From Protonemura montana (Eukaryota; Arthropoda; Insecta; Plecoptera; Nemouridae), in contig OX387604.1 in the NCBI GenBank assembly GCA_947568835.1, forward strand, positions 19,497,076-19,561,075: DNA of 64,000 nucleotides, given 5' to 3'. Each line of letters starts with the position of its first letter. Positions within the stretch are counted from its first letter, which is position 1. This document shows, piece by piece, positions 1 to 64,000 of the stretch. The notes beneath the pieces were generated by a model. The model did not search any database. It had not been told where the DNA came from and saw nothing but the letters and a program-made list of their open reading frames with translations. A program made the position numbers and the translations under genes.

Positions 1-15
1 TTCTGTTGTATGCAG

Positions 16-3000
16 ATCACGTTCTGCTGGAGCTGCTCTTCCACATTCCGAACTGGACAAGGCGTGGAATCTTCTGCAGCTGCAGGAATTGGACCGGTTT
101 TATGCACAGCGAACGAGGCCAAGGTAATGGCACATTTGCAAGTTGGAACCACTTGGAACCTTTTTTTTTAGAGATAATAGTAATTACTAAATATTGAAAA
201 ATCAGTTGTGTACACAATTTCAACAGTAATTTCCTCTTTATTGTGAATTCAAGGGCGTGTAGTCAGGGTATGCTAGATATGCGGTGCATGTCCACTCGAA
301 TTGCGCCACGGCTTTTTTTTATTATATTGTTCTTAAATTGTTTGGTCGGTTCACAAATTTCGTTGCTTCAAAAACCGCATTGATTTTTTCAATTTTGATA
401 TCGTAATGAAATTGGAAGAAGTACCTACGCCATGATCAAACCAAATCAAACCCCGCTCTTTGTGGAGCAAAGATGATCAACTATTGGACAAAAGAGTATT
501 TTGAAACATCACGTAAACTGCGCTTATAATGGGGAGGGGGGGGGGGGGGGGGGGGGGAGGCGGAGGCAGAAGGAAGCCACGAGAATGATCAGTTTTGCGC
601 CTCTTTAACCAAGGAGGAAAGTTTGATTAGGGTCTTCATTCTGGTTAATCCTCTTAATTTTAAGTTGATGACAAGTTAAAACACGCATATCGAATTCGGA
701 ATCGGGAAGAATTTAATGTCAGTGTTATTTTGTAACTTGTCTTATGAATTACGCTAAGTCAGCATGACATCATACAACCAAATGAAGAAAACTCTCATTT
801 CATCAGATATATCTTGTCATTTTACTGATTCGATTCGATTTGATTTTAAAAGCAGATTTTTACTGATGTTGAATCACACCTGTCTTCCGTGAATTACCGG
901 CTTTAGGAGACTTTTTCTTTGCAGCAAAAGTTTTCACTTTTATTCTATTTTTAAGCCAGTGTAATTCGACAAAGAGTTGGTGATAAGAAATTGTTGTAAG
1001 CATTCTGCGAGTAAAATTGATGAGGTAAGCAAGCAGCAATGAAAGAAATCAATCGATATGTGTAGGAGGTTAGTTTTATTGATATTATTGGAATATTTGC
1101 AAAAATCCAAATCGATACTTTTTTTTATCAACGATGGACCGTGGTCGTTTGATGTTCGTTTTCAGCACCCGTTTGCCGAACTAGGCTTTGCAGTGATCCT
1201 CCCCCACGATCTTCTTTCGCCCCAATTTAACATAAGCAGCAGCTGATTATTGACAATTGTTAGCACCCGAACAGAAAGATTACTACACAAGATTATAGCA
1301 CTTGTGTACTTAGTATAGCACTTGTGTGCACTTGTGTGTGTTTTAGCACTTATAGCACTTCAGCACTTTTGTCACTTTATTGCTGTCTTTTTGCAGCATT
1401 CACTACGCAAACAACAATTATCCGTAAGGAAACGAATTGGTGACGAAAATGTTTTTCTGCCGACTAAACATAGCCAGAATTTCACACAGACGGGGTATAA
1501 AAACAGCGGAAAATCGACTGTTATTTTAGTTTAGTTTTTTAAAGTTGGAAACGCATCCAACTATATCTGTTGAAATAATCAGTGTACTGCGAATCATTGG
1601 AAGCAGACGTGTGCCTGCAATCCTTACAAAAATAATAACATTTTTTGCTTAATTAATGTGTGATGGAAACAACAAACAAGTCATCGAGTGAGACCCAAAA
1701 TATTCCGATAGCAAAACCCTTTTGCACGGGCTGGAAATCTTCAATCAGTCCAGTATTTATTAATCGGATTATTCATCGCCTGGAATACGCACTTTGCCGT
1801 CTCTAGATGGAGACAGACCTCAAAGCAAATCTTTCTGAGTAGTGGTGACTTGTAAGTCTTTTACTATGAAGGTGCATTGGGCATTGGGCATTAGTTCTCC
1901 CCCTATACCCAAGTCTATTTCATTGCATTGAAATGTCAATTTGTTCTTTGTAGATTTGGTAAAAGAGCCATGCTGATGCCCTCGTCTGAAACTGGCTCGT
2001 CTTTGGTAAGCGCTGCTCATGATTATTCACGTGTGAATACAGTGTGTTTGTTGACATTGGTTTTGCTCAATCGATATTTAGTCCCTTGATTCCACTGTAT
2101 CATATAATTAATTTACCGTATCTACTCTGTATCTACTCTGTATATCCTAGCACGGCTTGATCCCACTGTATCATACAGTTTAATTTACTGTATCTACTCT
2201 GTATCTACTGTATCATACAGTATAATGTACTATTTCTAAACCTACTGAGATTGAAATGAGGAACAGACTTGTACTTGTACTTGCACTAGCACTTTTACTT
2301 ACTGGTTTGGGTGGCACGATTATTTTTGTAGTTAATGATGGTCCCCATGTGATACCAGCCGGTGCTCTAAGTGTCATTAGGTCCCCGGACGCTGTTTATG
2401 CAAAACAACAAAACATGACCACTGACGTGGATAAATTTTTTTTGTAAAAGCAGATTACCAAAATGATGAAAGTAGTGAAATAATTACCGCAGAGTGAAAT
2501 CGTTTGTACTCATTTTAATGCGCAGTCCGATGACATTAACAATTAAAAAATTATATATTTTTTCAACTACAAAGGAATCTTTGTTGACAGTCCTGGCCTG
2601 CGGTAAGGGGGGGGGGGGGGGGGTGATAGAAGGGGCATTCCTATTAACATTGGAATTTATCCATTATAACAATTTAGAACGAGGTGTTTCTTTTATAAGT
2701 GTACACAATGTTTTCAAAATTTACAAACCTCGATCAATTAAGCGCTAACATATTTGCATAATCTTTCAGGTATGTAAGTCATATTTTGAATTTTGAGGCT
2801 TAGATTTCATTTTTCACACTCAATTGAGTTTTCATGGGTTTATATTTTACTTTCTTATCCAAATTTAACTGGTACTTATAATGATCAGAAGTCCAAGGGC
2901 GCCGAGTTTCACGGAAACTCGTTTTTACTAAAAAAAATGTGTTCCCAAACTTGCTCACGATTATGAACAAAACAAGTTTACTAGTCCTGAGAGAAGGTAA

Positions 3001-3357
3001 TCTCATAAGAAGTTCTGTAATGCATCTATCACTGCAGTGCATCTATCACTGCATTGCATCTATCATTGCAATGCATCTATCTGTGCACGATCTGTTAGTC
3101 TGACCTGAGCTGACCACGTTCATTGCTTGGCTTCGAAACGGGTGTGGGTGAAAGTGTGTGCGTTTCACTCAGTGCTTTGCCTTGTATTGGTATCGCCTTG
3201 GTATCACCTTGGTATCACCTTGGTATCACCTTGGCATCACCTTGGTATCACCTTGGTTTTACCTTCCTTTCTTTTTGGTTTCAGGAGGTGGTTGGTGACG
3301 TGGTCGAACCTTTCTGGAGGCTGCAAGTGGCTAGAAGAAGATGAGATGCTTCTTTAG
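16..3357 (+). CDS. Tentative 3' end of an unidentified gene (two exons)
   Basis: A possible internal exon lies at 16-123 and a possible terminal exon at 3285-3357. The first follows TGCAG and ends in AG/GTAATG; its best frame has an amphipathic stretch, HSELDKAWNLLQLQELDRF. The second follows a strong pyrimidine tract and TTTCAG, fits the same phase (one base completes an Arg codon), and ends in KWLEEDEMLL and TAG. An AATAAA sits about 290 bases after the stop. Phase agreement, the good acceptor and the poly(A) signal support a real gene tail, but I do not recognise the protein. The intron of about 3.2 kb would be repeat-filled. The upstream part is outside the window. Confidence 0.35.
250..460 (+). 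repeat. Dispersed repeat, copy 1 (second copy near 48640)
   Basis: The stretch beginning GGTATGCTAGATATGCGGTG and the following GGTTCACAAATTTCG segment recur in the same order and spacing at about 48655-48780. The 48.6-kb copy begins with a CAGTGGCATAACTACC terminus typical of hAT-type non-autonomous elements. Here that terminus is not recognisable, so this copy looks 5' truncated or rearranged. Confidence 0.6.
3187..3258. repeat. Minisatellite, 11-bp unit GGTATCACCTT
   Basis: About six near-perfect head-to-tail copies are visible, just upstream of the putative terminal exon at 3285. Confidence 0.85.
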
Positions 3358-3647
3358 CTTCCTCGTCTCGACTCGACGCATCTTCGTCATGTCTTCAACC
3401 TGCTCTTCCCTCCCGAACTCATCTCGCTGTACACCCCTGACTGAATTCATCACGAACACTTCGCCTGACTCTTTGCGTTTTGTCCCCACTCTTTTGTCTA
3501 CCTTTGTTGTATCGTTTGACTTTTTTTTTACAGACAGTTGACTAATTGGCTCATACCTCACTCGAAGGCACAGAGTTGCCTTCACAGTCCAGCTTGAACC
3601 ATTCCATTTCCTGTCAGATATATTCTATTTGTTGAATTGTTTATCGA

Positions 3648-3653
3648 AATAAA
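3648..3653 (+). terminator. Candidate poly(A) signal AATAAA
   Basis: A canonical hexamer lies 291 bases after the stop of the tentative gene tail. The assignment depends on that gene being real. Confidence 0.3.
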
Positions 3654-3728
3654 GACGGAAGATGTTGATGCGGAAATTACGAATGAACTGCCCCGAGCCA
3701 GCCGCTTACCTGTAGTGTTTGCTTCCTT

Positions 3729-3897
3729 AGCCAATCAAAGCTGGCGCAACATCAGTTGCACTGGAAAGCTCTAAATATCTCAGGTGATCAAAGCCGGCGC
3801 AACATCACTTACACCGGACAGCTCTCAATATCTCAGCCAATCAAAGCCGGTGCAACATCACTTACACTGGACAGCTCTAAATATCTCATCCAATCAA
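3729..3897. repeat. Tandem repeat, about 55-bp unit, three copies
   Basis: Each copy contains CCAATCAAAG, GGCGCAACATCA or a close variant, and AGCTCTAAATATCTCA. Copies differ by a few bases. Confidence 0.75.
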
Positions 3898-4645
3898 ATA
3901 CTGCCCTTTGAGTAATAAGTTGTAAAGACATCCTCTTTTTAGCTGGCAGGCTTTGTTATATATTCAAGGAGGATCAAGTGATAGTATCTTTCGCGTTCTA
4001 CACTAAAATGCGTCTGTGGCGCAATACACCAAACATTATTAAACTGCAGTTCTCAAAATGTTCTAACAAATACAAACTAGTCTTTCGATTTACTTCCACA
4101 TCTGTACTCTTTCAGTCTTACAGAAACAGATCCCAATTACAGAATCTATTAAAAACGTTAAAAATGTACTGTTTCACACAAGTTCATTGCAATACTGAAT
4201 TTAAGTACTATTACACGCCTGCTATATTAAAGAGTATTTTTTTTGATCAATACCTTGCCACTAACTCGTTGCAAAAGGTTTACAAACAAAGTCACAGACA
4301 TATTTCTTGGTTAATTATTATCGCAAGGAAATCTCTCAGAAAATAGCGATACCCCGGGCGTGTGTAGCCCACTGTCTATTCTTCTCTTCAAAGGAGACAA
4401 CTACATGTTCTTGAATGTTTTGTCGGTACTGTTTTATGTGTGTGAGAACGATGGAATAAAGCGTGTGCTCGTTTAGTGCAAACGAATGATTTGGTCTTGT
4501 TATATTCCAAGTTATATCCGAAAGTCATCATTAAGACGCAGTGGCTAACTAGGTACTCCTCCTTTCCCTCACGCGAAGGTACTCATGTTTCTGTATAGCA
4601 CACATTTTGTATACGTTCATTTGCGAGTGCTGAAAAATATACAAA

Positions 4646-5272
4646 ATATGCCGGGCCGATTCGCACGAAAATTTCATAAAGTTTTGTGTATTAAAGTCGT
4701 CAGAAAGCTATTCGCAGGAAAAATACGACGTTATAGCGCAAACAAAACGCCAGGAAGCTATTCGCCCGAAAATATTCATGTCTCAAGTGCTTGCTGGTTC
4801 CCTATCAGATTTTTGACCGTTAAAAACGTCACCGACCTCGAAACTCTGTTTTCATGCACGACGCTCCCCCCCCCGCGGCGTGCAGGCGCCATCAGCGATG
4901 ACGACGTTGTGCATGAAAACGAAGTACCGAGGTCGGCACAATGTCGGAAGGGCGGGTATTCGGGCGTCGAGTATTGGAAGAAAGTTCCATGGACGGCGCC
5001 GTCATTGCTGAAGGTGCTTTTAGCCGTGAGGGTCGGCGTTGTGCATGAAAATAGAGTTCCGATGTCGGCACCGTATCGGAAAGGTTGGCGTCGATTACCG
5101 CCAGCGCTTTAGACACGAAAATTTCGTGCGAATATCGAATTTGGTAATTTAGTAATTTTCGTGCGCGTATATTTTTGGAGACTTCGGTGTGCAAACATTT
5201 TCGTGCGAATAGCTTTCTGCAACTTGGCTGCACGAAAATGTAGTGTTTTTGTGCGAATAGACAGTCCGTAAA
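4646..5272. repeat. Foldback-like repeat block with nested direct and inverted copies
   Basis: Both ends carry copies of CTATTCGCACGAAAAT-like sequence in opposite orientations (left near 4661-4700 and 4755-4780, right near 5115-5260). Inside, a stretch of about 45 bp starting GTGCATGAAAA is present twice in direct orientation (about 4909 and 5039) and once inverted (about 4826-4865). The block reads as a non-autonomous foldback or MITE-like element. No transposase is present and no target duplication was identified. Confidence 0.5.
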
Positions 5273-5879
5273 ATGTAAAAAAATAGATTTAAGGTCTAAG
5301 TGACCGCATACTATACTTTATATAGAAGGAAATGAACCAAGTCACCTTGTACCAAAATTGAATGATAATAACTAAAACTGGGATTATAATTAATTACCGG
5401 TCTCATTATCTTAGTACAATCTAATTGATTTTTACTGAATTTTCTGGAAGTACACTGTCAGGTAAACTTCCAGTGTTATAAGAATTTTCTTTTGTTACTG
5501 CCAAACTATCTTTGCATGCCGGAAAACTCGAACCAGTAGACACGAAAAAGCTGCTGAATTTAGGAAGTTTGTTCACTTTCTTGTTATCGCCACATTAAAT
5601 ACGCCTTTTTTGGCGTCGCGTGGCCCCGCGGTGACTGCCGTCAGCCATCGCAGCACTAACTGCATTTTGTAAAAGCAATTTATTCCACGACTGGAAAAAA
5701 TACGTTACCCTTTACTCGCAGAAATAACGCGAATTCGGTCATTTGCACCGACAAAGTGTAAGGCAGAAGCGTCGAGTAGCAACGTAGTAACAGAGTAGTA
5801 ACTATGTAACCATCATCAGGAGTAGGCTAGTTCCACAGTCTCAATGGGGTAGTGATAGTGCCTGAAATACAACTAATAA

Positions 5880-6052
5880 CTGTACGTTAATTTGGCAAAA
5901 ACTGAAAATAAATTTGACGTGGGTCGTCGGCACGGGCACACATACCTCCTGGCGGGCCCCAAGGGCCTTCGCTCGAGAGCCTTGCCATCAGGGAAAAACC
6001 CCTGGACCTGGGGGCGGTCGCCCCGCCTGCCCCGCCGGTATTTACGCCACTG
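5880..6052 (-). mobile_element. hAT-type terminal fragment (GC-rich end)
   Basis: Read on the minus strand from 6052, it begins CAGTGGCGTAAATACCGGCG and continues into a GGGGCGACCGCCCC segment. The plus-strand element at 48549 starts almost identically (CAGTGGCATAACTACC, then GGGGCGACCGCCCC). The CAGTGGCGTAAC start is a common hAT terminal inverted repeat and also ends the full element at 23416-25968. No second terminus was found nearby, so this is a relic. Confidence 0.5.
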
Positions 6053-8667
6053 TTGAGGCAGGCAGGCAACCAGACGGTTAGTACACCTATTTGTACCCAG
6101 GGAAATTTTTACATGGTTGATGAAAGTGATTCTTTCAATGTTCCTGCAAATGTCAGCTGTCATGGCATTTAGCTTGAAATACCGACTGAAAGTGGTCTTT
6201 TCCATTTCTTTGCATCTCGTGTCGATTGTATTCGACGCTTGCTTACGAGTGATAAGGAAGAGTAGGCAGACAGTTTTTTTCCTCGAAGAAAACGATAACA
6301 GAAAATTCCCAATAAAAGAGGACATATAACCTTAGAAAATATATAACAATAACTATATATACTATAACGGTCTTTGACTATAACTAAATATATATATATA
6401 GATATATATATATATATCTTAAGGAGCAGAATGCATTTGATTCTGCACTTGATTTTTTGTCTTGATTTCCTGTTTTGTTTTCTTGTCTTCCTTCCGTGAA
6501 GACATTTGATGTTAACTCATTAATGCCCAAATAAAAACTACATGTAAACATTATGTTTAAAGGTTATTGATATACACATACTATCTATTATGTATAAATA
6601 TTATGCATAATATATTAAACATATATTAATATACCTACTGAGCAAAGTAACATACTATAAAAAAAATTGAGAAAAACCTCAAACCTAGAAAATAAAGGGG
6701 TGTACACGGCTGTGTACAATGGGCGGTTAAGGGGTGTTATTAACATACCGCAGAGGTTTTGCTATCAGAATTTTTCTATTTCACCTACCCCAGATATTTT
6801 TAGATATTTTTCTTGATTGTTTGTTTGTTTGCGCTTTAGCGGCCAAACTTCTGTTCAGATTTGAATCAAATTTACAGAGTACATTTTTGTGTTTCAACTT
6901 AGACTTACCGCGTTTTTGGGATAATCAATCGTATCTGTGGTGGAACTATTAAAATGTATGAAAATTTCAAATTTTATAAATGCATTTTTTGGAGGCTACT
7001 TGTGACTTGCTCACTTGGGACAGTTGGCAACTTTGTTAGCAGAGATTTTACTATTCTCGTTTCGAGAGTATCAACTGGAATTATATTGTAGTTGACTTGC
7101 CGCATTAAGCAATTTTTGAAGGTCAGATGTCCATTGTATACGCTTGTGTACAGGGCAATAAAATATAACCAGCACATGGGTAGTTGGAAAATATTTTCAT
7201 TCTAGTAGCATATCACGTTGTAGTACAGTCAAGTCTAAGTATAGTTAATAATAATGAATATGTAAAAATATTTTATTATTAATATAAAAAAATCATAGAA
7301 ATCTTCTACCTAAATAATCTTGTTTTAAATCCATATTACGGTGATACGCCAATGACATTTATACACGCATTATTGCCAATTACTATTTTTTTACAGTTTC
7401 AAGTTTTTTTAGCTTCAAAATAATCAATTACTTTCATAATAATCATAGAAAAAATTCACCAAATACCTCTTCGAACAGGTGTACACAAGCGTGTACGGTG
7501 GGTGGTAATGGGTTAATTAAGTGACTGTCAATTTTTCACACTTCCCACTTTTTCTGTCGTCTCGTCATAGGCCGTCACCACCCTATCATTACACCCTTTA
7601 TGAGGCTAGCTTCCATTGTATCATCAAACACTTCATGAGGCTAGCTGCCACCGTATCATTACACCCTTCACGAGGCTGTAGTCTTGATACGAAGGTAAAT
7701 TTTGACTTGACATTGAAATGCCACCCTTTTTGTTGCCAACCTGTAGGTATGTCATTCTCAGCTTGTATAAATGGCGCCGTTTTAAGCGGACGAACGCAGT
7801 AATATTCTTATTTGATTGCTTTTGAATATTGTTACGTGTATATCATTCGTTGGGGTAAAAATTGATGAAGATCATTCGAGCATAAAAAGTCTCAAACGTG
7901 AGTAACCTACGAGAAATATCGAAATTAAATTCTTACGACAGTGGCTCCACTGAACGGCGTGTTCCGGTACTCTGCATTTTTGTCGGTAAAGTCGGCCTCT
8001 AACTATAACCTGCACACTCAACGGTGTAGTGTAGGTAGTGTAGCAGAAGTCACTGGGACTTTTACTTTTGTATTTAGGTTCTTATTTTTCAATAGATTTA
8101 GTTTTACGCAAATAAATTGATCAATTCACAAAGAATTTTACTGCGAGATGTATTGTTCCCTCAAAATTTGTCTGGATAATTTTCGAACTACCCAGTGACG
8201 ACTAGCTTTATTTTGCATTCTAAAGTTGGCAACATGTAGTCAATGACATCAGAGTCCACCAAGCTGTTGGCGGTAAGGCTAGCACGTTTGTCTGTTAGCT
8301 AACCTTACTTAATTGGGACGCTACTTGAAGAATTGACGGGCTACGCGGTTTTATGCCTCGGTAGAACACAGAATCATCACATTTTCTTTTACGTGGTAAG
8401 ACCTTAGACGCAAAGGCACGATTGACCCAGAATGTATTTACCAGCTCATCTACCTACATATCTTATAAGCGATTGAACAGAGTTAGCAATGCCATTATAA
8501 TTATGTAATTTATTTTCAGGTATAGAAAATCTGACTAGTCCATTCCAATTTTATTATTAACCTTTTTTACTTTATTTGCCCCACACAATTTTCAGTATTT
8601 TGTTGAGAACTATTGCTATGCTAATGTTAGATGTAATCTGACGTAGGTATTGTGCGAGCTGCATATA
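6053..8667. other. Intergenic stretch upstream of photolyase
   Basis: No supported exon was found. It holds an (AT)n tract near 6388-6418, a tandem repeat of about 43 bp with ATGAGGCTAGCT at 7581-7676, and the body of a SINE at about 7862-8035. The photolyase 5' UTR and promoter must lie at the right edge, but I see no clear TATA box or initiator. Confidence 0.4.
7862..8035 (+). mobile_element. SINE body, headless copy
   Basis: The stretch from GAGTAACCTACGAGAAATAT through GGCGTGTTCCG and CTCTGCATTTTTGTCGG matches 14820-14935 closely. There the same body follows a tRNA-like head. This copy lacks a recognisable head. Confidence 0.6.
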
Positions 8668-8775
8668 ATGTCCCAGCTCACGACACCTGCTTCGAAGAGA
8701 GCTAAAACTGATGACGGCTTCGCATCCTTTTCGAAGTCGACCATTACGACAGACCTGGAGACCAAACGCAAAAAG
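8668..8775 (+). CDS. PHR: Photolyase exon 1 (start codon)
   Basis: It encodes [20 protein letters not shown] and a Lys/Arg-rich end. The donor is AAAAAG/GTCAGT, phase 0. It is the least conserved part of the family; the KRAKTDD stretch resembles a monopartite nuclear signal. Confidence 0.75.
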
Positions 8776-11700
8776 GTCAGTAACCCAAAAACTATTTAAA
8801 GTGGGTTTTGAATGCTAAGTAAAGAACAACTAAATTTCTTTGTCCTTTATTTATTGAAATTTAGTTGTCCATTACTTAGCATTCAAAACCCACTTCAAAT
8901 AGTTTTTGTTAAAACTAGCTTTGAGGCTAAATCAAGTAGACATGAGTCTAAAAACCATCATAGGTAAGTAACCCACTTGTGTCATGAAATTTGAAATATC
9001 TCAATATCAACTGTGGGGCCTGTACCTACTTGGTTTCAGCATACAAGCAAAAGGTTTTATTTTTAAATTCATACATGTATTGTGAAAAATGGACTTAACC
9101 TGCCATTAAAATGGTTCAATATTTCATTAATTCACCACCACGAGTAAAATCAGTGTGTTTTTTTAAATGGCTAAGATATGTGGATTGGTACGTATTATTA
9201 TGGTATGATATTGCTGAGGAGAGATGGATACATGGTAATAAGTATTATCAGCCAAAACTAGGAATTGGTTAGGACCGTGCGACGCCTCTTTGAGTTGTCA
9301 GGCAAGTTGCGTTTTCCCTCTCTTGTACACCGACTGCAAACTGGTATATTGAGGGGAAAGATCCCTACCTATTTCAGACCAATCTCTCCACTTGTTTCTT
9401 GGCCGCACCGTTCAAGTTAGAACTTTAGAAATCGAGTATGTTGTAGATAAAGAATTAAACTTATGAACAACAGGTTTCTTTTTTCAAATTACTTTTGTCT
9501 TTTGCCAAATTCTACTCCCAAAGTTGCACTTTTTAACCAAGTTCAGGAGAGCACACAAGGCAAACTAAACACATTGGCAAGAGGAGTCGTTATGGAGTGG
9601 ATGCACTTTTTAATTAGTGACATGGAGATATCGTCAATTCCATTCAAGTGTTTGGGGAGGAATTTACAATGAGGAGGATTTCCTGTTTGCTGGTAGGGCA
9701 TGGGAATAAGAATTTTTACATTGGCTTTGGGGCCTTTTCCAGGTATGCATAAAATACGTCATTGTCAGCAGCACTATTTAGAATGTTGGTATTATTTGAG
9801 CTTTTCAGTAAATTTTCCATTGAGACTAGCTCTTTGTTGACGACATTTGTAATTTCTTGTTGGTCGGAGATCTGCTGATCTCTTATTTCAATCATTAAGT
9901 GTCCATCTTTGGGGGATATTCTATTTTTGTTTGATTAAAAGATTAGAAGATTTTATAGAAGATTATGGTAATCCAAGTTGTGGCCATTGATTTTTGGATC
10001 TCTCATGTTCATATCAGTAAGCATACACATTTTCTTGCTGGTATCACGATGTGCACGATTGTTAGCAAAAATGACTGGACTACTTCTGGTATGAATAAAC
10101 TGTGGTAATATTCTAAAAACTAGTTAGTGATTACTTCAGCAAATTAAGCTTTTTGAATTTCATCAGGCCGGTTCGTCCGTCATCGAATGCAGCTTCAACA
10201 AAAAAAGAGTGCGCGTTCTTTCCAAAATCGACACCATCTGCGATAAAGCGCGTGGTGTCGTATATTGGATGTCTCGCGATCAAAGAGTGCAAGGTAATCC
10301 AGTGCATTGTTTTCATTTCTGCTCAAAAACTCTAATCTCTTTGCTCTATGTTTACGACAGTCTGCTCAAAGACTGGATATAAATTGGTGGAAGATGAAAG
10401 TGGTTACACAACTTTCCAGGAGATCGAAACGATGTTGGTCAGCCACGATAGATTCCTTTAGTACGATTTTATTTATTTATCTACGGTATTTGCCGAAAAG
10501 CTTACAAAGACAAATGATGTAGGTATCCCGTCTTACCACCATCGCTTCATTTCTTGGTGAGTTCCACAACAACAGGACTTCCTCTTCCCCTTACACTTTC
10601 TTGCATAATTTATATCAACTCTAGTATCATTTCAACACTGGATTCAGTGATGTTTCAAGACTCTCAAACCATGTCTATGTGATGTTTCACATTTTCATTT
10701 TCTGGTTCTGTTACCATGTAGATAATTGTTTTCTGACTCTCTAGGCCTAGCAAGCAAAATTGTCTTATTGAAGCAAAGTTGAGACTTTTTGTTTCCTCTA
10801 TGCATTGACTCGATAAAATTTAAACAATTCTTAAAAGTTTGCTTTATTTATCCAAAAGTGGCTCTGACAGAAGAAAAGACAAATTTTCAAGCCTTAGATT
10901 CACACTAATTTCATCTGTCCAAAATCATAATTGTGCCAGCATATTTTTCTGAGGTTTCTATCATTTAAATTGGAGGAAAAATTAGTGCCATGTGATTTGA
11001 AATTTTGTTAATTTTTGCTCGATTCAAATTAATGTAAACAGAGTACTGCTTTATTTTGCTAGTACAGCTGGCCTCTCACGCCACTTGCTTCATGAGTCTC
11101 TCGGATGTCTTGGGTTGAAAGTCACACAAAAGAAAGGGCTGCGGTCAATGTTACTCCTGCCATACACCCTTCCAGACTGTCAAATTATTTTAATTGCAAT
11201 GAGATAATAAAATGGCAATCTCCTTGTTTATTTTGATCATGACTTTGCTCCTGACAGTGCTCATTTTTTAAGCAATGCAAGCTTTAAATCGTCCTTCTAT
11301 GACTTCAAAATATATAATAATTAATAAAATAATAATAGTAATTCTTATACCATTCATAAGAATGGTCATAGAAAAAAATGGTTTTTCATTGTTTTGTTGT
11401 TTGCAGATAACTGGGCAATGCTGTACGCACAGAAGTTGGCTCTGAAGAACAAGATTCCACTCCATGTAGTCTTCTGCCTACTGCCCAAGTTCCTTGATGC
11501 CACCTGGCGCCATTACCACTTCATGCTGAAAGGTACGACACCGACTTTCATTCTACCTGGCTGCTAGGCTTGGCAAAGCTTGCATCACTTAAAGCTGATG
11601 TTGTGTTGTGCAGGTTTGGAGCAAGTGGAGAGAGAATGCATTTCTCTGGACATCAGCTTTCACCTGGTGGTAGGGCAAGCTTCAACTGAGTTGCCTGCGT

Positions 11701-14700
11701 TTGTTGAAAAACATTCGATTGGGGCCGTTGTGTCTGATTTCTCTCCTTTGAGGGGAGCAAGGAAGGCAGTGGAGGCGGTCACCGCAGCATTACCCAAATT
11801 AGTGCCCCATTGTCAGGTTAGCTTTCAGAATTGCCCTGTCTGGCTCTATTGCTCTAATGCATCTTGTTTTTGTTGTAATTGTTGTTTTACTCACAGGTGG
11901 ATGCACACAACATTGTGCCTTGTTGGATTGCTTCAGAGAAGTTGGAATATGCTGCACGTACGATTCGTAACAAAATTAACAGCAAGCTCTCAGAATTCCT
12001 CACCGAGTTTCCCCCCGTGATACAACATCCTTATCCCACTAAGGAGAAGGTAGAGGTAAATTAGTACTTTATAAATATCTGGAGTCAGACTGACCTTGGT
12101 GAAGGTCGATAATATGTGTGATGATGATTGTGGCTCGATGATGGGTGTTTCAGGGGGTGCAGTGGACGGATGCCCAGGACAAGGTTCAGGTCGACCGAAA
12201 CGTCGGGCCTGTCACCTGGGCTGTGCCTGGCTCTGAAGCTGGTCTCGAAATGTTGTCGTCTTTTTGCACCAAGCGACTCCGAATCTTCCACCTCAAGCGC
12301 AATGATCCCACAATCAATGCGCTTAGCAACCTTTCCCCTTGGATACACTTTGGTAAGCAACCTTTCCCCTTGGAGACACTTTGGTTAGAAACCTTTTCTA
12401 TTGGATACACTTTGGTAAGCAACCTTTCCCCTTGGATACACTTTGGTGAGCAACCTTTCCCCTTCAGCTTGGTATCTAGTTATATTTTTGCATGCTAACC
12501 TAGTTTTTATACCAAGATGTATTTTTGTATTGTATGTAGTATATTTGATATACTTATAAATGTTATTATTTATATATTTATATTGCAAGTATTTATGCTT
12601 AGATGTTAATCTTAGCAAGGTCATTAATGATAATACATGTTTTAAGGGCCAGAATTACAATGCCTAGATAAAAAAACATAACAACTCATCTCCATGGTTA
12701 CAGCCAATCAGATGCTTCAAATTTCATCTTAAAGACGAGATATATTTTTATCCAGACATAGTAATTCTGGTCATAATTAGAATAACAGAGTAATTCGCAA
12801 TGAGTTTGATGGCTTTAAATGGTTTGCGTTTTGTAGGACAACTCTCTGCTGCACGAGCTGTACTTTGCGTCAAGGCATGCAAGAACAGTTCCAACTCTGA
12901 GTCTGTTGACTCTTTCTGCGAGGAACTTATAGTTCGCCGAGAACTGTCAGACAATTTCTGTCTGTACAATGAGAAGTATGACAGCGTTGAGGGGACAAAT
13001 TCGTGGGCTCAGCAGTCCCTGGCATTGCACAGGTAAGCAGGTGTATGGAGTGTGGCATGATATTGATAGGGAGTGTAGTATGATAGGAAGTGTAGAATGA
13101 TAGGGAGTGAGAGACTTAATTTGATAAGTGTTGTGTTGTTTTTCCCCAGAAAAGATGCCCGTGAGTATCTCTATTCAATGCCAGAGTGGGAGGAAGGAAG
13201 GACTCATGACCCATTGTGGAATGCTGCCCAGTTGCAGTTGGTGCAGGAAGGTGACTTTACTTGGACTAAGTTTCTCTGCTTTTCTTGTTCAATAACTAAT
13301 AAGAAATGTCATCTATCATTTGCTGGATTACTAATTCACTTCTGCAAATGTAGTCCAACCTTTTATCAATAGATGGACCTGAAACACCACTTGGCCGATA
13401 TTCCTACTTTGGCTTAATTTAAATAGTCATTTCTCAGCTGACTGTTCAGGTTTTAAAATTCCAGGACGGAAAATGATTTGAAAACGAGAATCCTGTGATT
13501 GTAGCAGTTTTTGCTTGCAGGTAAAATGCACGGGTTTCTGCGTATGTATTGGGCTAAGAAGATTCTCGAGTGGTCAGAATCCCCGGAAAGTGCACTTGCC
13601 ACTGCAATCTACCTAAACGACCGCTACTCCCTCGATGGTCGTGACCCGAGTGGATTTGTTGGTGAGTTCACATTCAGATTCTATGGTGCAAATCATGTCT
13701 GTAAAAATCATCATGCAAATAATGGAAAGGTAGCTATACTGAAAAAAAATGTTTTTCCAGACTAACTTTCTTTCCATTCTTCACGTAGAATTGCCAGAAA
13801 AACCAAAAACCCTCCATCAAAATAATAATATCAATAATTACCATATGTACATATATTTTTTTAATCTGTGGTCAATCATCAACCTTTATTGAAATCCCCA
13901 TTTGTTTGCTTGAAGCAAGGTCATGGGCAGTGGACACTTAAAGAGCATTTACCCTTCAAAATTATTTTTTACCATAGATGTATAACTTTAGTATGAATTG
14001 AAATTGACCTATTTAAAAGAATTGTCTGAAAATATGGATCTGCAATTAATCATCTAAGATTATTGGCTTTTCGCGCGGCGCGATCTGCGAGCCGAGTACG
14101 ATTCTCTTGTAGAGTACTGTCTTTCCCTGCGGCCGCTCCGTTGGCCGAAGTCGCCAAAGTCCATCCCCTCCCTACCGATTCTTTCTTTCGAGCGCTGTCG
14201 CTCATGCTGTGGCTAGGCCGCGGCACGCTCAGAGTGGGACTGCACGAAAATATGCAACATGCTATTTACACACCTGCGATAATTCGCGTACCGTGGCTAA
14301 ATGAATAATCGTATCATAAAGCCAAATTATTTCATCACAGAGGAAGAATGGAGGACTATGCTCAAATTATTTGAATTTTATCTGATGAGAGGTTTGTCTA
14401 AGTGCCAGGGGTCGAAAAAGCACTACGGGTTATTTCTTATGGGAGTTTTTTTTCTAAGCAGCCAAGTTGAAAAACGCGGACTTTGGCAATTTCTGCACGG
14501 ACGGCCGGGGACACACGAGTTTTTTTTTATAGTCCAAATGCCATTATTAAATCTTCCAAATCAATGGTAAAAATTAATTTTGAAGTGTAAATGCCCCTTT
14601 AATCACACATTCAACGTGTTTATGAAGATGGGATTTTCAGTTTGTTGATATTTTATGGCTGAATCTTGCAGAAAATTCTTTCCAAAAAAGGTCATGTCCT

Positions 14701-15649
14701 ATTACTAGCTATTAAATGGTTTTAGAGCAACACCCTCAACTGGTGGAGATCGGGGTTTGAGTCCTCGTTTAGTCACCAATTTTTGATAACAATATTCAAT
14801 ATCAAGCTTTGAAAGTCTCAATAGCGAGTAACCTACGAGAAATATCGAAATTAAATTTCATGCGACGGTGACTCCACTTAACGGCGTGTTCCGATACTCT
14901 GCATTTTTGTCGGAAGTAGTCATTTGGCGGCCATCTTTCACACAGAAACTTAAACATTAACGTTCTGTCTCTACCTTAAACCTGCACACTCAATGGTTTT
15001 AATGTAGTCACATATTGCTAATGTTAAACTGTCTGTCGTATAAATGGCCACCAAAAGATAACTATCCTCACAAAATTAGAGGATGCTCATAGGTAGAGTC
15101 ACAGTCGTTTCGACTGTTCAGAAATTTTATTATGTTATTTCTCTTCGGCTTCGAGCATTTGCGCCATCAGGTGGCACGGTGAGCAATGATAGGCGATGAG
15201 TTGACAACAATTAACGAGGCAATGTTGCAGGTTGCATGTGGTCAATCTGCGGGATTCACGACCAGGGCTGGGCTGAAAGACCAGTGTTTGGCAAGATTCG
15301 ATACATGAACTTTCAAGGGTGCAAGCGTAAGTTCGACATTGCTGCTTTTATTGCACGCTATGGGGGAAAGGTGCATTCCAAGAAGGCTAACTCGAAGGAA
15401 ACCCCAGCCAAGAAACCAGCTGAGAAGCCAGCCAAGAAGTCAGCTGAGAAGCCAGTCGAGAAGCCAGCCAAGAAACCAGCTGAGAAGCCAGCCAAGAAGT
15501 CAGCTGAGAAGCCAGCCGAGAAGCCAGCCGAGAAGCCAGCTAAGAAACCAGCTGAGAAGCCAGATGAGAAGCCAGCTGAGAAGCGAGCCAAGAAGTCAAC
15601 TGAGAAACCAGCTGAGAAGCTAGCTAAGAGGGCAGCCAAGAAGACCTAA
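8668..15649 (+). CDS. PHR: Class II CPD photolyase (deoxyribodipyrimidine photo-lyase)
   Basis: This flavoenzyme uses blue/near-UV light and FADH- to split cyclobutane pyrimidine dimers in DNA, acting in nucleus and possibly mitochondria. Exons: 8668-8775, 10167-10293, 11407-11532, 11614-11816, 11897-12055, 12154-12352, 12837-13032, 13150-13250, 13521-13661, 15231-15649. All junctions are GT-AG and phases match, giving 592 aa, longer than the usual 450-550. Visible class II motifs are [16 protein letters not shown] (about 68-83), [15 protein letters not shown] (about 300-314), [13 protein letters not shown] (336-348), [27 protein letters not shown], and [20 protein letters not shown] (455-474), which cover the FAD- and DNA-binding region. 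The first 36 residues are polar and basic, perhaps an NLS. The start ATG at 8668 opens the exon and matches family N-termini in style. Identity is very secure; the far N-terminus is less so. Confidence 0.95.
8787..8907. repeat. Intron 1 hairpin, 52-bp arms
   Basis: The arms at 8787-8838 and 8856-8907 are inverted copies with only a few mismatches, separated by 17 bases. The left arm begins 11 bases after the exon 1 splice donor. Confidence 0.8.
8908..10166. other. Remainder of photolyase intron 1
   Basis: I see no exon or recognisable element. A short open frame at 9463-9672 has no family features and no consistent splice phase. Confidence 0.4.
12154..12352 (+). CDS. PHR: Photolyase exon 6
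   Basis: It encodes [20 protein letters not shown] through LSPWIHFG, the start of the FAD-cradling segment. Its final 31 bases, including the GTAAGC donor, are repeated in tandem into the intron. Confidence 0.93.
12321..12470 (+). repeat. Tandem copies of the exon 6 end and donor site
   Basis: A unit of about 31-32 bp, AGCAACCTTTCCCCTTGGAT plus ACACTTTGGTA, occurs about four to five times: the true exon end (12321-12352), then degenerate copies running to about 12470. At least two copies keep a GT-type donor (GGTAAGC, GGTGAGC). The array could offer competing donors, adding NLSPWIHFG-like peptides or shifting frame. Confidence 0.85.
13662..15230. other. Photolyase intron 9
   Basis: No exon was found. 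A SINE occupies about 14713-15010; the rest shows nothing recognisable. Confidence 0.5.
14713..15010 (+). mobile_element. tRNA-derived SINE with head and body
   Basis: The head contains a Pol III B-box-like GGGTTTGAGTCC and shares GGTGGAGATCGGGGTTTGAG with the minus-strand copy at 16903-16990. The body (from about 14820) matches 7893-8030 and, more weakly, 62340-62460. The combination of tRNA-like head and unrelated body defines a SINE. Confidence 0.65.
15231..15649 (+). CDS. PHR: Photolyase exon 10: FAD domain end and Lys-rich tail
   Basis: Codons 454-499 finish the conserved core ([20 protein letters not shown], then [13 protein letters not shown]). From about residue 500 to 592 the protein becomes tandem four-residue units of A-E/K-K-P/S. 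The DNA is a 12-bp minisatellite at 15404-15640 kept in frame. The composition resembles histone H1 tails, so DNA or chromatin binding is a reasonable inference. TAA ends the frame. Confidence 0.93.
15404..15640 (+). repeat. 12-bp coding minisatellite
   Basis: About twenty variant copies of GCCAAGAAACCA/GCTGAGAAGCCA are visible, with a higher-order period near 60 bp. All stay in the photolyase frame. Confidence 0.9.
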
Positions 15650-15954
15650 GTGATTAATGCTAAAACAGACTTCTTGGCCGTCTATGAAACTCTTCAGAGT
15701 ATTTCTTAATACATAGTGGTATTATGTCGCATAAGCGTATTGGCCTGTTTAAAAGGAGGCATTTTATTGTATGCTCCTACAAATTGATGAAGTGGCATCA
15801 TAAATTTTGATGAAGTGGCTTGCAAACTCAGAGTTGTTGCTGTGAACTTGTTGCATGTTTCTTTATACCGTTGGAGACATTCGTTGGTGAAGCCTTTCAT
15901 TTTTAAATATCATTCTATCAGCAAAGTTGTGATCAGCCAAGCTCATCTGGCTAA

Positions 15955-15960
15955 AATAAA
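15955..15960 (+). terminator. Candidate photolyase poly(A) signal
   Basis: AATAAA lies about 306 bases after the photolyase stop codon. Confidence 0.4.
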
Positions 15961-16071
15961 TGATTTTTTAAATATTTATATCCACCAATGTTGTTCCTAC
16001 CTCCGTCCTGACTTTTGCAACTTAAAAAATATATTAATAACTTCACAGTTTGTTTGATACTACCTGATACC

Positions 16072-16840
16072 TGGGTCATTCCATGTCAAATCAACCGACC
16101 AAAGAACCGTCACTTCTCAGAAATCGACCAAACTTGGTATGGTGGTAATCCTTTCTATTGTTGAGATATGTTTTTGTTTGCTTTTGAGTCAAATGGTGCA
16201 CCCGGAAACAGCGGAATGGCACTCAATTTTGGGGTGCACGCACCTCTTTTCTTTCTCACATTGTATCGGCTGTAGTTTAGATAAAATAAAGAAAAAAATG
16301 ACTTGAAAGGTATTAAAATTTTGAAAATGAACATGACCAACTTTTATATGAAATAAATGTATGCTTGTGCTTAAAGTAGGCTCAGGACAGAATAACACCA
16401 ATTTAACACCAATAGAAAGCTGAGAAAATTTAGGTGAGGTAAAATTTAAAAAAATACATTAAAATTAAAAAACTACCCTTGATGTATAAGCATTCCCTAA
16501 ATTGAAGAGAAAAACAATTAATCCTCTTTTTAATTTGACTGAAATTTATTAAGACACCACCAAAGAACTAATTAAGCTTATCTGAAAGTCTCGTTATGAA
16601 GGTTTCGAAAGCCAGTTTTTGAGATATATTATTTTACTCAATTAAATACCTTAAGTAGGTAAATCAGAACATCTCATATTGTGATCTTCCAATTAGATTC
16701 TGAAATCGAGTAAAAAAATGGTATCTCAGAAACTTTTGCGAACTCCATCCCGAAACTTGCAGATAAGCTCAATCAGTTCTTTGGTAGCGTCTCATTACAT
16801 TTTGTGAAGTTAAAAACAGGGTACAGTGTTTTTCTTTTCA
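16072..16840 (+). mobile_element. Foldback/MITE-like element starting GGGTCATTCC
   Basis: The left end, GGGTCATTCCATGTCAAATC, recurs inverted near 57868. Internally, arms at about 16548-16640 and 16705-16797 are imperfect inverted copies (both include AGATAAGCTCAAT/AGATAAGCTTAATTAG and GTTCTTTGGT). The same motif is found near 57410-57470. No coding capacity was seen. Confidence 0.5.
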
Positions 16841-16850
16841 ATTTAGGGGA

Positions 16851-17243
16851 TGTGAAATCTGATTGCAATGCGCGGCATATTTTATTATAAGGAACACTTC
16901 TACCCGCTCAAAAATTGATGCCCAAACGGGGACTCAAACCCCGATCTCCACCTATCGCAGATGTTGTTCTAGCCCATTGAGCTGCTTGGACACATAATTT
17001 TTGAGAGGACTTAAGTGCATTTGATGTGAAGGATGGATCTCTTAGGAGCAAAACCACGTGGCTATGAACACTCACAGTTACTCTGAATCTAGTGACGCTA
17101 TACCACGTCACAACTATTCAATCTCGAGTAACTCCAATCTGACGGATTCGTTTTGTTTATGTGAAATCTGATTTAAACTGCAAACACTTGCACTTCGCAG
17201 AGTATTTTTTTATTAGGAACACTACTACCCTCTCAAAAACTGA
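16851..17243 (-). mobile_element. tRNA-derived SINE (minus) with partial tandem duplication
   Basis: Read on the minus strand, AGCTCAATGGGCTAG (A-box-like) is followed by GGGGTTTGAGTCCCC (B-box-like), then AATTTTTGAGCGGGTAG. A stretch of about 70 bp, from GTGAAATCTGATT through CAAAAATTGATG, is repeated directly at 16851-16920 and 17160-17243, so the SINE edge has been duplicated. Confidence 0.6.
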
Positions 17244-18370
17244 TGTTGAAGAATTGAAAAAATAAAAAGGGGTTACATTTCTTAAATAAACGACATCTAT
17301 ATTTTATATAGTACGAAGGAAGATACAACTCGAACAGCAGGAATCCTCCACAAATCCAGATGTCGAGTGGTTGATAAGCAAGGCGAATGCAGTTGCTGTT
17401 TTTTCCAAACAGTTTGATAATAACTTTTCTGGGTTTGCACATGTCGTTATTTTACTCTTGAAGGCTTTGAAGCATATTTCATATTTCATAATATAATGGT
17501 AAATAATACACAGGCATGTTATACAATAGTTTTTAAATAATAATGATAGTGTAAATTTAAATTTTAAGATCGATGTACAGACCATCATTACCATAATTAT
17601 CTCACAAATCGCTAGCCGCCTTTTGTTATCGAAGAGGAGTTCAAATTTGGTGTTCCTCTTTCCTCAACACGGTTGCATTTTAATGGTTCGTGCCGCTAGC
17701 TGAGGTAGAATACACGGCAACGTTGGCAACCTGACATAGCAATAGACCACAATAGACAGTCTTTGGTTGAGACTGTCAATGTCACTTTTTATTTGTGTTT
17801 TGTACTCTCATACTTGTAATTAACCAACTTACGTACGGCTATGCCATTTAATTGTATTTTTTCCTTAATTATTACGTTACATTAAGAATGTGTTTCATCA
17901 GAAAGTGCTCTGTAATATCAGGACCTTTGAACCCTGTCAGTATTATTTCTAGATAACGGCACTTCAATATACGTATCCATCAAAACAAAAACTTGTTGAA
18001 AAAAATGATTAGCTTGCATGAATGACAAGGGAGAACATGAGAAGAGATACGGATTAGTACAGAGTGACTGACCTACTCAGCTTGCTAGAAAGTTTTTGGT
18101 GAGACACTCAATTAAATGGTGAAGTGCTGGTAATACTCAACACCCTGTGTCAAGAAGAAGTGACTCTTTACTTGATGAAAACATTGTTATTTTTTCAATT
18201 CATACGAGATTCTGTGGCGTGAACATCAACATCTTGAAATATTGCACCAAAAATTGCACTATTGCACTTTCTAATATCTAATTTTCTTGTCAGCTAGTTA
18301 TAATTTTCAAACTAGTTACACATTAAACTCAAATAAGTGAAAATTTCACCTGGAAGCATTACTGTAACTC
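17244..18370. other. Photolyase-ACOX intergenic remainder
   Basis: No exon was found. The ACOX promoter and 5' UTR must lie at the right end; I see no diagnostic core-promoter motif. Confidence 0.4.
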
Positions 18371-21300
18371 ATGAAAATGGGTGCATTGAAAGGTGGTAAA
18401 GGAGAGGTGAATGAAGATCTTGCAAAGGAGCGGTTGAAATGTACATTTAACTCTGAGGAATTGACTCACTTCTTGGATGGGGGACCAGAAAAGACCAAGG
18501 AAAGACATGCAAGAGGTTTGTTACTTTTCAACAATTATTGTCATAGCTAACCCAAATATCATATTATCATTTTGCTGTTCGTGTACTCATTTTTACGTAT
18601 TTTTATTCCAGATGAAATATTTTTGTCAGATCCTGATCTTCAAGATTCTGTACCCAACGAATACCTCAGCCACAAAGATAAATATGAGCAAGCTGTTCGA
18701 AAAGCATGTCTTTTATTCAAGAAAGTAACTGACCTTAGAGACAATGGAGGTGACATGGAAGTGTTTAAGTAAGCAGTGCTAGCATCAGTTTGAGGTGCCT
18801 GGGCAACCGCTGATAACGGGGACTGTAAGTGTTTGGTGTTGTGTTATAGACAGGTGCTTGGAGGGATGCTAGGCTCTGCAATACTTAAAGATGGCAACCC
18901 TCTGACTCTGCACTACGTAATGTTCTTGCCAACAATCATGGGCCAGGGATCTGTGGAGCAGCAGGCCCTCTGGATGGGTCGTGCGTGGAATTGCGAAATC
19001 ATCGGGACTTACGCTCAAGTACAGTGTGGCTGGCCATTACAGTTGAAGGAATTCTCAATACATTGAAGGTACAATCGTTTATCAATGTGAATTCTTACAG
19101 ACTGAGCTGGGGCATGGAACGTTCATCAGGGGACTCGAAACCAAGGCAACCTACGACCCTCGCTCTCGGGAGTTTGTTCTGCACAGCCCCACTCTGACAT
19201 CCTACAAGTGGTGGCCAGGAGGATGTGAGTTCCCTCACTGACATAGCTCACTGTCATATCTCTATCATTTCCAGTCAAAGATTCTGTCACATTGCATGTG
19301 TGTATAGTGTTAGAAATTGCTTCAGAGTAAAGAAAACATGTACAGATGGAGAGCTTATTAACATATTTAAAAAAGCTTAAGTAGTTGGCTGGATTGGTGT
19401 AGCTAGACGATTAAATTCACAGAATGAGGGAGATTTTTTTTGCGATTGCAGTGGGCCAGACAGCCAACTATGCAGTGGTGGTGGCCCAGCTGTGGACGGG
19501 AGGAAAGTGCCACGGGATCCACCCGTTCATTGTACAACTGCGTGATGAAGAGACCCATGTTCCGATGCCAGGCATCAAAGTTGGTGAGATTGGAACCAAG
19601 CTTGGCATGAACGCAACTAACAATGGGTACCTTGGATTCGAAAACGTCCGAATCCCCCGAGAAAACATGCTCATGAAGAACTGCCAAGTTCTTGAGGTAA
19701 CCAATACAACCAAAGCTTCTTTTCTATTTCATTATTTTTTGGTAAACTGACAAACAAAACCAAAATTGAAATCAAATGAATGCAGAGCAAAACCGTGAGT
19801 GCAATCAACATCCAACCAGAACTCTGAACAAGGGTTTCTTATTTGTTTGGCTAGACTTCGGAGTTAATTAAATGCTGGGCACAGCCAAAATGAGATGTGA
19901 AGCATCTTCTGTGCTGGACATCTGCTGGACTTGTTCTGCTGGACATGTTGTGCTGATTGTGGTTTCTGCTTGTCTTCCTTATAGTTATGCTGATTGTTAT
20001 GTCTGCAGGACGGCACGTATGTCAAGTCCCCGAGTGATAAGCTCACGTACGGCACAATGATGTTTGTCAGAGTGGTTCTCATCAACGACGTCGCTGGATA
20101 TCTTTCTAAGGCCGTCACCATAGCAACTAGATACAGTGCTGTTAGGAGACAGTCTGAGTTGACACCAGGGTGAGTGTGTAGCTTGTAGCTAAACACAAAG
20201 TATTTCCAGTAACCGGAACCATAGTTAATGTATTATGTTTTCATTTGTGTTAAATTTAATGTGTTAAATTTTGTGAAAACCGTTATCAGAACCGTTATCT
20301 CGTTATTCGAGATTTTGCTAGAACAGGAATCAGAACCGGAATCGTATTGGGACCAAAAAATGATCGGTACTTTTCGACTCGATTACGATTCCACCCACAT
20401 CGATAGTAAACATGTTTCCATGTTTTGCAATTCTAACCAACACAGGGTTAATGTATTATGCCAGTTAATGTAATTCCCGCTGGTATTCCTTGTTTAATTT
20501 TGAATGCAAATCAACTGCGGAAAAACAGCCAAAACAAGGGCAAAGTGCACCGGAACACAACATAGCACTTGGCAACCAATTTCTACTGTCATTAACCCGA
20601 GAGTAGTTACAACTTTGTGACATTATAGTCTCGGTCGGTCGTTTGGACAGTATCATCTAGTATTTGCAAATAACTACAGGGTGAAGTTTTGATTGTGAAC
20701 ATAGGGAAATTTATCAGGGTAATGACTAGACGCAAGAAAAGCGATAGCTGCAGAAGTGTTTTTAAAGATTAAAAAATTTTTTTTTGACAGCCCTCTATAT
20801 TTTAGAAGCTGTGTACTTTATAAAGTTGAACCTGATGTCCTTTGAAAACAAAACAAAGCATATTTATAACACTAGACTTAAACACTTACCAACTAGCAAG
20901 CAGCACAGAACAACTTTTTATGAAACTGGACTACATTTTAATGGTGTTCATTTATACAACACGCTACCAAAGAAGCTACAGGAAATAAAAAATGTACACA
21001 GTTTTAAATTTCATGTAAAAAATTATTGTCTGGAGAAAGAGTTTTACCATATTGACGAATTCTATAGAAAATTGATCTAGATTGTAATTTACTTTTAATT
21101 ATATATGACGAAAAATAACATTTTATTTAAATGTATACTGTTAGTAAACATAATAATAATAATAATTGTTATTATTATTATTATTATCATTGATGTGATA
21201 GCATACAAGATAATAAACAATCTGATTTTATTTTTTATGTTTATTTGGGTATAGATACTGATAAAAGAACACGGATTCCATTCTACTTCAGGGGTTATGT

Positions 21301-24300
21301 TTTATTTTTATTACACAAGTGACCTTTTGATTATACATGTTATTTTTTGATTACAGAAGTTACATTTTGACTATTCTTTTCACATCAAGTATCATTAACA
21401 AGTATTCTTTTCCGATCACATCATTACATTTTTGATAAGATCTCACTATCATCTCTTTCTTTTTCTTCATTGAGAATCATTTGTACATCGGAATCGAAAG
21501 ATGAGTCACCGCCCGAATCTGATCCTACATCGACATCATATTCTCCAGACAATTCTCTAAGAGATTCTCTTCATTGTCGTCGTTTTCTCCCCCAACAAGA
21601 AGCTTTTCCTCCACTTCATCCAACAATATCAATATTCTTATTTCCTATGCTATGTCCATCTCTCAAAAGATTAAAATAAAACAAAATTCAAATCTGTTAC
21701 TAAAGAGAAACAAAAAATAACGATACTGTGTTTTGAAACTCCATAAATTCAAACTAAATAGTCGAACAATACAGTTACATTATGCCACCACTGTATATTG
21801 AAGAATAGCCAACGTACAACAGTAATAAACACAACTTATAATAATCACTCAGATAACATGTTTTGCTTACCTTGGAAGTCGCGTAGCCTCCCCATGATTT
21901 ACAAATACCAATTGTTTAAAAAAAACCTGGTCTAAAAGACTGCTTCGCGACTACTCTTGGGTTAAAGATTGACTCCATATCCAAATTCTAATTTGTAAAT
22001 ATTACAATTTGGATTGAAATGGAAAATAACATTCTGCCTGGTTCTGACTGCAGCCAATTGAAAATTAAAATTGGGATATCAATTGCGAGTCCTGCTTAAA
22101 CGATTAATCGGCTGTGTTTTCCCCAGAAATGAGTCTATAGGCCTAGCAAGCAATCTTACAGAGGTATGAGAAAGCACAGAGTGACTGCAACTTGTATATT
22201 TTTTGTGCAGCGAGCGCGAGCCCCAAATAATGGACTACCGCACTCAGCAATTCAAGCTGTTCCCAAACATTGCTGCCTGCTTTGCAATGAAGTTCTCTGC
22301 AGCCTGGCTCTGGGAGATGTACAACAACGTCACTTCTGAACTGGAAGCTGGAGACCTTGAGAGACTGCCCGAGGTGGGTCTATTACTTGGCTGCAATCTG
22401 GGCAACATGCAATGAACGTGACCAAATCTATTAACCCACAGTCTTATCCGACTCAAATTGTTTATTCCCTGGTTCAAACCACTTATCACTTTTAGGTGCA
22501 TTGCATATTTCCCTTTCGAACCCCATTCCATTGACATTCAATTCCAATTCCTCTTCAAACCCCTTCACTCATTCAATTCCTGGTCAATAGAGCCTCCAAA
22601 TTTCTTGTTCTGGGATGAAACTATTTGATTATATTTATAAAGAAAATATTAGTAATTCGATTGTTTTTTTTTTGCAGCTGCATGCAATCTCTTGTTGCTT
22701 GAAGGCTGTGTGCACTGCTGACGCAGCGGCTGGAATTGAAGTTTGCCGTCTCGCATGTGGAGGTCATGGATACATGACTTGCAGCAATCTTCCCTCGATC
22801 TACGGTCTGGTCACTGCAGCTTGCACCTACGAGGGAGAGAACACAGTACTACTACTACAAACTGCAAGGTAAGCACTCTTCCCTCGATCTACAGTCTGGT
22901 CACTCCAGCTTGCATCTACGAGGGAGAGAACACAATGCTGCAATCTCGTTGCTTGGAGGGGCACCAAATGTACCACAGTTGCGACAAAATGTACATCTAA
23001 TGAATAGCTGTTAGTCTAACTGGCTTGACACTTGCTTGCCTAACTGGCTTGTCTAAATGGCTTGTCTAGCTGGCGTGTCTAACTGGCTCGTAACTGGCTT
23101 GTCTAACTGGCTTGTAACTGGCTTGTCTTGTAATTGCAGGTATCTAATGAAAGCTTGGCAACAAGCCGAGAGTGGGCAGCCCATGACCCCTACCGTAGCT
23201 TACCTACAACGATCCAGCAAAGAGAGCCGTGCTTGGAGCAACAACATGGACTGTGTGATTGCAGCGTACCAGCAAGTAGCTGCAGGGTAAGCTACTTAAA
23301 TTAATCTATTAATCTTAAATTTCTCCTTCTGTCTTGTAGTGATTGCCATTTCAGGTTCTTGACTATTTCTGTTACGCTTTTAAACTCATATTCCGTACCT
23401 GTAATTTGCTCCTCGCAGTGGCGTAACTTCAAATTGGGGGCCCCCGGGCAAAAAAAAAAATGAGGCCCCCCCCCCCCCCACACACACACATACACACACA
23501 CAACTACGTACCTGAGCACGAACAATTAGTACCGACTATAATAACAAAAAACTCACCTTGAGCTTGAGTTGAATGCGAGGAGCGCTCGTGTCATATAGTG
23601 CTTTTAACAGGGCCCAACGTTTAATGCTGTTGCCAAAAAATACATAAATTCTCTCAACAGTTGCATAAAAATTTGTTACTTCGGGTATTCCGTGTACTGC
23701 GTCATTGAGGACAAGGTTCAAGTTGTGCGCAGAGCAGTGGACATAAAGTGCAGATTTTTCCTTATCTAATATTCTTCGCTGCACTCCAGAATATATTCCA
23801 CTCATAACAGCTGCCCCGTCATACCCCTTTCCACGGCATTTTGACAATTTTATTCCTTTACTGTCGATCGTGTCCATGATATCTGCTTCAAGGCCTGCAG
23901 CTGTTTGATCGTCTACTTTCTTAAAACCAAGAAACGTTTCTTTAATTTTAATTTCGGTTGGCTTGCCGATTTCATCTTTCTCGATTTTGACAAAACGAAA
24001 CACTTGACTCAACTGGTCTACCTTAGCCACGTCTTGCGTTGTGTCCATGATTATTGAAAAAAACGGGGCTTCTTTTATATCGGCTACTAGCTTCTCTTCC
24101 ACAGTCTTCGACAGCAAGTCGATCAATTCGTTTTGGATCTGCGGACTTAAGTATCGAACAGAACCCGTGGGTCTTGAAATCAGTTCCTTTAAAACTGGAT
24201 CATACATTGCAAGGAGATCAACGATTGACAAAAAATTGCCATTTTGGCCACCCTCTCCCCCAATTGTCTCACGATGTCCTCTAAAAGCAAGATTACACGT

Positions 24301-27300
24301 AGCTAAGGTAAGTGCAATGTTCATGATTCGCTCCAGCACTTGGAACCAGAAAGACTTTTCCCTTAACACTTGGGCTTCTTGGTCTCTGTCAACCGTCTTG
24401 TTTAGCCGCCACATGTCATACACTACACAGCAATCGTGATGAGTCGCACAATTCTCGTGGTCATCAATCTTTTCACCCAGCCTCCTCCAAGCTCTCACCC
24501 CATTCACCCACGCTAGGTGAGTGCGTGGATTTTCTCGTGGCGCAAAAAGCCAGCATGGCTCGCAATACACAGAGTCAAGAACTTCTGAATAACACAGCCA
24601 ACTCCGGGCTATTTTCACACCAGCTTTATTTGTTTTGTCATAGAAATAAGCAGAGAACCGCGCTCCCGTGGTTTTATCCCGCGGGAAAGGTCCCGTAGGT
24701 CGGCAAGATTCAGACGAAATGATAAATCTTTTTTCATCATCCGATAGAATATCAACGTCTTTGAAATAACCGCGGTCAGTAGGATTGATTCTATGCCGTA
24801 TATTGTCAAGAGTCTGCGTGGTATTGCTACTACTCTCAGGCTCTTGCATTTTGTCACCAAGGTTTTCGATTGATGTTGCATCACATTTGAAACCTTCATC
24901 AGCAACAACTTCGAAAGCAATGTTGTTCGCTGCAGCCTCGTCCGCACTTCCTTCCTCAACAACAGTGCTTCCAGTCGAACAGCTCGGCGTAGATGGCTTC
25001 ATGAAGGATGTTATTTTTGCCAATTTGTTACTCTCTGTAACTTCTTGGGCCTTTTTCTTCCTCTTCTGGGACCCGCTTAAAATCACACGTTTAGAGCTCA
25101 TCGCACACCGCAAATCACTATACTAGGTTAATCTAATTCAATCGGAAAACTAAATCGATAAATTGGAAATTAAATCACACGACAAAACACGGCATAACTC
25201 GTTAAACAAAACAACCACCATGGAAGACATACGCACACACCGAGCTCAATCAGCTAACTGACCGCCTTTGTTTACTTTTAGTATCATGGGTATCATGGGT
25301 AGTATCAATACTTTGAAGATACTGGGAAATTTCTTTCTTCCACTAAAGTCGGCATTTGTATATCAAACAAGCAAGCAAGTGCCTTCTTACGCTCACTTTG
25401 AAGACTGAGCCGGCTGCTAGACTGTGCTTTACAGGGATGCTTCAATGGAAGCTGATGGAAGTGTTTAGTATTTTATCTTGAAACTGTGTAGTGCAAAAAA
25501 AAACGGCTAAAATTACTGAGACCTTATCATTTAAAACATTGGAAATAATATCCACACTGTTGCATTGCTTTGTCGGCGCTGCCTTACAAAGGGTATGAGG
25601 CGCGCTGAGCTTGGCCAAGCTTAGGTATAGCTTTGCAAGCGCTTTTGCGTAGTCACTAGTCAGTATTAATATGTGCGAGTATATTGTTCATATTTTTATC
25701 AGAATGATTTGGTAAGATTCTTTGAACATTTGTAAGGCCTCACATATTGCCATTTCCAAATAAATGATTCACCAACTCTTGGAATCAGCACGTGTTTTTA
25801 TAGAATAGCGTTAGAAATATTGTCAGTTTATATCATATTTCAGGCAAATTAAAAATTCGGAAATCAGTAAAAACAAAAAAACGTCAAAATCCCAAGCTCA
25901 GGGGGGCCCCGCAGGGGCCCCCCTGAGCTTGGGGCCCCCGGGTGGCCCGGGTGGTAGTTACGCCCCTGGCTCCTCGTCTAGTCCTTGCTCTCTCAGTAGT
26001 TTCAAAACCAAGTCTTCAAATCTGCAATTTCTTATTACTCTTTCTTAGTTCTGCTTTTAACTCTACTACTTTAAATGGTAGTACTCTACTACTCTTGGTT
26101 TTTATAACTTTTTTTTTGTTAATTTACTCCCCGCTACAAATCAAGCTGCACTGCTCTGACTGCTTCAATCATTGGATATATTTTTCTTTAAAAGGATCCC
26201 AAATATCTCCTCCATATTCTAAAAGAGGTCTCACTAATGTAAGGTATGCCCTTTCCTTTGCTCTTTTTGCTTCTGTTTTTTAATATTCTCGGTACAAAGT
26301 GCAGCCTTTTAAATACTTTGCTAACGGCTTGCGTTCTCTGCTCCATCCGTGATAGTTTTGAGTCTAAAGTTATAATCCTAAATACTGAACGCTAGACTCT
26401 CTCTTCAAAACTGATATAATATATAATAATTATAGAACTACAATCAAGAAATGTTTTTGTTCAGTTAGTGCCAGTGAGTACTTAGCACTTTTCTTTGTTA
26501 ACTTTCAACCCAAGGCTCATTCGCTTATTAACACCTTGTCCACTGCTGTTGGCAACACAATTTGTTGATAATATCTCTGTAAATGATGCAATTATCTACA
26601 AAAAATCTTACATTACTATTTGTTATCTGCTATACTGTTTACATAAATGATTAATAGGAGAGGTCCCAGAACACTCCCCTGTAGTACCCCTGAAGTTATA
26701 CCTATTTTTTTAAAGAGCTCGTAATTATCAACTTTTACTTTCTGCGTTTTGTCTTTTAAGAATTCCTTTATCCATTTTGATACTCCTTTATCTAGTGGTA
26801 GGTTGAAATTTTTTTTAAGAGGGTTCAAACTGAATGTGGATATCCAAACTAGGGCAAATCTTTTTGCATTGCTTTATTCTCACGTGTTGCTGAGTCACTA
26901 ATAAAATACTCGAAACTATTATTCTGCAGGAAATTTGTGGGAAACTCGAAAAAACAAACTTTAAACTTTTTGTTGTCGCCTTCGGTTTCCTGAGAAGTAA
27001 TAGAGTTGAGTAATTTGCAATTTTTATTACATCTAAAATGCTAATCTTGAGAGGGTAACAAGTTTTCAGACATCTTACTTATATAATTTAAAATACATTT
27101 TTTTTAATGGTGTTAAAATTAGTATAAAACTCCGCTCGTGTTTCAATTCCGAAACCTCCCCAGTAAATACAATTTACTGCAATACAGCAATAATTTGTTA
27201 TTGTATACCCTAAAGCACGAAAATTTAAAAAATATTAGTCTTATCTCAATCAGGTAAATAGTGTCAACGAAACCGAAGTCAGCATAAGTCGACGTGCGGT

Positions 27301-29053
27301 TCTATATTGGGGAGATCCATGAATTGGCTTAATAATTTTGCTATAGACTATTGAATCAAATGCTTTGCTTAGGTCAATAAACACTGAGTCTGTTTGCGAT
27401 CCCTTTTTTTAAATTGTCTGAGAGTTCCTGTATGAGGGCAGCAATCTGGGGGTCGCAAGAGTAACCAGTCCGAAATCCGTGTTCGAAACCTTTCTTTGCC
27501 TTGTCCATCCCTTCATTTCCCTTTTTGTCTCTGCTAGGCTCATAAGTGCTTATGAGGGTTTGCAGGTTATCTATTTTATTGAGATGGCTTTAAGCATTTA
27601 GTAGTATTCAACAGCCTGATATGTGCCTTTACCTATTTTTACAAGGGACATTCTTCGCAAGTACTCGCCTCTCCCCCTTACTTGGTCCAGATTTGGAGGT
27701 ATGGGCCCTCCCTGTACTGGGGTGCGTGAGTCTCCACTCTGTTCCTAAAGTCCCTAGCCGTTCCCTGCTGCACTGGTGGCATCTTTCCATTGGAGCCACG
27801 GAAGTAATCACGCTGATGGTTTCGAAAGTCCCTAACCGTTCTCTGCTGCAGTGGTGGCATCCTATTGCTCATGTCGTAGTGATTTTAAATGATCAATGGC
27901 AGTGCCTAATTTTATTTGTTTTTGCTCACATACTAAGATTTTGAATTTCCCCTTGTATTTGCAGCAAGATTGCATTGGCTGCTACAAACATGGGTCGACG
28001 AATACGTGGGGGAGTGCGTTCCGAAGATGCTTGGAACATGACTTCGATCCAACTGGCTGCTGCAGCAGACGCACATTGCCGAGCCTTCATGGTGGACAGA
28101 TTTGCCGGTGCTGTACGTTCCATGAACGTTTCCCCGCAACTTGCTGCAGTGATGGACTGCCTTGCACAACTCTACGCCCTGTTCTGGCTTCTGGCGCACT
28201 CTGGGGACTTCCTACAGGTAAACCATTAATCTTTTTACACACAACTTTATTCTCTTGTAGTTGGGAACATACTGTCGTTAAGTTAATCAGCCCCATCTGT
28301 CCTCCATTGCTCCTAACTGTACCAAACCAAATTCCATTTGCAACAAACCCATCTCCTCTAGTCTGTGTTCTAACTTGTATTTTAACTGATTTGTTTCTTG
28401 TGGAGTTTGTTAGAATTTTAGGCAGTAAGATCTGCAGTGACAGTATCTTGGCATTATGTGCAAGTCATCGCTGGCAATCAATTCAAATTATGAATTGAGT
28501 ATAATTATTGCTGAGTTGGGAGTAGAGCTACCACTACTTCTGCTGCTATTTCAATGAGCTAACTGGTGGATGTAATAAATAAAGCTAAAATCCTTAAATA
28601 CAGCGCCAAGAATGCATTTCCTTAAGTTATTTGTTCTTTGGCCTATAGAAGTACAGCTACTCGAGACCTACTGATTTTAGCTTTGCACAAGTTTTGTGAA
28701 GGTTTTGGGTGAAGTAAATTGGTTTGAGTGGTATAGTTTGAGTGGTATAGTTTGAGTGGTTTGGTTTGAGTGGTTTGGTTTGATTGTTTCAGTTCTCCTG
28801 CCTGGCTTCTGAGGATGTCGCTGGAGTTCAAGCCTGGATGGAATCACTTCTTGCCGACCTTAGACCCAATGCAGTTGGAGTCGTGGATAGCTTTGATATT
28901 TGCGACGAGATCTTGTCCTCTGCTCTCGGAGCTTGGGATGGCCGTGTTTATGAGAGGCTTTTCCAAGAGGCACAGAAGAGTCCACTGAATCAGGAGCCAG
29001 TCAATGCTTCATTCCATAAGTACCTGAAACCATTCCTCAAGGCAAACCTATGA
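18371..29053 (+). CDS. ACOX1: Peroxisomal acyl-coenzyme A oxidase (ACOX1-type)
   Basis: This FAD enzyme oxidises acyl-CoA to trans-2-enoyl-CoA with release of H2O2, the first step of peroxisomal beta-oxidation. Exons: 18371-18515, 18612-18768, 18850-19018, 19101-19224, 19452-19696, 20009-20169, 22211-22373, 22678-22868, 23140-23286, 27965-28217, 28793-29053. All phases agree and give 671 aa, near the usual 660. Visible motifs are [16 protein letters not shown] and [10 protein letters not shown] (substrate/FAD region), [24 protein letters not shown], and [14 protein letters not shown]. In the last of these, Glu440 aligns with the catalytic Glu of rat ACOX1. The start is the first ATG after an in-frame TAA; the ATG two codons later is also possible. 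The C-terminus is ANL rather than SKL. Intron 9 carries a LINE relic split by a hAT element. Confidence 0.95.
20170..22210. other. ACOX intron 6
   Basis: It holds a LINE 3' fragment at about 20784-21190. Otherwise it is AT-rich sequence without a supported exon. Confidence 0.5.
20784..21190 (+). mobile_element. LINE 3' fragment (end of reverse-transcriptase ORF)
   Basis: An open frame at 20784-21080 reads [20 protein letters not shown], then [20 protein letters not shown] and [14 protein letters not shown], ending in a stop. The pattern R-x-x-F...WNxLPxxL..IKxxxSFKxxLKxYL is the usual C-terminus of non-LTR retrotransposon ORF2. An AT/AAT-rich tail follows (21150-21190). The RT core is missing, so this is a 5'-truncated copy. 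Confidence 0.6.
22678..22868 (+). CDS. ACOX1: ACOX exon 8 (active-site Glu)
   Basis: It encodes [20 protein letters not shown] through [14 protein letters not shown]. Glu440 of YEGEN is the predicted catalytic base. The donor is GCAAG/GTAAGC, phase 2. Confidence 0.95.
22876..22938 (+). repeat. Copy of the ACOX exon 8 end within intron 8
   Basis: The segment from TTCCCTCGATCTAC to GAGGGAGAGAACACA repeats 22789-22852 with about five changes, starting eight bases after the true donor. It is a local duplication of exon sequence; it keeps an open frame ([19 protein letters not shown]) but lacks its own acceptor. Confidence 0.85.
23040..23130. repeat. Minisatellite CTGGCTTGTCTAA in intron 8
   Basis: About seven degenerate head-to-tail copies run up to the exon 9 acceptor. 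Confidence 0.75.
23558..25113 (-). pseudogene. hAT transposase fragment (ZMYM/TTF-zinc-finger, DUF4371 type)
   Basis: The frame opens at ATG 25113 (or the Met at 25101). In order it shows a basic N-terminus ([11 protein letters not shown]), a TTF-type zinc-finger region with [20 protein letters not shown], a DUF4371-like part with [19 protein letters not shown] (the MDTTxD Asp matches the first catalytic acid of hAT enzymes), and [17 protein letters not shown]. After IQLKLK it reaches a perfect splice donor AAG/GTGAGT (minus strand, 23557/23556), then stops 14 codons after the last conserved residue. The downstream exon with the remaining catalytic acid and hAT dimerisation domain is missing; only about 140 bp remain before the terminal repeat. 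It is probably inactive alone. Confidence 0.85.
25891..25933. repeat. Perfect 20-bp hairpin near the right end of the hAT element
   Basis: CCCAAGCTCAGGGGGGCCCC at 25891-25910 and its exact complement at 25914-25933 are separated by three bases. It lies 35 bp inside the right terminus. Confidence 0.95.
27745..27862. repeat. Duplicated 36-bp segment upstream of ACOX exon 10
   Basis: AAAGTCCCTA-CCGTTC-CTGCTGCA-TGGTGGCATC occurs at about 27747 and 27825, a period of about 78 bp. Confidence 0.7.
28721..28790. repeat. Minisatellite TTTGAGTGGT in ACOX intron 10
   Basis: About five copies run up to the TTTCAG acceptor of the last exon. Confidence 0.75.
28793..29053 (+). CDS. ACOX1: ACOX last exon, non-canonical C-terminus ANL
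   Basis: It encodes the end of the C-terminal helical domain ([20 protein letters not shown] to [13 protein letters not shown]) and TGA. PTS1 normally ends in [SAC]-[KRH]-[LM]; here Asn replaces the basic residue, though a Lys precedes the tripeptide. Confidence 0.93.
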   Translation, partial: FSCLASEDVAGVQAWMESLLADLRPNAVGVVDSFDICDEILSSALGAWDGRVYERLFQEAQKSPLNQEPVNASFHKYLKPFLKANL

Positions 29054-29055
29054 GC

Positions 29056-29280
29056 CTGTACTAGCCTGTACTAGCCTGTACTAGCCTGTACTAGCCTGTA
29101 TTAGCTTGTACTCAGGGGAGTGCAGTGGGTAAGGAAGTGGGTATGCTCCCATCTTTAAAGTACTGGTTTAATTGACTATCTAAACCACCGGTATTTGCCG
29201 CATATGCCAACATACTCTCACTGCACGCCCCTGCTTGTACTAGCCTGTACTAGCTTGTACTAGCCTCTATTGGCCTGTAG
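29056..29280. repeat. 10-bp repeat CCTGTACTAG after the ACOX stop
   Basis: Five clean copies run from 29056 to 29105, with more at 29234-29280. They would lie in the 3' UTR. Confidence 0.85.
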
Positions 29281-30180
29281 TTCTTGTCTTAAAATGTTTT
29301 GCTAAGATGGAATGAAAGCAGGAAGTTTTTTAATCAGCCAGGTATACAATTGATTATTAGCTTCTGATTACATGTTCAACACAGAGTTGCATGCTGTACT
29401 TCAATTTCTTTCAAAGCTTTCAAGGGCACTTGCTTAGGCTACTGCTGTGGATTTGTTTCTTTTATTTTTTTCATATTAGAATGGTTGGTTGTGGATTAGG
29501 GCAGGCCAGCTGGAACTTGTTGCTGTGTGCTGCAGAACAAGTTTCAAGTCACAGGACAGTATTAACCAGTAATCAGTGGAACGGTCAGTCTGTGAGCATG
29601 GTGCTGCCCACAGGGCCTGGTGGGAATGGGGAAGGAAAGAACGCAGGGCTTGTATTGCAGAGGGTGTTGCAAGCCAGTCAGCATTACATGTAAGTGTAAC
29701 AAAGGCTAGTGAGTCTGAACCATAATGGCTCTTAAATGCAGAGGCTCATTTTTAACTCGACAGTAAATTGCGTTCATTCTTTATTTCCTTCCCGCCTTGT
29801 TTAACATTATCTCGAATTTTTATACCCCTGTTTCTTGAAAGTTGAAATGTACTAGACAAATTCTGGTTGAAATATTGTATATGGTTACTCTACTAGCCCA
29901 GAGTTAACAGCTGGAGGTATTTTTCTTTCCATTTGAAAGTCGTTTAGAAAAGACACGAGTTGTTTTCAACCGTTTCTTGTGGCTCTTGTGTTCTAATAAT
30001 ATAATAATCTATAAGTGACAGACTAAATCACTTGGTATTGGGGGCTTAGGAGATCATTGTGGAGATACTAGTATTATATATTTTAGAAGAGGAATTACAC
30101 TTTTAATTGTTGTTATTTACAAAGCTTTATGCAGGGTAATGTTAGCTTTTTTAATGTTAAAACATTTATTATGCCGTTTA

Positions 30181-30186
30181 AATAAA
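30181..30186 (+). terminator. Candidate ACOX poly(A) signal
   Basis: AATAAA lies 1.1 kb after the stop. Nothing better was found closer, so the assignment is weak. Confidence 0.25.
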
Positions 30187-31223
30187 GTTATGAATTGTTT
30201 GAATTTGATTTTTTAATTGTCTTGAGTTGGTGTCTGGTCTGCTGTGGCTGATTTTAAACTGGTTTGTCGAACATATAATGAAAAAAAGGAGACCATATTC
30301 TGCCAAGTATTCTGTGCCCTAGAGAATGTAATCTGTGCCTGGGCTAACAGCTAACACCCAGATTTTCAAACTATGCCTACATTTTCTGTGCCTACGTTTT
30401 CTGTGCCTTAGCATACTGTGCTCCAAAATTCTAGAAATCAAACGTCCTATGTGTTCTGTGCCTGGGTATTCTGTGCCCGAGATTTCTCCCACCATGCCAC
30501 TGGCTGCCGAGAGCCCTCCCTCCAAGCCGTCGGCTGTCGTTAACAATTGCGACCAAAGATACTATTATAAGTTATAACCTTCGGTGTTGCGACCCTGCCC
30601 GCCGACGTATATTGTATTGTATTGTTTCTTTTTGTTTGTTACTTATGCATAGTACAGGTGTGAGCAACGTCTGGTATAAATATATTATAAATATAAACGT
30701 AAATAAATGGTATAATTTGATAACAATAGATAATATCAGTATAATTACAGTAAAATAGTAAGTGATGATGAAATGGTGAACAAAGTACATATGCAATTTG
30801 CTATTTTACATATTTACAAGTTACCAACTCAACACACAGATATCCACAGAAAATCCATGTCGTATCCATATCGTATTTGGACTGCTTGCTTTTGGGCTAC
30901 AAAGATCCGTTTAGCTTGCGGGGAGGTGCCCCAGAAGAGACGGTCTTAGGACAAGTGAGAGTGGAGGTGTGCATGATAGACTAGTTTGATGGTGTTTGGG
31001 TTGACTATTTGTTTCGGTCGACGGGAGGAAGCAAGTACTATTGAATTTTGTGATGGTTTATTTGTATGTGTAGGGACCAGTCTAAGTTGGGGGGTAGTGT
31101 GCACGACGAGGAATTTGTTAAGGAGGCGCTAGGAATTTGTGATTGATTCGGATGAGGGGGGAATAGTCGGGGATACTGGTCTTTGTGTGGATTTTGGAAG
31201 TTGATTGAAATGGTTTGATTTTA

Positions 31224-31278
31224 ATCCTACTGCCACCCACAGCCAGCAAAGATGCTGGCTGTAGGGTGGCAGTAGGAT
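31224..31278. repeat. 24-bp stem with six-base loop
   Basis: The left arm ATCCTACTGCCACCC plus ACAGCCAGC (31224-31247) pairs with 31254-31278 with a single extra base; the loop is AAAGAT. It could be a MITE remnant or a structured RNA. Confidence 0.85.
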
Positions 31279-32957
31279 GAGACTATGATAGTTTGGGGGT
31301 TTGCAGTTTGGGTGAGAGTTTGCGGGTTGGGATAGAGGGCCTGTAAGAAGGTGGGTCATGTCTGTAAATTGTAAGAGAGAGCCTTGGGTTATCAGTTGTT
31401 CCCACAACTGGTCGTTTACATACCGGAGGAAAATTAAGGGGGAGGGGGGGGGGGAGTACCGAGCATTGAGGTTAGCCTTGGTTAACGCGATTCATGGGTC
31501 TCCCCACTCCGCTGCTAGGAGGATCTATTGATTCTAAGCGACTTGCGCGGAATCGCTGTCGGTACTCGGTAGCTACCATCTTTGAGTGAGCAGGTTATAT
31601 GTAGAGAACTCGACAACGTCAATTTACGACTGTACCGTGTTTGAATACCAGCCGGTCTGGATTTTGTTCTTAAAAACTCGGCGACTTGACTGAATTTTTA
31701 TCGACAACCTTCATCGGGTGTTTATAACAAGTACAGTAATAAATCCCCCTACGCGCACTGGTCCAAGTAGAACTGTTGTGTGGTCGTCGTCTGCGGTGCC
31801 AGTGGTCCACGATTCGATTCCCGGTTACTTCAACTTTTGTGACTCTAAGCACCTCATTTGGGAGGGATGGCGACAAAATAATCCAAAGAGTACTTTTGAA
31901 ATTTGTTGTATCAAGTTATTTGTAGAATATATATACGATCTATACCTCTCCATTTGCATTTTGCCTACTTGGCAGATTTTTTTTTTTGTGGACAGGATGG
32001 TAGTGTGGGGTTTCCTGATATTTCGAGTAAAACAATGGCGGGGGTCTTTGTCAGGATGCCAGTACTCGGATCAAATCGAGCCAGTGTGATGACGAGCATC
32101 TGGCGGCGGCGGCGGCGGCGGCGGTTGTTTTCAACTACACGTGGTCATGATGGTACTGGCCAAGACGACCAAGAGAGTCGACCAATTTCGGACACCAGTT
32201 TTGAAACCCGGCACCATTACCTACTGGACGGCAGTTGTTCTGCTCGTTGAAAGATCTGGGAGCTTTGAGTAATCGAAAATATAAAACTCGAAGAATATCT
32301 TCGATAATGTTGATTCGGATTCTGCGTCCGAAGTAGGTAATTCGAGCAGTGAGGCCGTCAGGTCGATGTGGTGAATCGATCGAACGATCGAATCCCGGCC
32401 ACGGAATGATAGTATTATATATTTTTTTAACATCAGGTGTATCAATATTCGAGTTACCGACCGAAGTCCGACATTGATCGATTGAGTACATTTAATACCC
32501 AACAGATTGCGCTGGGGGTCACCGTGCTTCTTAACACGACTGCGTGTTAGGTGAAACATAACAAATAAGAAAGAGTAAATAGGAGCACTGTACTCTGGCA
32601 TCGGGCTTAGACCGGCGTTCCTCTAGTCAGCCGCTAAAGCTTGCGTTTTCACATTAGCTTGTTGCAAATGGTGAAAGCTCATAATTTTTGAGTTGTCGAG
32701 TGCTTCTGGACTGCTAGGTGTGGCGACCTATTACCTCTGCACTACTATGTGTAGCAAGCAATAGCACGCAAGCAATTGCTTGCGAGGACGAATAATAATT
32801 GTCCCTGATATTTAAATAATTTTAAGAGAGAAATTCCCGGACTGCCCGTTCTAGAACAAACTAAACAGAGGGTACGGTTGATGTCATATAGCGACACAGT
32901 AAGCCAGGTTTTCAAACATGAAATTAAAATAGGTTCATCTTTCTCCTCAATGTTAAG

Positions 32958-33062
32958 TTGTCTCCGTGGCACATTGGTACAGTCGTTGCTTCCGAAACGT
33001 CAGATGAAGCCTGTACCTGGATCGAATCCACTCAACGGAAAACCATTTTACCGTCGGAAAGC
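32958..33062 (+). mobile_element. tRNA-derived SINE head
   Basis: GTCTCCGTGGCACATTGGTA resembles a tRNA 5' end with an A box (TGGCACATTGG), and GGATCGAATCC about 45 bases later fits a B box. Spacing and lack of a clean cloverleaf favour a SINE over a tRNA gene. Confidence 0.45.
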
Positions 33063-35032
33063 GACATCCAACAATCACCAGTAGTAGTTGGAGTCGGGAG
33101 ACTTGTATATCTAAAATATAAGGTGAAATGGATATGTGCGTTTGGTCGTGCGGTGTAAGGCATCGAATTATTCGATCAGCTGATCAAAGGATTAGCAAAT
33201 GACCTAGTTCGAATCACGTTCACTTCTCGACGCAGGATCACAATTTTGCCATTTTTTTTTGGGCGTATGTTAAAGACAGTAGCAAAGCGCCAGGAGCGCC
33301 CGGCAATTTTGCTCCCCGACCATATCTCTGTTGGTCTGCCAGACAATGGCCCAATCGCGTCCATCTCAGTTCAGTCGGGCCGTCTCCCTGCTTCTTCCTT
33401 GGTCTTCCTCTCGCGTTCCTCAAGCTCCCTCTCCACATTCCACAACTCGTGACTCCATCGACCAATCATTGGCTCGCATTTAGTTTGTGACCATATTTGA
33501 AGATGTTCGTCCACAGGGATCCCTCAGGTCGCTACTAGCCAACTTACTCAAATATTAATCTATTTTACATTTAATGAACATTGCAAGTAATTAGGAGAGG
33601 CAGTTTGAAACGGATAATAGGGACAGGACCTCACTGTGAGCGTCAACACATTCCCCCGATGAATCGTGGGAACCATGGCGCACTTCACAAACCGATGCCA
33701 GAACACCCCTTTCGACATTTATCAGAGATATTAACCAGACGCACGTGGCTAGAATCCTGTGTGCATTATGTGCACCTCACAGCCTTAGAGCAGGTTTGTG
33801 TGCAGCAGCGCAAAGTAGGCTACGCGGACCGTGTCTGTATCACATTTCCTGGTGAGGGTCCTGATGACGTAGCAGGCTCTTGCAATTTTGGTTACCAGCT
33901 CCGTAATGTGGGGGGTCCACTTCAGCTAGTCTTCAGTCTATGGTTAACTCTAGGAATTTGGTTGACGGCACTGTCGGTATACTTTCGCATGGTAGGTTAC
34001 GTTCTCCTCTTGGAGAGAAGACAAGGTATTGGGTTTTCGAGAGATTTAGTTATAACATGTTCTGGGTGAACCAGTTAATTAAATTGATGTTATATAGTTG
34101 AGGTCGTTCTCCAGGGCTAGGAGCGTGGATGATAGGTGGATGATTGATTGGATGAAAGGATTGATTTGATTATACCATCACACGATCAATCGACCATCAA
34201 AATGAGCATATTTTCAGAGGTAATCATATAAAATTGTAAATTGAATTTTATACAAAAGGACCAATCTCAAATGGGGTGAAGATGCTTAACCACCTTCGTT
34301 TCAATATTAATGCAACACAATGACAAACATTTTGATAGGCTGCTAAATCAAATCCTAATGGGACATTATTACCTGCTCCTGTAAACGATTATTAAAAAGA
34401 CATGATTTAATGAATATAAAATGACTTTATGTGTGTATGATGTAAATGTAGAATTATTTCCAATGGTTTTTAAAACATGTAAAATGTTTTTAAGTAGGTA
34501 TGTAAAATTACTTTCCAATTTTAAACATGTAACCAATCATGGAATAAAATGTGTATCATTATTAATATTATATTATTATTGTTATTATAACAATGCAAAT
34601 TTTTAATTTACGTTCTTTTGGCAATCACCAACTAGTCGTGAGCTAAGCCAGCCGCACGGGATCCTCGAGCCTTCGCTCGTGGGCCCGTGGTCCCTTGAAT
34701 TAATTTACAATGCAGTTTATTTTAGGAAAATAATTAAGGCAGTTTCTAAAGTTATAAAAAAAGAACTGATAATTAATCTGTGAAAGTATCACGTCTTCAG
34801 AATGTTTTGTTTTCCTGTGAAAACTTTGAAGCAACTCGTGGTGCGCGTGAGTGCCACGGGACTGCCTATACGTACGGTTAATCCATCCATGACAAGTTTC
34901 AACTGAAATAATCGAATAACAACGAAATAAATCGAAATATCGAAATCGAAATAAACGAGGCGAAAATTTGTCTGTTCGTACCAGGCGAGTAGCCGACAAA
35001 AGAGTATCGCTCAAACCTACTGCATCACTGTT

Positions 35033-35158
35033 CAAGTGACGTCACTCGCGTCATGGAGCACGTGCTCGATCGACCCCGCCTCGTACTTTCGATCGACTGA
35101 AGCGCGGCTCCCATTGGCTGACCGGTTTTCGAAGTGGATCGAGGTGATAAAAACAATG
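35033..35158. promoter_or_regulatory. Promoter-like core between divergent ATGs, copy 1
   Basis: A full CRE palindrome TGACGTCA (35037-35044), a 12-bp palindrome containing the E-box CACGTG (35056-35067), and an inverted CCAAT box (near 35112) fill the 120 bp between a minus-strand ATG (35035) and a plus-strand ATG (35156). This resembles a compact bidirectional promoter; activity is inferred. Confidence 0.4.
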
Positions 35159-35236
35159 GCGTCTACGGCTGCTATCACAGACCAAATGTTTTCCAGGCAT
35201 GCAGATGCTAAAGAACTGCAAATTCTCGTCCTTTAA
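35156..35236 (+). pseudogene. Short conserved start frame MASTAAITDQ, copy 1
   Basis: It reads MASTAAITDQMFSRHADAKE and stops after 26 codons. The same frame follows the same promoter-like core at 37545. It may be the first exon, or a captured fragment, of an unidentified gene. Confidence 0.3.
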
Positions 35237-35248
35237 TTTCAGATTTTT

Positions 35249-36596
35249 AATCAGATTAATGTTAACTATGTTAGCATTTGTTTGATGTGAGCGATCTTGA
35301 CTAAATCAAAACACATTGGGAGTAAAATTGCGTATGAGCCATCCTCGAATCGTCACATGCATTGACCGCTGTCCATGGCTACAAACCAGAAAGATTGCAC
35401 CGTCATGTTTAACTTGTGGTTTAGCTACATAGGACATGGAATCAGTTGGTATTCTTCTTAACCCTTTAAGGTTATAATATCCTTCTGCGCTTCATTGACG
35501 CGTTGAGCGACTCTGATTTGTCTTAAGCTAACTTACATGATCAGAAGTGATTCATTTCAGGGTGGACGCGGGTGGACGGCGTCCACCCAGTTATTTATTG
35601 AAATGCCTTTTATTTTTATTTTGCCTTGTCAATGCGCTGTTCTAATTTATTCAAAGTGCAGAAGATACACCATTTTATTTTGTACAAACTTGCGATTTAT
35701 AAGATGGACAGAATTCCTTACGATTCCGTTGTTTCGGGCAAAAGTTTTGGTCAAAAGATGTATAAGTAGGATTGCCTTGGAATTCCTACATCCAACTTCT
35801 CGTGCGAGTAGAGGTCAGTAACGTAGTTGATCTATCTTTTCAACAATTCATTTACAAGAAGAAATAATGGCACTAGCAGGGAAATTTAGGTTGACCGAGA
35901 TAACCCACGCGCACAATCTTTCCGTGAATTACCATTCCGATTTGTCCTTTCGGAAAGTGCCTTGATGTTTTAAAAACCCCGTCAGTCACTTGTACTATTC
36001 GCCTCTCACTTCTTTAAAATTTCCAAAAATTGGAGAGTAATATTACAAGTATTTTACTGAAACAAATTAGATTCGTTGGATTCAAATTCATGTTGGATGG
36101 TTACGTCCTCTTCAAATGAGTCTCATTTTAGCTACACAAAATCTTTTTGCCGATAAGAAACCACAATTATCAATCATTGATTCCACTATTTACTTACAGA
36201 AAACAAGAAGTGCTAAAACCCCCCTCCTCTCCCCACACAAAAAAAGAAGATCGTCAAGCGTCCACCTACTTTATTTTTTAGAAATTAACCACTGGTGATG
36301 AAGGTAATTTTTTATTAATACTATTATTATTTATTATTTATTATTTTTTATTTATTATTTATTATTTATTATTTATTATTTATTATTTATTATTTATTAT
36401 TTATTATTTATTATTTATTATTTATTATTTATTATTTATTATTTATTATTTATTATTTATTATTTATTATTTATTATTTATTATTTATTATTTATTATTT
36501 ATTATTTATTATTTATTATTTATTATTTATTATTTATTATTTATTATTTATTATTTAATAGTGATATTTTTCTTAATAATATTTCTTATTTTAATA
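35249..36596. other. Spacer between the two duplicated blocks
   Basis: No gene was seen. It includes a GGTGGACG-rich palindromic spot at 35561-35588 and the long heptanucleotide array. Confidence 0.5.
36327..36557. repeat. Microsatellite (TTATTTA)n, about 33 copies
   Basis: A nearly perfect seven-base period runs for about 230 bp, directly before duplicated block copy 2. Confidence 0.95.
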
Positions 36597-37637
36597 TTGA
36601 TTTGATTACACCATCACACAGCAATCAAAATGAGTATAAATTTAGAGGTAATATCAAATTTTTAATTGAATTTTATACGAAAGGACTAATCTTAAATAGG
36701 GTGAAGATGCTTAACCACCTTCATTTCAATATTAATGCAAGACACAATGACAAACATTTTGATAGGCTGCTAAATCACATCCTAATGGCACATTGTTTCT
36801 CCTCTGTAAACGATTATTAAAAAGACATGATTTAATGAATATAAAATGACTTTATGTGTGTATGATGTAAATTTAGAATTATTTTTAATGGTTTTTAAAA
36901 TATGTAAAATGTTTTTAAGTAGGTATGTAAAATTACTTTCCAATTGTAAACATGTAACCAATCATGGAATAAAAATGTGTATCATTATATTATATTATTA
37001 TTGTTATTATTGCTATGCAAACATTATATTCATGTTCTTTTGGCAATCACCAACTAGTCGTGAGCTAAGCCAGCCGCACGGGATCCTCGAGCCTTCGCTC
37101 GTGGGCCCGTGGTCCCTTGAATTAATTTACAATGCAGTTTATTTTAGGAAAATAATTAAGGCAGTTTCTAAAGTTATAAAAAAAAGAACTGATAATTAAT
37201 CTGTGAAAGTATCACGTCTTCAGAATGTTTTGTTTTCCTGTGAAAACTTTGAAGCAACTCGTGGTGCGCGTGAGTGCCACGGGACTGCCTATACGTACGG
37301 TTAATCCATCCATGACAAGTTTCAACTGAAATAATCGTCTGAAACGAGGCGAAAATTTGTTTGTTCGTACCAGGCGAGCAGCCGACAAAAGAGTATCGCT
37401 CAAACCTACTGCATCGCTGTTCAAGTGACGTCACTCGCGTCGTGGAGCAAGTGCTCGATCGACCCCGCCTCGTACTTTCGATCGACTGAAGCGCGGCTCC
37501 CATTGGCTGACCGGTTTTCGAAGTAGATCGAGGTGATAACAGAAATGGCGTCCACGGCTGCTATCACAGACCAAATGTTTTCCAGGCATGCAGATGCTAA
37601 TGAACTGCAAATGCTCGTGCGTTAATCTCGGATTTTT
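36597..37637. repeat. Duplicated 1.05-kb block, copy 2
   Basis: It is a direct repeat of 34161-35248. The CRE is kept at 37426-37433; the E-box palindrome has changed to GAGCAAGTGCTC. The plus-strand start frame (ATG 37545) differs by three residues and ends in CTC/GTGCGT, which could be a splice donor. Confidence 0.85.
37425..37547. promoter_or_regulatory. Promoter-like core between divergent ATGs, copy 2
   Basis: It has the same arrangement as copy 1: TGACGTCA, an inverted CCAAT box, a minus-strand ATG at 37424 and a plus-strand ATG at 37545, but no E-box. Confidence 0.4.
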
Positions 37638-38985
37638 GAGTAAAATTCAAGGGGGTACCCCCTCCCTTAATTTTCGAGCTAATAAAATGTACCTTTCAAA
37701 CTCATTTAGTCCGAAACATGTTGCGTGCATAACAATTTTCGTGCACGTCGTCTCACTTGGAGTGTGCCATAGACAGGGGGCGAAGCCCCTTTCCCAGCTG
37801 CTCTGTGCGCGAAGGGCACTTAGGGGCGAGGCCCCTAGTCTCATATTAGATTAGCTTTTTCAACATGAAAATAAGGGGATTATTTAAAACGAACGCTTTC
37901 ACCATAGAAACTCCCAGGAGGCTTGAAATGTTTAACCGACCGTGTGTCGTTGCCCCTGACAACCAATAGGAATTTTAATAAAGGTTTTTTGCAATGGTGT
38001 GAGAGTTTTGTTTTGTTTAATATGCATAGTTCAGGAAAACAACTTTAAGACATATTATAAAAGAATAAATCTTACGTACATTTACCAATTACTTTACATG
38101 GTATAAAGATATTATAAATAACAATAGAAATAATATTTAATAAATAAGAAAATTAACGGTAGGAACGGAGCTCTGTCAAATGGCCCAACTGACAAATTGT
38201 CAACATAACATGTTGTCACGCTATGAGCTTGGGAAAGTGATGGAAAGAGCGCATAGCGAGCGTGCGCATTTCAGGCCCTGCGGCTTCAATAACCAAGCAC
38301 AGCAGTCAGCAGCTTCCAGTTAGTGCCAAATATATACCAAATATGTGCCAAATATGTGCCAAATATGTGCCAGTAAGCCACCCGTTCCCTGCTGAATTAT
38401 TTTAAGAATCTAAAAGAAACCACCACCTTTATTTGATCCCTTATTTTCTCAGATTGAAGTTGGTATCCTAGACTGTTGAAAGCACCAGTAAACATTTTTA
38501 AAATCTTCGCTTAAAAGACTTAATGTTCGAAATCATTCAAAACATGTTTAAAAGTGCCTCTCTTAAAGTGCACTGCACGGTAAGAATAATGACACGGGAG
38601 ATTTATTGTCGCTCATTCCCGCGCCTAGTACAATAGGTCAGCACACTTCGTTGTCTCGCGAGCTGGTCGACCTCTTGTGCCCAAGTGCCACCCCAACAGT
38701 CACATTGATATCTGAATGACTCTACGACTTTACAAGAATTGACAGTGTCGAAATAAGATTTGAGCAAAAAGCAAGTGACAGTGCCACGGTGTATTGTTCC
38801 TTCTCTTAACTTCCTAGCAAACCTCTTCACAAACATCAAGAATTTCAAGAAAACATTTCGTTCAATCAAATGGACGCTCTTTGTTCAAATGATTGGTTCA
38901 AATGTTGTGTTCAAATTATTTTCGTGTGAATTAGACTGGCGGTATTGGAAAGGTAATGGAAAGGTTGGTTGGGCAGCCACGGAAT
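37638..38985. other. Intergenic stretch downstream of the deacetylase
   Basis: No gene was seen. A 12-bp AAATATGTGCC-type array lies at 38333-38372. The deacetylase 3' UTR probably covers the right part. Confidence 0.4.
38602..38607 (-). terminator. Candidate CDA5 poly(A) signal
   Basis: Minus-strand AATAAA lies about 380 bases after the deacetylase stop. Confidence 0.35.
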
Positions 38986-39147
38986 TCACTCGTCGATGAT
39001 CTCGTTGTCGACTCTGCTGTTTCGTACACCCGACTTGCCAGTCCATGGGTACACATCAGGGCAAGGCTGGCATGTCTTCATGTACCGCACTCCACTTTTG
39101 TGCCACAGGTTGCAAACCTTGGGGTTGTTGCAGCGCTTCGGTCTCTC
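38986..39147 (-). CDS. CDA5: CDA5 last exon
   Basis: It encodes ERPKRCNNPKVCNLWHKSGV through CQPCPDVYPWTGKSGV to DNEIIDE and TGA. The Cys-rich tail follows the NodB domain, as in other CDA5 proteins. The acceptor is TTCTAG on the minus strand, phase 0. Confidence 0.88.
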   Translation of the reverse strand, partial: ERPKRCNNPKVCNLWHKSGVRYMKTCQPCPDVYPWTGKSGVRNSRVDNEIIDE

Positions 39148-42100
39148 CTAGAAGCAGAAAGCAGAAGATTACTTGTCGTTGCCTGTGGCCGACTTAGTTG
39201 GAATACGTGCTCTAACTTGGGCAGCAGCACCTTGGTACATCAACAATAGGTATATTCGTTGTGAGAGGAGCCATATTTAAGTCGTATTCCGTAAGAGGAT
39301 TAGATCGACAGAGCCGGTCGTTCTGGTTCATATCTCGACCAATTTTGATCCCAGCTAATCACCTGGATACGGAACGGCGTTGGTAGGAACCGCAAGGCTA
39401 TCACAACATTGATGCTTTAACGACTGCGAACTTAATAAAAATGAATATATCTGAATTGATCTTATAATCGTAAAATAACATGGTTAAACAATTGTTAGCC
39501 TAAATAATTACAGGATTTACATTCATATTTTTAGTTTACAGTATATAAAAACGACTTTTTGGCTTCATTATCCGTTAATTAAGGAATGCCGTTAACTTGT
39601 TTATACTTAAATTCAGTCAACACAATGTCCACAATGTTTCACAATTGCTAAAACCGTGCTCCCTTCCAAATACGAGCACAGAACAGCGACCCCTTTGTAC
39701 GGTGCAGAATACGACGCCCCTTTCCTGATCCTTACCAGACCTTTCGCTGGAAATTGTGGGTCCCCTTGGTTACGACCGGATTGACCGGATCGACCCAACC
39801 GGTGGATTAAGGAATGGCAGGCAGGTCAAACAGGTTAACCAGAGATATACGGAACGGGTCCCGGTTACGACCAGGGGAAGAATCATGTAACTTTTTCGTT
39901 AGAGATCACTAACGTTATCTCGGTAAATTCCAGTGGTATTACACGTTATTTAACGAGATAACGTTCGTGGTCTGCGAGTAAAAAGTTACTCGATTGATAC
40001 CCTGATCGATCTGAATACAACCTGATAAGCAAGCTTGTAGCTCGAAGCTGATAGCTCGTCCAGCTCGACGCGGAAAATCGAAACTTTGGGTTGATCAGAA
40101 CTGAACGCTTTTACTAAATCAGCTACTTGTTCTACTGGAGTCTGATGCAAGTGATGAAATACTGGGAACTGACGAAGGCGAATGCGATCAATGTCATTTA
40201 CTTAGATGCACCAAGTATGCCAGTTACGACAAAATGAAAGATGGCTAAAAAATACCATGTACTTTATACAGCACTAGAGGGCTGGAAGTTTTTGTGACGA
40301 CTTTGTCATGAATAACTTACTGGATAGTTGCACTGGAAGGGCTGGAAGTTGTTGATGCGTGACAAAGGGGTAGGGTCGCGAACCCATTGCAGTGCCTGCC
40401 AGTTGGTGACCAGCCACACGTCCGGCATGTTGACGATCGTGTCCAAGAACGCTTCGAATCCCTCCTTGTGGTGCGCTTGTGTGAACCAAGCTGCGTGGTA
40501 GAATAGCCCGAACGGCGCCCTGTAAAACACGTTCGGTCACAATCGCTCCAATAGCACAGCGAGCACAGTTATCGGCCAAATTCCCATGTTGTTCATCACT
40601 TAAACTTTGGGGGTGCTCTCACTTTTCAAAGATTGCAGCACTATCATCGGGACTTACGCACTATTTAGTATCATCAGTGCAGTTTGCAAATCATCAATTT
40701 GCAATTCTAACAATGCACTACCTTCAGCATAATTATTGATTTAAAAAAAAGAATAGGTTTCAAATAAAGCTGACCTGTTTGTGGTATAGTGTCGTTCAAA
40801 GTTTTTAATGAGCATTTTGTAGACTCCATCGGAGGTGGGTGGATTGCTGCAGGCGTCGCCCATCGAACAGCGACCTCCGTTCAAGTCTTGCCACATGACC
40901 ATCGGCACCTCCCACACGCCTGAAAAACACAACACATTCTTCCACAAAGCCAGAGTGACAGAAATTGTCCTAATTAATACTGACGTTCTAGGTCGGGGTT
41001 ATTGCTTGGTGCTATGGTGGTGCTAGTTAGCACGGTAGTTGCTTGGTGCTACTGAGGGTTACGAAACACTGCTCTGGGTCAAGGTTGCTGGGTGCTACTG
41101 TGGTGCTTGTTAGCACGGTTCTACTGACAGTAATACCAGGGTGATAAATCACTGCTCTGGGTTGGGGTTACTTCTTGGTGCTATGGTGGTGCTAGTTAGC
41201 ACGGTGCTACTGACGGTATTACCTTAGAGAGTAATACCAGTGTTAAGAGTGACCGTACTCATAGTACTATAGAAAAACAATGAGATTTTCTAAAAAAACA
41301 AAGTGTGGGTACCTGGGTAGGAGCGAGTTGGGCACGGAGGAATCATACAGTCGTGGAAAATCTTGTAGTCGAACGTGTATGGGTAGCTCGGGGGCTTGTT
41401 CTCGTAAACAGGCATGGAAGAATCATAGGTGAAGTTCGAATCATACAGCATCTTGAACATCTTGTTTCCTCCGACCTGATGAGAACAGAATAGTTTAGTA
41501 AGGAGGTTGGAGTTTTAGGAATTTCACTAATCTAAAACAAGTTCTTGTCGTAAAAGTGGTTGAAATACGACTTACTGATAGGAAAGGCGCACGCATTCCC
41601 CTAACGTCTTCAACGCGAACTCCCCCATATGCCGCCAAGATCTCGCGCTGTCCAGCAATTTCTCGTGTCCATTTCTTCTGCGAGAACTGTTCTCCAAAGC
41701 TGTGCCTGAAAGAGCAGCAACTCTGAGAATATGAACGATAGGTGCAATCATTTAAACCCTAAGTATAGTAAGTGCCTCACCTCGTCGACATGTATTCTAA
41801 AACTTTTGAAAATGAAGCAGTGTGTGGAAAACGTTCAGCACAGATTTTTTTTTAAATTTAATTACCGCATGGTGTTTTCAAATAAAAACTTTGTTTTTGC
41901 ACATTTTTTACTCTTTTATCACTTATCACTTGTTTTGCAAAATATCAAAAACAATAAAAATTAATTAACTTCGTGTAAACTTTCCTTTATCCACTGATTT
42001 TTTTTCAAGATTTTTTTTCAATTTCTAGGTCTAAATACGCCCGCGTGTGCCTCACCTGCTAGACATGAGCTCCATTGAATCAAGCTGTAGTAACCAGGGG

Positions 42101-45100
42101 AGTTTTGGAGCACCACATTCCACATTCAACATTAGACATTCTTTATTTCACGTTCCACATTTCACGAACCACCGAGGCACCGTAGAACCAAGGCACCAAA
42201 GCCAAGTTTGTTTACTTTATTAACACCAGCACCAGCTAGGCACTATACAAGAGATCATGCACTAGTTAAGAGATCAGGCACTAGATAAGAGACTGGAAAA
42301 CAAATCACTCTGTGTAGGTATTACCCGTGCAAGCCCAACCCAGTTTGGTCAACTCGTATGCTCCGATGTTTCACGTCCGTTGGATGTCACGACTTTTAAT
42401 TACAAGCACATTCCACACCGTAAAAGACCACTGGATGTTTTCACCGTCAGACAATTCTTATTATAACTCTTATTTCCTAAATATGGTCATGAAGGTTCAC
42501 GACGGGAATGCGCGATGTGGCCATGGTTTCAATTTATTAACACCTCGCTGGTTAATTATTAAGAGTGTTTATACATTTTAATAATCCCGAAATCGAGTAA
42601 TATTTTACCAAAAGTGTAAATTCATGTAATATTTTGTTTTCACCCTATGGTGCGTGACACAATAGAAATAGAAATAGAACAAGCAAGGCATGCATTTTGA
42701 GTACTCGATTCAGTGTGTGAGTATAGGACGAGCTTCAGGCAGTGCTGTAGTAGTAAATGCACGCGGGTGTACGCAGCCCACAACTATTTAAAGTTTGGCG
42801 TACCGCCGTTTACCCACGATTGACATGGCAATAAGCACAAGCATAGCACACAAGGATCTTGAAACTTGGTTATCATATGGGACTGCACACAATTGACACA
42901 ACGCACATAGCGAACACGAATAGAATTTAACGATGTTGGAAAATTCGAACTTCTTGTGTGCTGTGCTTAGTTCAGCCAACCACAGAGCTCTATTGAAAAA
43001 AAATATTGTGAACGATCTTTTCTGACCGATGAAATAGAACCTTTTTGAGTGCTCTGTTTCTAGATGATGTGCCCGTAGAGATGGTCAAAAACCATTGCTT
43101 TGTCAATTGTGGATAAACCTTTACAGAACTTTTTGGAACGCCAGGGAACACGGAGCGTTAATTGAATTTCACAAATGTAACCAATTTAACTAATTTCCCT
43201 AAGTCTGATGATGAAACCCGTTCAGAATATTACAGTACCCAGAAAAAAAATAAGAGCCAGCAATTTGAAATTCCTGTATACGATACAAGAATTCAACGTC
43301 GCTATAAAATTGTTGAAACTTGTTTGAATCAGCGTGAAACCCCTTTTTTGTCAGTATTACACTCTGTGCAGGCAGACTTACGAGACCGAATGTGAAGCCA
43401 TTTCATGGCCGTCAGCGTACAAGTTCTGCACTTGTCCGTAGTCAGTCCACTCGTGGGACACGTAAAAGGTGGCGGCTATGGGGCATCCATTTGGATTCAC
43501 GCGGCCCTTTTCGAAAAGGGAAGAGTACAAGCCCTTGTTGAGGTCGTTGACCGAGTCGTCGAAGGTCAGCATCACCAGTTGCGGTACCGACTCGGCGGCG
43601 AGGTCGCCTGTAGGGGGTGTAGGAGATGTAGGCGGTGTAGAAGATGTATCGGTAGGTGGGTGTGGAACGGTGTGTAGTCGTAGAGTCGGGTCGATGTTAG
43701 GCCCAGTATGGGTGCCCATGGAAGGAAGGAGTAACACAGGCAAGAGAACCGAAGTAACAGGAACAGAAAGCGTAGGAATTTCAAGGTAGAGTGCAAGAGA
43801 AAAAACAGAAACACGACAGTTAATAAGAGATAAAGATAGTTTTGGGTATAAGGCAATTAACCAAGAAAACAAACAAAACAAACAAACGAACGAACAAACA
43901 AACAAACAAACAAACCAACGATGGAACAAGCGTACGAAAAAGATACAGGGAAAGTAGAGACCCGTGGAAAGAAAGCTGAGCTAATGCGAGACGAGTGGCA
44001 CGTGGGAGACGAAGACGGAGACTCACGAGACTGAGTGGGACGCCATTTCGTGGCCGTCAGCGTACAGGTTCTGCACCTGGCTGTAATCTGTCCACTCATG
44101 AGACACATAATAAGTCGCAGCAATCGGGCAGCCGTTTGGGTTCACGCGGCCTTTCTCGAACAAAGAGCTGTACAGCCCTTTGTTCAGGTCGTTCACGGCG
44201 TCATCAAATGTCAGCAACACTATTTGCGGTACTTGTTCCGCTAGCAGATCACCTGGAATGATTTGCAAACATATATAAGGTTACTCCATATACCTTGACG
44301 GAAGCTCGGCCTTTTTCTTTACAAAGCTGGCTCATCTCCAGCCAGATTTTTCCGACGCCGGGCTCTCGGTTCTCTCGGTCGATTCTCTTGGCTAATGAGA
44401 CAAGAGCCTGTGTGGATTGTGGTCGTAGAACGGAGACGACGCTATGTACCACAAGTCACATCTCGAACTGTTTTTATGGTTAGTGATTCAGAAAGTTTCA
44501 ATTGAATGCAAGTGAAATGACCCCCATCGTAGGATTCAGCGAGGCCTGTTGGGCTAACATACACGTGTTTGGATCACTGTAGATACCACGCACGTAGGTA
44601 GTTAACTAAATCGAGTTGGGTCGGAAATCTTACCGGGGATGTCTTTGCCTCCGCAGCTGCAGTCTGGGAGAAGACAGACGTCTTTGCGGCATTTCGCAGC
44701 AGTCTTGTCAACATGGGGAGTCGCATAGACAGGTTCCGGCCTGTGGGATTAACGCCATGGTCAGACCGTCAGATGCATGCCTAGATCAAAGTAATGCCAC
44801 GTAATGTAAATTATTTAAACAAATTACTTACCGGCTCGCTGCACCATTTCTGTAAATGTCGACAAACTCTTGGGCCTTGGAGACGATCGCCGTTGAGGGT
44901 TTTAGAGTTGGCCGAGATCGTCTGGGATTTAGAAAACATTTCGATTATCTATAAGGGACACTGCAAAACTTCTCTGCCGGACTTCACTGCCGAACTTCGC
45001 TGCCAAATTTCGTTTCCAAACTTTGCTAAGAAACTTCGCTGCCAAACTTCGCTGTCAAACTTCGTTGCCAAACTTCACTATCCAATTTGACTTTTTTTTC

Positions 45101-48100
45101 AGGTCAATGCTGCTAGAGGGGTGGACATGTTCGAGGGGTGGACATGTTCGAGGGGTGGACATGTTCGAGGGGCGGAGATGTCCAGTTTATGATGGAAAAG
45201 GGTAACTCACGTTACTGGAGGTGCCGTGCCACGATTCGGTGTTTCGCTGTGCCCCGTGGGGAACGAGCCGCTCCCGCGGTTCCGTACTGAACCCCTGTAA
45301 ACAATACAGCGTCAATACCTCATCAATACATCATAAATAACCTATCAAAACAGCACTTATATAATTATCAACAGACACCGTATGATGAAATGCCATGCGC
45401 CGGAGAACGAATAGGAGAAGTCAGAGATGCTAGCAGTTTTCTCAACAGAGCATGCAACGCTGAAAATTCTTCGCCAAGCGTTCTCTGCCGAACACCGGTT
45501 CTATATTGAAGCGGAAGCGGAGACATAATATGCAAGCAAAATAATCAGTAGATTGGCGCGCCTTTAAACCCCACTATTCATTCATTCAAGCAGCTAGATG
45601 CAGTTGATATAGCAGATGCAGATGTTGATGATGTTGATGTTGACTTCTCAAGACGTCGTTATGACATGCCATAGATCAGGGGTTTCCAAACATTTTTGCT
45701 CCGTTTCCCCCTTCATCAACGTTTAGAATATATTCCCACCCTTGGTAAAAAAAGCCAGCGTCGCAAAGATACGACACGAGTAGGAGTAATATATGAAAAG
45801 CTCTTTCTGCTACTTTTGGGTAAGAATTCCACATTTAGCATTAACATTTTGTGATTAATTTATCTTTGAAATTCCTCCTGGAACTCGCAAATTCCTCCCC
45901 AGGGCTAAATTCCTCCCCGGTTGGGAACATAATGAGAACATAAATGAATGAATGAACATAAAGTGAGAAAATAATGTTTTCAGAGACAAGCAGCCAAGCA
46001 GCTTCTCAAGCAGCCCAAAAACACGCTTTGTACAAGGCACAAGGCATAAAGCATAGGGCACAAGGCACGAGGCACAAGGCACAGGGCACAAGGCACAAGG
46101 CACAAGACACAAGGCACAAGGTACAAGGCATAATGCTATCTGTTGCTGCTGTCACAATCTACAATTTTCAAAATTATTTGAGATATGAGCAAAGTGGTAA
46201 AAGAGAAGAGCTTGCCGGCGGTTTTCGAATGGAATCAACTGGAGGTCGTCTTGTCTTATGTCTTGTCTTGGGTCTACTTTATAGCTAGAGTTTCTTAGAG
46301 GGCTAGACTGAGGTATAAATTGGAAGATAATGGTCGATAATGGTCGACCATGGTCGACAATTTTTACAGTGTAAAAGCAAAGAGCAGGAAGAATTCGTGC
46401 TGCCACCCATACTTTGACGTGAGCTGGGTTAGAAAGATGATCATATCTATGGTTGGTTGTTTGATAGCTTTATGGATGCGATCGATGCAGCTCGAAGATA
46501 GTTCCAAACATGAGTCGTTTTGAGAAAATCCAGAAAGCATGTGGTAAGTAGTGAATGAAATATCTGTTTGGTGATTGTTCATAACTAGCCTGTAAAGCTC
46601 TAACGCGAAACAAGAGTCAGGATTTCATGAAATTTCACCAGTCCAGAAAGCTTTTTTGAAAATCATTCTTTGAGATATGATTACAATAATTTGAAACTGT
46701 ACCTATGCGGTGGATCTTTGCACGATTTCTGTTTGCCTTGACATTTGTGAGCGCTTATTTCGGACAATTCTGCAAGCCCACGCGGCGCCAGTGTGCTCCT
46801 TTCTGTTCCGTTCGGGACGTCGGGGACTTCCAGGACTTCCGGGACTTCCGGGACTTCCGGGACTTTGGTTTTCACAGTGAAAATACTCGGTTGGATGGAG
46901 GGATAAGTGCTAAAGGGCTCTTGATTTTCAATACCACTTCGATTCTTCCCCCTAAGCCGGTTTCGAGCCTCAATTTTCTTGGATGACGGCCCGGTGCTAC
47001 TCGCGTATTCGCCGACCACTCGACGACGAGAATACGTGACTGGCACAAACGGCTCACTCGTCGTCGTCGAGTCTGGAAGGGCCTGCGAGGCCTGCAAGTC
47101 TGCTCTCGACTTCTGGTCTCGAGCAAAGTTTCTCATCGAAAGATTATTCGCTTTGGAACGTCTGGAAGTCGTTCGGTTGACTAGTTCCGAGGTGGTGACG
47201 AGGGGCTTCTCCTTGGCTTCGTTGTGCTCTTTGATAGCAACGATGACTCGCTTCGGGCCGCCCCCTTCGGGGCCCCTCTCGGGTTCTCCCTCGGCAATCG
47301 GCGAGAACGCAGCTTTCAACAACACGTTTCGAACGCTGTGACCCGCCACTGGGCCGCCACTGGGCTGCCACTGGAGCTGTGGTTGGGGTTGGGGTTGAGG
47401 TTGATGTTGGGGCTGGGGCTGGGGCTGGGGCTGGGGCTGGGGAGGCGAGCTTCGAAGAGGCTCAATACTCGGACCATGTGACTGCACCATCACCCCCACC
47501 TCCGACCTAGATTTTGACTCTGACTCTATTCTGCAGGAGGAAAGAAAACACCATCTCAAAAAAAACACCAAAGCGTTCTTTGCCTCGTATCACGTGCCTG
47601 CAGCCAAGTAAATATTTACATGATTTACAGTTTAAAGTTGAATGCATTTTACATCTCAGCGTGAGCTAAAAATGTACTCATATCCGTGAAACTATGTTCG
47701 AAGTCAAAGTAACCAATTGTCACACACAACCAATTGACGACTCCCTGGGCAAGCAAATCGAGAACTGAGCAGATATGACGATAGAGTTGGTGTGCAGTAC
47801 GTCTGCAGCATGATGGCATTATCGACGTCAATATCGAGTGAAAAGTGGCTAAAAATTGAACATTGTGTCACTTGTAGCAACGGTGCGATTCACTGAAAAC
47901 AGCTGTTGTAAAATTTGGACTTGTGCGGGCCTGTAAAGTTTGGAGCGTTTGGACAGTTTGGAACAGCGATCCACGAACAAATAATAATAAACAAGATAGG
48001 GCCATGAACGCTTGTGTTGGTTCAATCTTGTTCCTCTCTATTGTACTCGGGATCAACTGAACTGGTTAGTCAACACTGTAAATATTGAGACACTGGAAGG

Positions 48101-51100
48101 AAAACAACTATTAATTGCATGCATTGCACACGTATTCGTCAACACCAGCCGATAAAAGGCCATAAAACGAGCAAAAACAAGGAAATGTTCAATTTCCCTG
48201 CAATTATCCAATTGCCTGTATTTGGCTAGTGTAGTCATATTTAGCTTGCGTGACTTCACATAAAAAGTCCGAAAACTGAAAAAGTCTAAAAAAATGTGAC
48301 TGTGTTCGTAAAAAACATAAATAATTTGTGAATTTTAATAGAAATACCAAAGATGATAAAGATCAAGGTCATACCGATTGGGCGTGGTTTTGGCAGGCGT
48401 CGGCTGCCGCGCGACCGGCTGGTACTGCACCAGATTGTCTGTTTGCTGAAACATAACACAAAACGCAAACTTAGATGCAGGCTAAAATAATTTCTTAGAT
48501 GCATTCGGAGAAAGAAAATCAGAGAGTTCCTAATACAAGTCGCATTATCAGTGGCATAACTACCGACGGGAAAGACGGGGCGACCGCCCCCGAGCTCAGG
48601 GATTTGTCCCCGATAGGGTGCCCCACGAGCATTAGCTCGTGGGGCCCGCCAGTAGGGTATGCTAGATATGCGGTGCATGCCCACTTGAAATGCCCCACGA
48701 CCTATTTTTATTATATTATTCCTAAAATGTTTGGCCGGTTCACAAATTTCGCTGTTTCAGAAAACCGAATTGATGTCTATTACAGGAATAGTTTCTTTGA
48801 CATCGGCGAAAATACGCAACTATGCAAGCGCGGACCGCTTGAAGAGCCCAACGTTCGAAAGTCATATTTCCCGTATTAGTTGGCACTCCTGAGAAAAACG
48901 TTCTATCGAGTATATTTACACACGAGAGAAAAACGTACTATCGAGTACATTTTATAACGTTACCGCAAAAATGAAGCAGCCGATCACATAGCCTTTAAAG
49001 GATTGCTTTACCCATAACCGTGATCTACTTATGATAGCGTTTTGTGCAATGTATAGCGATGCTAATTGATCGATTTGATCGATTTGATCGATTTGATCGA
49101 TTTGATCGATTTGATCGATTTGATCGATTTGATCGATTTGATCGATTTGATCGATTTGATCGATTTGATCGATTTAATGCATTAATGAGGTCTGCAAGTT
49201 CGCAGTACATACCTGGTGCTGGCTGTTGTAGTTGTCGAAGTCACCGGTATTAGCGCTGACCGTTGCCGTATACACGCCGTGATCGCCGTACGCAGGTACG
49301 ACTAGCGTGCTGCGCTGATCGTGCGCAGCGGGAGCAGCAGCTGGTACAGCAGTGGGCATAACAGCGGGCTTGTAGCTAGCCTGCGCCCCGCTCGTTGGAA
49401 ACTGTCCGTAATCTGGCAAACAAACGATGACATCACTACCAATGCGTCGCATCTCTGGAGTCACGAGTCATGAATGTTTCGAATGGCTTGAGAAAACGTT
49501 GAAATAGCTGAAATATCGGTTGTATCACCAGGAAACAGCCACACAACTTTTTTTTAGAGCACAGGAATGAACAACAATGATCACTCTGGGAACTATTTTC
49601 TTAGTGGCGATAACGCTAACAATTAAAGACAACAAATTTCAATTTCTCTAACGAAATGTTGCGTGCATCGCGCTAGTTCAGTATTACATCACCTAATGAA
49701 AATAAAAACCCGAAATTTTACGATTTCAGTAAATAAATTGGTATTGCTTGATTCTAGTAGATTCTAGCCGACTTGGAATCACACTTTTCGCGTATATATT
49801 GACGATTCTATATAATTTAAAAGCCACAAACATGTATGACTTGTAAACTATTTAAAAGTGCGTTAATATCTCGGCAGCTACGAGATAAGCTCCATCGCAT
49901 CGCTTGGCGTCGAATCGGGACAAGCGATAAAGTTCTTCTTGACATTTATCAGCCCGACGTCTACCAAACATTAGGGATGCAGACCTTCACGCGGTCAGAC
50001 TTTTAGGGTGACTACTGTAATGTAATGTGGTGGCTACTGTAGTATGATGTATGGGCTTCTGAGGTTTTTAGTATAATCTGGTGGCTTCTAAGGTGTAATG
50101 TGGGGGCTACTGTAGCATAATGTGGTAGCTACTGAAGTATAATGTGGTAGATACTGTAGTATAATTTGGTAGATACTGTAGTTTAATGTGGTAGCTACTG
50201 TAGTATAATGTGGTAGATACTGTAGTTCAATGTGGTAGCTACTGTAGTATAGTGTGGGACTACTGAGGTTTCTGGTATAATGTGGGGGCTACTGAGGTTT
50301 GTAGTATAATCTGGTGGCTTCTAAGGTGTAATGTGGGGGCTACTGTAGCATAATGTGGTAGCTACTGAAGTATAATGTGGTAGATACTGTAGTATAATGT
50401 GGTAGATACTGTAGTTCAATGTGGTAGCTACTGTAGTATAGTGTGGGACTACTGAGGTTTCTGGTATAATGTGGGGGCTACTGAGGTTTGTAGTATAATT
50501 TTGTGGCTATTTTGGGGGCTTACTCACCGATATCCCTGTACAACTCGACGTCTTCGTCATAGAGGCTGTAATACGGGTCATATTGCGCTGAGGCTGACTC
50601 GTACTGGTTTGTATCGTTGTAGTAACTTGCTTTGGTCGGCGCGGAGACAGGTTCCACCCTGGAACAAGGTCGTATTCTCAGCTACACCGCACGTAGAGGC
50701 GGTGGTGCGTCGTAGAGCAACGTTTCGCTGCTAAGTTACCTGATTGTCGTCGAAGCGGGCCTTCTAGTGACTTCGCCTACGTCTGTCTCTCCCCATGCTG
50801 TCGTCTCGCTATAGTCAGTGTCGGTCGGTCTGGCGCTTGCTTTGCGCTTGCCCGTGCTTGCTGTGGAGGGGGTGGGGGTGGGGGTGGGAGAGGGAGTGGT
50901 AGTCGTTGGTCGTCGGCGGAGTGGGTGAAGCGTCGTCTTATGTCGTCCGTTCGTCACTGTCTCCGTCTCCGTCTTAGCTCGATTCAACTTATTCAGATTT
51001 GCTAGTTCCACGACCGGCTCGTGTGACTTGTTTTTATTCTCATCGTTTTTTAAGGTTGTGATTTGAATATGTTTGTATGTTAGAGCTGGGGCTGAAGAAT

Positions 51101-54100
51101 GTCGGGAGCTTTGGGAAGTACTTGGGAAAGTGCTTGTGTATTCGATTTGCAGAGGCTTTACTTCTTTGCGTGCATCCTTCAATTTGATCTGAGGCCAGCG
51201 GGTTCCAGCATTGGCATCGACATAGTCATTTTCATTGTAATTGTCATCATAATAATAATAATCATCGTCATCTTCATCGTCATCGTAGTAGTAGGGCAAG
51301 TTATTTCTGTACTTCAAGCTCTCTTTACTTGATGCTCTTTTCCCTTGTGCGAATTTGTCGGCTTTGCCTGTTTGAGGTTCGGCGTGTTTTGTTGTTTGTT
51401 CACGGTCTCTCTCTCTCTCTCTCTTGGATGTCGAACCCGAACTTGAGCCCGACCCCTTCGAGGGATGTACGTAGTACTGGCCGTCCTCTGCTTGGTAGAA
51501 CGGTGCTGTCAGCAAGCTAGGCTTGCCGGGGCTGTCTTGCTCGCGCGTTGACTTTCTTACAGCCGGGGTCGGGGTGTACGCGACGGTTGTTTCTTCGTTA
51601 TCTTCATATTCTTTGTTGACGGGAACTCGTGCGCTCGACGGCCGTCGCCGCCTTTTCACTGGCACCGTTCTACTTGCAACTTCTCGGTCCAGCTGCCGGC
51701 TTGGCCCAGTTACACTTTGATAGTAATACGTGACTGGAGTTGTTTGGAAACGTTCTGGAGTTGTCTGCGACCGCTCCGAAGAAGCTTCGTAAGGCTGCAC
51801 ATTCGGTTGTTTCGGTTGTTTTGGTTGCTTCGGTTGCTTAGTAGCTTTCGTGGACGGATAGCTCTCAATGGTACCGTCGTTAGCCTGTAACTCTGCCCGT
51901 AATTTTGGCAGGGTTACGGAGGGTGCTGTACTCGTCGACACTGCAGGCTTTTCCGTTTTCGGGCGTAACTTTTCAATGTACTTATCGAAGTCAAAGTCAA
52001 TGCTTGCGAAAGGATTTTCAGGCTCCTCGTACTTTTCCTGACCATGGTTGAAGAACTCGGACGGGGGTCCGTTGAACTGATCATACTGCTCGCGATAGTT
52101 TTCGTGATTGTCTTCATCTTCATCTTCGTCCACTTCTTGGTCGTCTTGGCCTCGATTGCTCTTGCCGGTCGTCTCAACGTGTTCGGTTGTGCCGGGACTG
52201 TCGTTAGGGCTGATGTAGCTGGCGACGGGCGAATTTGCTGCTGGAGGCACCAGGTAGTCTCGTGGCTTGTCACTTTCTTTCTGAGCGTTGCTGGTTCCCC
52301 CATCTGTGTCGTACACCTGGTGGGGCTGCTTTTGCCGCTGCCCATTTCGTTGTTCCGGCTGATCCAAGTGGTAGTACGAGTAGTTATCGTCGCCTGTCTT
52401 TGTATTCTTTGCGTTCTTATCTGTATTGCCTGCCTTGCCGTTCACTATGATAGGCACGAACTTGAGGTTGGGGCTGTCTATGGTGATTGCTTTGAACTGT
52501 TCGCCGAGCTGGTGGCGCGGGGGAACAATTGGATTGAACGAGTTTCCTCCGAAAGTAGTTGAGGTACTCGACGAGGCAGCACTCGTGGGCCCACTTTGTG
52601 CGGGGCTAGGCTGTGGTCGGTGACCTCTCTGTGGGCTCGAGTGGAGACTCGCGCTTGGCTCATGAGTTTGGTGAGGTTGGTGAGGTTGGTAGCTCTGTGG
52701 CGCTCCTAGTGTCACTATTCGCGGCGACGGTTGTTGTGGGGGGCGGTTAGAACGGTTTGGCGAGGAGGAAGTTGCAGTAGCGGAGTTTCTGGGTAAGCTG
52801 GGATCAGCGATCGGTCGGAAGTACTCTTCGGAAGGAGATACTGGCTGAGAGCCAGGGGAAGAACCAGGGGACATGAATGACGCTACTTGCAAGGGTCGAG
52901 TCTCTCCAGGATACCTGATGTTGGCCCATGGCATTGTTTGTGTGATGATATGAACCGGAAAAAAATGAGAAAAAACTAAGTAAATAAGAGTATTTTAAGC
53001 AATTTTTGAGTAAGCATCTCTAGGCTGTGAAACCATGTAATTTTGATCTTTAAGATTTAAATGATTCTTTTACTTATATCTCTATTTAATTTTTATTATT
53101 TATTTCTTGTAGCGTAATTATATTTTACTCGGCAAGTATAAAGATGCTTGAAGGTGCACAACTTTTGAAATGGGTTATTTACTAAATAATTATTACAGCA
53201 ATTTACTACTGAATATGAAGAAAGTGTTACTGCGCCTTTCACCCTTTCAAGTTTCCACCTATAGCGGTTCGTTAGTGCAGTGCAGTTTTAAGGACCAGGT
53301 TCCCCCAGCAGGTGCCCCAGATGCTCCTAACTGTCAGTGTTAGTAGCACCTGAAACGTCACCTGACAAACCACAGAGCAGTTGACTAGAACGAATAAACA
53401 ACCGAGTAGGAGTGCAGAGGGGTGCACCTGTTATCTGAGTTACATAACAGTACGTTGGCTGATCGTATGAAACTGAAAGAGTGAACGGTGCGAATCTGAA
53501 GTCAGCACAAACAAGAAACGTTTGACACAAGAAACGCTTTGAAGAGTTTTGGCCAAGTTGAGTTAGATTGTAGTTGAGATACGTGAGAAGGTTACGAAGT
53601 AACAGTTGAGGTTACGAAAAATAAACCGAACCAGAGTGGAGAATGCTTTTTACCTGAACCGTATTTGGCGTTTCAATCGGCGAAGGTTGTCGATATTGTT
53701 GATTTTTTTGATTCTGTTGATTTGGTTGATTTGGTTGATTTTGTTGATTTTGTTGATTTTGTTGATTTGGTTGGTATCTAAGTCGGCGTCGTGGTGGTCA
53801 TGGAGTCTCATCAGGTCTTTGCTAGTCGGTTGGAAATCACCCAGATCAGCTTCACGTGTAACAACACTGGAGCCAAGTGCTATCTGAGAGAACTTGCTAC
53901 TCAGTGTCATAGTGCCAATTACCTTGTGGGACATTCTGCAGGACTCGAGAAAATGCTTACCTACCTACCTACCTACCTAGCGCTTGCTAGGCCAGAGGCA
54001 TTTTCTAGAGCGGCCTTTTGGCAGTTCTACCATGGTGCTACATCATTCAACCGGTGATGTTATATAACCCTGACCGAGCGTAGTACAACAGTACTAAAGG

Positions 54101-54657
54101 TTGTTGTTATTACCAGCACTAGCAACCAAAATTACGGAGGTACTACGACGGCAGTATTATTAGAATGCATACCTAGTCTCGGTTGATTATCACAGTGCAG
54201 TGAGGACAAAGCAACCAATTGCATGGAGCGTTACTCATGCGTTACTCAAGCGTTACTCACAGAAATTATTCTAATTTGTACCACCGCTCTAGGTCGGGGT
54301 TACTGTTTGCTGCTATGGTGGTGCTAGTAAGCACGGTGCTACTGACAGTAATGCCAGAGTTACGAATCACCGCTCTAGTTAAGGCTCTCACCTTCATTAG
54401 TGAATCAATATTAAGTGTAATCCTAGAAAAGGCACTTTTTGGTTGCATAATTTTTGCGAATTTATCGAAGTAGAGAAAAAAGGGACTTCTCTGAATAAAA
54501 TAAAAGGGCCGAGGTAATATGAGGTTCCATGTGAAATGTGCCTGAAGTTCGGTGGCTTTCACTAAAAATAGTTTGTGATTTGGAGCGCTTTAGTGGACCC
54601 AAAAAACAAAGGAACCAGTAAAATATTTACTAGAAGTAAATTAAGATGGTACCTGTA

Positions 54658-54729
<72 letters not shown>

Positions 54730-57700
54730 CTGTAGGTTTCCAAACAGGACTGCACCAGTTTTGTCACCATTTGAAATGCGAGCTAGGTGTGTCTGAAATC
54801 AATCAACCTCGCTGAAACGCATTCAAGTACGTCCCCCATAAAGAGACCACACGGCCGACAATAAGCGTTAATGAGACAAACTGAGTTCATAGCATTCTCT
54901 AAGCTGCTTCCGGCACGTGGTTGACACGTATTTCACACATAGTTCACTCGTGATTCTCGTTACAAACACACAAATTGAATGAGCCGAGGTTTCCACGTCT
55001 TAATAACATAAAGAGACAGATGCAGGTCGCTGTCTAGAAAGCTGACAAGTTAAAACAAATTTGCCCAGTTCTATCTGATTTTTAGTTATCTGCTTTATTT
55101 TCATCTATTTTCGTCAAACGAACAACGAGAAAATGTTTCATTACATGATTCAACTCTTGTAAACGAGCTGCTACCTTTCTTTTCTTTTTATCAAAAGCAA
55201 TTAACAAACATTCCCTTCATACTCCCTATGCGCGCAGCGGTCCATTTGGACAGACTTGAGGGGGTCTAAAATTATTCTAAACGATCTGAAAAAAATCAGT
55301 GTAATTAGTGTAATTAGACTATGGTTGCTATGGTTGCTATCGGATCAAATTGGGATATTTTGAAAAACAAAGATGGGATGAGTTTTTGAAAAAGAGCTAA
55401 ATTGTACATATTTGACGTATTTGTTTAGTAAAACCATAAGTTAAAACGAAAAATTAAATGTTAGCAACCCTCACCACAGCCTTTTCTTAAACACTGTTTT
55501 TTTTTTTAGATTTTTCGAACAAATTTAGACCCCTAAAAGTCTGACTGTAAAGAACGACACCCTGACCTTTGGGTAGAAACCTCCACCGAGATAGTTGACA
55601 TGCGTGCCTTGGAACGCTGCCGAGACGTGATAAGCTTAAGATGCTACAGATTCCAAAACTTCGTGTTACTTCGAAAAACTTTGATAAACTATGTTTATTT
55701 AAGTGCGACTTTTCTTACAATTATTTTATAAGAATTTCTATTGCGCAAATGTTGCTAAGTTTTAGATTTTACTACAAAACTAGATATTTTTAGTGCATGC
55801 TTAAACTTAGCTTTTGTCTACAACGCTCTTAAGATGTAATGTTTTAAGGAGTTAAGCGTGTGCACTGAAAGGTAGAATGTGTTTCAAGCAATAAACAAAA
55901 TGAAGTGATAAAGACTCATATTGCAGTGGCCAAGGGGCTGGAAACTGTGCTAGTAAATGCAGGAAATGCGGGAAATGCGGTGGGAAAATGTACCGGCAGT
56001 GCGTTCGAGCTGTGGTGTCGAAAGTCTGGGTTTTGCCCCAAGGTTACAGTGCCGGGCTGCCCTCGGTAGACTCGTTGCTGTCTGTCAGTCTCCTCCTCTT
56101 GAATGCCATCTTGGACACCACTCAGGTACACCTGCTGCAAAGATACTATTTGTCAGATTCCTCATCTTGAACACCCTCAAGGGGATCTTCTTGCCGCTTC
56201 TTTCCTGTGGCATTTTACCAAAACACTTTGGTCCATGCATTTTGAAAAAAAAATCGGTATTTAGCGACCCTTAGCAATTGCGTAAAATTTGATCGTCATT
56301 AAATATGGTCCGCACATTCTGATATCTATCTAATGTGATTCATTACTCTGTGATCCAGTCTAATCCAGTTTTGTTGAGTACCTTGTTGAGTTGATCGGGC
56401 TGTCGTCGCTGTTGTGTCTGCGAATGAGCGGGCCCAACGTTTTGCCGGGACCTCGAGTCCGAGGGGCGCGTCACTCCTGAGGACGTGGTCTCTCCTTCAA
56501 TCGCAGTGCCGCAGCCAACATTTCGCGGCCAGTCACACGTCTGAAGCTCTTGACTGAAAGACCAATTAAGTGTAATCAAGCGCAATCAAGTGGCATCAAG
56601 CGCAATCAACTTTAAACAAGCGCAATTAAGTGCATTCAAACGCAAAAAAGTGCATTCAAGCTCAATTGAAGTTGCTTATGACTAAGACTCTAAAATTATA
56701 TTTTGAAACTATGTCTTGTAGTTCAATAAAGCTTCGCAGAAATGTTTACATCAAGGTTCACTGCATTTTTTTAGATAAAACGTCTTTATCTCGGTTGAGT
56801 GGTGGTTTTTAGAGCCATGGTTTGATGTTATGATATGTTTTTCAGATATGCTCTGCATTAAAGAGGTTTGCGACCCTCGATACGTCGAGACGTGAGACCC
56901 TTTCGAGGGCCGCAAACCTCTTCAATGCAGAGCATATCCGAAAAACACATCATAACATCTTTATCTCGATTACGTACGTTTTGCATATCATGTATTGTTA
57001 TCTCCCGGTAGGTCCAATTTTCAGGAGTTGCCCATTCTTATAATTCAAAAAATATATTTTAGAATTGTGTCTTGTAGTTATATGAAGCTCTCCAAAATAT
57101 TTTCCGGTGGGCTTCGCAAAACTTTACGAGATACAGTGTTTTCTGCATTACAGTGCTATCTTGCCAGTGCAGGTAATGGGCGCTTATTTCAACCTAGATG
57201 AAATATTTTTATCTTAAAAACTTGCGTGAATCCCGGGCCACTTTTTGGAGATCTTTATATAACTACAAGGCACAATTCAGAAATATATATTTTTTTCATT
57301 TAAAGCATGAGCAACTCCTGAAAATTGGATCGATCGGGAGATAACAATCTGAGCTAAGCTGATTAACATGCAAATCCTACGCAATTTGTATAAAATAATT
57401 TTTATCTTACAAACTGGTGCGAATCCCATCACGAAACGTTCATAGAAGCTTAATCGGTTCTCTGGTGACGCTCTGTTTAATTTTAGTGAAAATAAAAATA
57501 TGGGCAATTTATTTTTTATTTATTTGGGATATGATAATAAATCAAAGGAAGTTTTTTTTAGTAGCAATCTTTTTTTTATTCCCACTTATTTGAAATTTTC
57601 TCAGCTTCCCACTGGTATTTTTAATTTTTCGTTATCTTTAACGGATCTTTAGATATAAGCCCAAAAACTTTGGATTGCGCAAAAGTGCACCCAAAATTGC

Positions 57701-58423
57701 TTAAAACTTCGAACGGTTACTGCGCATGAACAGTACAAGAGAGATATATATTTTTTTCAAATGAGTTTGTTCTGTCCCATATCTACTTCATGCGCAAAAA
57801 TACTTTTTTTTTTTAAATACAAAATTGTCGGGTTTTATGCTGTGTTGATTTGAAGTGGAATGACCCATAATATAATATAATATAATATAATATCTACATA
57901 TACATATACAAGTGGTGTGGCCGATAAGTTGTATCCCCTAGATATAGACCTGAGTAAGTTTCCACTCCAATAGCCAAAGCAAATTATGATTTTCAAGCAT
58001 ATTTTGCATATCTATCTCAGCAGACCGAGTTTCGGTTGCGGCCTGAACGAATGTGACTTGAAGTTCTGTGAAGTCAGAACAGTCAAAGAAGTCAGTCGAA
58101 CAGTCAGAAGTCGAACAGTTAGTAACAAGTTGCTATTAATGATACAGAAAATGGTTTTCAGTTCTGCAATCCATGAGTAAATAGACTGTCTTGCACCATA
58201 GAGTGGCTTGTTTCGACCGAATGGAGGCGTTTGATTACCTACCTATACATGAGGCCGCCTGTGCACGACTCGAGGAGCGCGCCCCCAAAGACACACACGT
58301 AGTACATGGTGCAGTCAGATGGGTGTTGGTAGTACCCAAACTCTTCGGGACAGTCGAACTCCTTGGCCACGTTCACCCCTGCGCCGAGACGAGCCCTGCG
58401 CTGTCCATTTACACCTTTGCTAC
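38986..58423 (-). CDS. CDA5: Chitin deacetylase, group IV (CDA5-type)
   Basis: This is a secreted, metal-dependent NodB-family (CE4) enzyme that removes acetyl groups from chitin in cuticle or gut lining. Exons in transcript order: 58243-58423, 56382-56553, 55994-56134, 54653-54729, 53654-53896, 50740-52914, 50528-50658, 49213-49412, 48375-48445, 46703-47530, 45211-45294, 44832-44921, 44634-44740, then 44027-44252 or 43382-43607, 41576-41705, 41313-41475, 40775-40919, 40321-40519, 38986-39147. Phases agree throughout and give about 1,840 codons without a signal-peptide exon. The order is a six-Cys chitin-binding domain, a linker of over 1,200 residues rich in Pro/Ser/Thr/Gln, then the NodB domain. 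There is no LDL-A module, which separates group IV from groups I and II. Catalytic motifs seen are TFDD, HSxxH (split by a splice site), RAPF, the YPGVWEVPM region, and APFGLFYHAAWF. The acceptors of the 54-kb and 53.9-kb linker exons are the least certain. Confidence 0.9.
40321..40519 (-). CDS. CDA5: CDA5 exon with NodB motif 5
   Basis: It encodes APFGLFYHAAWFTQAHHKEG and NMPDVWLVTNWQALQWVRDP, the end of the catalytic barrel. The donor is CCA/GTAAGT. Confidence 0.93.
40775..40919 (-). CDS. CDA5: CDA5 exon GVWEVPMVMWQDLNG
   Basis: It encodes VWEVPMVMWQDLNGGRCSMG and DGVYKMLIKNFERHYTTNR. It joins the preceding exon at a Gly codon (YPG/VWEVPM), giving the substrate-contacting W-E-V-P segment. 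Confidence 0.93.
40985..41226. repeat. Tandem repeat GGTGGTGCTAGTTAGCACGG in a CDA5 intron
   Basis: About three copies of a unit near 90 bp carry GGTGCTATGGTGGTGCTAG and TTAGCACGGTGCTACTGAC. A further copy lies at about 54290-54380 in another intron of the same gene. Confidence 0.7.
41313..41475 (-). CDS. CDA5: CDA5 exon VGGNKMFKMLYDSNFTYDSS
   Basis: It encodes the core barrel stretch from VGGNKMF to DYKIFHDCMIPPCPTRSYP. The DxxxxHDCxxPPCPTRSYPG pattern is typical of arthropod deacetylases. Confidence 0.93.
41576..41705 (-). CDS. CDA5: CDA5 exon with RAPF motif
   Basis: It encodes HSFGEQFSQKKWTREIAGQR and VRVEDVRGMRAPFLS. Its first His completes the metal-binding HSxxH whose HSVS part comes from either alternative exon. 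RAPF is NodB motif 3. Confidence 0.93.
43382..43607 (-). CDS. CDA5: CDA5 alternative catalytic exon A
   Basis: This 226-bp exon (phase 1 in, phase 2 out) encodes GDLAAESVPQLVMLTFDDSV, CPIAATFYVSHEWTDYGQVQ and GHEMASHSVS. It holds the catalytic Asp pair (TFDD) and the metal-binding HS. It differs from exon B at about seven of 76 residues, including Ser instead of Ala after TFDD. It lies downstream of B in transcript order. Confidence 0.92.
43862..43917. repeat. Microsatellite (AAAC/AACG)n between the alternative exons
   Basis: AAACAAAC tracts, mixed with AACG units, lie in the 419-bp intron that separates exons A and B. Confidence 0.85.
44027..44252 (-). CDS. CDA5: CDA5 alternative catalytic exon B
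   Basis: It has the same length and phases as exon A and encodes GDLLAEQVPQIVLLTFDDAV, CPIAATYYVSHEWTDYSQVQ and GHEMASHSVS. The TFDDAVN form is the one usual in the family. Including both exons would add 226 bp (not a multiple of three) and break the frame, so the two are mutually exclusive. Confidence 0.93.
44634..44740 (-). CDS. CDA5: CDA5 exon leading into the NodB domain
   Basis: It encodes PEPVYATPHVDKTAAKCRKD and VCLLPDCSCGGKDIPG, the CxxxxCxLPDCxCxGxxIPG entry sequence of deacetylases. Confidence 0.92.
44832..44921 (-). CDS. CDA5: CDA5 linker exon
   Basis: It encodes RSRPTLKPSTAIVSKAQEFV and DIYRNGAASR. The frame is fixed by matching phases on both sides. Confidence 0.75.
44957..45180. 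repeat. Two minisatellites in a CDA5 intron
   Basis: A unit of about 19 bp (CTTCGCTGCCAAA-like) runs over 44957-45085. A 17-bp GTGGACATGTTCGAGGG unit is repeated three to four times at 45118-45180. Confidence 0.75.
45211..45294 (-). CDS. CDA5: CDA5 linker exon
   Basis: It encodes GSVRNRGSGSFPTGHSETPN and RGTAPPVT. It is low-complexity and polar, supported by phase and splice sites rather than conservation. Confidence 0.7.
46031..46130. repeat. Minisatellite GGCACAA
   Basis: AAGGCACAAGGCAC-type units run for about 100 bp in the 1.4-kb CDA5 intron 45295-46702, which otherwise shows nothing recognisable. Confidence 0.8.
46703..47530 (-). CDS. CDA5: CDA5 large linker exon 2
   Basis: It encodes 276 residues of linker: SSPPQPQPQPQPQPQHQPQP, a basic central part, and PEVPEVPEVLEVPDVP repeats from a 9-bp array (46799-46865). 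It begins ATAGAGTCAGAG after CCTGCAG and ends CATAG/GTACAG. It is likely disordered and extracellular. Confidence 0.85.
48375..48445 (-). CDS. CDA5: CDA5 linker exon
   Basis: It encodes QTDNLVQYQPVARQPTPAKT and TPNR. The splice sites TTTCAG and CG/GTATGA and the phases fit the neighbours. Confidence 0.75.
48549..48890 (+). mobile_element. Non-autonomous hAT-like element
   Basis: It starts CAGTGGCATAACTACCGACG, then the GC-rich GGGGCGACCGCCCC also found at 6010-6035 (inverted). Its interior matches 250-460. The right end and target duplication were not found. Confidence 0.5.
49066..49175. repeat. Microsatellite (GATCGATTT)n
   Basis: A nine-base unit is repeated about twelve times, ending about 40 bp from the donor of the CDA5 exon at 49213. 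It reads NRS on the minus strand but lies outside the exon. Confidence 0.95.
49213..49412 (-). CDS. CDA5: CDA5 linker exon
   Basis: It encodes YGQFPTSGAQASYKPAVMPT, VPAAAPAAHDQRSTLVVPAY and GDHGVYTATVSANTGDFDNY. It is polar and Ala/Pro-rich; the donor is CAG/GTATGT. Confidence 0.85.
49995..50512. repeat. Minisatellite TGTGGTAGCTACTGTAGTAT in a CDA5 intron
   Basis: A unit of about 22 bp is repeated over 500 bp with variants, and a block of about 190 bp within it is duplicated (compare 50060-50280 with 50295-50480). Confidence 0.85.
50528..50658 (-). CDS. CDA5: CDA5 linker exon
   Basis: It encodes VEPVSAPTKASYYNDTNQYE and YDPYYSLYDEDVELYRDI. It is Tyr- and Asp-rich. Confidence 0.85.
50740..52914 (-). 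CDS. CDA5: CDA5 giant linker exon 1 (725 residues)
   Basis: This 2,175-bp exon starts YPGETRPLQVASFMSPGSSP after a CATCAG acceptor and ends in AATCAG/GTAACT. It is rich in Ser, Pro, Thr and Gln, with acidic blocks (DEDEDEDNHE), a Tyr/Asp run near 51210-51300, and a QPK repeat near 51800. It has no known globular domain. A long open frame of this length and the matching phases support it strongly. An ATG at 52934 lies just upstream in the same frame and might serve a shorter isoform without the chitin-binding domain. Confidence 0.9.
53654..53896 (-). CDS. CDA5: CDA5 linker exon with INK repeats
   Basis: It encodes KFSQIALGSSVVTREADLGD, FQPTSKDLMRLHDHHDADLD and an array of INK/INQ units from a nine-base repeat (53697-53770). 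The donor TTCAG/GTAAAA joins RFR to YPGET in phase. The 5' edge is uncertain: GAGTAG (53896) fits the phase of the polyQ exon; CTCTCAG, 15 bases later, is the alternative. Confidence 0.6.
54653..54729 (-). CDS. CDA5: CDA5 polyglutamine exon
   Basis: A CAG/CAA run lies between CCTACAG and AATACAG/GTACCA. In the phase set by the preceding exon it encodes about 24 Gln and a Tyr. It could instead be an intronic microsatellite with chance splice sites. Confidence 0.4.
55994..56134 (-). CDS. CDA5: CDA5 linker exon
   Basis: It encodes QVYLSGVQDGIQEEETDRQQ, RVYRGQPGTVTLGQNPDFRH and HSSNALP, phase 0 at both ends. The acceptor is TTTGCAG and the donor CCG/GTACAT. Confidence 0.6.
56382..56553 (-). CDS. 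CDA5: CDA5 exon: end of chitin-binding domain and linker start
   Basis: QELQTCDWPRNVGCG supplies the fifth and sixth Cys of the chitin-binding domain. A Ser/Thr/Gln-rich stretch (GETTSSGVTRPSDSRSRQNV) follows. The acceptor is CTTTCAG, phase 2. Confidence 0.9.
56824..56959. repeat. Hairpin with 57-bp arms in a CDA5 intron
   Basis: Arms 56824-56880 and 56903-56959 are inverted copies with about five mismatches and a 22-base loop. GATATGCTCTGCATTAAAGA is part of the left arm. Confidence 0.9.
56994..57352. repeat. Inverted repeat with arms of about 105 bp
   Basis: The left arm (56994-57100) and right arm (57247-57352) are imperfect inverted copies containing CCAATTTTCAGGAGTTGC and TTGTAGTTATATGAAG-like segments. 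Together with the hairpin at 56824 this forms a foldback cluster. Confidence 0.75.
57405..57868 (-). mobile_element. Foldback element relative, end GGGTCATTCC
   Basis: Inverted GGGTCATTCCACTTCAAATC at the right edge matches the left end of 16072-16840. The left part (AGCTTAATCGGTTCTCTGGT) matches 16765-16790. Confidence 0.45.
58243..58423 (-). CDS. CDA5: CDA5 exon: chitin-binding domain (first four Cys)
   Basis: It encodes EFDCPEEFGYYQHPSDCTMY, YVCVFGGALLES and CTGGLMY. With the next exon the six-Cys spacing of CBM14/ChtBD2 domains is complete. The acceptor is CTTGTTCCAG with a long pyrimidine tract, so a further 5' exon must exist. Confidence 0.92.
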
Positions 58424-59189
58424 CTGGAACAAGCGAACGAGCGCAAAGCAAGGTCAAGTGACGAATTACAAACACCGGCGTACAAAGCCACCCCAAGACG
58501 TACTAAACAATCAATTACCACGTTCAACAGCCACTCGTAACGGATACTTTGACACTGAATACACTATAAGCAGACATGTACGAGAATCTTCTCAACGAAC
58601 AATGTTTGTGTGACATTCACCGTATCACAGTACCCTGTCCATTTCAAATTTGATTCATGTAACATTTGCAGATATTTATTGAAATAGAATTTCCTTATAT
58701 TACAAAATGTGAATAGTAATCGTGGGCAAACTATATTGTACCTGGGTAGCAAACTCGTGAAAGTGGTAAGCTATCCATATCCCTGACTGGTAATTCAATC
58801 AATTGCCTGCAAACTCCCAGGCCCGGTTACCGGCATGGGACTCTGAACAAATATCAAGCCACTGAAATCACTGCAATGCTACAATTAGATCGAAAACAAT
58901 GCATTGAGCTGTTTTAGAATGTAGTTTCTCTCACAGAGTTCTTGCACTTACACACGATACAAATAATACTCTAGTTTCACGTCTCGGCTAGACTTGGCCA
59001 GACGCCACGGCGTTTAGCATTTCTTGCGTAACATTGCAATTTTTTGACTGGACTCTGTCGTGCCCGTAGCTTTTTAAGCTACTCCACGTATGCGTTTGAG
59101 GGAGGAAGGAGCAACGGATACCGACTAATACACCACGACTAACGACGTACAACGACAACAACAACAACTACGACAACAACAACTAATCC

Positions 59190-59190
<1 letters not shown>

Positions 59191-59268
<78 letters not shown>
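59191..59268. repeat. Microsatellite (CGA)n
   Basis: About 26 uninterrupted CGA triplets occur, with looser ACAACA/CGACAAC repeats on the left. Confidence 0.97.
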
Positions 59269-61135
59269 AGACAACGACAAGAAAATATGACTACGACTTA
59301 TACATCATGCAACGCTGTGGGGCTGCTTTTCTGGACGAATGTCTTATTTTTATAGCCGCTGTTTCACCGGAACAGCGACTAATTTTTCCTGGACTTTCTT
59401 TCAGAGAATTATTTTCTCACAGAAAATATTTTTTGCGCCACTGAATTAAAACGATAAATTTAGAAGTAATTCCAGTGGATATTCGATTTTGGATCTTCGA
59501 ACTCACAATTTTTCTGGAATTTTTAATGACATTTTTCGTAAATTTGATTGGTTAGCAAACTTCCCGACCGATTTTGCTGACAATCCCAGGGGGTGTATGT
59601 TGAGAAAATTTTGAAAATTTAACACTTTTTGGCCGACACTATATTTCTGGAGTTAGGTCATACGTTTAAAGTCTTGCAGTGCTTAAAGACGTACCATTGT
59701 CACCAGTGGTGGCTGGTGGGCAATGGGGCAGTGGACGGGCTCCACTGCGCATGTGTGAATTATGAATTAGATATCTGTAACAACTCTTGTTGGTTCACTA
59801 GCAGGAACAAGGAAATCATACGTCCTTAGCTCCAAGGGTTCTTGAAATCTAGCACTGCATTCACCAGCCTCAAAGCTACTTTCTAAATCAATGCAAATAT
59901 TGAATAACGTACAACTATGAATAAAAAATGAAACTGGTACAACACCAATGCCTCCTATGAGTTATGTCAGATTGTTGACTATTTCCTTGGTTATTTCATG
60001 TTTTTCCATATTTTTCCTTCTCGTAGTCCGCTCAGTCCGGCAAACTAAGCGAAAACTAAACGAAAACTAAACGAGAACTAAACGAGAACAAAACGAGAAG
60101 ATGCGACATTCAGACCAGAACCCAGTACAAGCCGTGATCCGTGACATTTGCAAAGACTTCACAACACATTTGACCACACGTGAAGGCTGCACAAACGCAA
60201 ATTAAAACAATCGAACTGAAATTAATTTACAAAAGAATTACAGGATCGATAAAAAGATGGCACTCAAAAGCAAGTCAATGATTGACTGAGCAATGTACTA
60301 AAAACTACATGTGCCGAATTTATTCCTACTTTGGTCACCCTTGCCGGCCCGGACAAAGACTTTCTCTCGGTTCCCGCCGTCGAACTTTCACCGTGGTAAA
60401 TTCGACCGACTGGCCGCGGCCGTTGCTTAAATGCCGAAAATATTACAAAATCTTATATAATACCCAAGCCTAGGTATTTTCGTCATAATATAACTAAAAA
60501 TAATATCATATATTAGCATTAGTTTTTAACGCCGATATTTTGCAAGCACGTTGTCTACGTGCCCTGTTCGAACTGACAGATAACTCCGAGAAGATATGCT
60601 CTTAAAATTCTCTGTTATTTAGTTATACTGAAGTTTTTCGTGTAATTGGAAAGTACCTGGCACAATAAAGACAGCATATAGCAATTATTTATCGCTTGCA
60701 AACTGTTATTGTACTCTAATAGCATTCGTTCAAGGTCTTCGTCAAAATTCTAGCTCAATTTTTCAATTGTTTTCTTTGGTTTTGTGATTTTTGAGCTCAA
60801 TTTTCTTTTGAATTGCGTTCCGATTGCTAATCCCACTCATGGCAAGAGCATGTAGCGTCCTCTTATTAGATGGGGCATCTCTTTTGCTGTAGCTAGCGTC
60901 TTCTATAGGATGGGAGCATCTCTTTTGCTGTAGCAAGTGTCTTCTTACAGGAGATACCGTTGGCGGAAAAGAGGAAAAGAACTCACAAAGGAACTGCTGC
61001 ATGGATTTGTGAATTGTAGTTTCATTTGAAAGTGTTTTATTGACATGTCCGTGTCTGAAGGTTAGGGCGGGGTCGGTCTCTGCATTGCATAATATCCGTC
61101 TTTCAGTGCATGTGATATCGTTTATGGGCCTAATG

Positions 61136-61249
61136 CTGGAGGTTGGTGGGCAGCCTCTCACAGAGTTTTGATTTCTGGAAGTTGGTGGGCAGCCGCTCAC
61201 AGAGTTTTGATTTCTGGAGGTTGGTGGGCAGCCACAGAGTTTTGATTTC
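61136..61249. repeat. Tandem repeat, 39-bp unit, three copies
   Basis: Each unit contains GGTTGGTGGGCAGCC and ACAGAGTTTTGATTT. Confidence 0.85.
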
Positions 61250-61662
61250 GATGCTGCACTGCATGTGAAGAATTGCATTGCCAAGCAGAAAACTCGAAAC
61301 GAACAGTATAGAGTGTAAAACGAGTTTTATAAGCATATCATTGTGTATTTCCTGTACTAGAATGCAGCATAATTTTGGGCGGAGACAGGACTAGCCATAA
61401 TATGGAGGCACACGTTTCGGGAACAAAGATCCTTTTTGATACCCCTTTTCATCCCCTTTTTAAACCCCTTTGACACCCCTTGAATGGCGTACGCAGCTCA
61501 TTCCAAAAGAAATATTTTTTGAAGCAATGGTCAAAGTAAAAGTGTGCGCATGGTCAGATGCTTACAACTCAGGTGATTGTAATTCAGGTGATTAAAAATA
61601 ATGTGCTTTTAACTCAGGTGCTTTTGACTCGGATGCTTTTAACTTGGGTGCTTTTAGCTCAC

Positions 61663-61884
61663 GGCATGTGAATGTTTCTCATCAACGACTGCTCGATCAA
61701 CGACGTGACGCCGAGCTCTAGCTGCTCTAGTTTGCGGAATCAAACGAATGCCTGTTGTACGCGGATAGTCGCGGTAGTACGCGAAAAGTATATCAGCAGG
61801 AAATCCATCCATATCCACGGCAGCCCTAGCGGTAACCGTAAACACAATGCAACGCAATGCAATCGAGAACGAGAGCGAAATCAT
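61663..61884 (-). CDS. Candidate CDA5 signal-peptide exon
   Basis: From ATG 61884 the frame reads MISLSFSIALRCIVFTVTAR, a plausible signal peptide, then AAVDMDGFPADILFAYYRDY and basic residues. It ends in GCC/GTGAGC (phase 0). The next known exon needs phase 1, so at least one unseen exon would be required. It could also belong to another gene or be chance. Confidence 0.3.
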
Positions 61885-62334
61885 ACTCGGTGAAATTACC
61901 GAGATCAAATCAAAATCGTAAATTATTTTTCCTGGATTCTTACTGAAAATGTAACAATCTGTGCATTTTTCCGTGGTCTGCTCTTCGTTTCTAATTTTAA
62001 ATTTGCTTCTATCTCTTGTTCTTACTCTTACTCTCACTTGGCCTTTAAAAGAGCAAATGTCAACATTTCTCATTGAGAAATTCATTAACCTCCGGGGGAT
62101 CCTACTTATTGTGTGCTTATGTACCTGCTTTCCGTATAACCGTTGAGTTTATAGGTGCAGTCAGAGAGCCCGCGTTTATGCTAAACTTTCTGCTGAGCAA
62201 ACGAGCCGGCAATACGTGGTAACATTAGGTGCCACATGATGGCCATATCAACAAACCTCTACAAGTAAATAATTACGACTCAAAATATCGATACGTGTTT
62301 ATCAACTGTTGAGTTGAGGACCAATGAAGATTAA

Positions 62335-62465
62335 TTGAGCGTTAATGCAAGTAACCAGCGAGAAATAATGATATTACATTTTTTCACAATCAAAACGGCG
62401 ACATCCTTCATTTTCTTCGGTAGGCCATTTTTCGCACAGACAGTTTAACATTAGCGTTATGGAAG
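62335..62465 (+). mobile_element. SINE body, diverged copy
   Basis: GTAACCAGCGAGAAATA, GGCCATTTTTCGCACAGACA and TTTAACATTAGCGTT match the body of the SINE at 14820-14970 with many changes. Confidence 0.45.
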
Positions 62466-64000
62466 TACGTCAAAACAAAATAGATGTCAACGAACTAAAC
62501 GGGTCCATCTCAAAACACCAAATCAAAAATAACCATCATGTATTACGCTTCCTTTACACCAAAAAATCGAAGCATTTCAAACGCAAGTATAGAATTGTTG
62601 AAACTTCCGTTTAGATTTGGAGCATTTAATTTCGTAATGAAGGCGACGCTTTTCGCAATTCCCTTTCTAGTTGTTTTCACTAAAGTGTGAACAATTTGTT
62701 GTGATTTTCTGTATTTGTGTGCAAGGCATATTGCATGGCCATGCAAACCGCACGCCGCACGCCCGCACGCCGCCCGCTCGCTGATTAATTACGTATGGTG
62801 TCTGCAACAGCGAATGTCCGTCCATGCATTCGCTCCAGTTGCTCTTATAGGTTTTGCCTTGGAAATTCACGTTCACCGCGAATAACCGACCACACCCTTA
62901 CTGGCCTCGGACCAAACCTTAGGCTGTTCCCCGGTTCCCGGTTCCCGGCTCCCAGTTTCCAGTTCCTCAGCTCCACGCTACTGTCTTAGAAGAGAGTGGC
63001 TCCTTCTGTTTCAGTTTTATTCACTATAAGATCCAGAGGAAATCCGTGCAACTTAATTTTGTTCATTTTGCCGCTCATACCTTATATTATCTTATATCTT
63101 TGTCTTATCTTTTTGTTAACGTGGAAAAAGTGACCAAGAAACAGGCAGGTGCAGTCCAAGGAGAAACATTTTCTAGGTTTGTCTTCAGTATCCGCCGGTA
63201 GATACCGGCACTTTGCGTTCTTGCAGCTTGTAATTGTTACCTACTTGTACTTGTTTTGGTTGAGGCATGCCAGCAAGAAAAGTGATCTAGAAATGTGTTT
63301 TTTTCTTGCAAGCCAGTGCAGTTGAAGCGCGGTCGAGGATACATGCCACAAGGAGAAAGCTCAGCAAGTTAGCTTCGTAGTTAGTTGGTTAGTAGGTACC
63401 CCAGCCTCATGGTACAGGCAATGCGACTGCATAACCTGCATCAGTCCAAGTTTAGACCAAAATCTGACCATGATAAGACCATGTTGGCAAACGGGCTGAA
63501 TGTTACCAATGGCCACGATTATATCTCGTCACCGACATCCTTTGTTCACTGCCTCAACACTTTGCAGGCCAAATGTTTCTCCTCATGTTTTCTTACTTTT
63601 TGAAAACCTGTTTGTTAACTCTCGAGTCGCGAACTTACTGAGCTTACCAAGATAACCGAGATTACCGGGCTTACCGAGCTTACCGAGCGTATTGAGCTTA
63701 CCTAGCTTACACAGCTTACCAAGCACACTGGGCTTACCAAGCTAATTGAGCTTACCAAGCTTACCATAGCAGTTAGCTTATTACAATCAGATGTAACGTG
63801 CATTTTGTCATCATTCACGAATTAATGAGAGGAATATCGATGCTCTACTCCACAGCGCCTCTTTAAGGATGCTGGGCTAACGCTTGGCTGCCGTTGGGCT
63901 ACCGTTGGGCTACTGCTGGGCTACCGCTGAGCTACCGCTGGGCTACCGCTGGGCTACAGCTGGGCAACATCAGGTGCACTTGCGTCTCAGCATGTGTCGC
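62466..64000. other. Right-end stretch without a supported gene
   Basis: Open frames are short and unrecognised. Minisatellites of GAGCTTACC type (63631-63775) and GGGCTACCGCT type (63866-63966) fill the end. Confidence 0.5.

What the first reader, a model, noticed from the sequence alone, without database searches (positions are those of the whole stretch)
43382..44252. Mutually exclusive catalytic exons in a CDA5-type chitin deacetylase
Two tandem 226-bp exons with identical phases (1 in, 2 out) encode alternative versions of the NodB segment carrying TFDD and the first metal-binding His. Because 226 is not a multiple of three, use of both or neither would break the frame. About seven of 76 residues differ, some next to the active site (TFDDSV versus TFDDAV, TFYV versus TYYV). 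Alternative exons are known in insect CDA2 and CDA5 genes as far as I recall. Here it is the catalytic core that is exchanged, so the isoforms may differ in substrate or activity.
Basis: partly seen in the sequence, partly recalled or inferred. Interest (0 to 1): 0.75.

Follow-up and report, generated by a model that had tools for sequence, protein, structure and literature searches.

The report
Swappable catalytic exons in chitin deacetylase
A cuticle-enzyme gene carries two interchangeable versions of the exon that builds part of its active site, both kept nearly unchanged at the protein level for a very long time, so the animal can probably make two slightly different enzymes from one gene, although no RNA was available to prove it.

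Summary
On the minus strand, exon A (44252-44027) and exon B (43607-43382) are 226 bp each, with the same phases (1 in, 2 out) and GT-AG borders. They are identical at 171 of 226 nt and 69 of 76 residues; their flanks are unrelated. Both exons together, or neither, give an early stop before downstream introns. CBM_14 plus CE4, no LDLa found and a very long linker fit CDA5, group IV. Both copies have been under purifying selection: one neutrally drifting copy gave 7 or fewer residue changes in 0 of 5000 simulations, and synonymous codons are as randomised as independent draws. So the pair is old and neither copy is a decaying relic. Catalytic base and zinc ligands are the same in both, so isoforms should differ only subtly. 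Mutual exclusion is inferred; no transcripts or related species were available. Alternative exons are published for CDA2, chitin synthase 1 and CPAP3-C, and isoforms for CDA5; the same genome also has tandem exon pairs in its CDA2-like gene and, twice, in chitin synthase 1. Verdict: real, well supported, new member of a known kind, moderately interesting.

The parts
44027..44252 (-). alternative exon A (226 bp, phase 1 in / 2 out), CE4 segment with LTFDDAV and first motif-2 His
43382..43607 (-). alternative exon B (226 bp, same phases), CE4 segment with LTFDDSV and first motif-2 His
44634..44740 (-). constant upstream exon (ends CSCGGKDIP plus one base)
   Evidence: GT-AG borders, open frame into A or B
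43608..44026 (-). 419-bp intron between A and B, U2-type ends, with a TTTG-rich tract
41576..41705 (-). constant downstream exon (supplies the second zinc His and motif 3 RAPF)
   Evidence: alignment
41313..41475 (-). constant exon, CE4 domain continued; the stop arises here if A and B are both skipped
40775..40919 (-). constant exon, CE4 domain continued
40321..40519 (-). constant exon, end of the CE4 domain (LFYHAAW region)
58240..58422 (-). exon with the first half of a CBM_14 chitin-binding domain (approximate borders)
   Evidence: PF01607, E 2.2e-8, profile positions 1-37 of 53
56511..56537 (-). CDWPRNVGC, second half of CBM_14, by motif only
50736..52994 (-). open frame of the long linker exon (752 codons stop to stop; exon borders not set)
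   Evidence: no Pfam family
46681..47589 (-). open frame of a second linker exon (302 codons stop to stop; exon borders not set)
   Evidence: no Pfam family

Best explanation
The gene is a CDA5-type (group IV) chitin deacetylase of an arthropod. An old tandem duplication of one internal exon gave exons A and B, and each mRNA uses one of them between 44634 and 41705. Shown: identical length and phases, intact splice borders, frame break if both or neither are used, CE4 domain restored by either, long-lasting purifying selection on both. Inferred: exclusion is by regulated splice-site choice, with both-in and both-out products stopped early and probably removed by nonsense-mediated decay; both isoforms are active zinc deacetylases with the same catalytic residues, differ subtly around the active site (position 207 next to the zinc Asp, 236, and 246 four residues after the cleft aromatic; BmCDA1 numbers by alignment), and are used in different tissues or moult stages.
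For: Exon anatomy and frames. Neutral-copy simulation 0 of 5000. At 69 codons for the same residue 38 differ, against 41.1 (95% 34-48) for independent draws from this gene's codon usage, so synonymous memory is gone while 69 of 76 residues are kept. PF01522 above its cut-off with either exon (41.3 and 43.8 bits, cut-off 23.1). The two solved relatives found, BmCDA8 and BmCDA1, align over the whole domain, E about 5e-68. A genome search with exon B returned 5 matches: B, A, and one each in a CDA1-like, a CDA2-like and a tentative CDA4-like gene (such counts are lower bounds). The same genome has tandem homologous exon pairs in the CDA2-like gene and in chitin synthase 1; pairs of this kind are reported as alternative in insect CDA2 (PMC9632012, passages) and Drosophila kkv (PMC3315501, passages). 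CDA5 isoforms are reported for Tribolium, Drosophila and Diaphorina (PMC9632012), and a Drosophila Cda5 isoform shift during wing cuticle formation (PMC4883753, figure legend).
Against: No transcript evidence. No relative was found in viral contigs or genome contigs, which hold no arthropod genomes by design, so sharing with other species is untested. Exon A is slightly closer to the CDA1-like paralog than B is (40 versus 37 of 76) and B slightly closer to BmCDA8 (35 versus 34 of 67); neither means much.
Confidence: 0.85

Rival explanations
1. The isoforms are real but functionally equivalent: the pair serves regulation of amount or of place (for example through unproductive both-in or both-out products) rather than making a different enzyme.
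For: Catalytic base, zinc ligands and cleft aromatic are identical in A and B, and four of the seven differences (exon residues 4, 7, 11, 13) lie before TFDD. Both-in and both-out give early stops. For Tribolium CPAP3-C exons 5a and 5b, loss of one is at least partly compensated by the other (PMC3504105, passages).
Against: Seven differences are present although the rest of the protein is held constant while synonymous sites are randomised; two of them, 207 Ala to Ser and 246 Ser to Gly, change residues shared by this genome's CDA1-like and CDA2-like genes and BmCDA1. For CDA2, isoform-specific knockdowns differ in effect (PMC11719712, passages).
Confidence: 0.35
2. Only one exon is used in normal mRNA; the other is a silent duplicate kept similar by chance or gene conversion.
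For: No RNA available; high residue identity could in principle come from conversion.
Against: One drifting copy never gave 7 or fewer residue changes (0 of 5000). Conversion would also erase synonymous differences, but these are saturated (pS 0.81) and the longest identical run is 16 nt. Both copies keep the same splice borders and phases.
Confidence: 0.06
3. An assembly artefact, or two alleles placed in tandem.
For: Tandem near-copies can arise from unmerged haplotypes.
Against: Flanking introns are unrelated, and the exons differ at 55 of 226 sites with saturated synonymous change.
Confidence: 0.01

Closest known systems
Insect CDA2 alternative exons 3a/3b
   Same: Chitin deacetylase gene with one alternative exon of two (PMC9632012, passages; PMC13302401, passages); this genome's CDA2-like gene has a tandem pair of 128 and 113 bp.
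   Different: The pair in this genome's CDA2-like gene encodes the second half of CBM_14, not the catalytic domain.
Chitin synthase 1 (kkv) exons 7a/7b
   Same: Chitin pathway; tandem mutually exclusive exons in Drosophila whose choice changes in muscleblind mutants (PMC3315501, passages); this genome has a 177-bp pair.
   Different: Another enzyme; here the length is a multiple of three, so the frame does not enforce exclusion.
CDA5 isoforms of Tribolium, Drosophila, Apis and Diaphorina
   Same: Same gene group; isoforms reported or marked in a table (PMC9632012, passages).
   Different: The passages read do not say which part differs between the Tribolium, Drosophila or Apis isoforms, so whether they are this exon pair is unknown; Dixit et al. 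2008 is not held.

Membership tests
CDA5 / group IV arthropod chitin deacetylase | CE4 domain with TFDD and HSxxH | tested here: met
   PF01522 41.3 and 43.8 bits; TFDD and HSVSH with either exon; motif roles from PMC6463723 section 6
CDA5 / group IV arthropod chitin deacetylase | one CBM_14 domain, N-terminal to CE4 | tested here: met
   PF01607 first half, E 2.2e-8; second half by motif CDWPRNVGC; that these exons belong to one transcript is inferred from strand and order
CDA5 / group IV arthropod chitin deacetylase | no LDLa domain (against groups I and II) | tested here: met
   two LDLa patterns: 0 hits in six frames of the window, one site each in L022 and L023, 0 in L024; Pfam confirms the two sites. 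A split LDLa could be missed.
CDA5 / group IV arthropod chitin deacetylase | long protein with long linker | tested here: met
   752- and 302-codon open frames without Pfam family; BmCDA5 is listed as 2415 aa (PMC6480692 Table 1)
CDA5 / group IV arthropod chitin deacetylase | clusters with other CDA5 in a tree | not tested
   no arthropod CDA5 sequences were at hand
Mutually exclusive exon pair | tandem homologous exons with the same phases and borders | tested here: met
Mutually exclusive exon pair | both-in and both-out products are non-productive | tested here: met
   premature stops in both
Mutually exclusive exon pair | transcripts with either exon and not both | not testable with these tools
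   no RNA data
Mutually exclusive exon pair | a known exclusion device (steric, U2/U12 mix, competing RNA pairing) | tested here: inconclusive
   419-bp spacing and U2-type introns speak against the first two; pairing not convincing

The most novel reading that the evidence does not exclude
The chitin matrix genes of this animal form a set with paired exons (CHS1 twice, CDA2-like, CDA5), so that synthesis, binding and deacetylation of chitin could be switched together between two cuticle types; and the CDA5 switch exchanges active-site surroundings in one of only two CDA genes, of the four found here, that keep the motif-1 Asp pair and both motif-2 His.
Probability: 0.15. Interest if true: 0.65.

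Novelty: new member of a known kind. Interest (0 to 1): 0.42.

Why it matters
Partial deacetylation of chitin is thought to set cuticle mechanics, and group IV CDAs have unclear roles: knockdown has no visible effect in Tribolium and Locusta but is largely lethal in two planthoppers (PMC8325873, passages). A long-kept pair of alternative active-site exons gives one possible reason why gene-level knockdowns are hard to read, and two defined isoforms to express and compare. The seven residue differences, set against fully randomised synonymous sites, name the positions to test.

Tried and rejected
Relatives outside this genome: viral contigs and genome-contig scans with the 279-aa catalytic domain gave no relative. 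Sharing across species is therefore untested.

Dating by synonymous change failed because pS is 0.81, beyond the Jukes-Cantor limit; the codon-draw test took its place and gives no age in years.

RNA pairing between introns: five comparisons, no convincing competing pair. Splicing-factor motifs: no TGCATG within 400 nt before A, between A and B, or 400 nt after B; two deep in the 1676-nt downstream intron. YGCY in the A-B intron: 6 seen, 9.5 expected from its base composition. A shared regulator of the four exon pairs was not seen.

Literature: ten searches. No title or abstract start in the lists shown names mutually exclusive exons in the catalytic domain of CDA5; some searches found far more papers than they listed, only openly licensed papers are held, and I read passages, not whole texts, so this is no claim that none exists. 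ApCDA5a/b of PMC11719712 are group V proteins by that paper's own account and not comparable.

Species: the mitochondrial contig C34 has a gene order that I recall as the ancestral pancrustacean one; the species was not identified.

Full report
WHAT IS THERE. They share 171 of 226 nucleotides and 69 of 76 residues. Of 55 nucleotide differences 10, 4 and 41 fall on codon positions 1, 2 and 3. Outside the exons similarity falls to 2-10 of 20 per block, best at the splice sites. The upstream constant exon is 44740-44634, leaving one codon base; the downstream constant exon is 41705-41576. Either exon alone gives an open frame through the CE4 domain; A+B stops inside B, and skipping both stops in exon 41475-41313. 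Further introns follow both stops, so decay of such products is expected (inference).

WHICH GENE. The CE4 domain made with either exon passes the Pfam cut-off of PF01522 (41.3 and 43.8 bits against 23.1) and aligns end to end with the two solved relatives found, BmCDA8 (5Z34) and BmCDA1 (5ZNS), E about 5e-68. Far upstream on the same strand lie the two halves of a CBM_14 domain (58.4-58.2 kb, E 2.2e-8; 56.5 kb by motif) and long open frames without a Pfam family. No LDLa pattern occurs in the window although the same patterns find LDLa in the CDA1-like and CDA2-like paralogs. This is the published layout of group IV, CDA5 (PMC6480692 passages; PMC13302401 passages). The exons were assigned to one gene by strand, order and frame, not by a transcript, and no tree was made.

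IS IT MORE THAN CHANCE. If one copy had drifted freely (28 random substitutions), 0 of 5000 simulations gave 7 or fewer residue changes and two thirds carried a stop. At the 69 codons coding for the same residue in both, 38 differ; two independent draws from this gene's codon usage (1135 codons) differ at 41.1 on average, 95% range 34-48. So synonymous sites keep no trace of common origin while 69 of 76 residues are kept. The pair is therefore old, and both copies have been held to code for nearly the same protein. Recent gene conversion is unlikely; the longest identical run is 16 nt. An absolute age cannot be given.

WHAT DIFFERS BETWEEN ISOFORMS. In BmCDA1 the base is Asp205 and the zinc ligands are Asp206, His261 and His265 (PMC6463723 section 6). 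A and B both supply the residues aligned with Asp205, Asp206 and His261; His265 comes from the constant exon. The seven differences lie at BmCDA1 positions 192, 195, 199, 201, 207, 236 and 246 by alignment. Position 207 follows the zinc Asp: Ala in A, in BmCDA1 and in this genome's other three CDAs, Ser in B, Gly in BmCDA8. Position 236 is Tyr in A, BmCDA1 and the CDA1-like paralog, Phe in B, BmCDA8 and the other two paralogs. Position 246 is Ser in A, BmCDA1 and two paralogs, Gly in B. Tyr242, the one exposed hydrophobic residue of the BmCDA1 cleft (PMC6463723 section 6), aligns with a Trp common to A and B. A subtle effect is therefore likelier than a change of reaction. No structure was modelled.

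HOW EXCLUSION COULD WORK. The introns around the pair are GT-AG without U12-type starts, and A and B are 419 bp apart, so neither steric crowding nor spliceosome mismatch is likely. Exon B has the more pyrimidine-rich acceptor (19 versus 16 of 25) and a GTAAGT donor against GTGAGT of A; B may be the default exon (inference). Five intron-intron pairing scans gave nothing firm: z from +1.6 to -3.6 with 20 shuffles each, and the best was matched by 3 of 100 shuffles on repeat. Regulation by trans-acting factors plus removal of faulty products is my best guess.

CONTEXT IN THE GENOME. In the genome (258 Mb, 34 contigs) exon matches show three further CDA genes (lower bounds): CDA1-like and CDA2-like genes about 13 kb apart on C1, both with LDLa, and one on C16 that I call CDA4-like only tentatively (no CBM_14 was found by Pfam in the fragment tested). 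By translation only the CDA1-like gene and CDA5 keep the motif-1 Asp pair and the motif-2 His; the CDA2-like gene reads TFNG and VFSLTH, the CDA4-like gene TFDG and GTETIS. Among the 5 matches to exon B, only CDA5 has two. The CDA2-like gene has a pair of CBM_14 half-exons (128 and 113 bp), which I take for the published 3a/3b pair (inference; PMC9632012). Chitin synthase 1 has a C-terminal pair (177 bp each), which I take for the known 7a/7b pair, and a second pair of 306 bp in the HPQEFWC segment.

COMPARISON WITH WHAT IS KNOWN. Alternative exons are published for CDA2 (PMC9632012, PMC13302401; passages), kkv/CHS1 (PMC3315501; passages) and CPAP3-C (PMC3504105; passages). CDA5 isoforms are reported for Tribolium, Drosophila and Diaphorina, and marked for Apis in a table (PMC9632012; passages). 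The Tribolium forms appear as TcCDA5a and TcCDA5b in a figure legend (PMC11595049). None of the passages read says which exon differs in them. As the pair here is old, it may well be the source of those isoforms. Hence 'new member of a known kind', with a fair chance that the pair itself is already known in insects.

VERDICT. Observation confirmed; mutual exclusion very likely but inferred; functional difference plausible and probably modest.

Noticed in passing
L032 (G000:C1:17696000-17705000), minus strand, about 5471-5166 and 4910-4605: Chitin synthase 1 has a second tandem pair of homologous exons, 306 bp each, 52% identical over 100 residues of the HPQEFWC segment, besides the C-terminal 177-bp pair. 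I recall no report of this pair; no literature search was made for it.
   Followed up: partly
L032, the 255-bp intron between those two exons: Three TGCATG hexamers (Rbfox-type by recall) 35 to 68 nt upstream of the second exon; the background of 0.30 per kb per strand gives 0.08 expected.
   Followed up: partly
L022 (CDA2-like) and L024 (CDA4-like, tentative): Both paralogs lack zinc ligands by translation (TFNG...VFSLTH; TFDG...GTETIS), so only two of the four CDA genes found look catalytically complete. This may be usual for these groups; not checked.
   Followed up: no
L022 about 5030-4441, minus strand: The CDA2-like gene has two tandem CBM_14 half-exons (128 and 113 bp, both 2 mod 3), like insect exons 3a/3b.
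   Followed up: yes
window 23536-25122, minus strand: Open frame of 528 codons with DUF4371 (PF14291, E 1.1e-17), probably transposon-derived (by recall).
   Followed up: no
G000:C4:5760925-5762262 and C4:5776811-5777755: Two long COX1 matches in nuclear contig C4, one with the same score as the mitochondrial contig C34, and four weaker ones on C12, C4, C16 and C3: nuclear insertions or, for the best, an assembly join.
   Followed up: no
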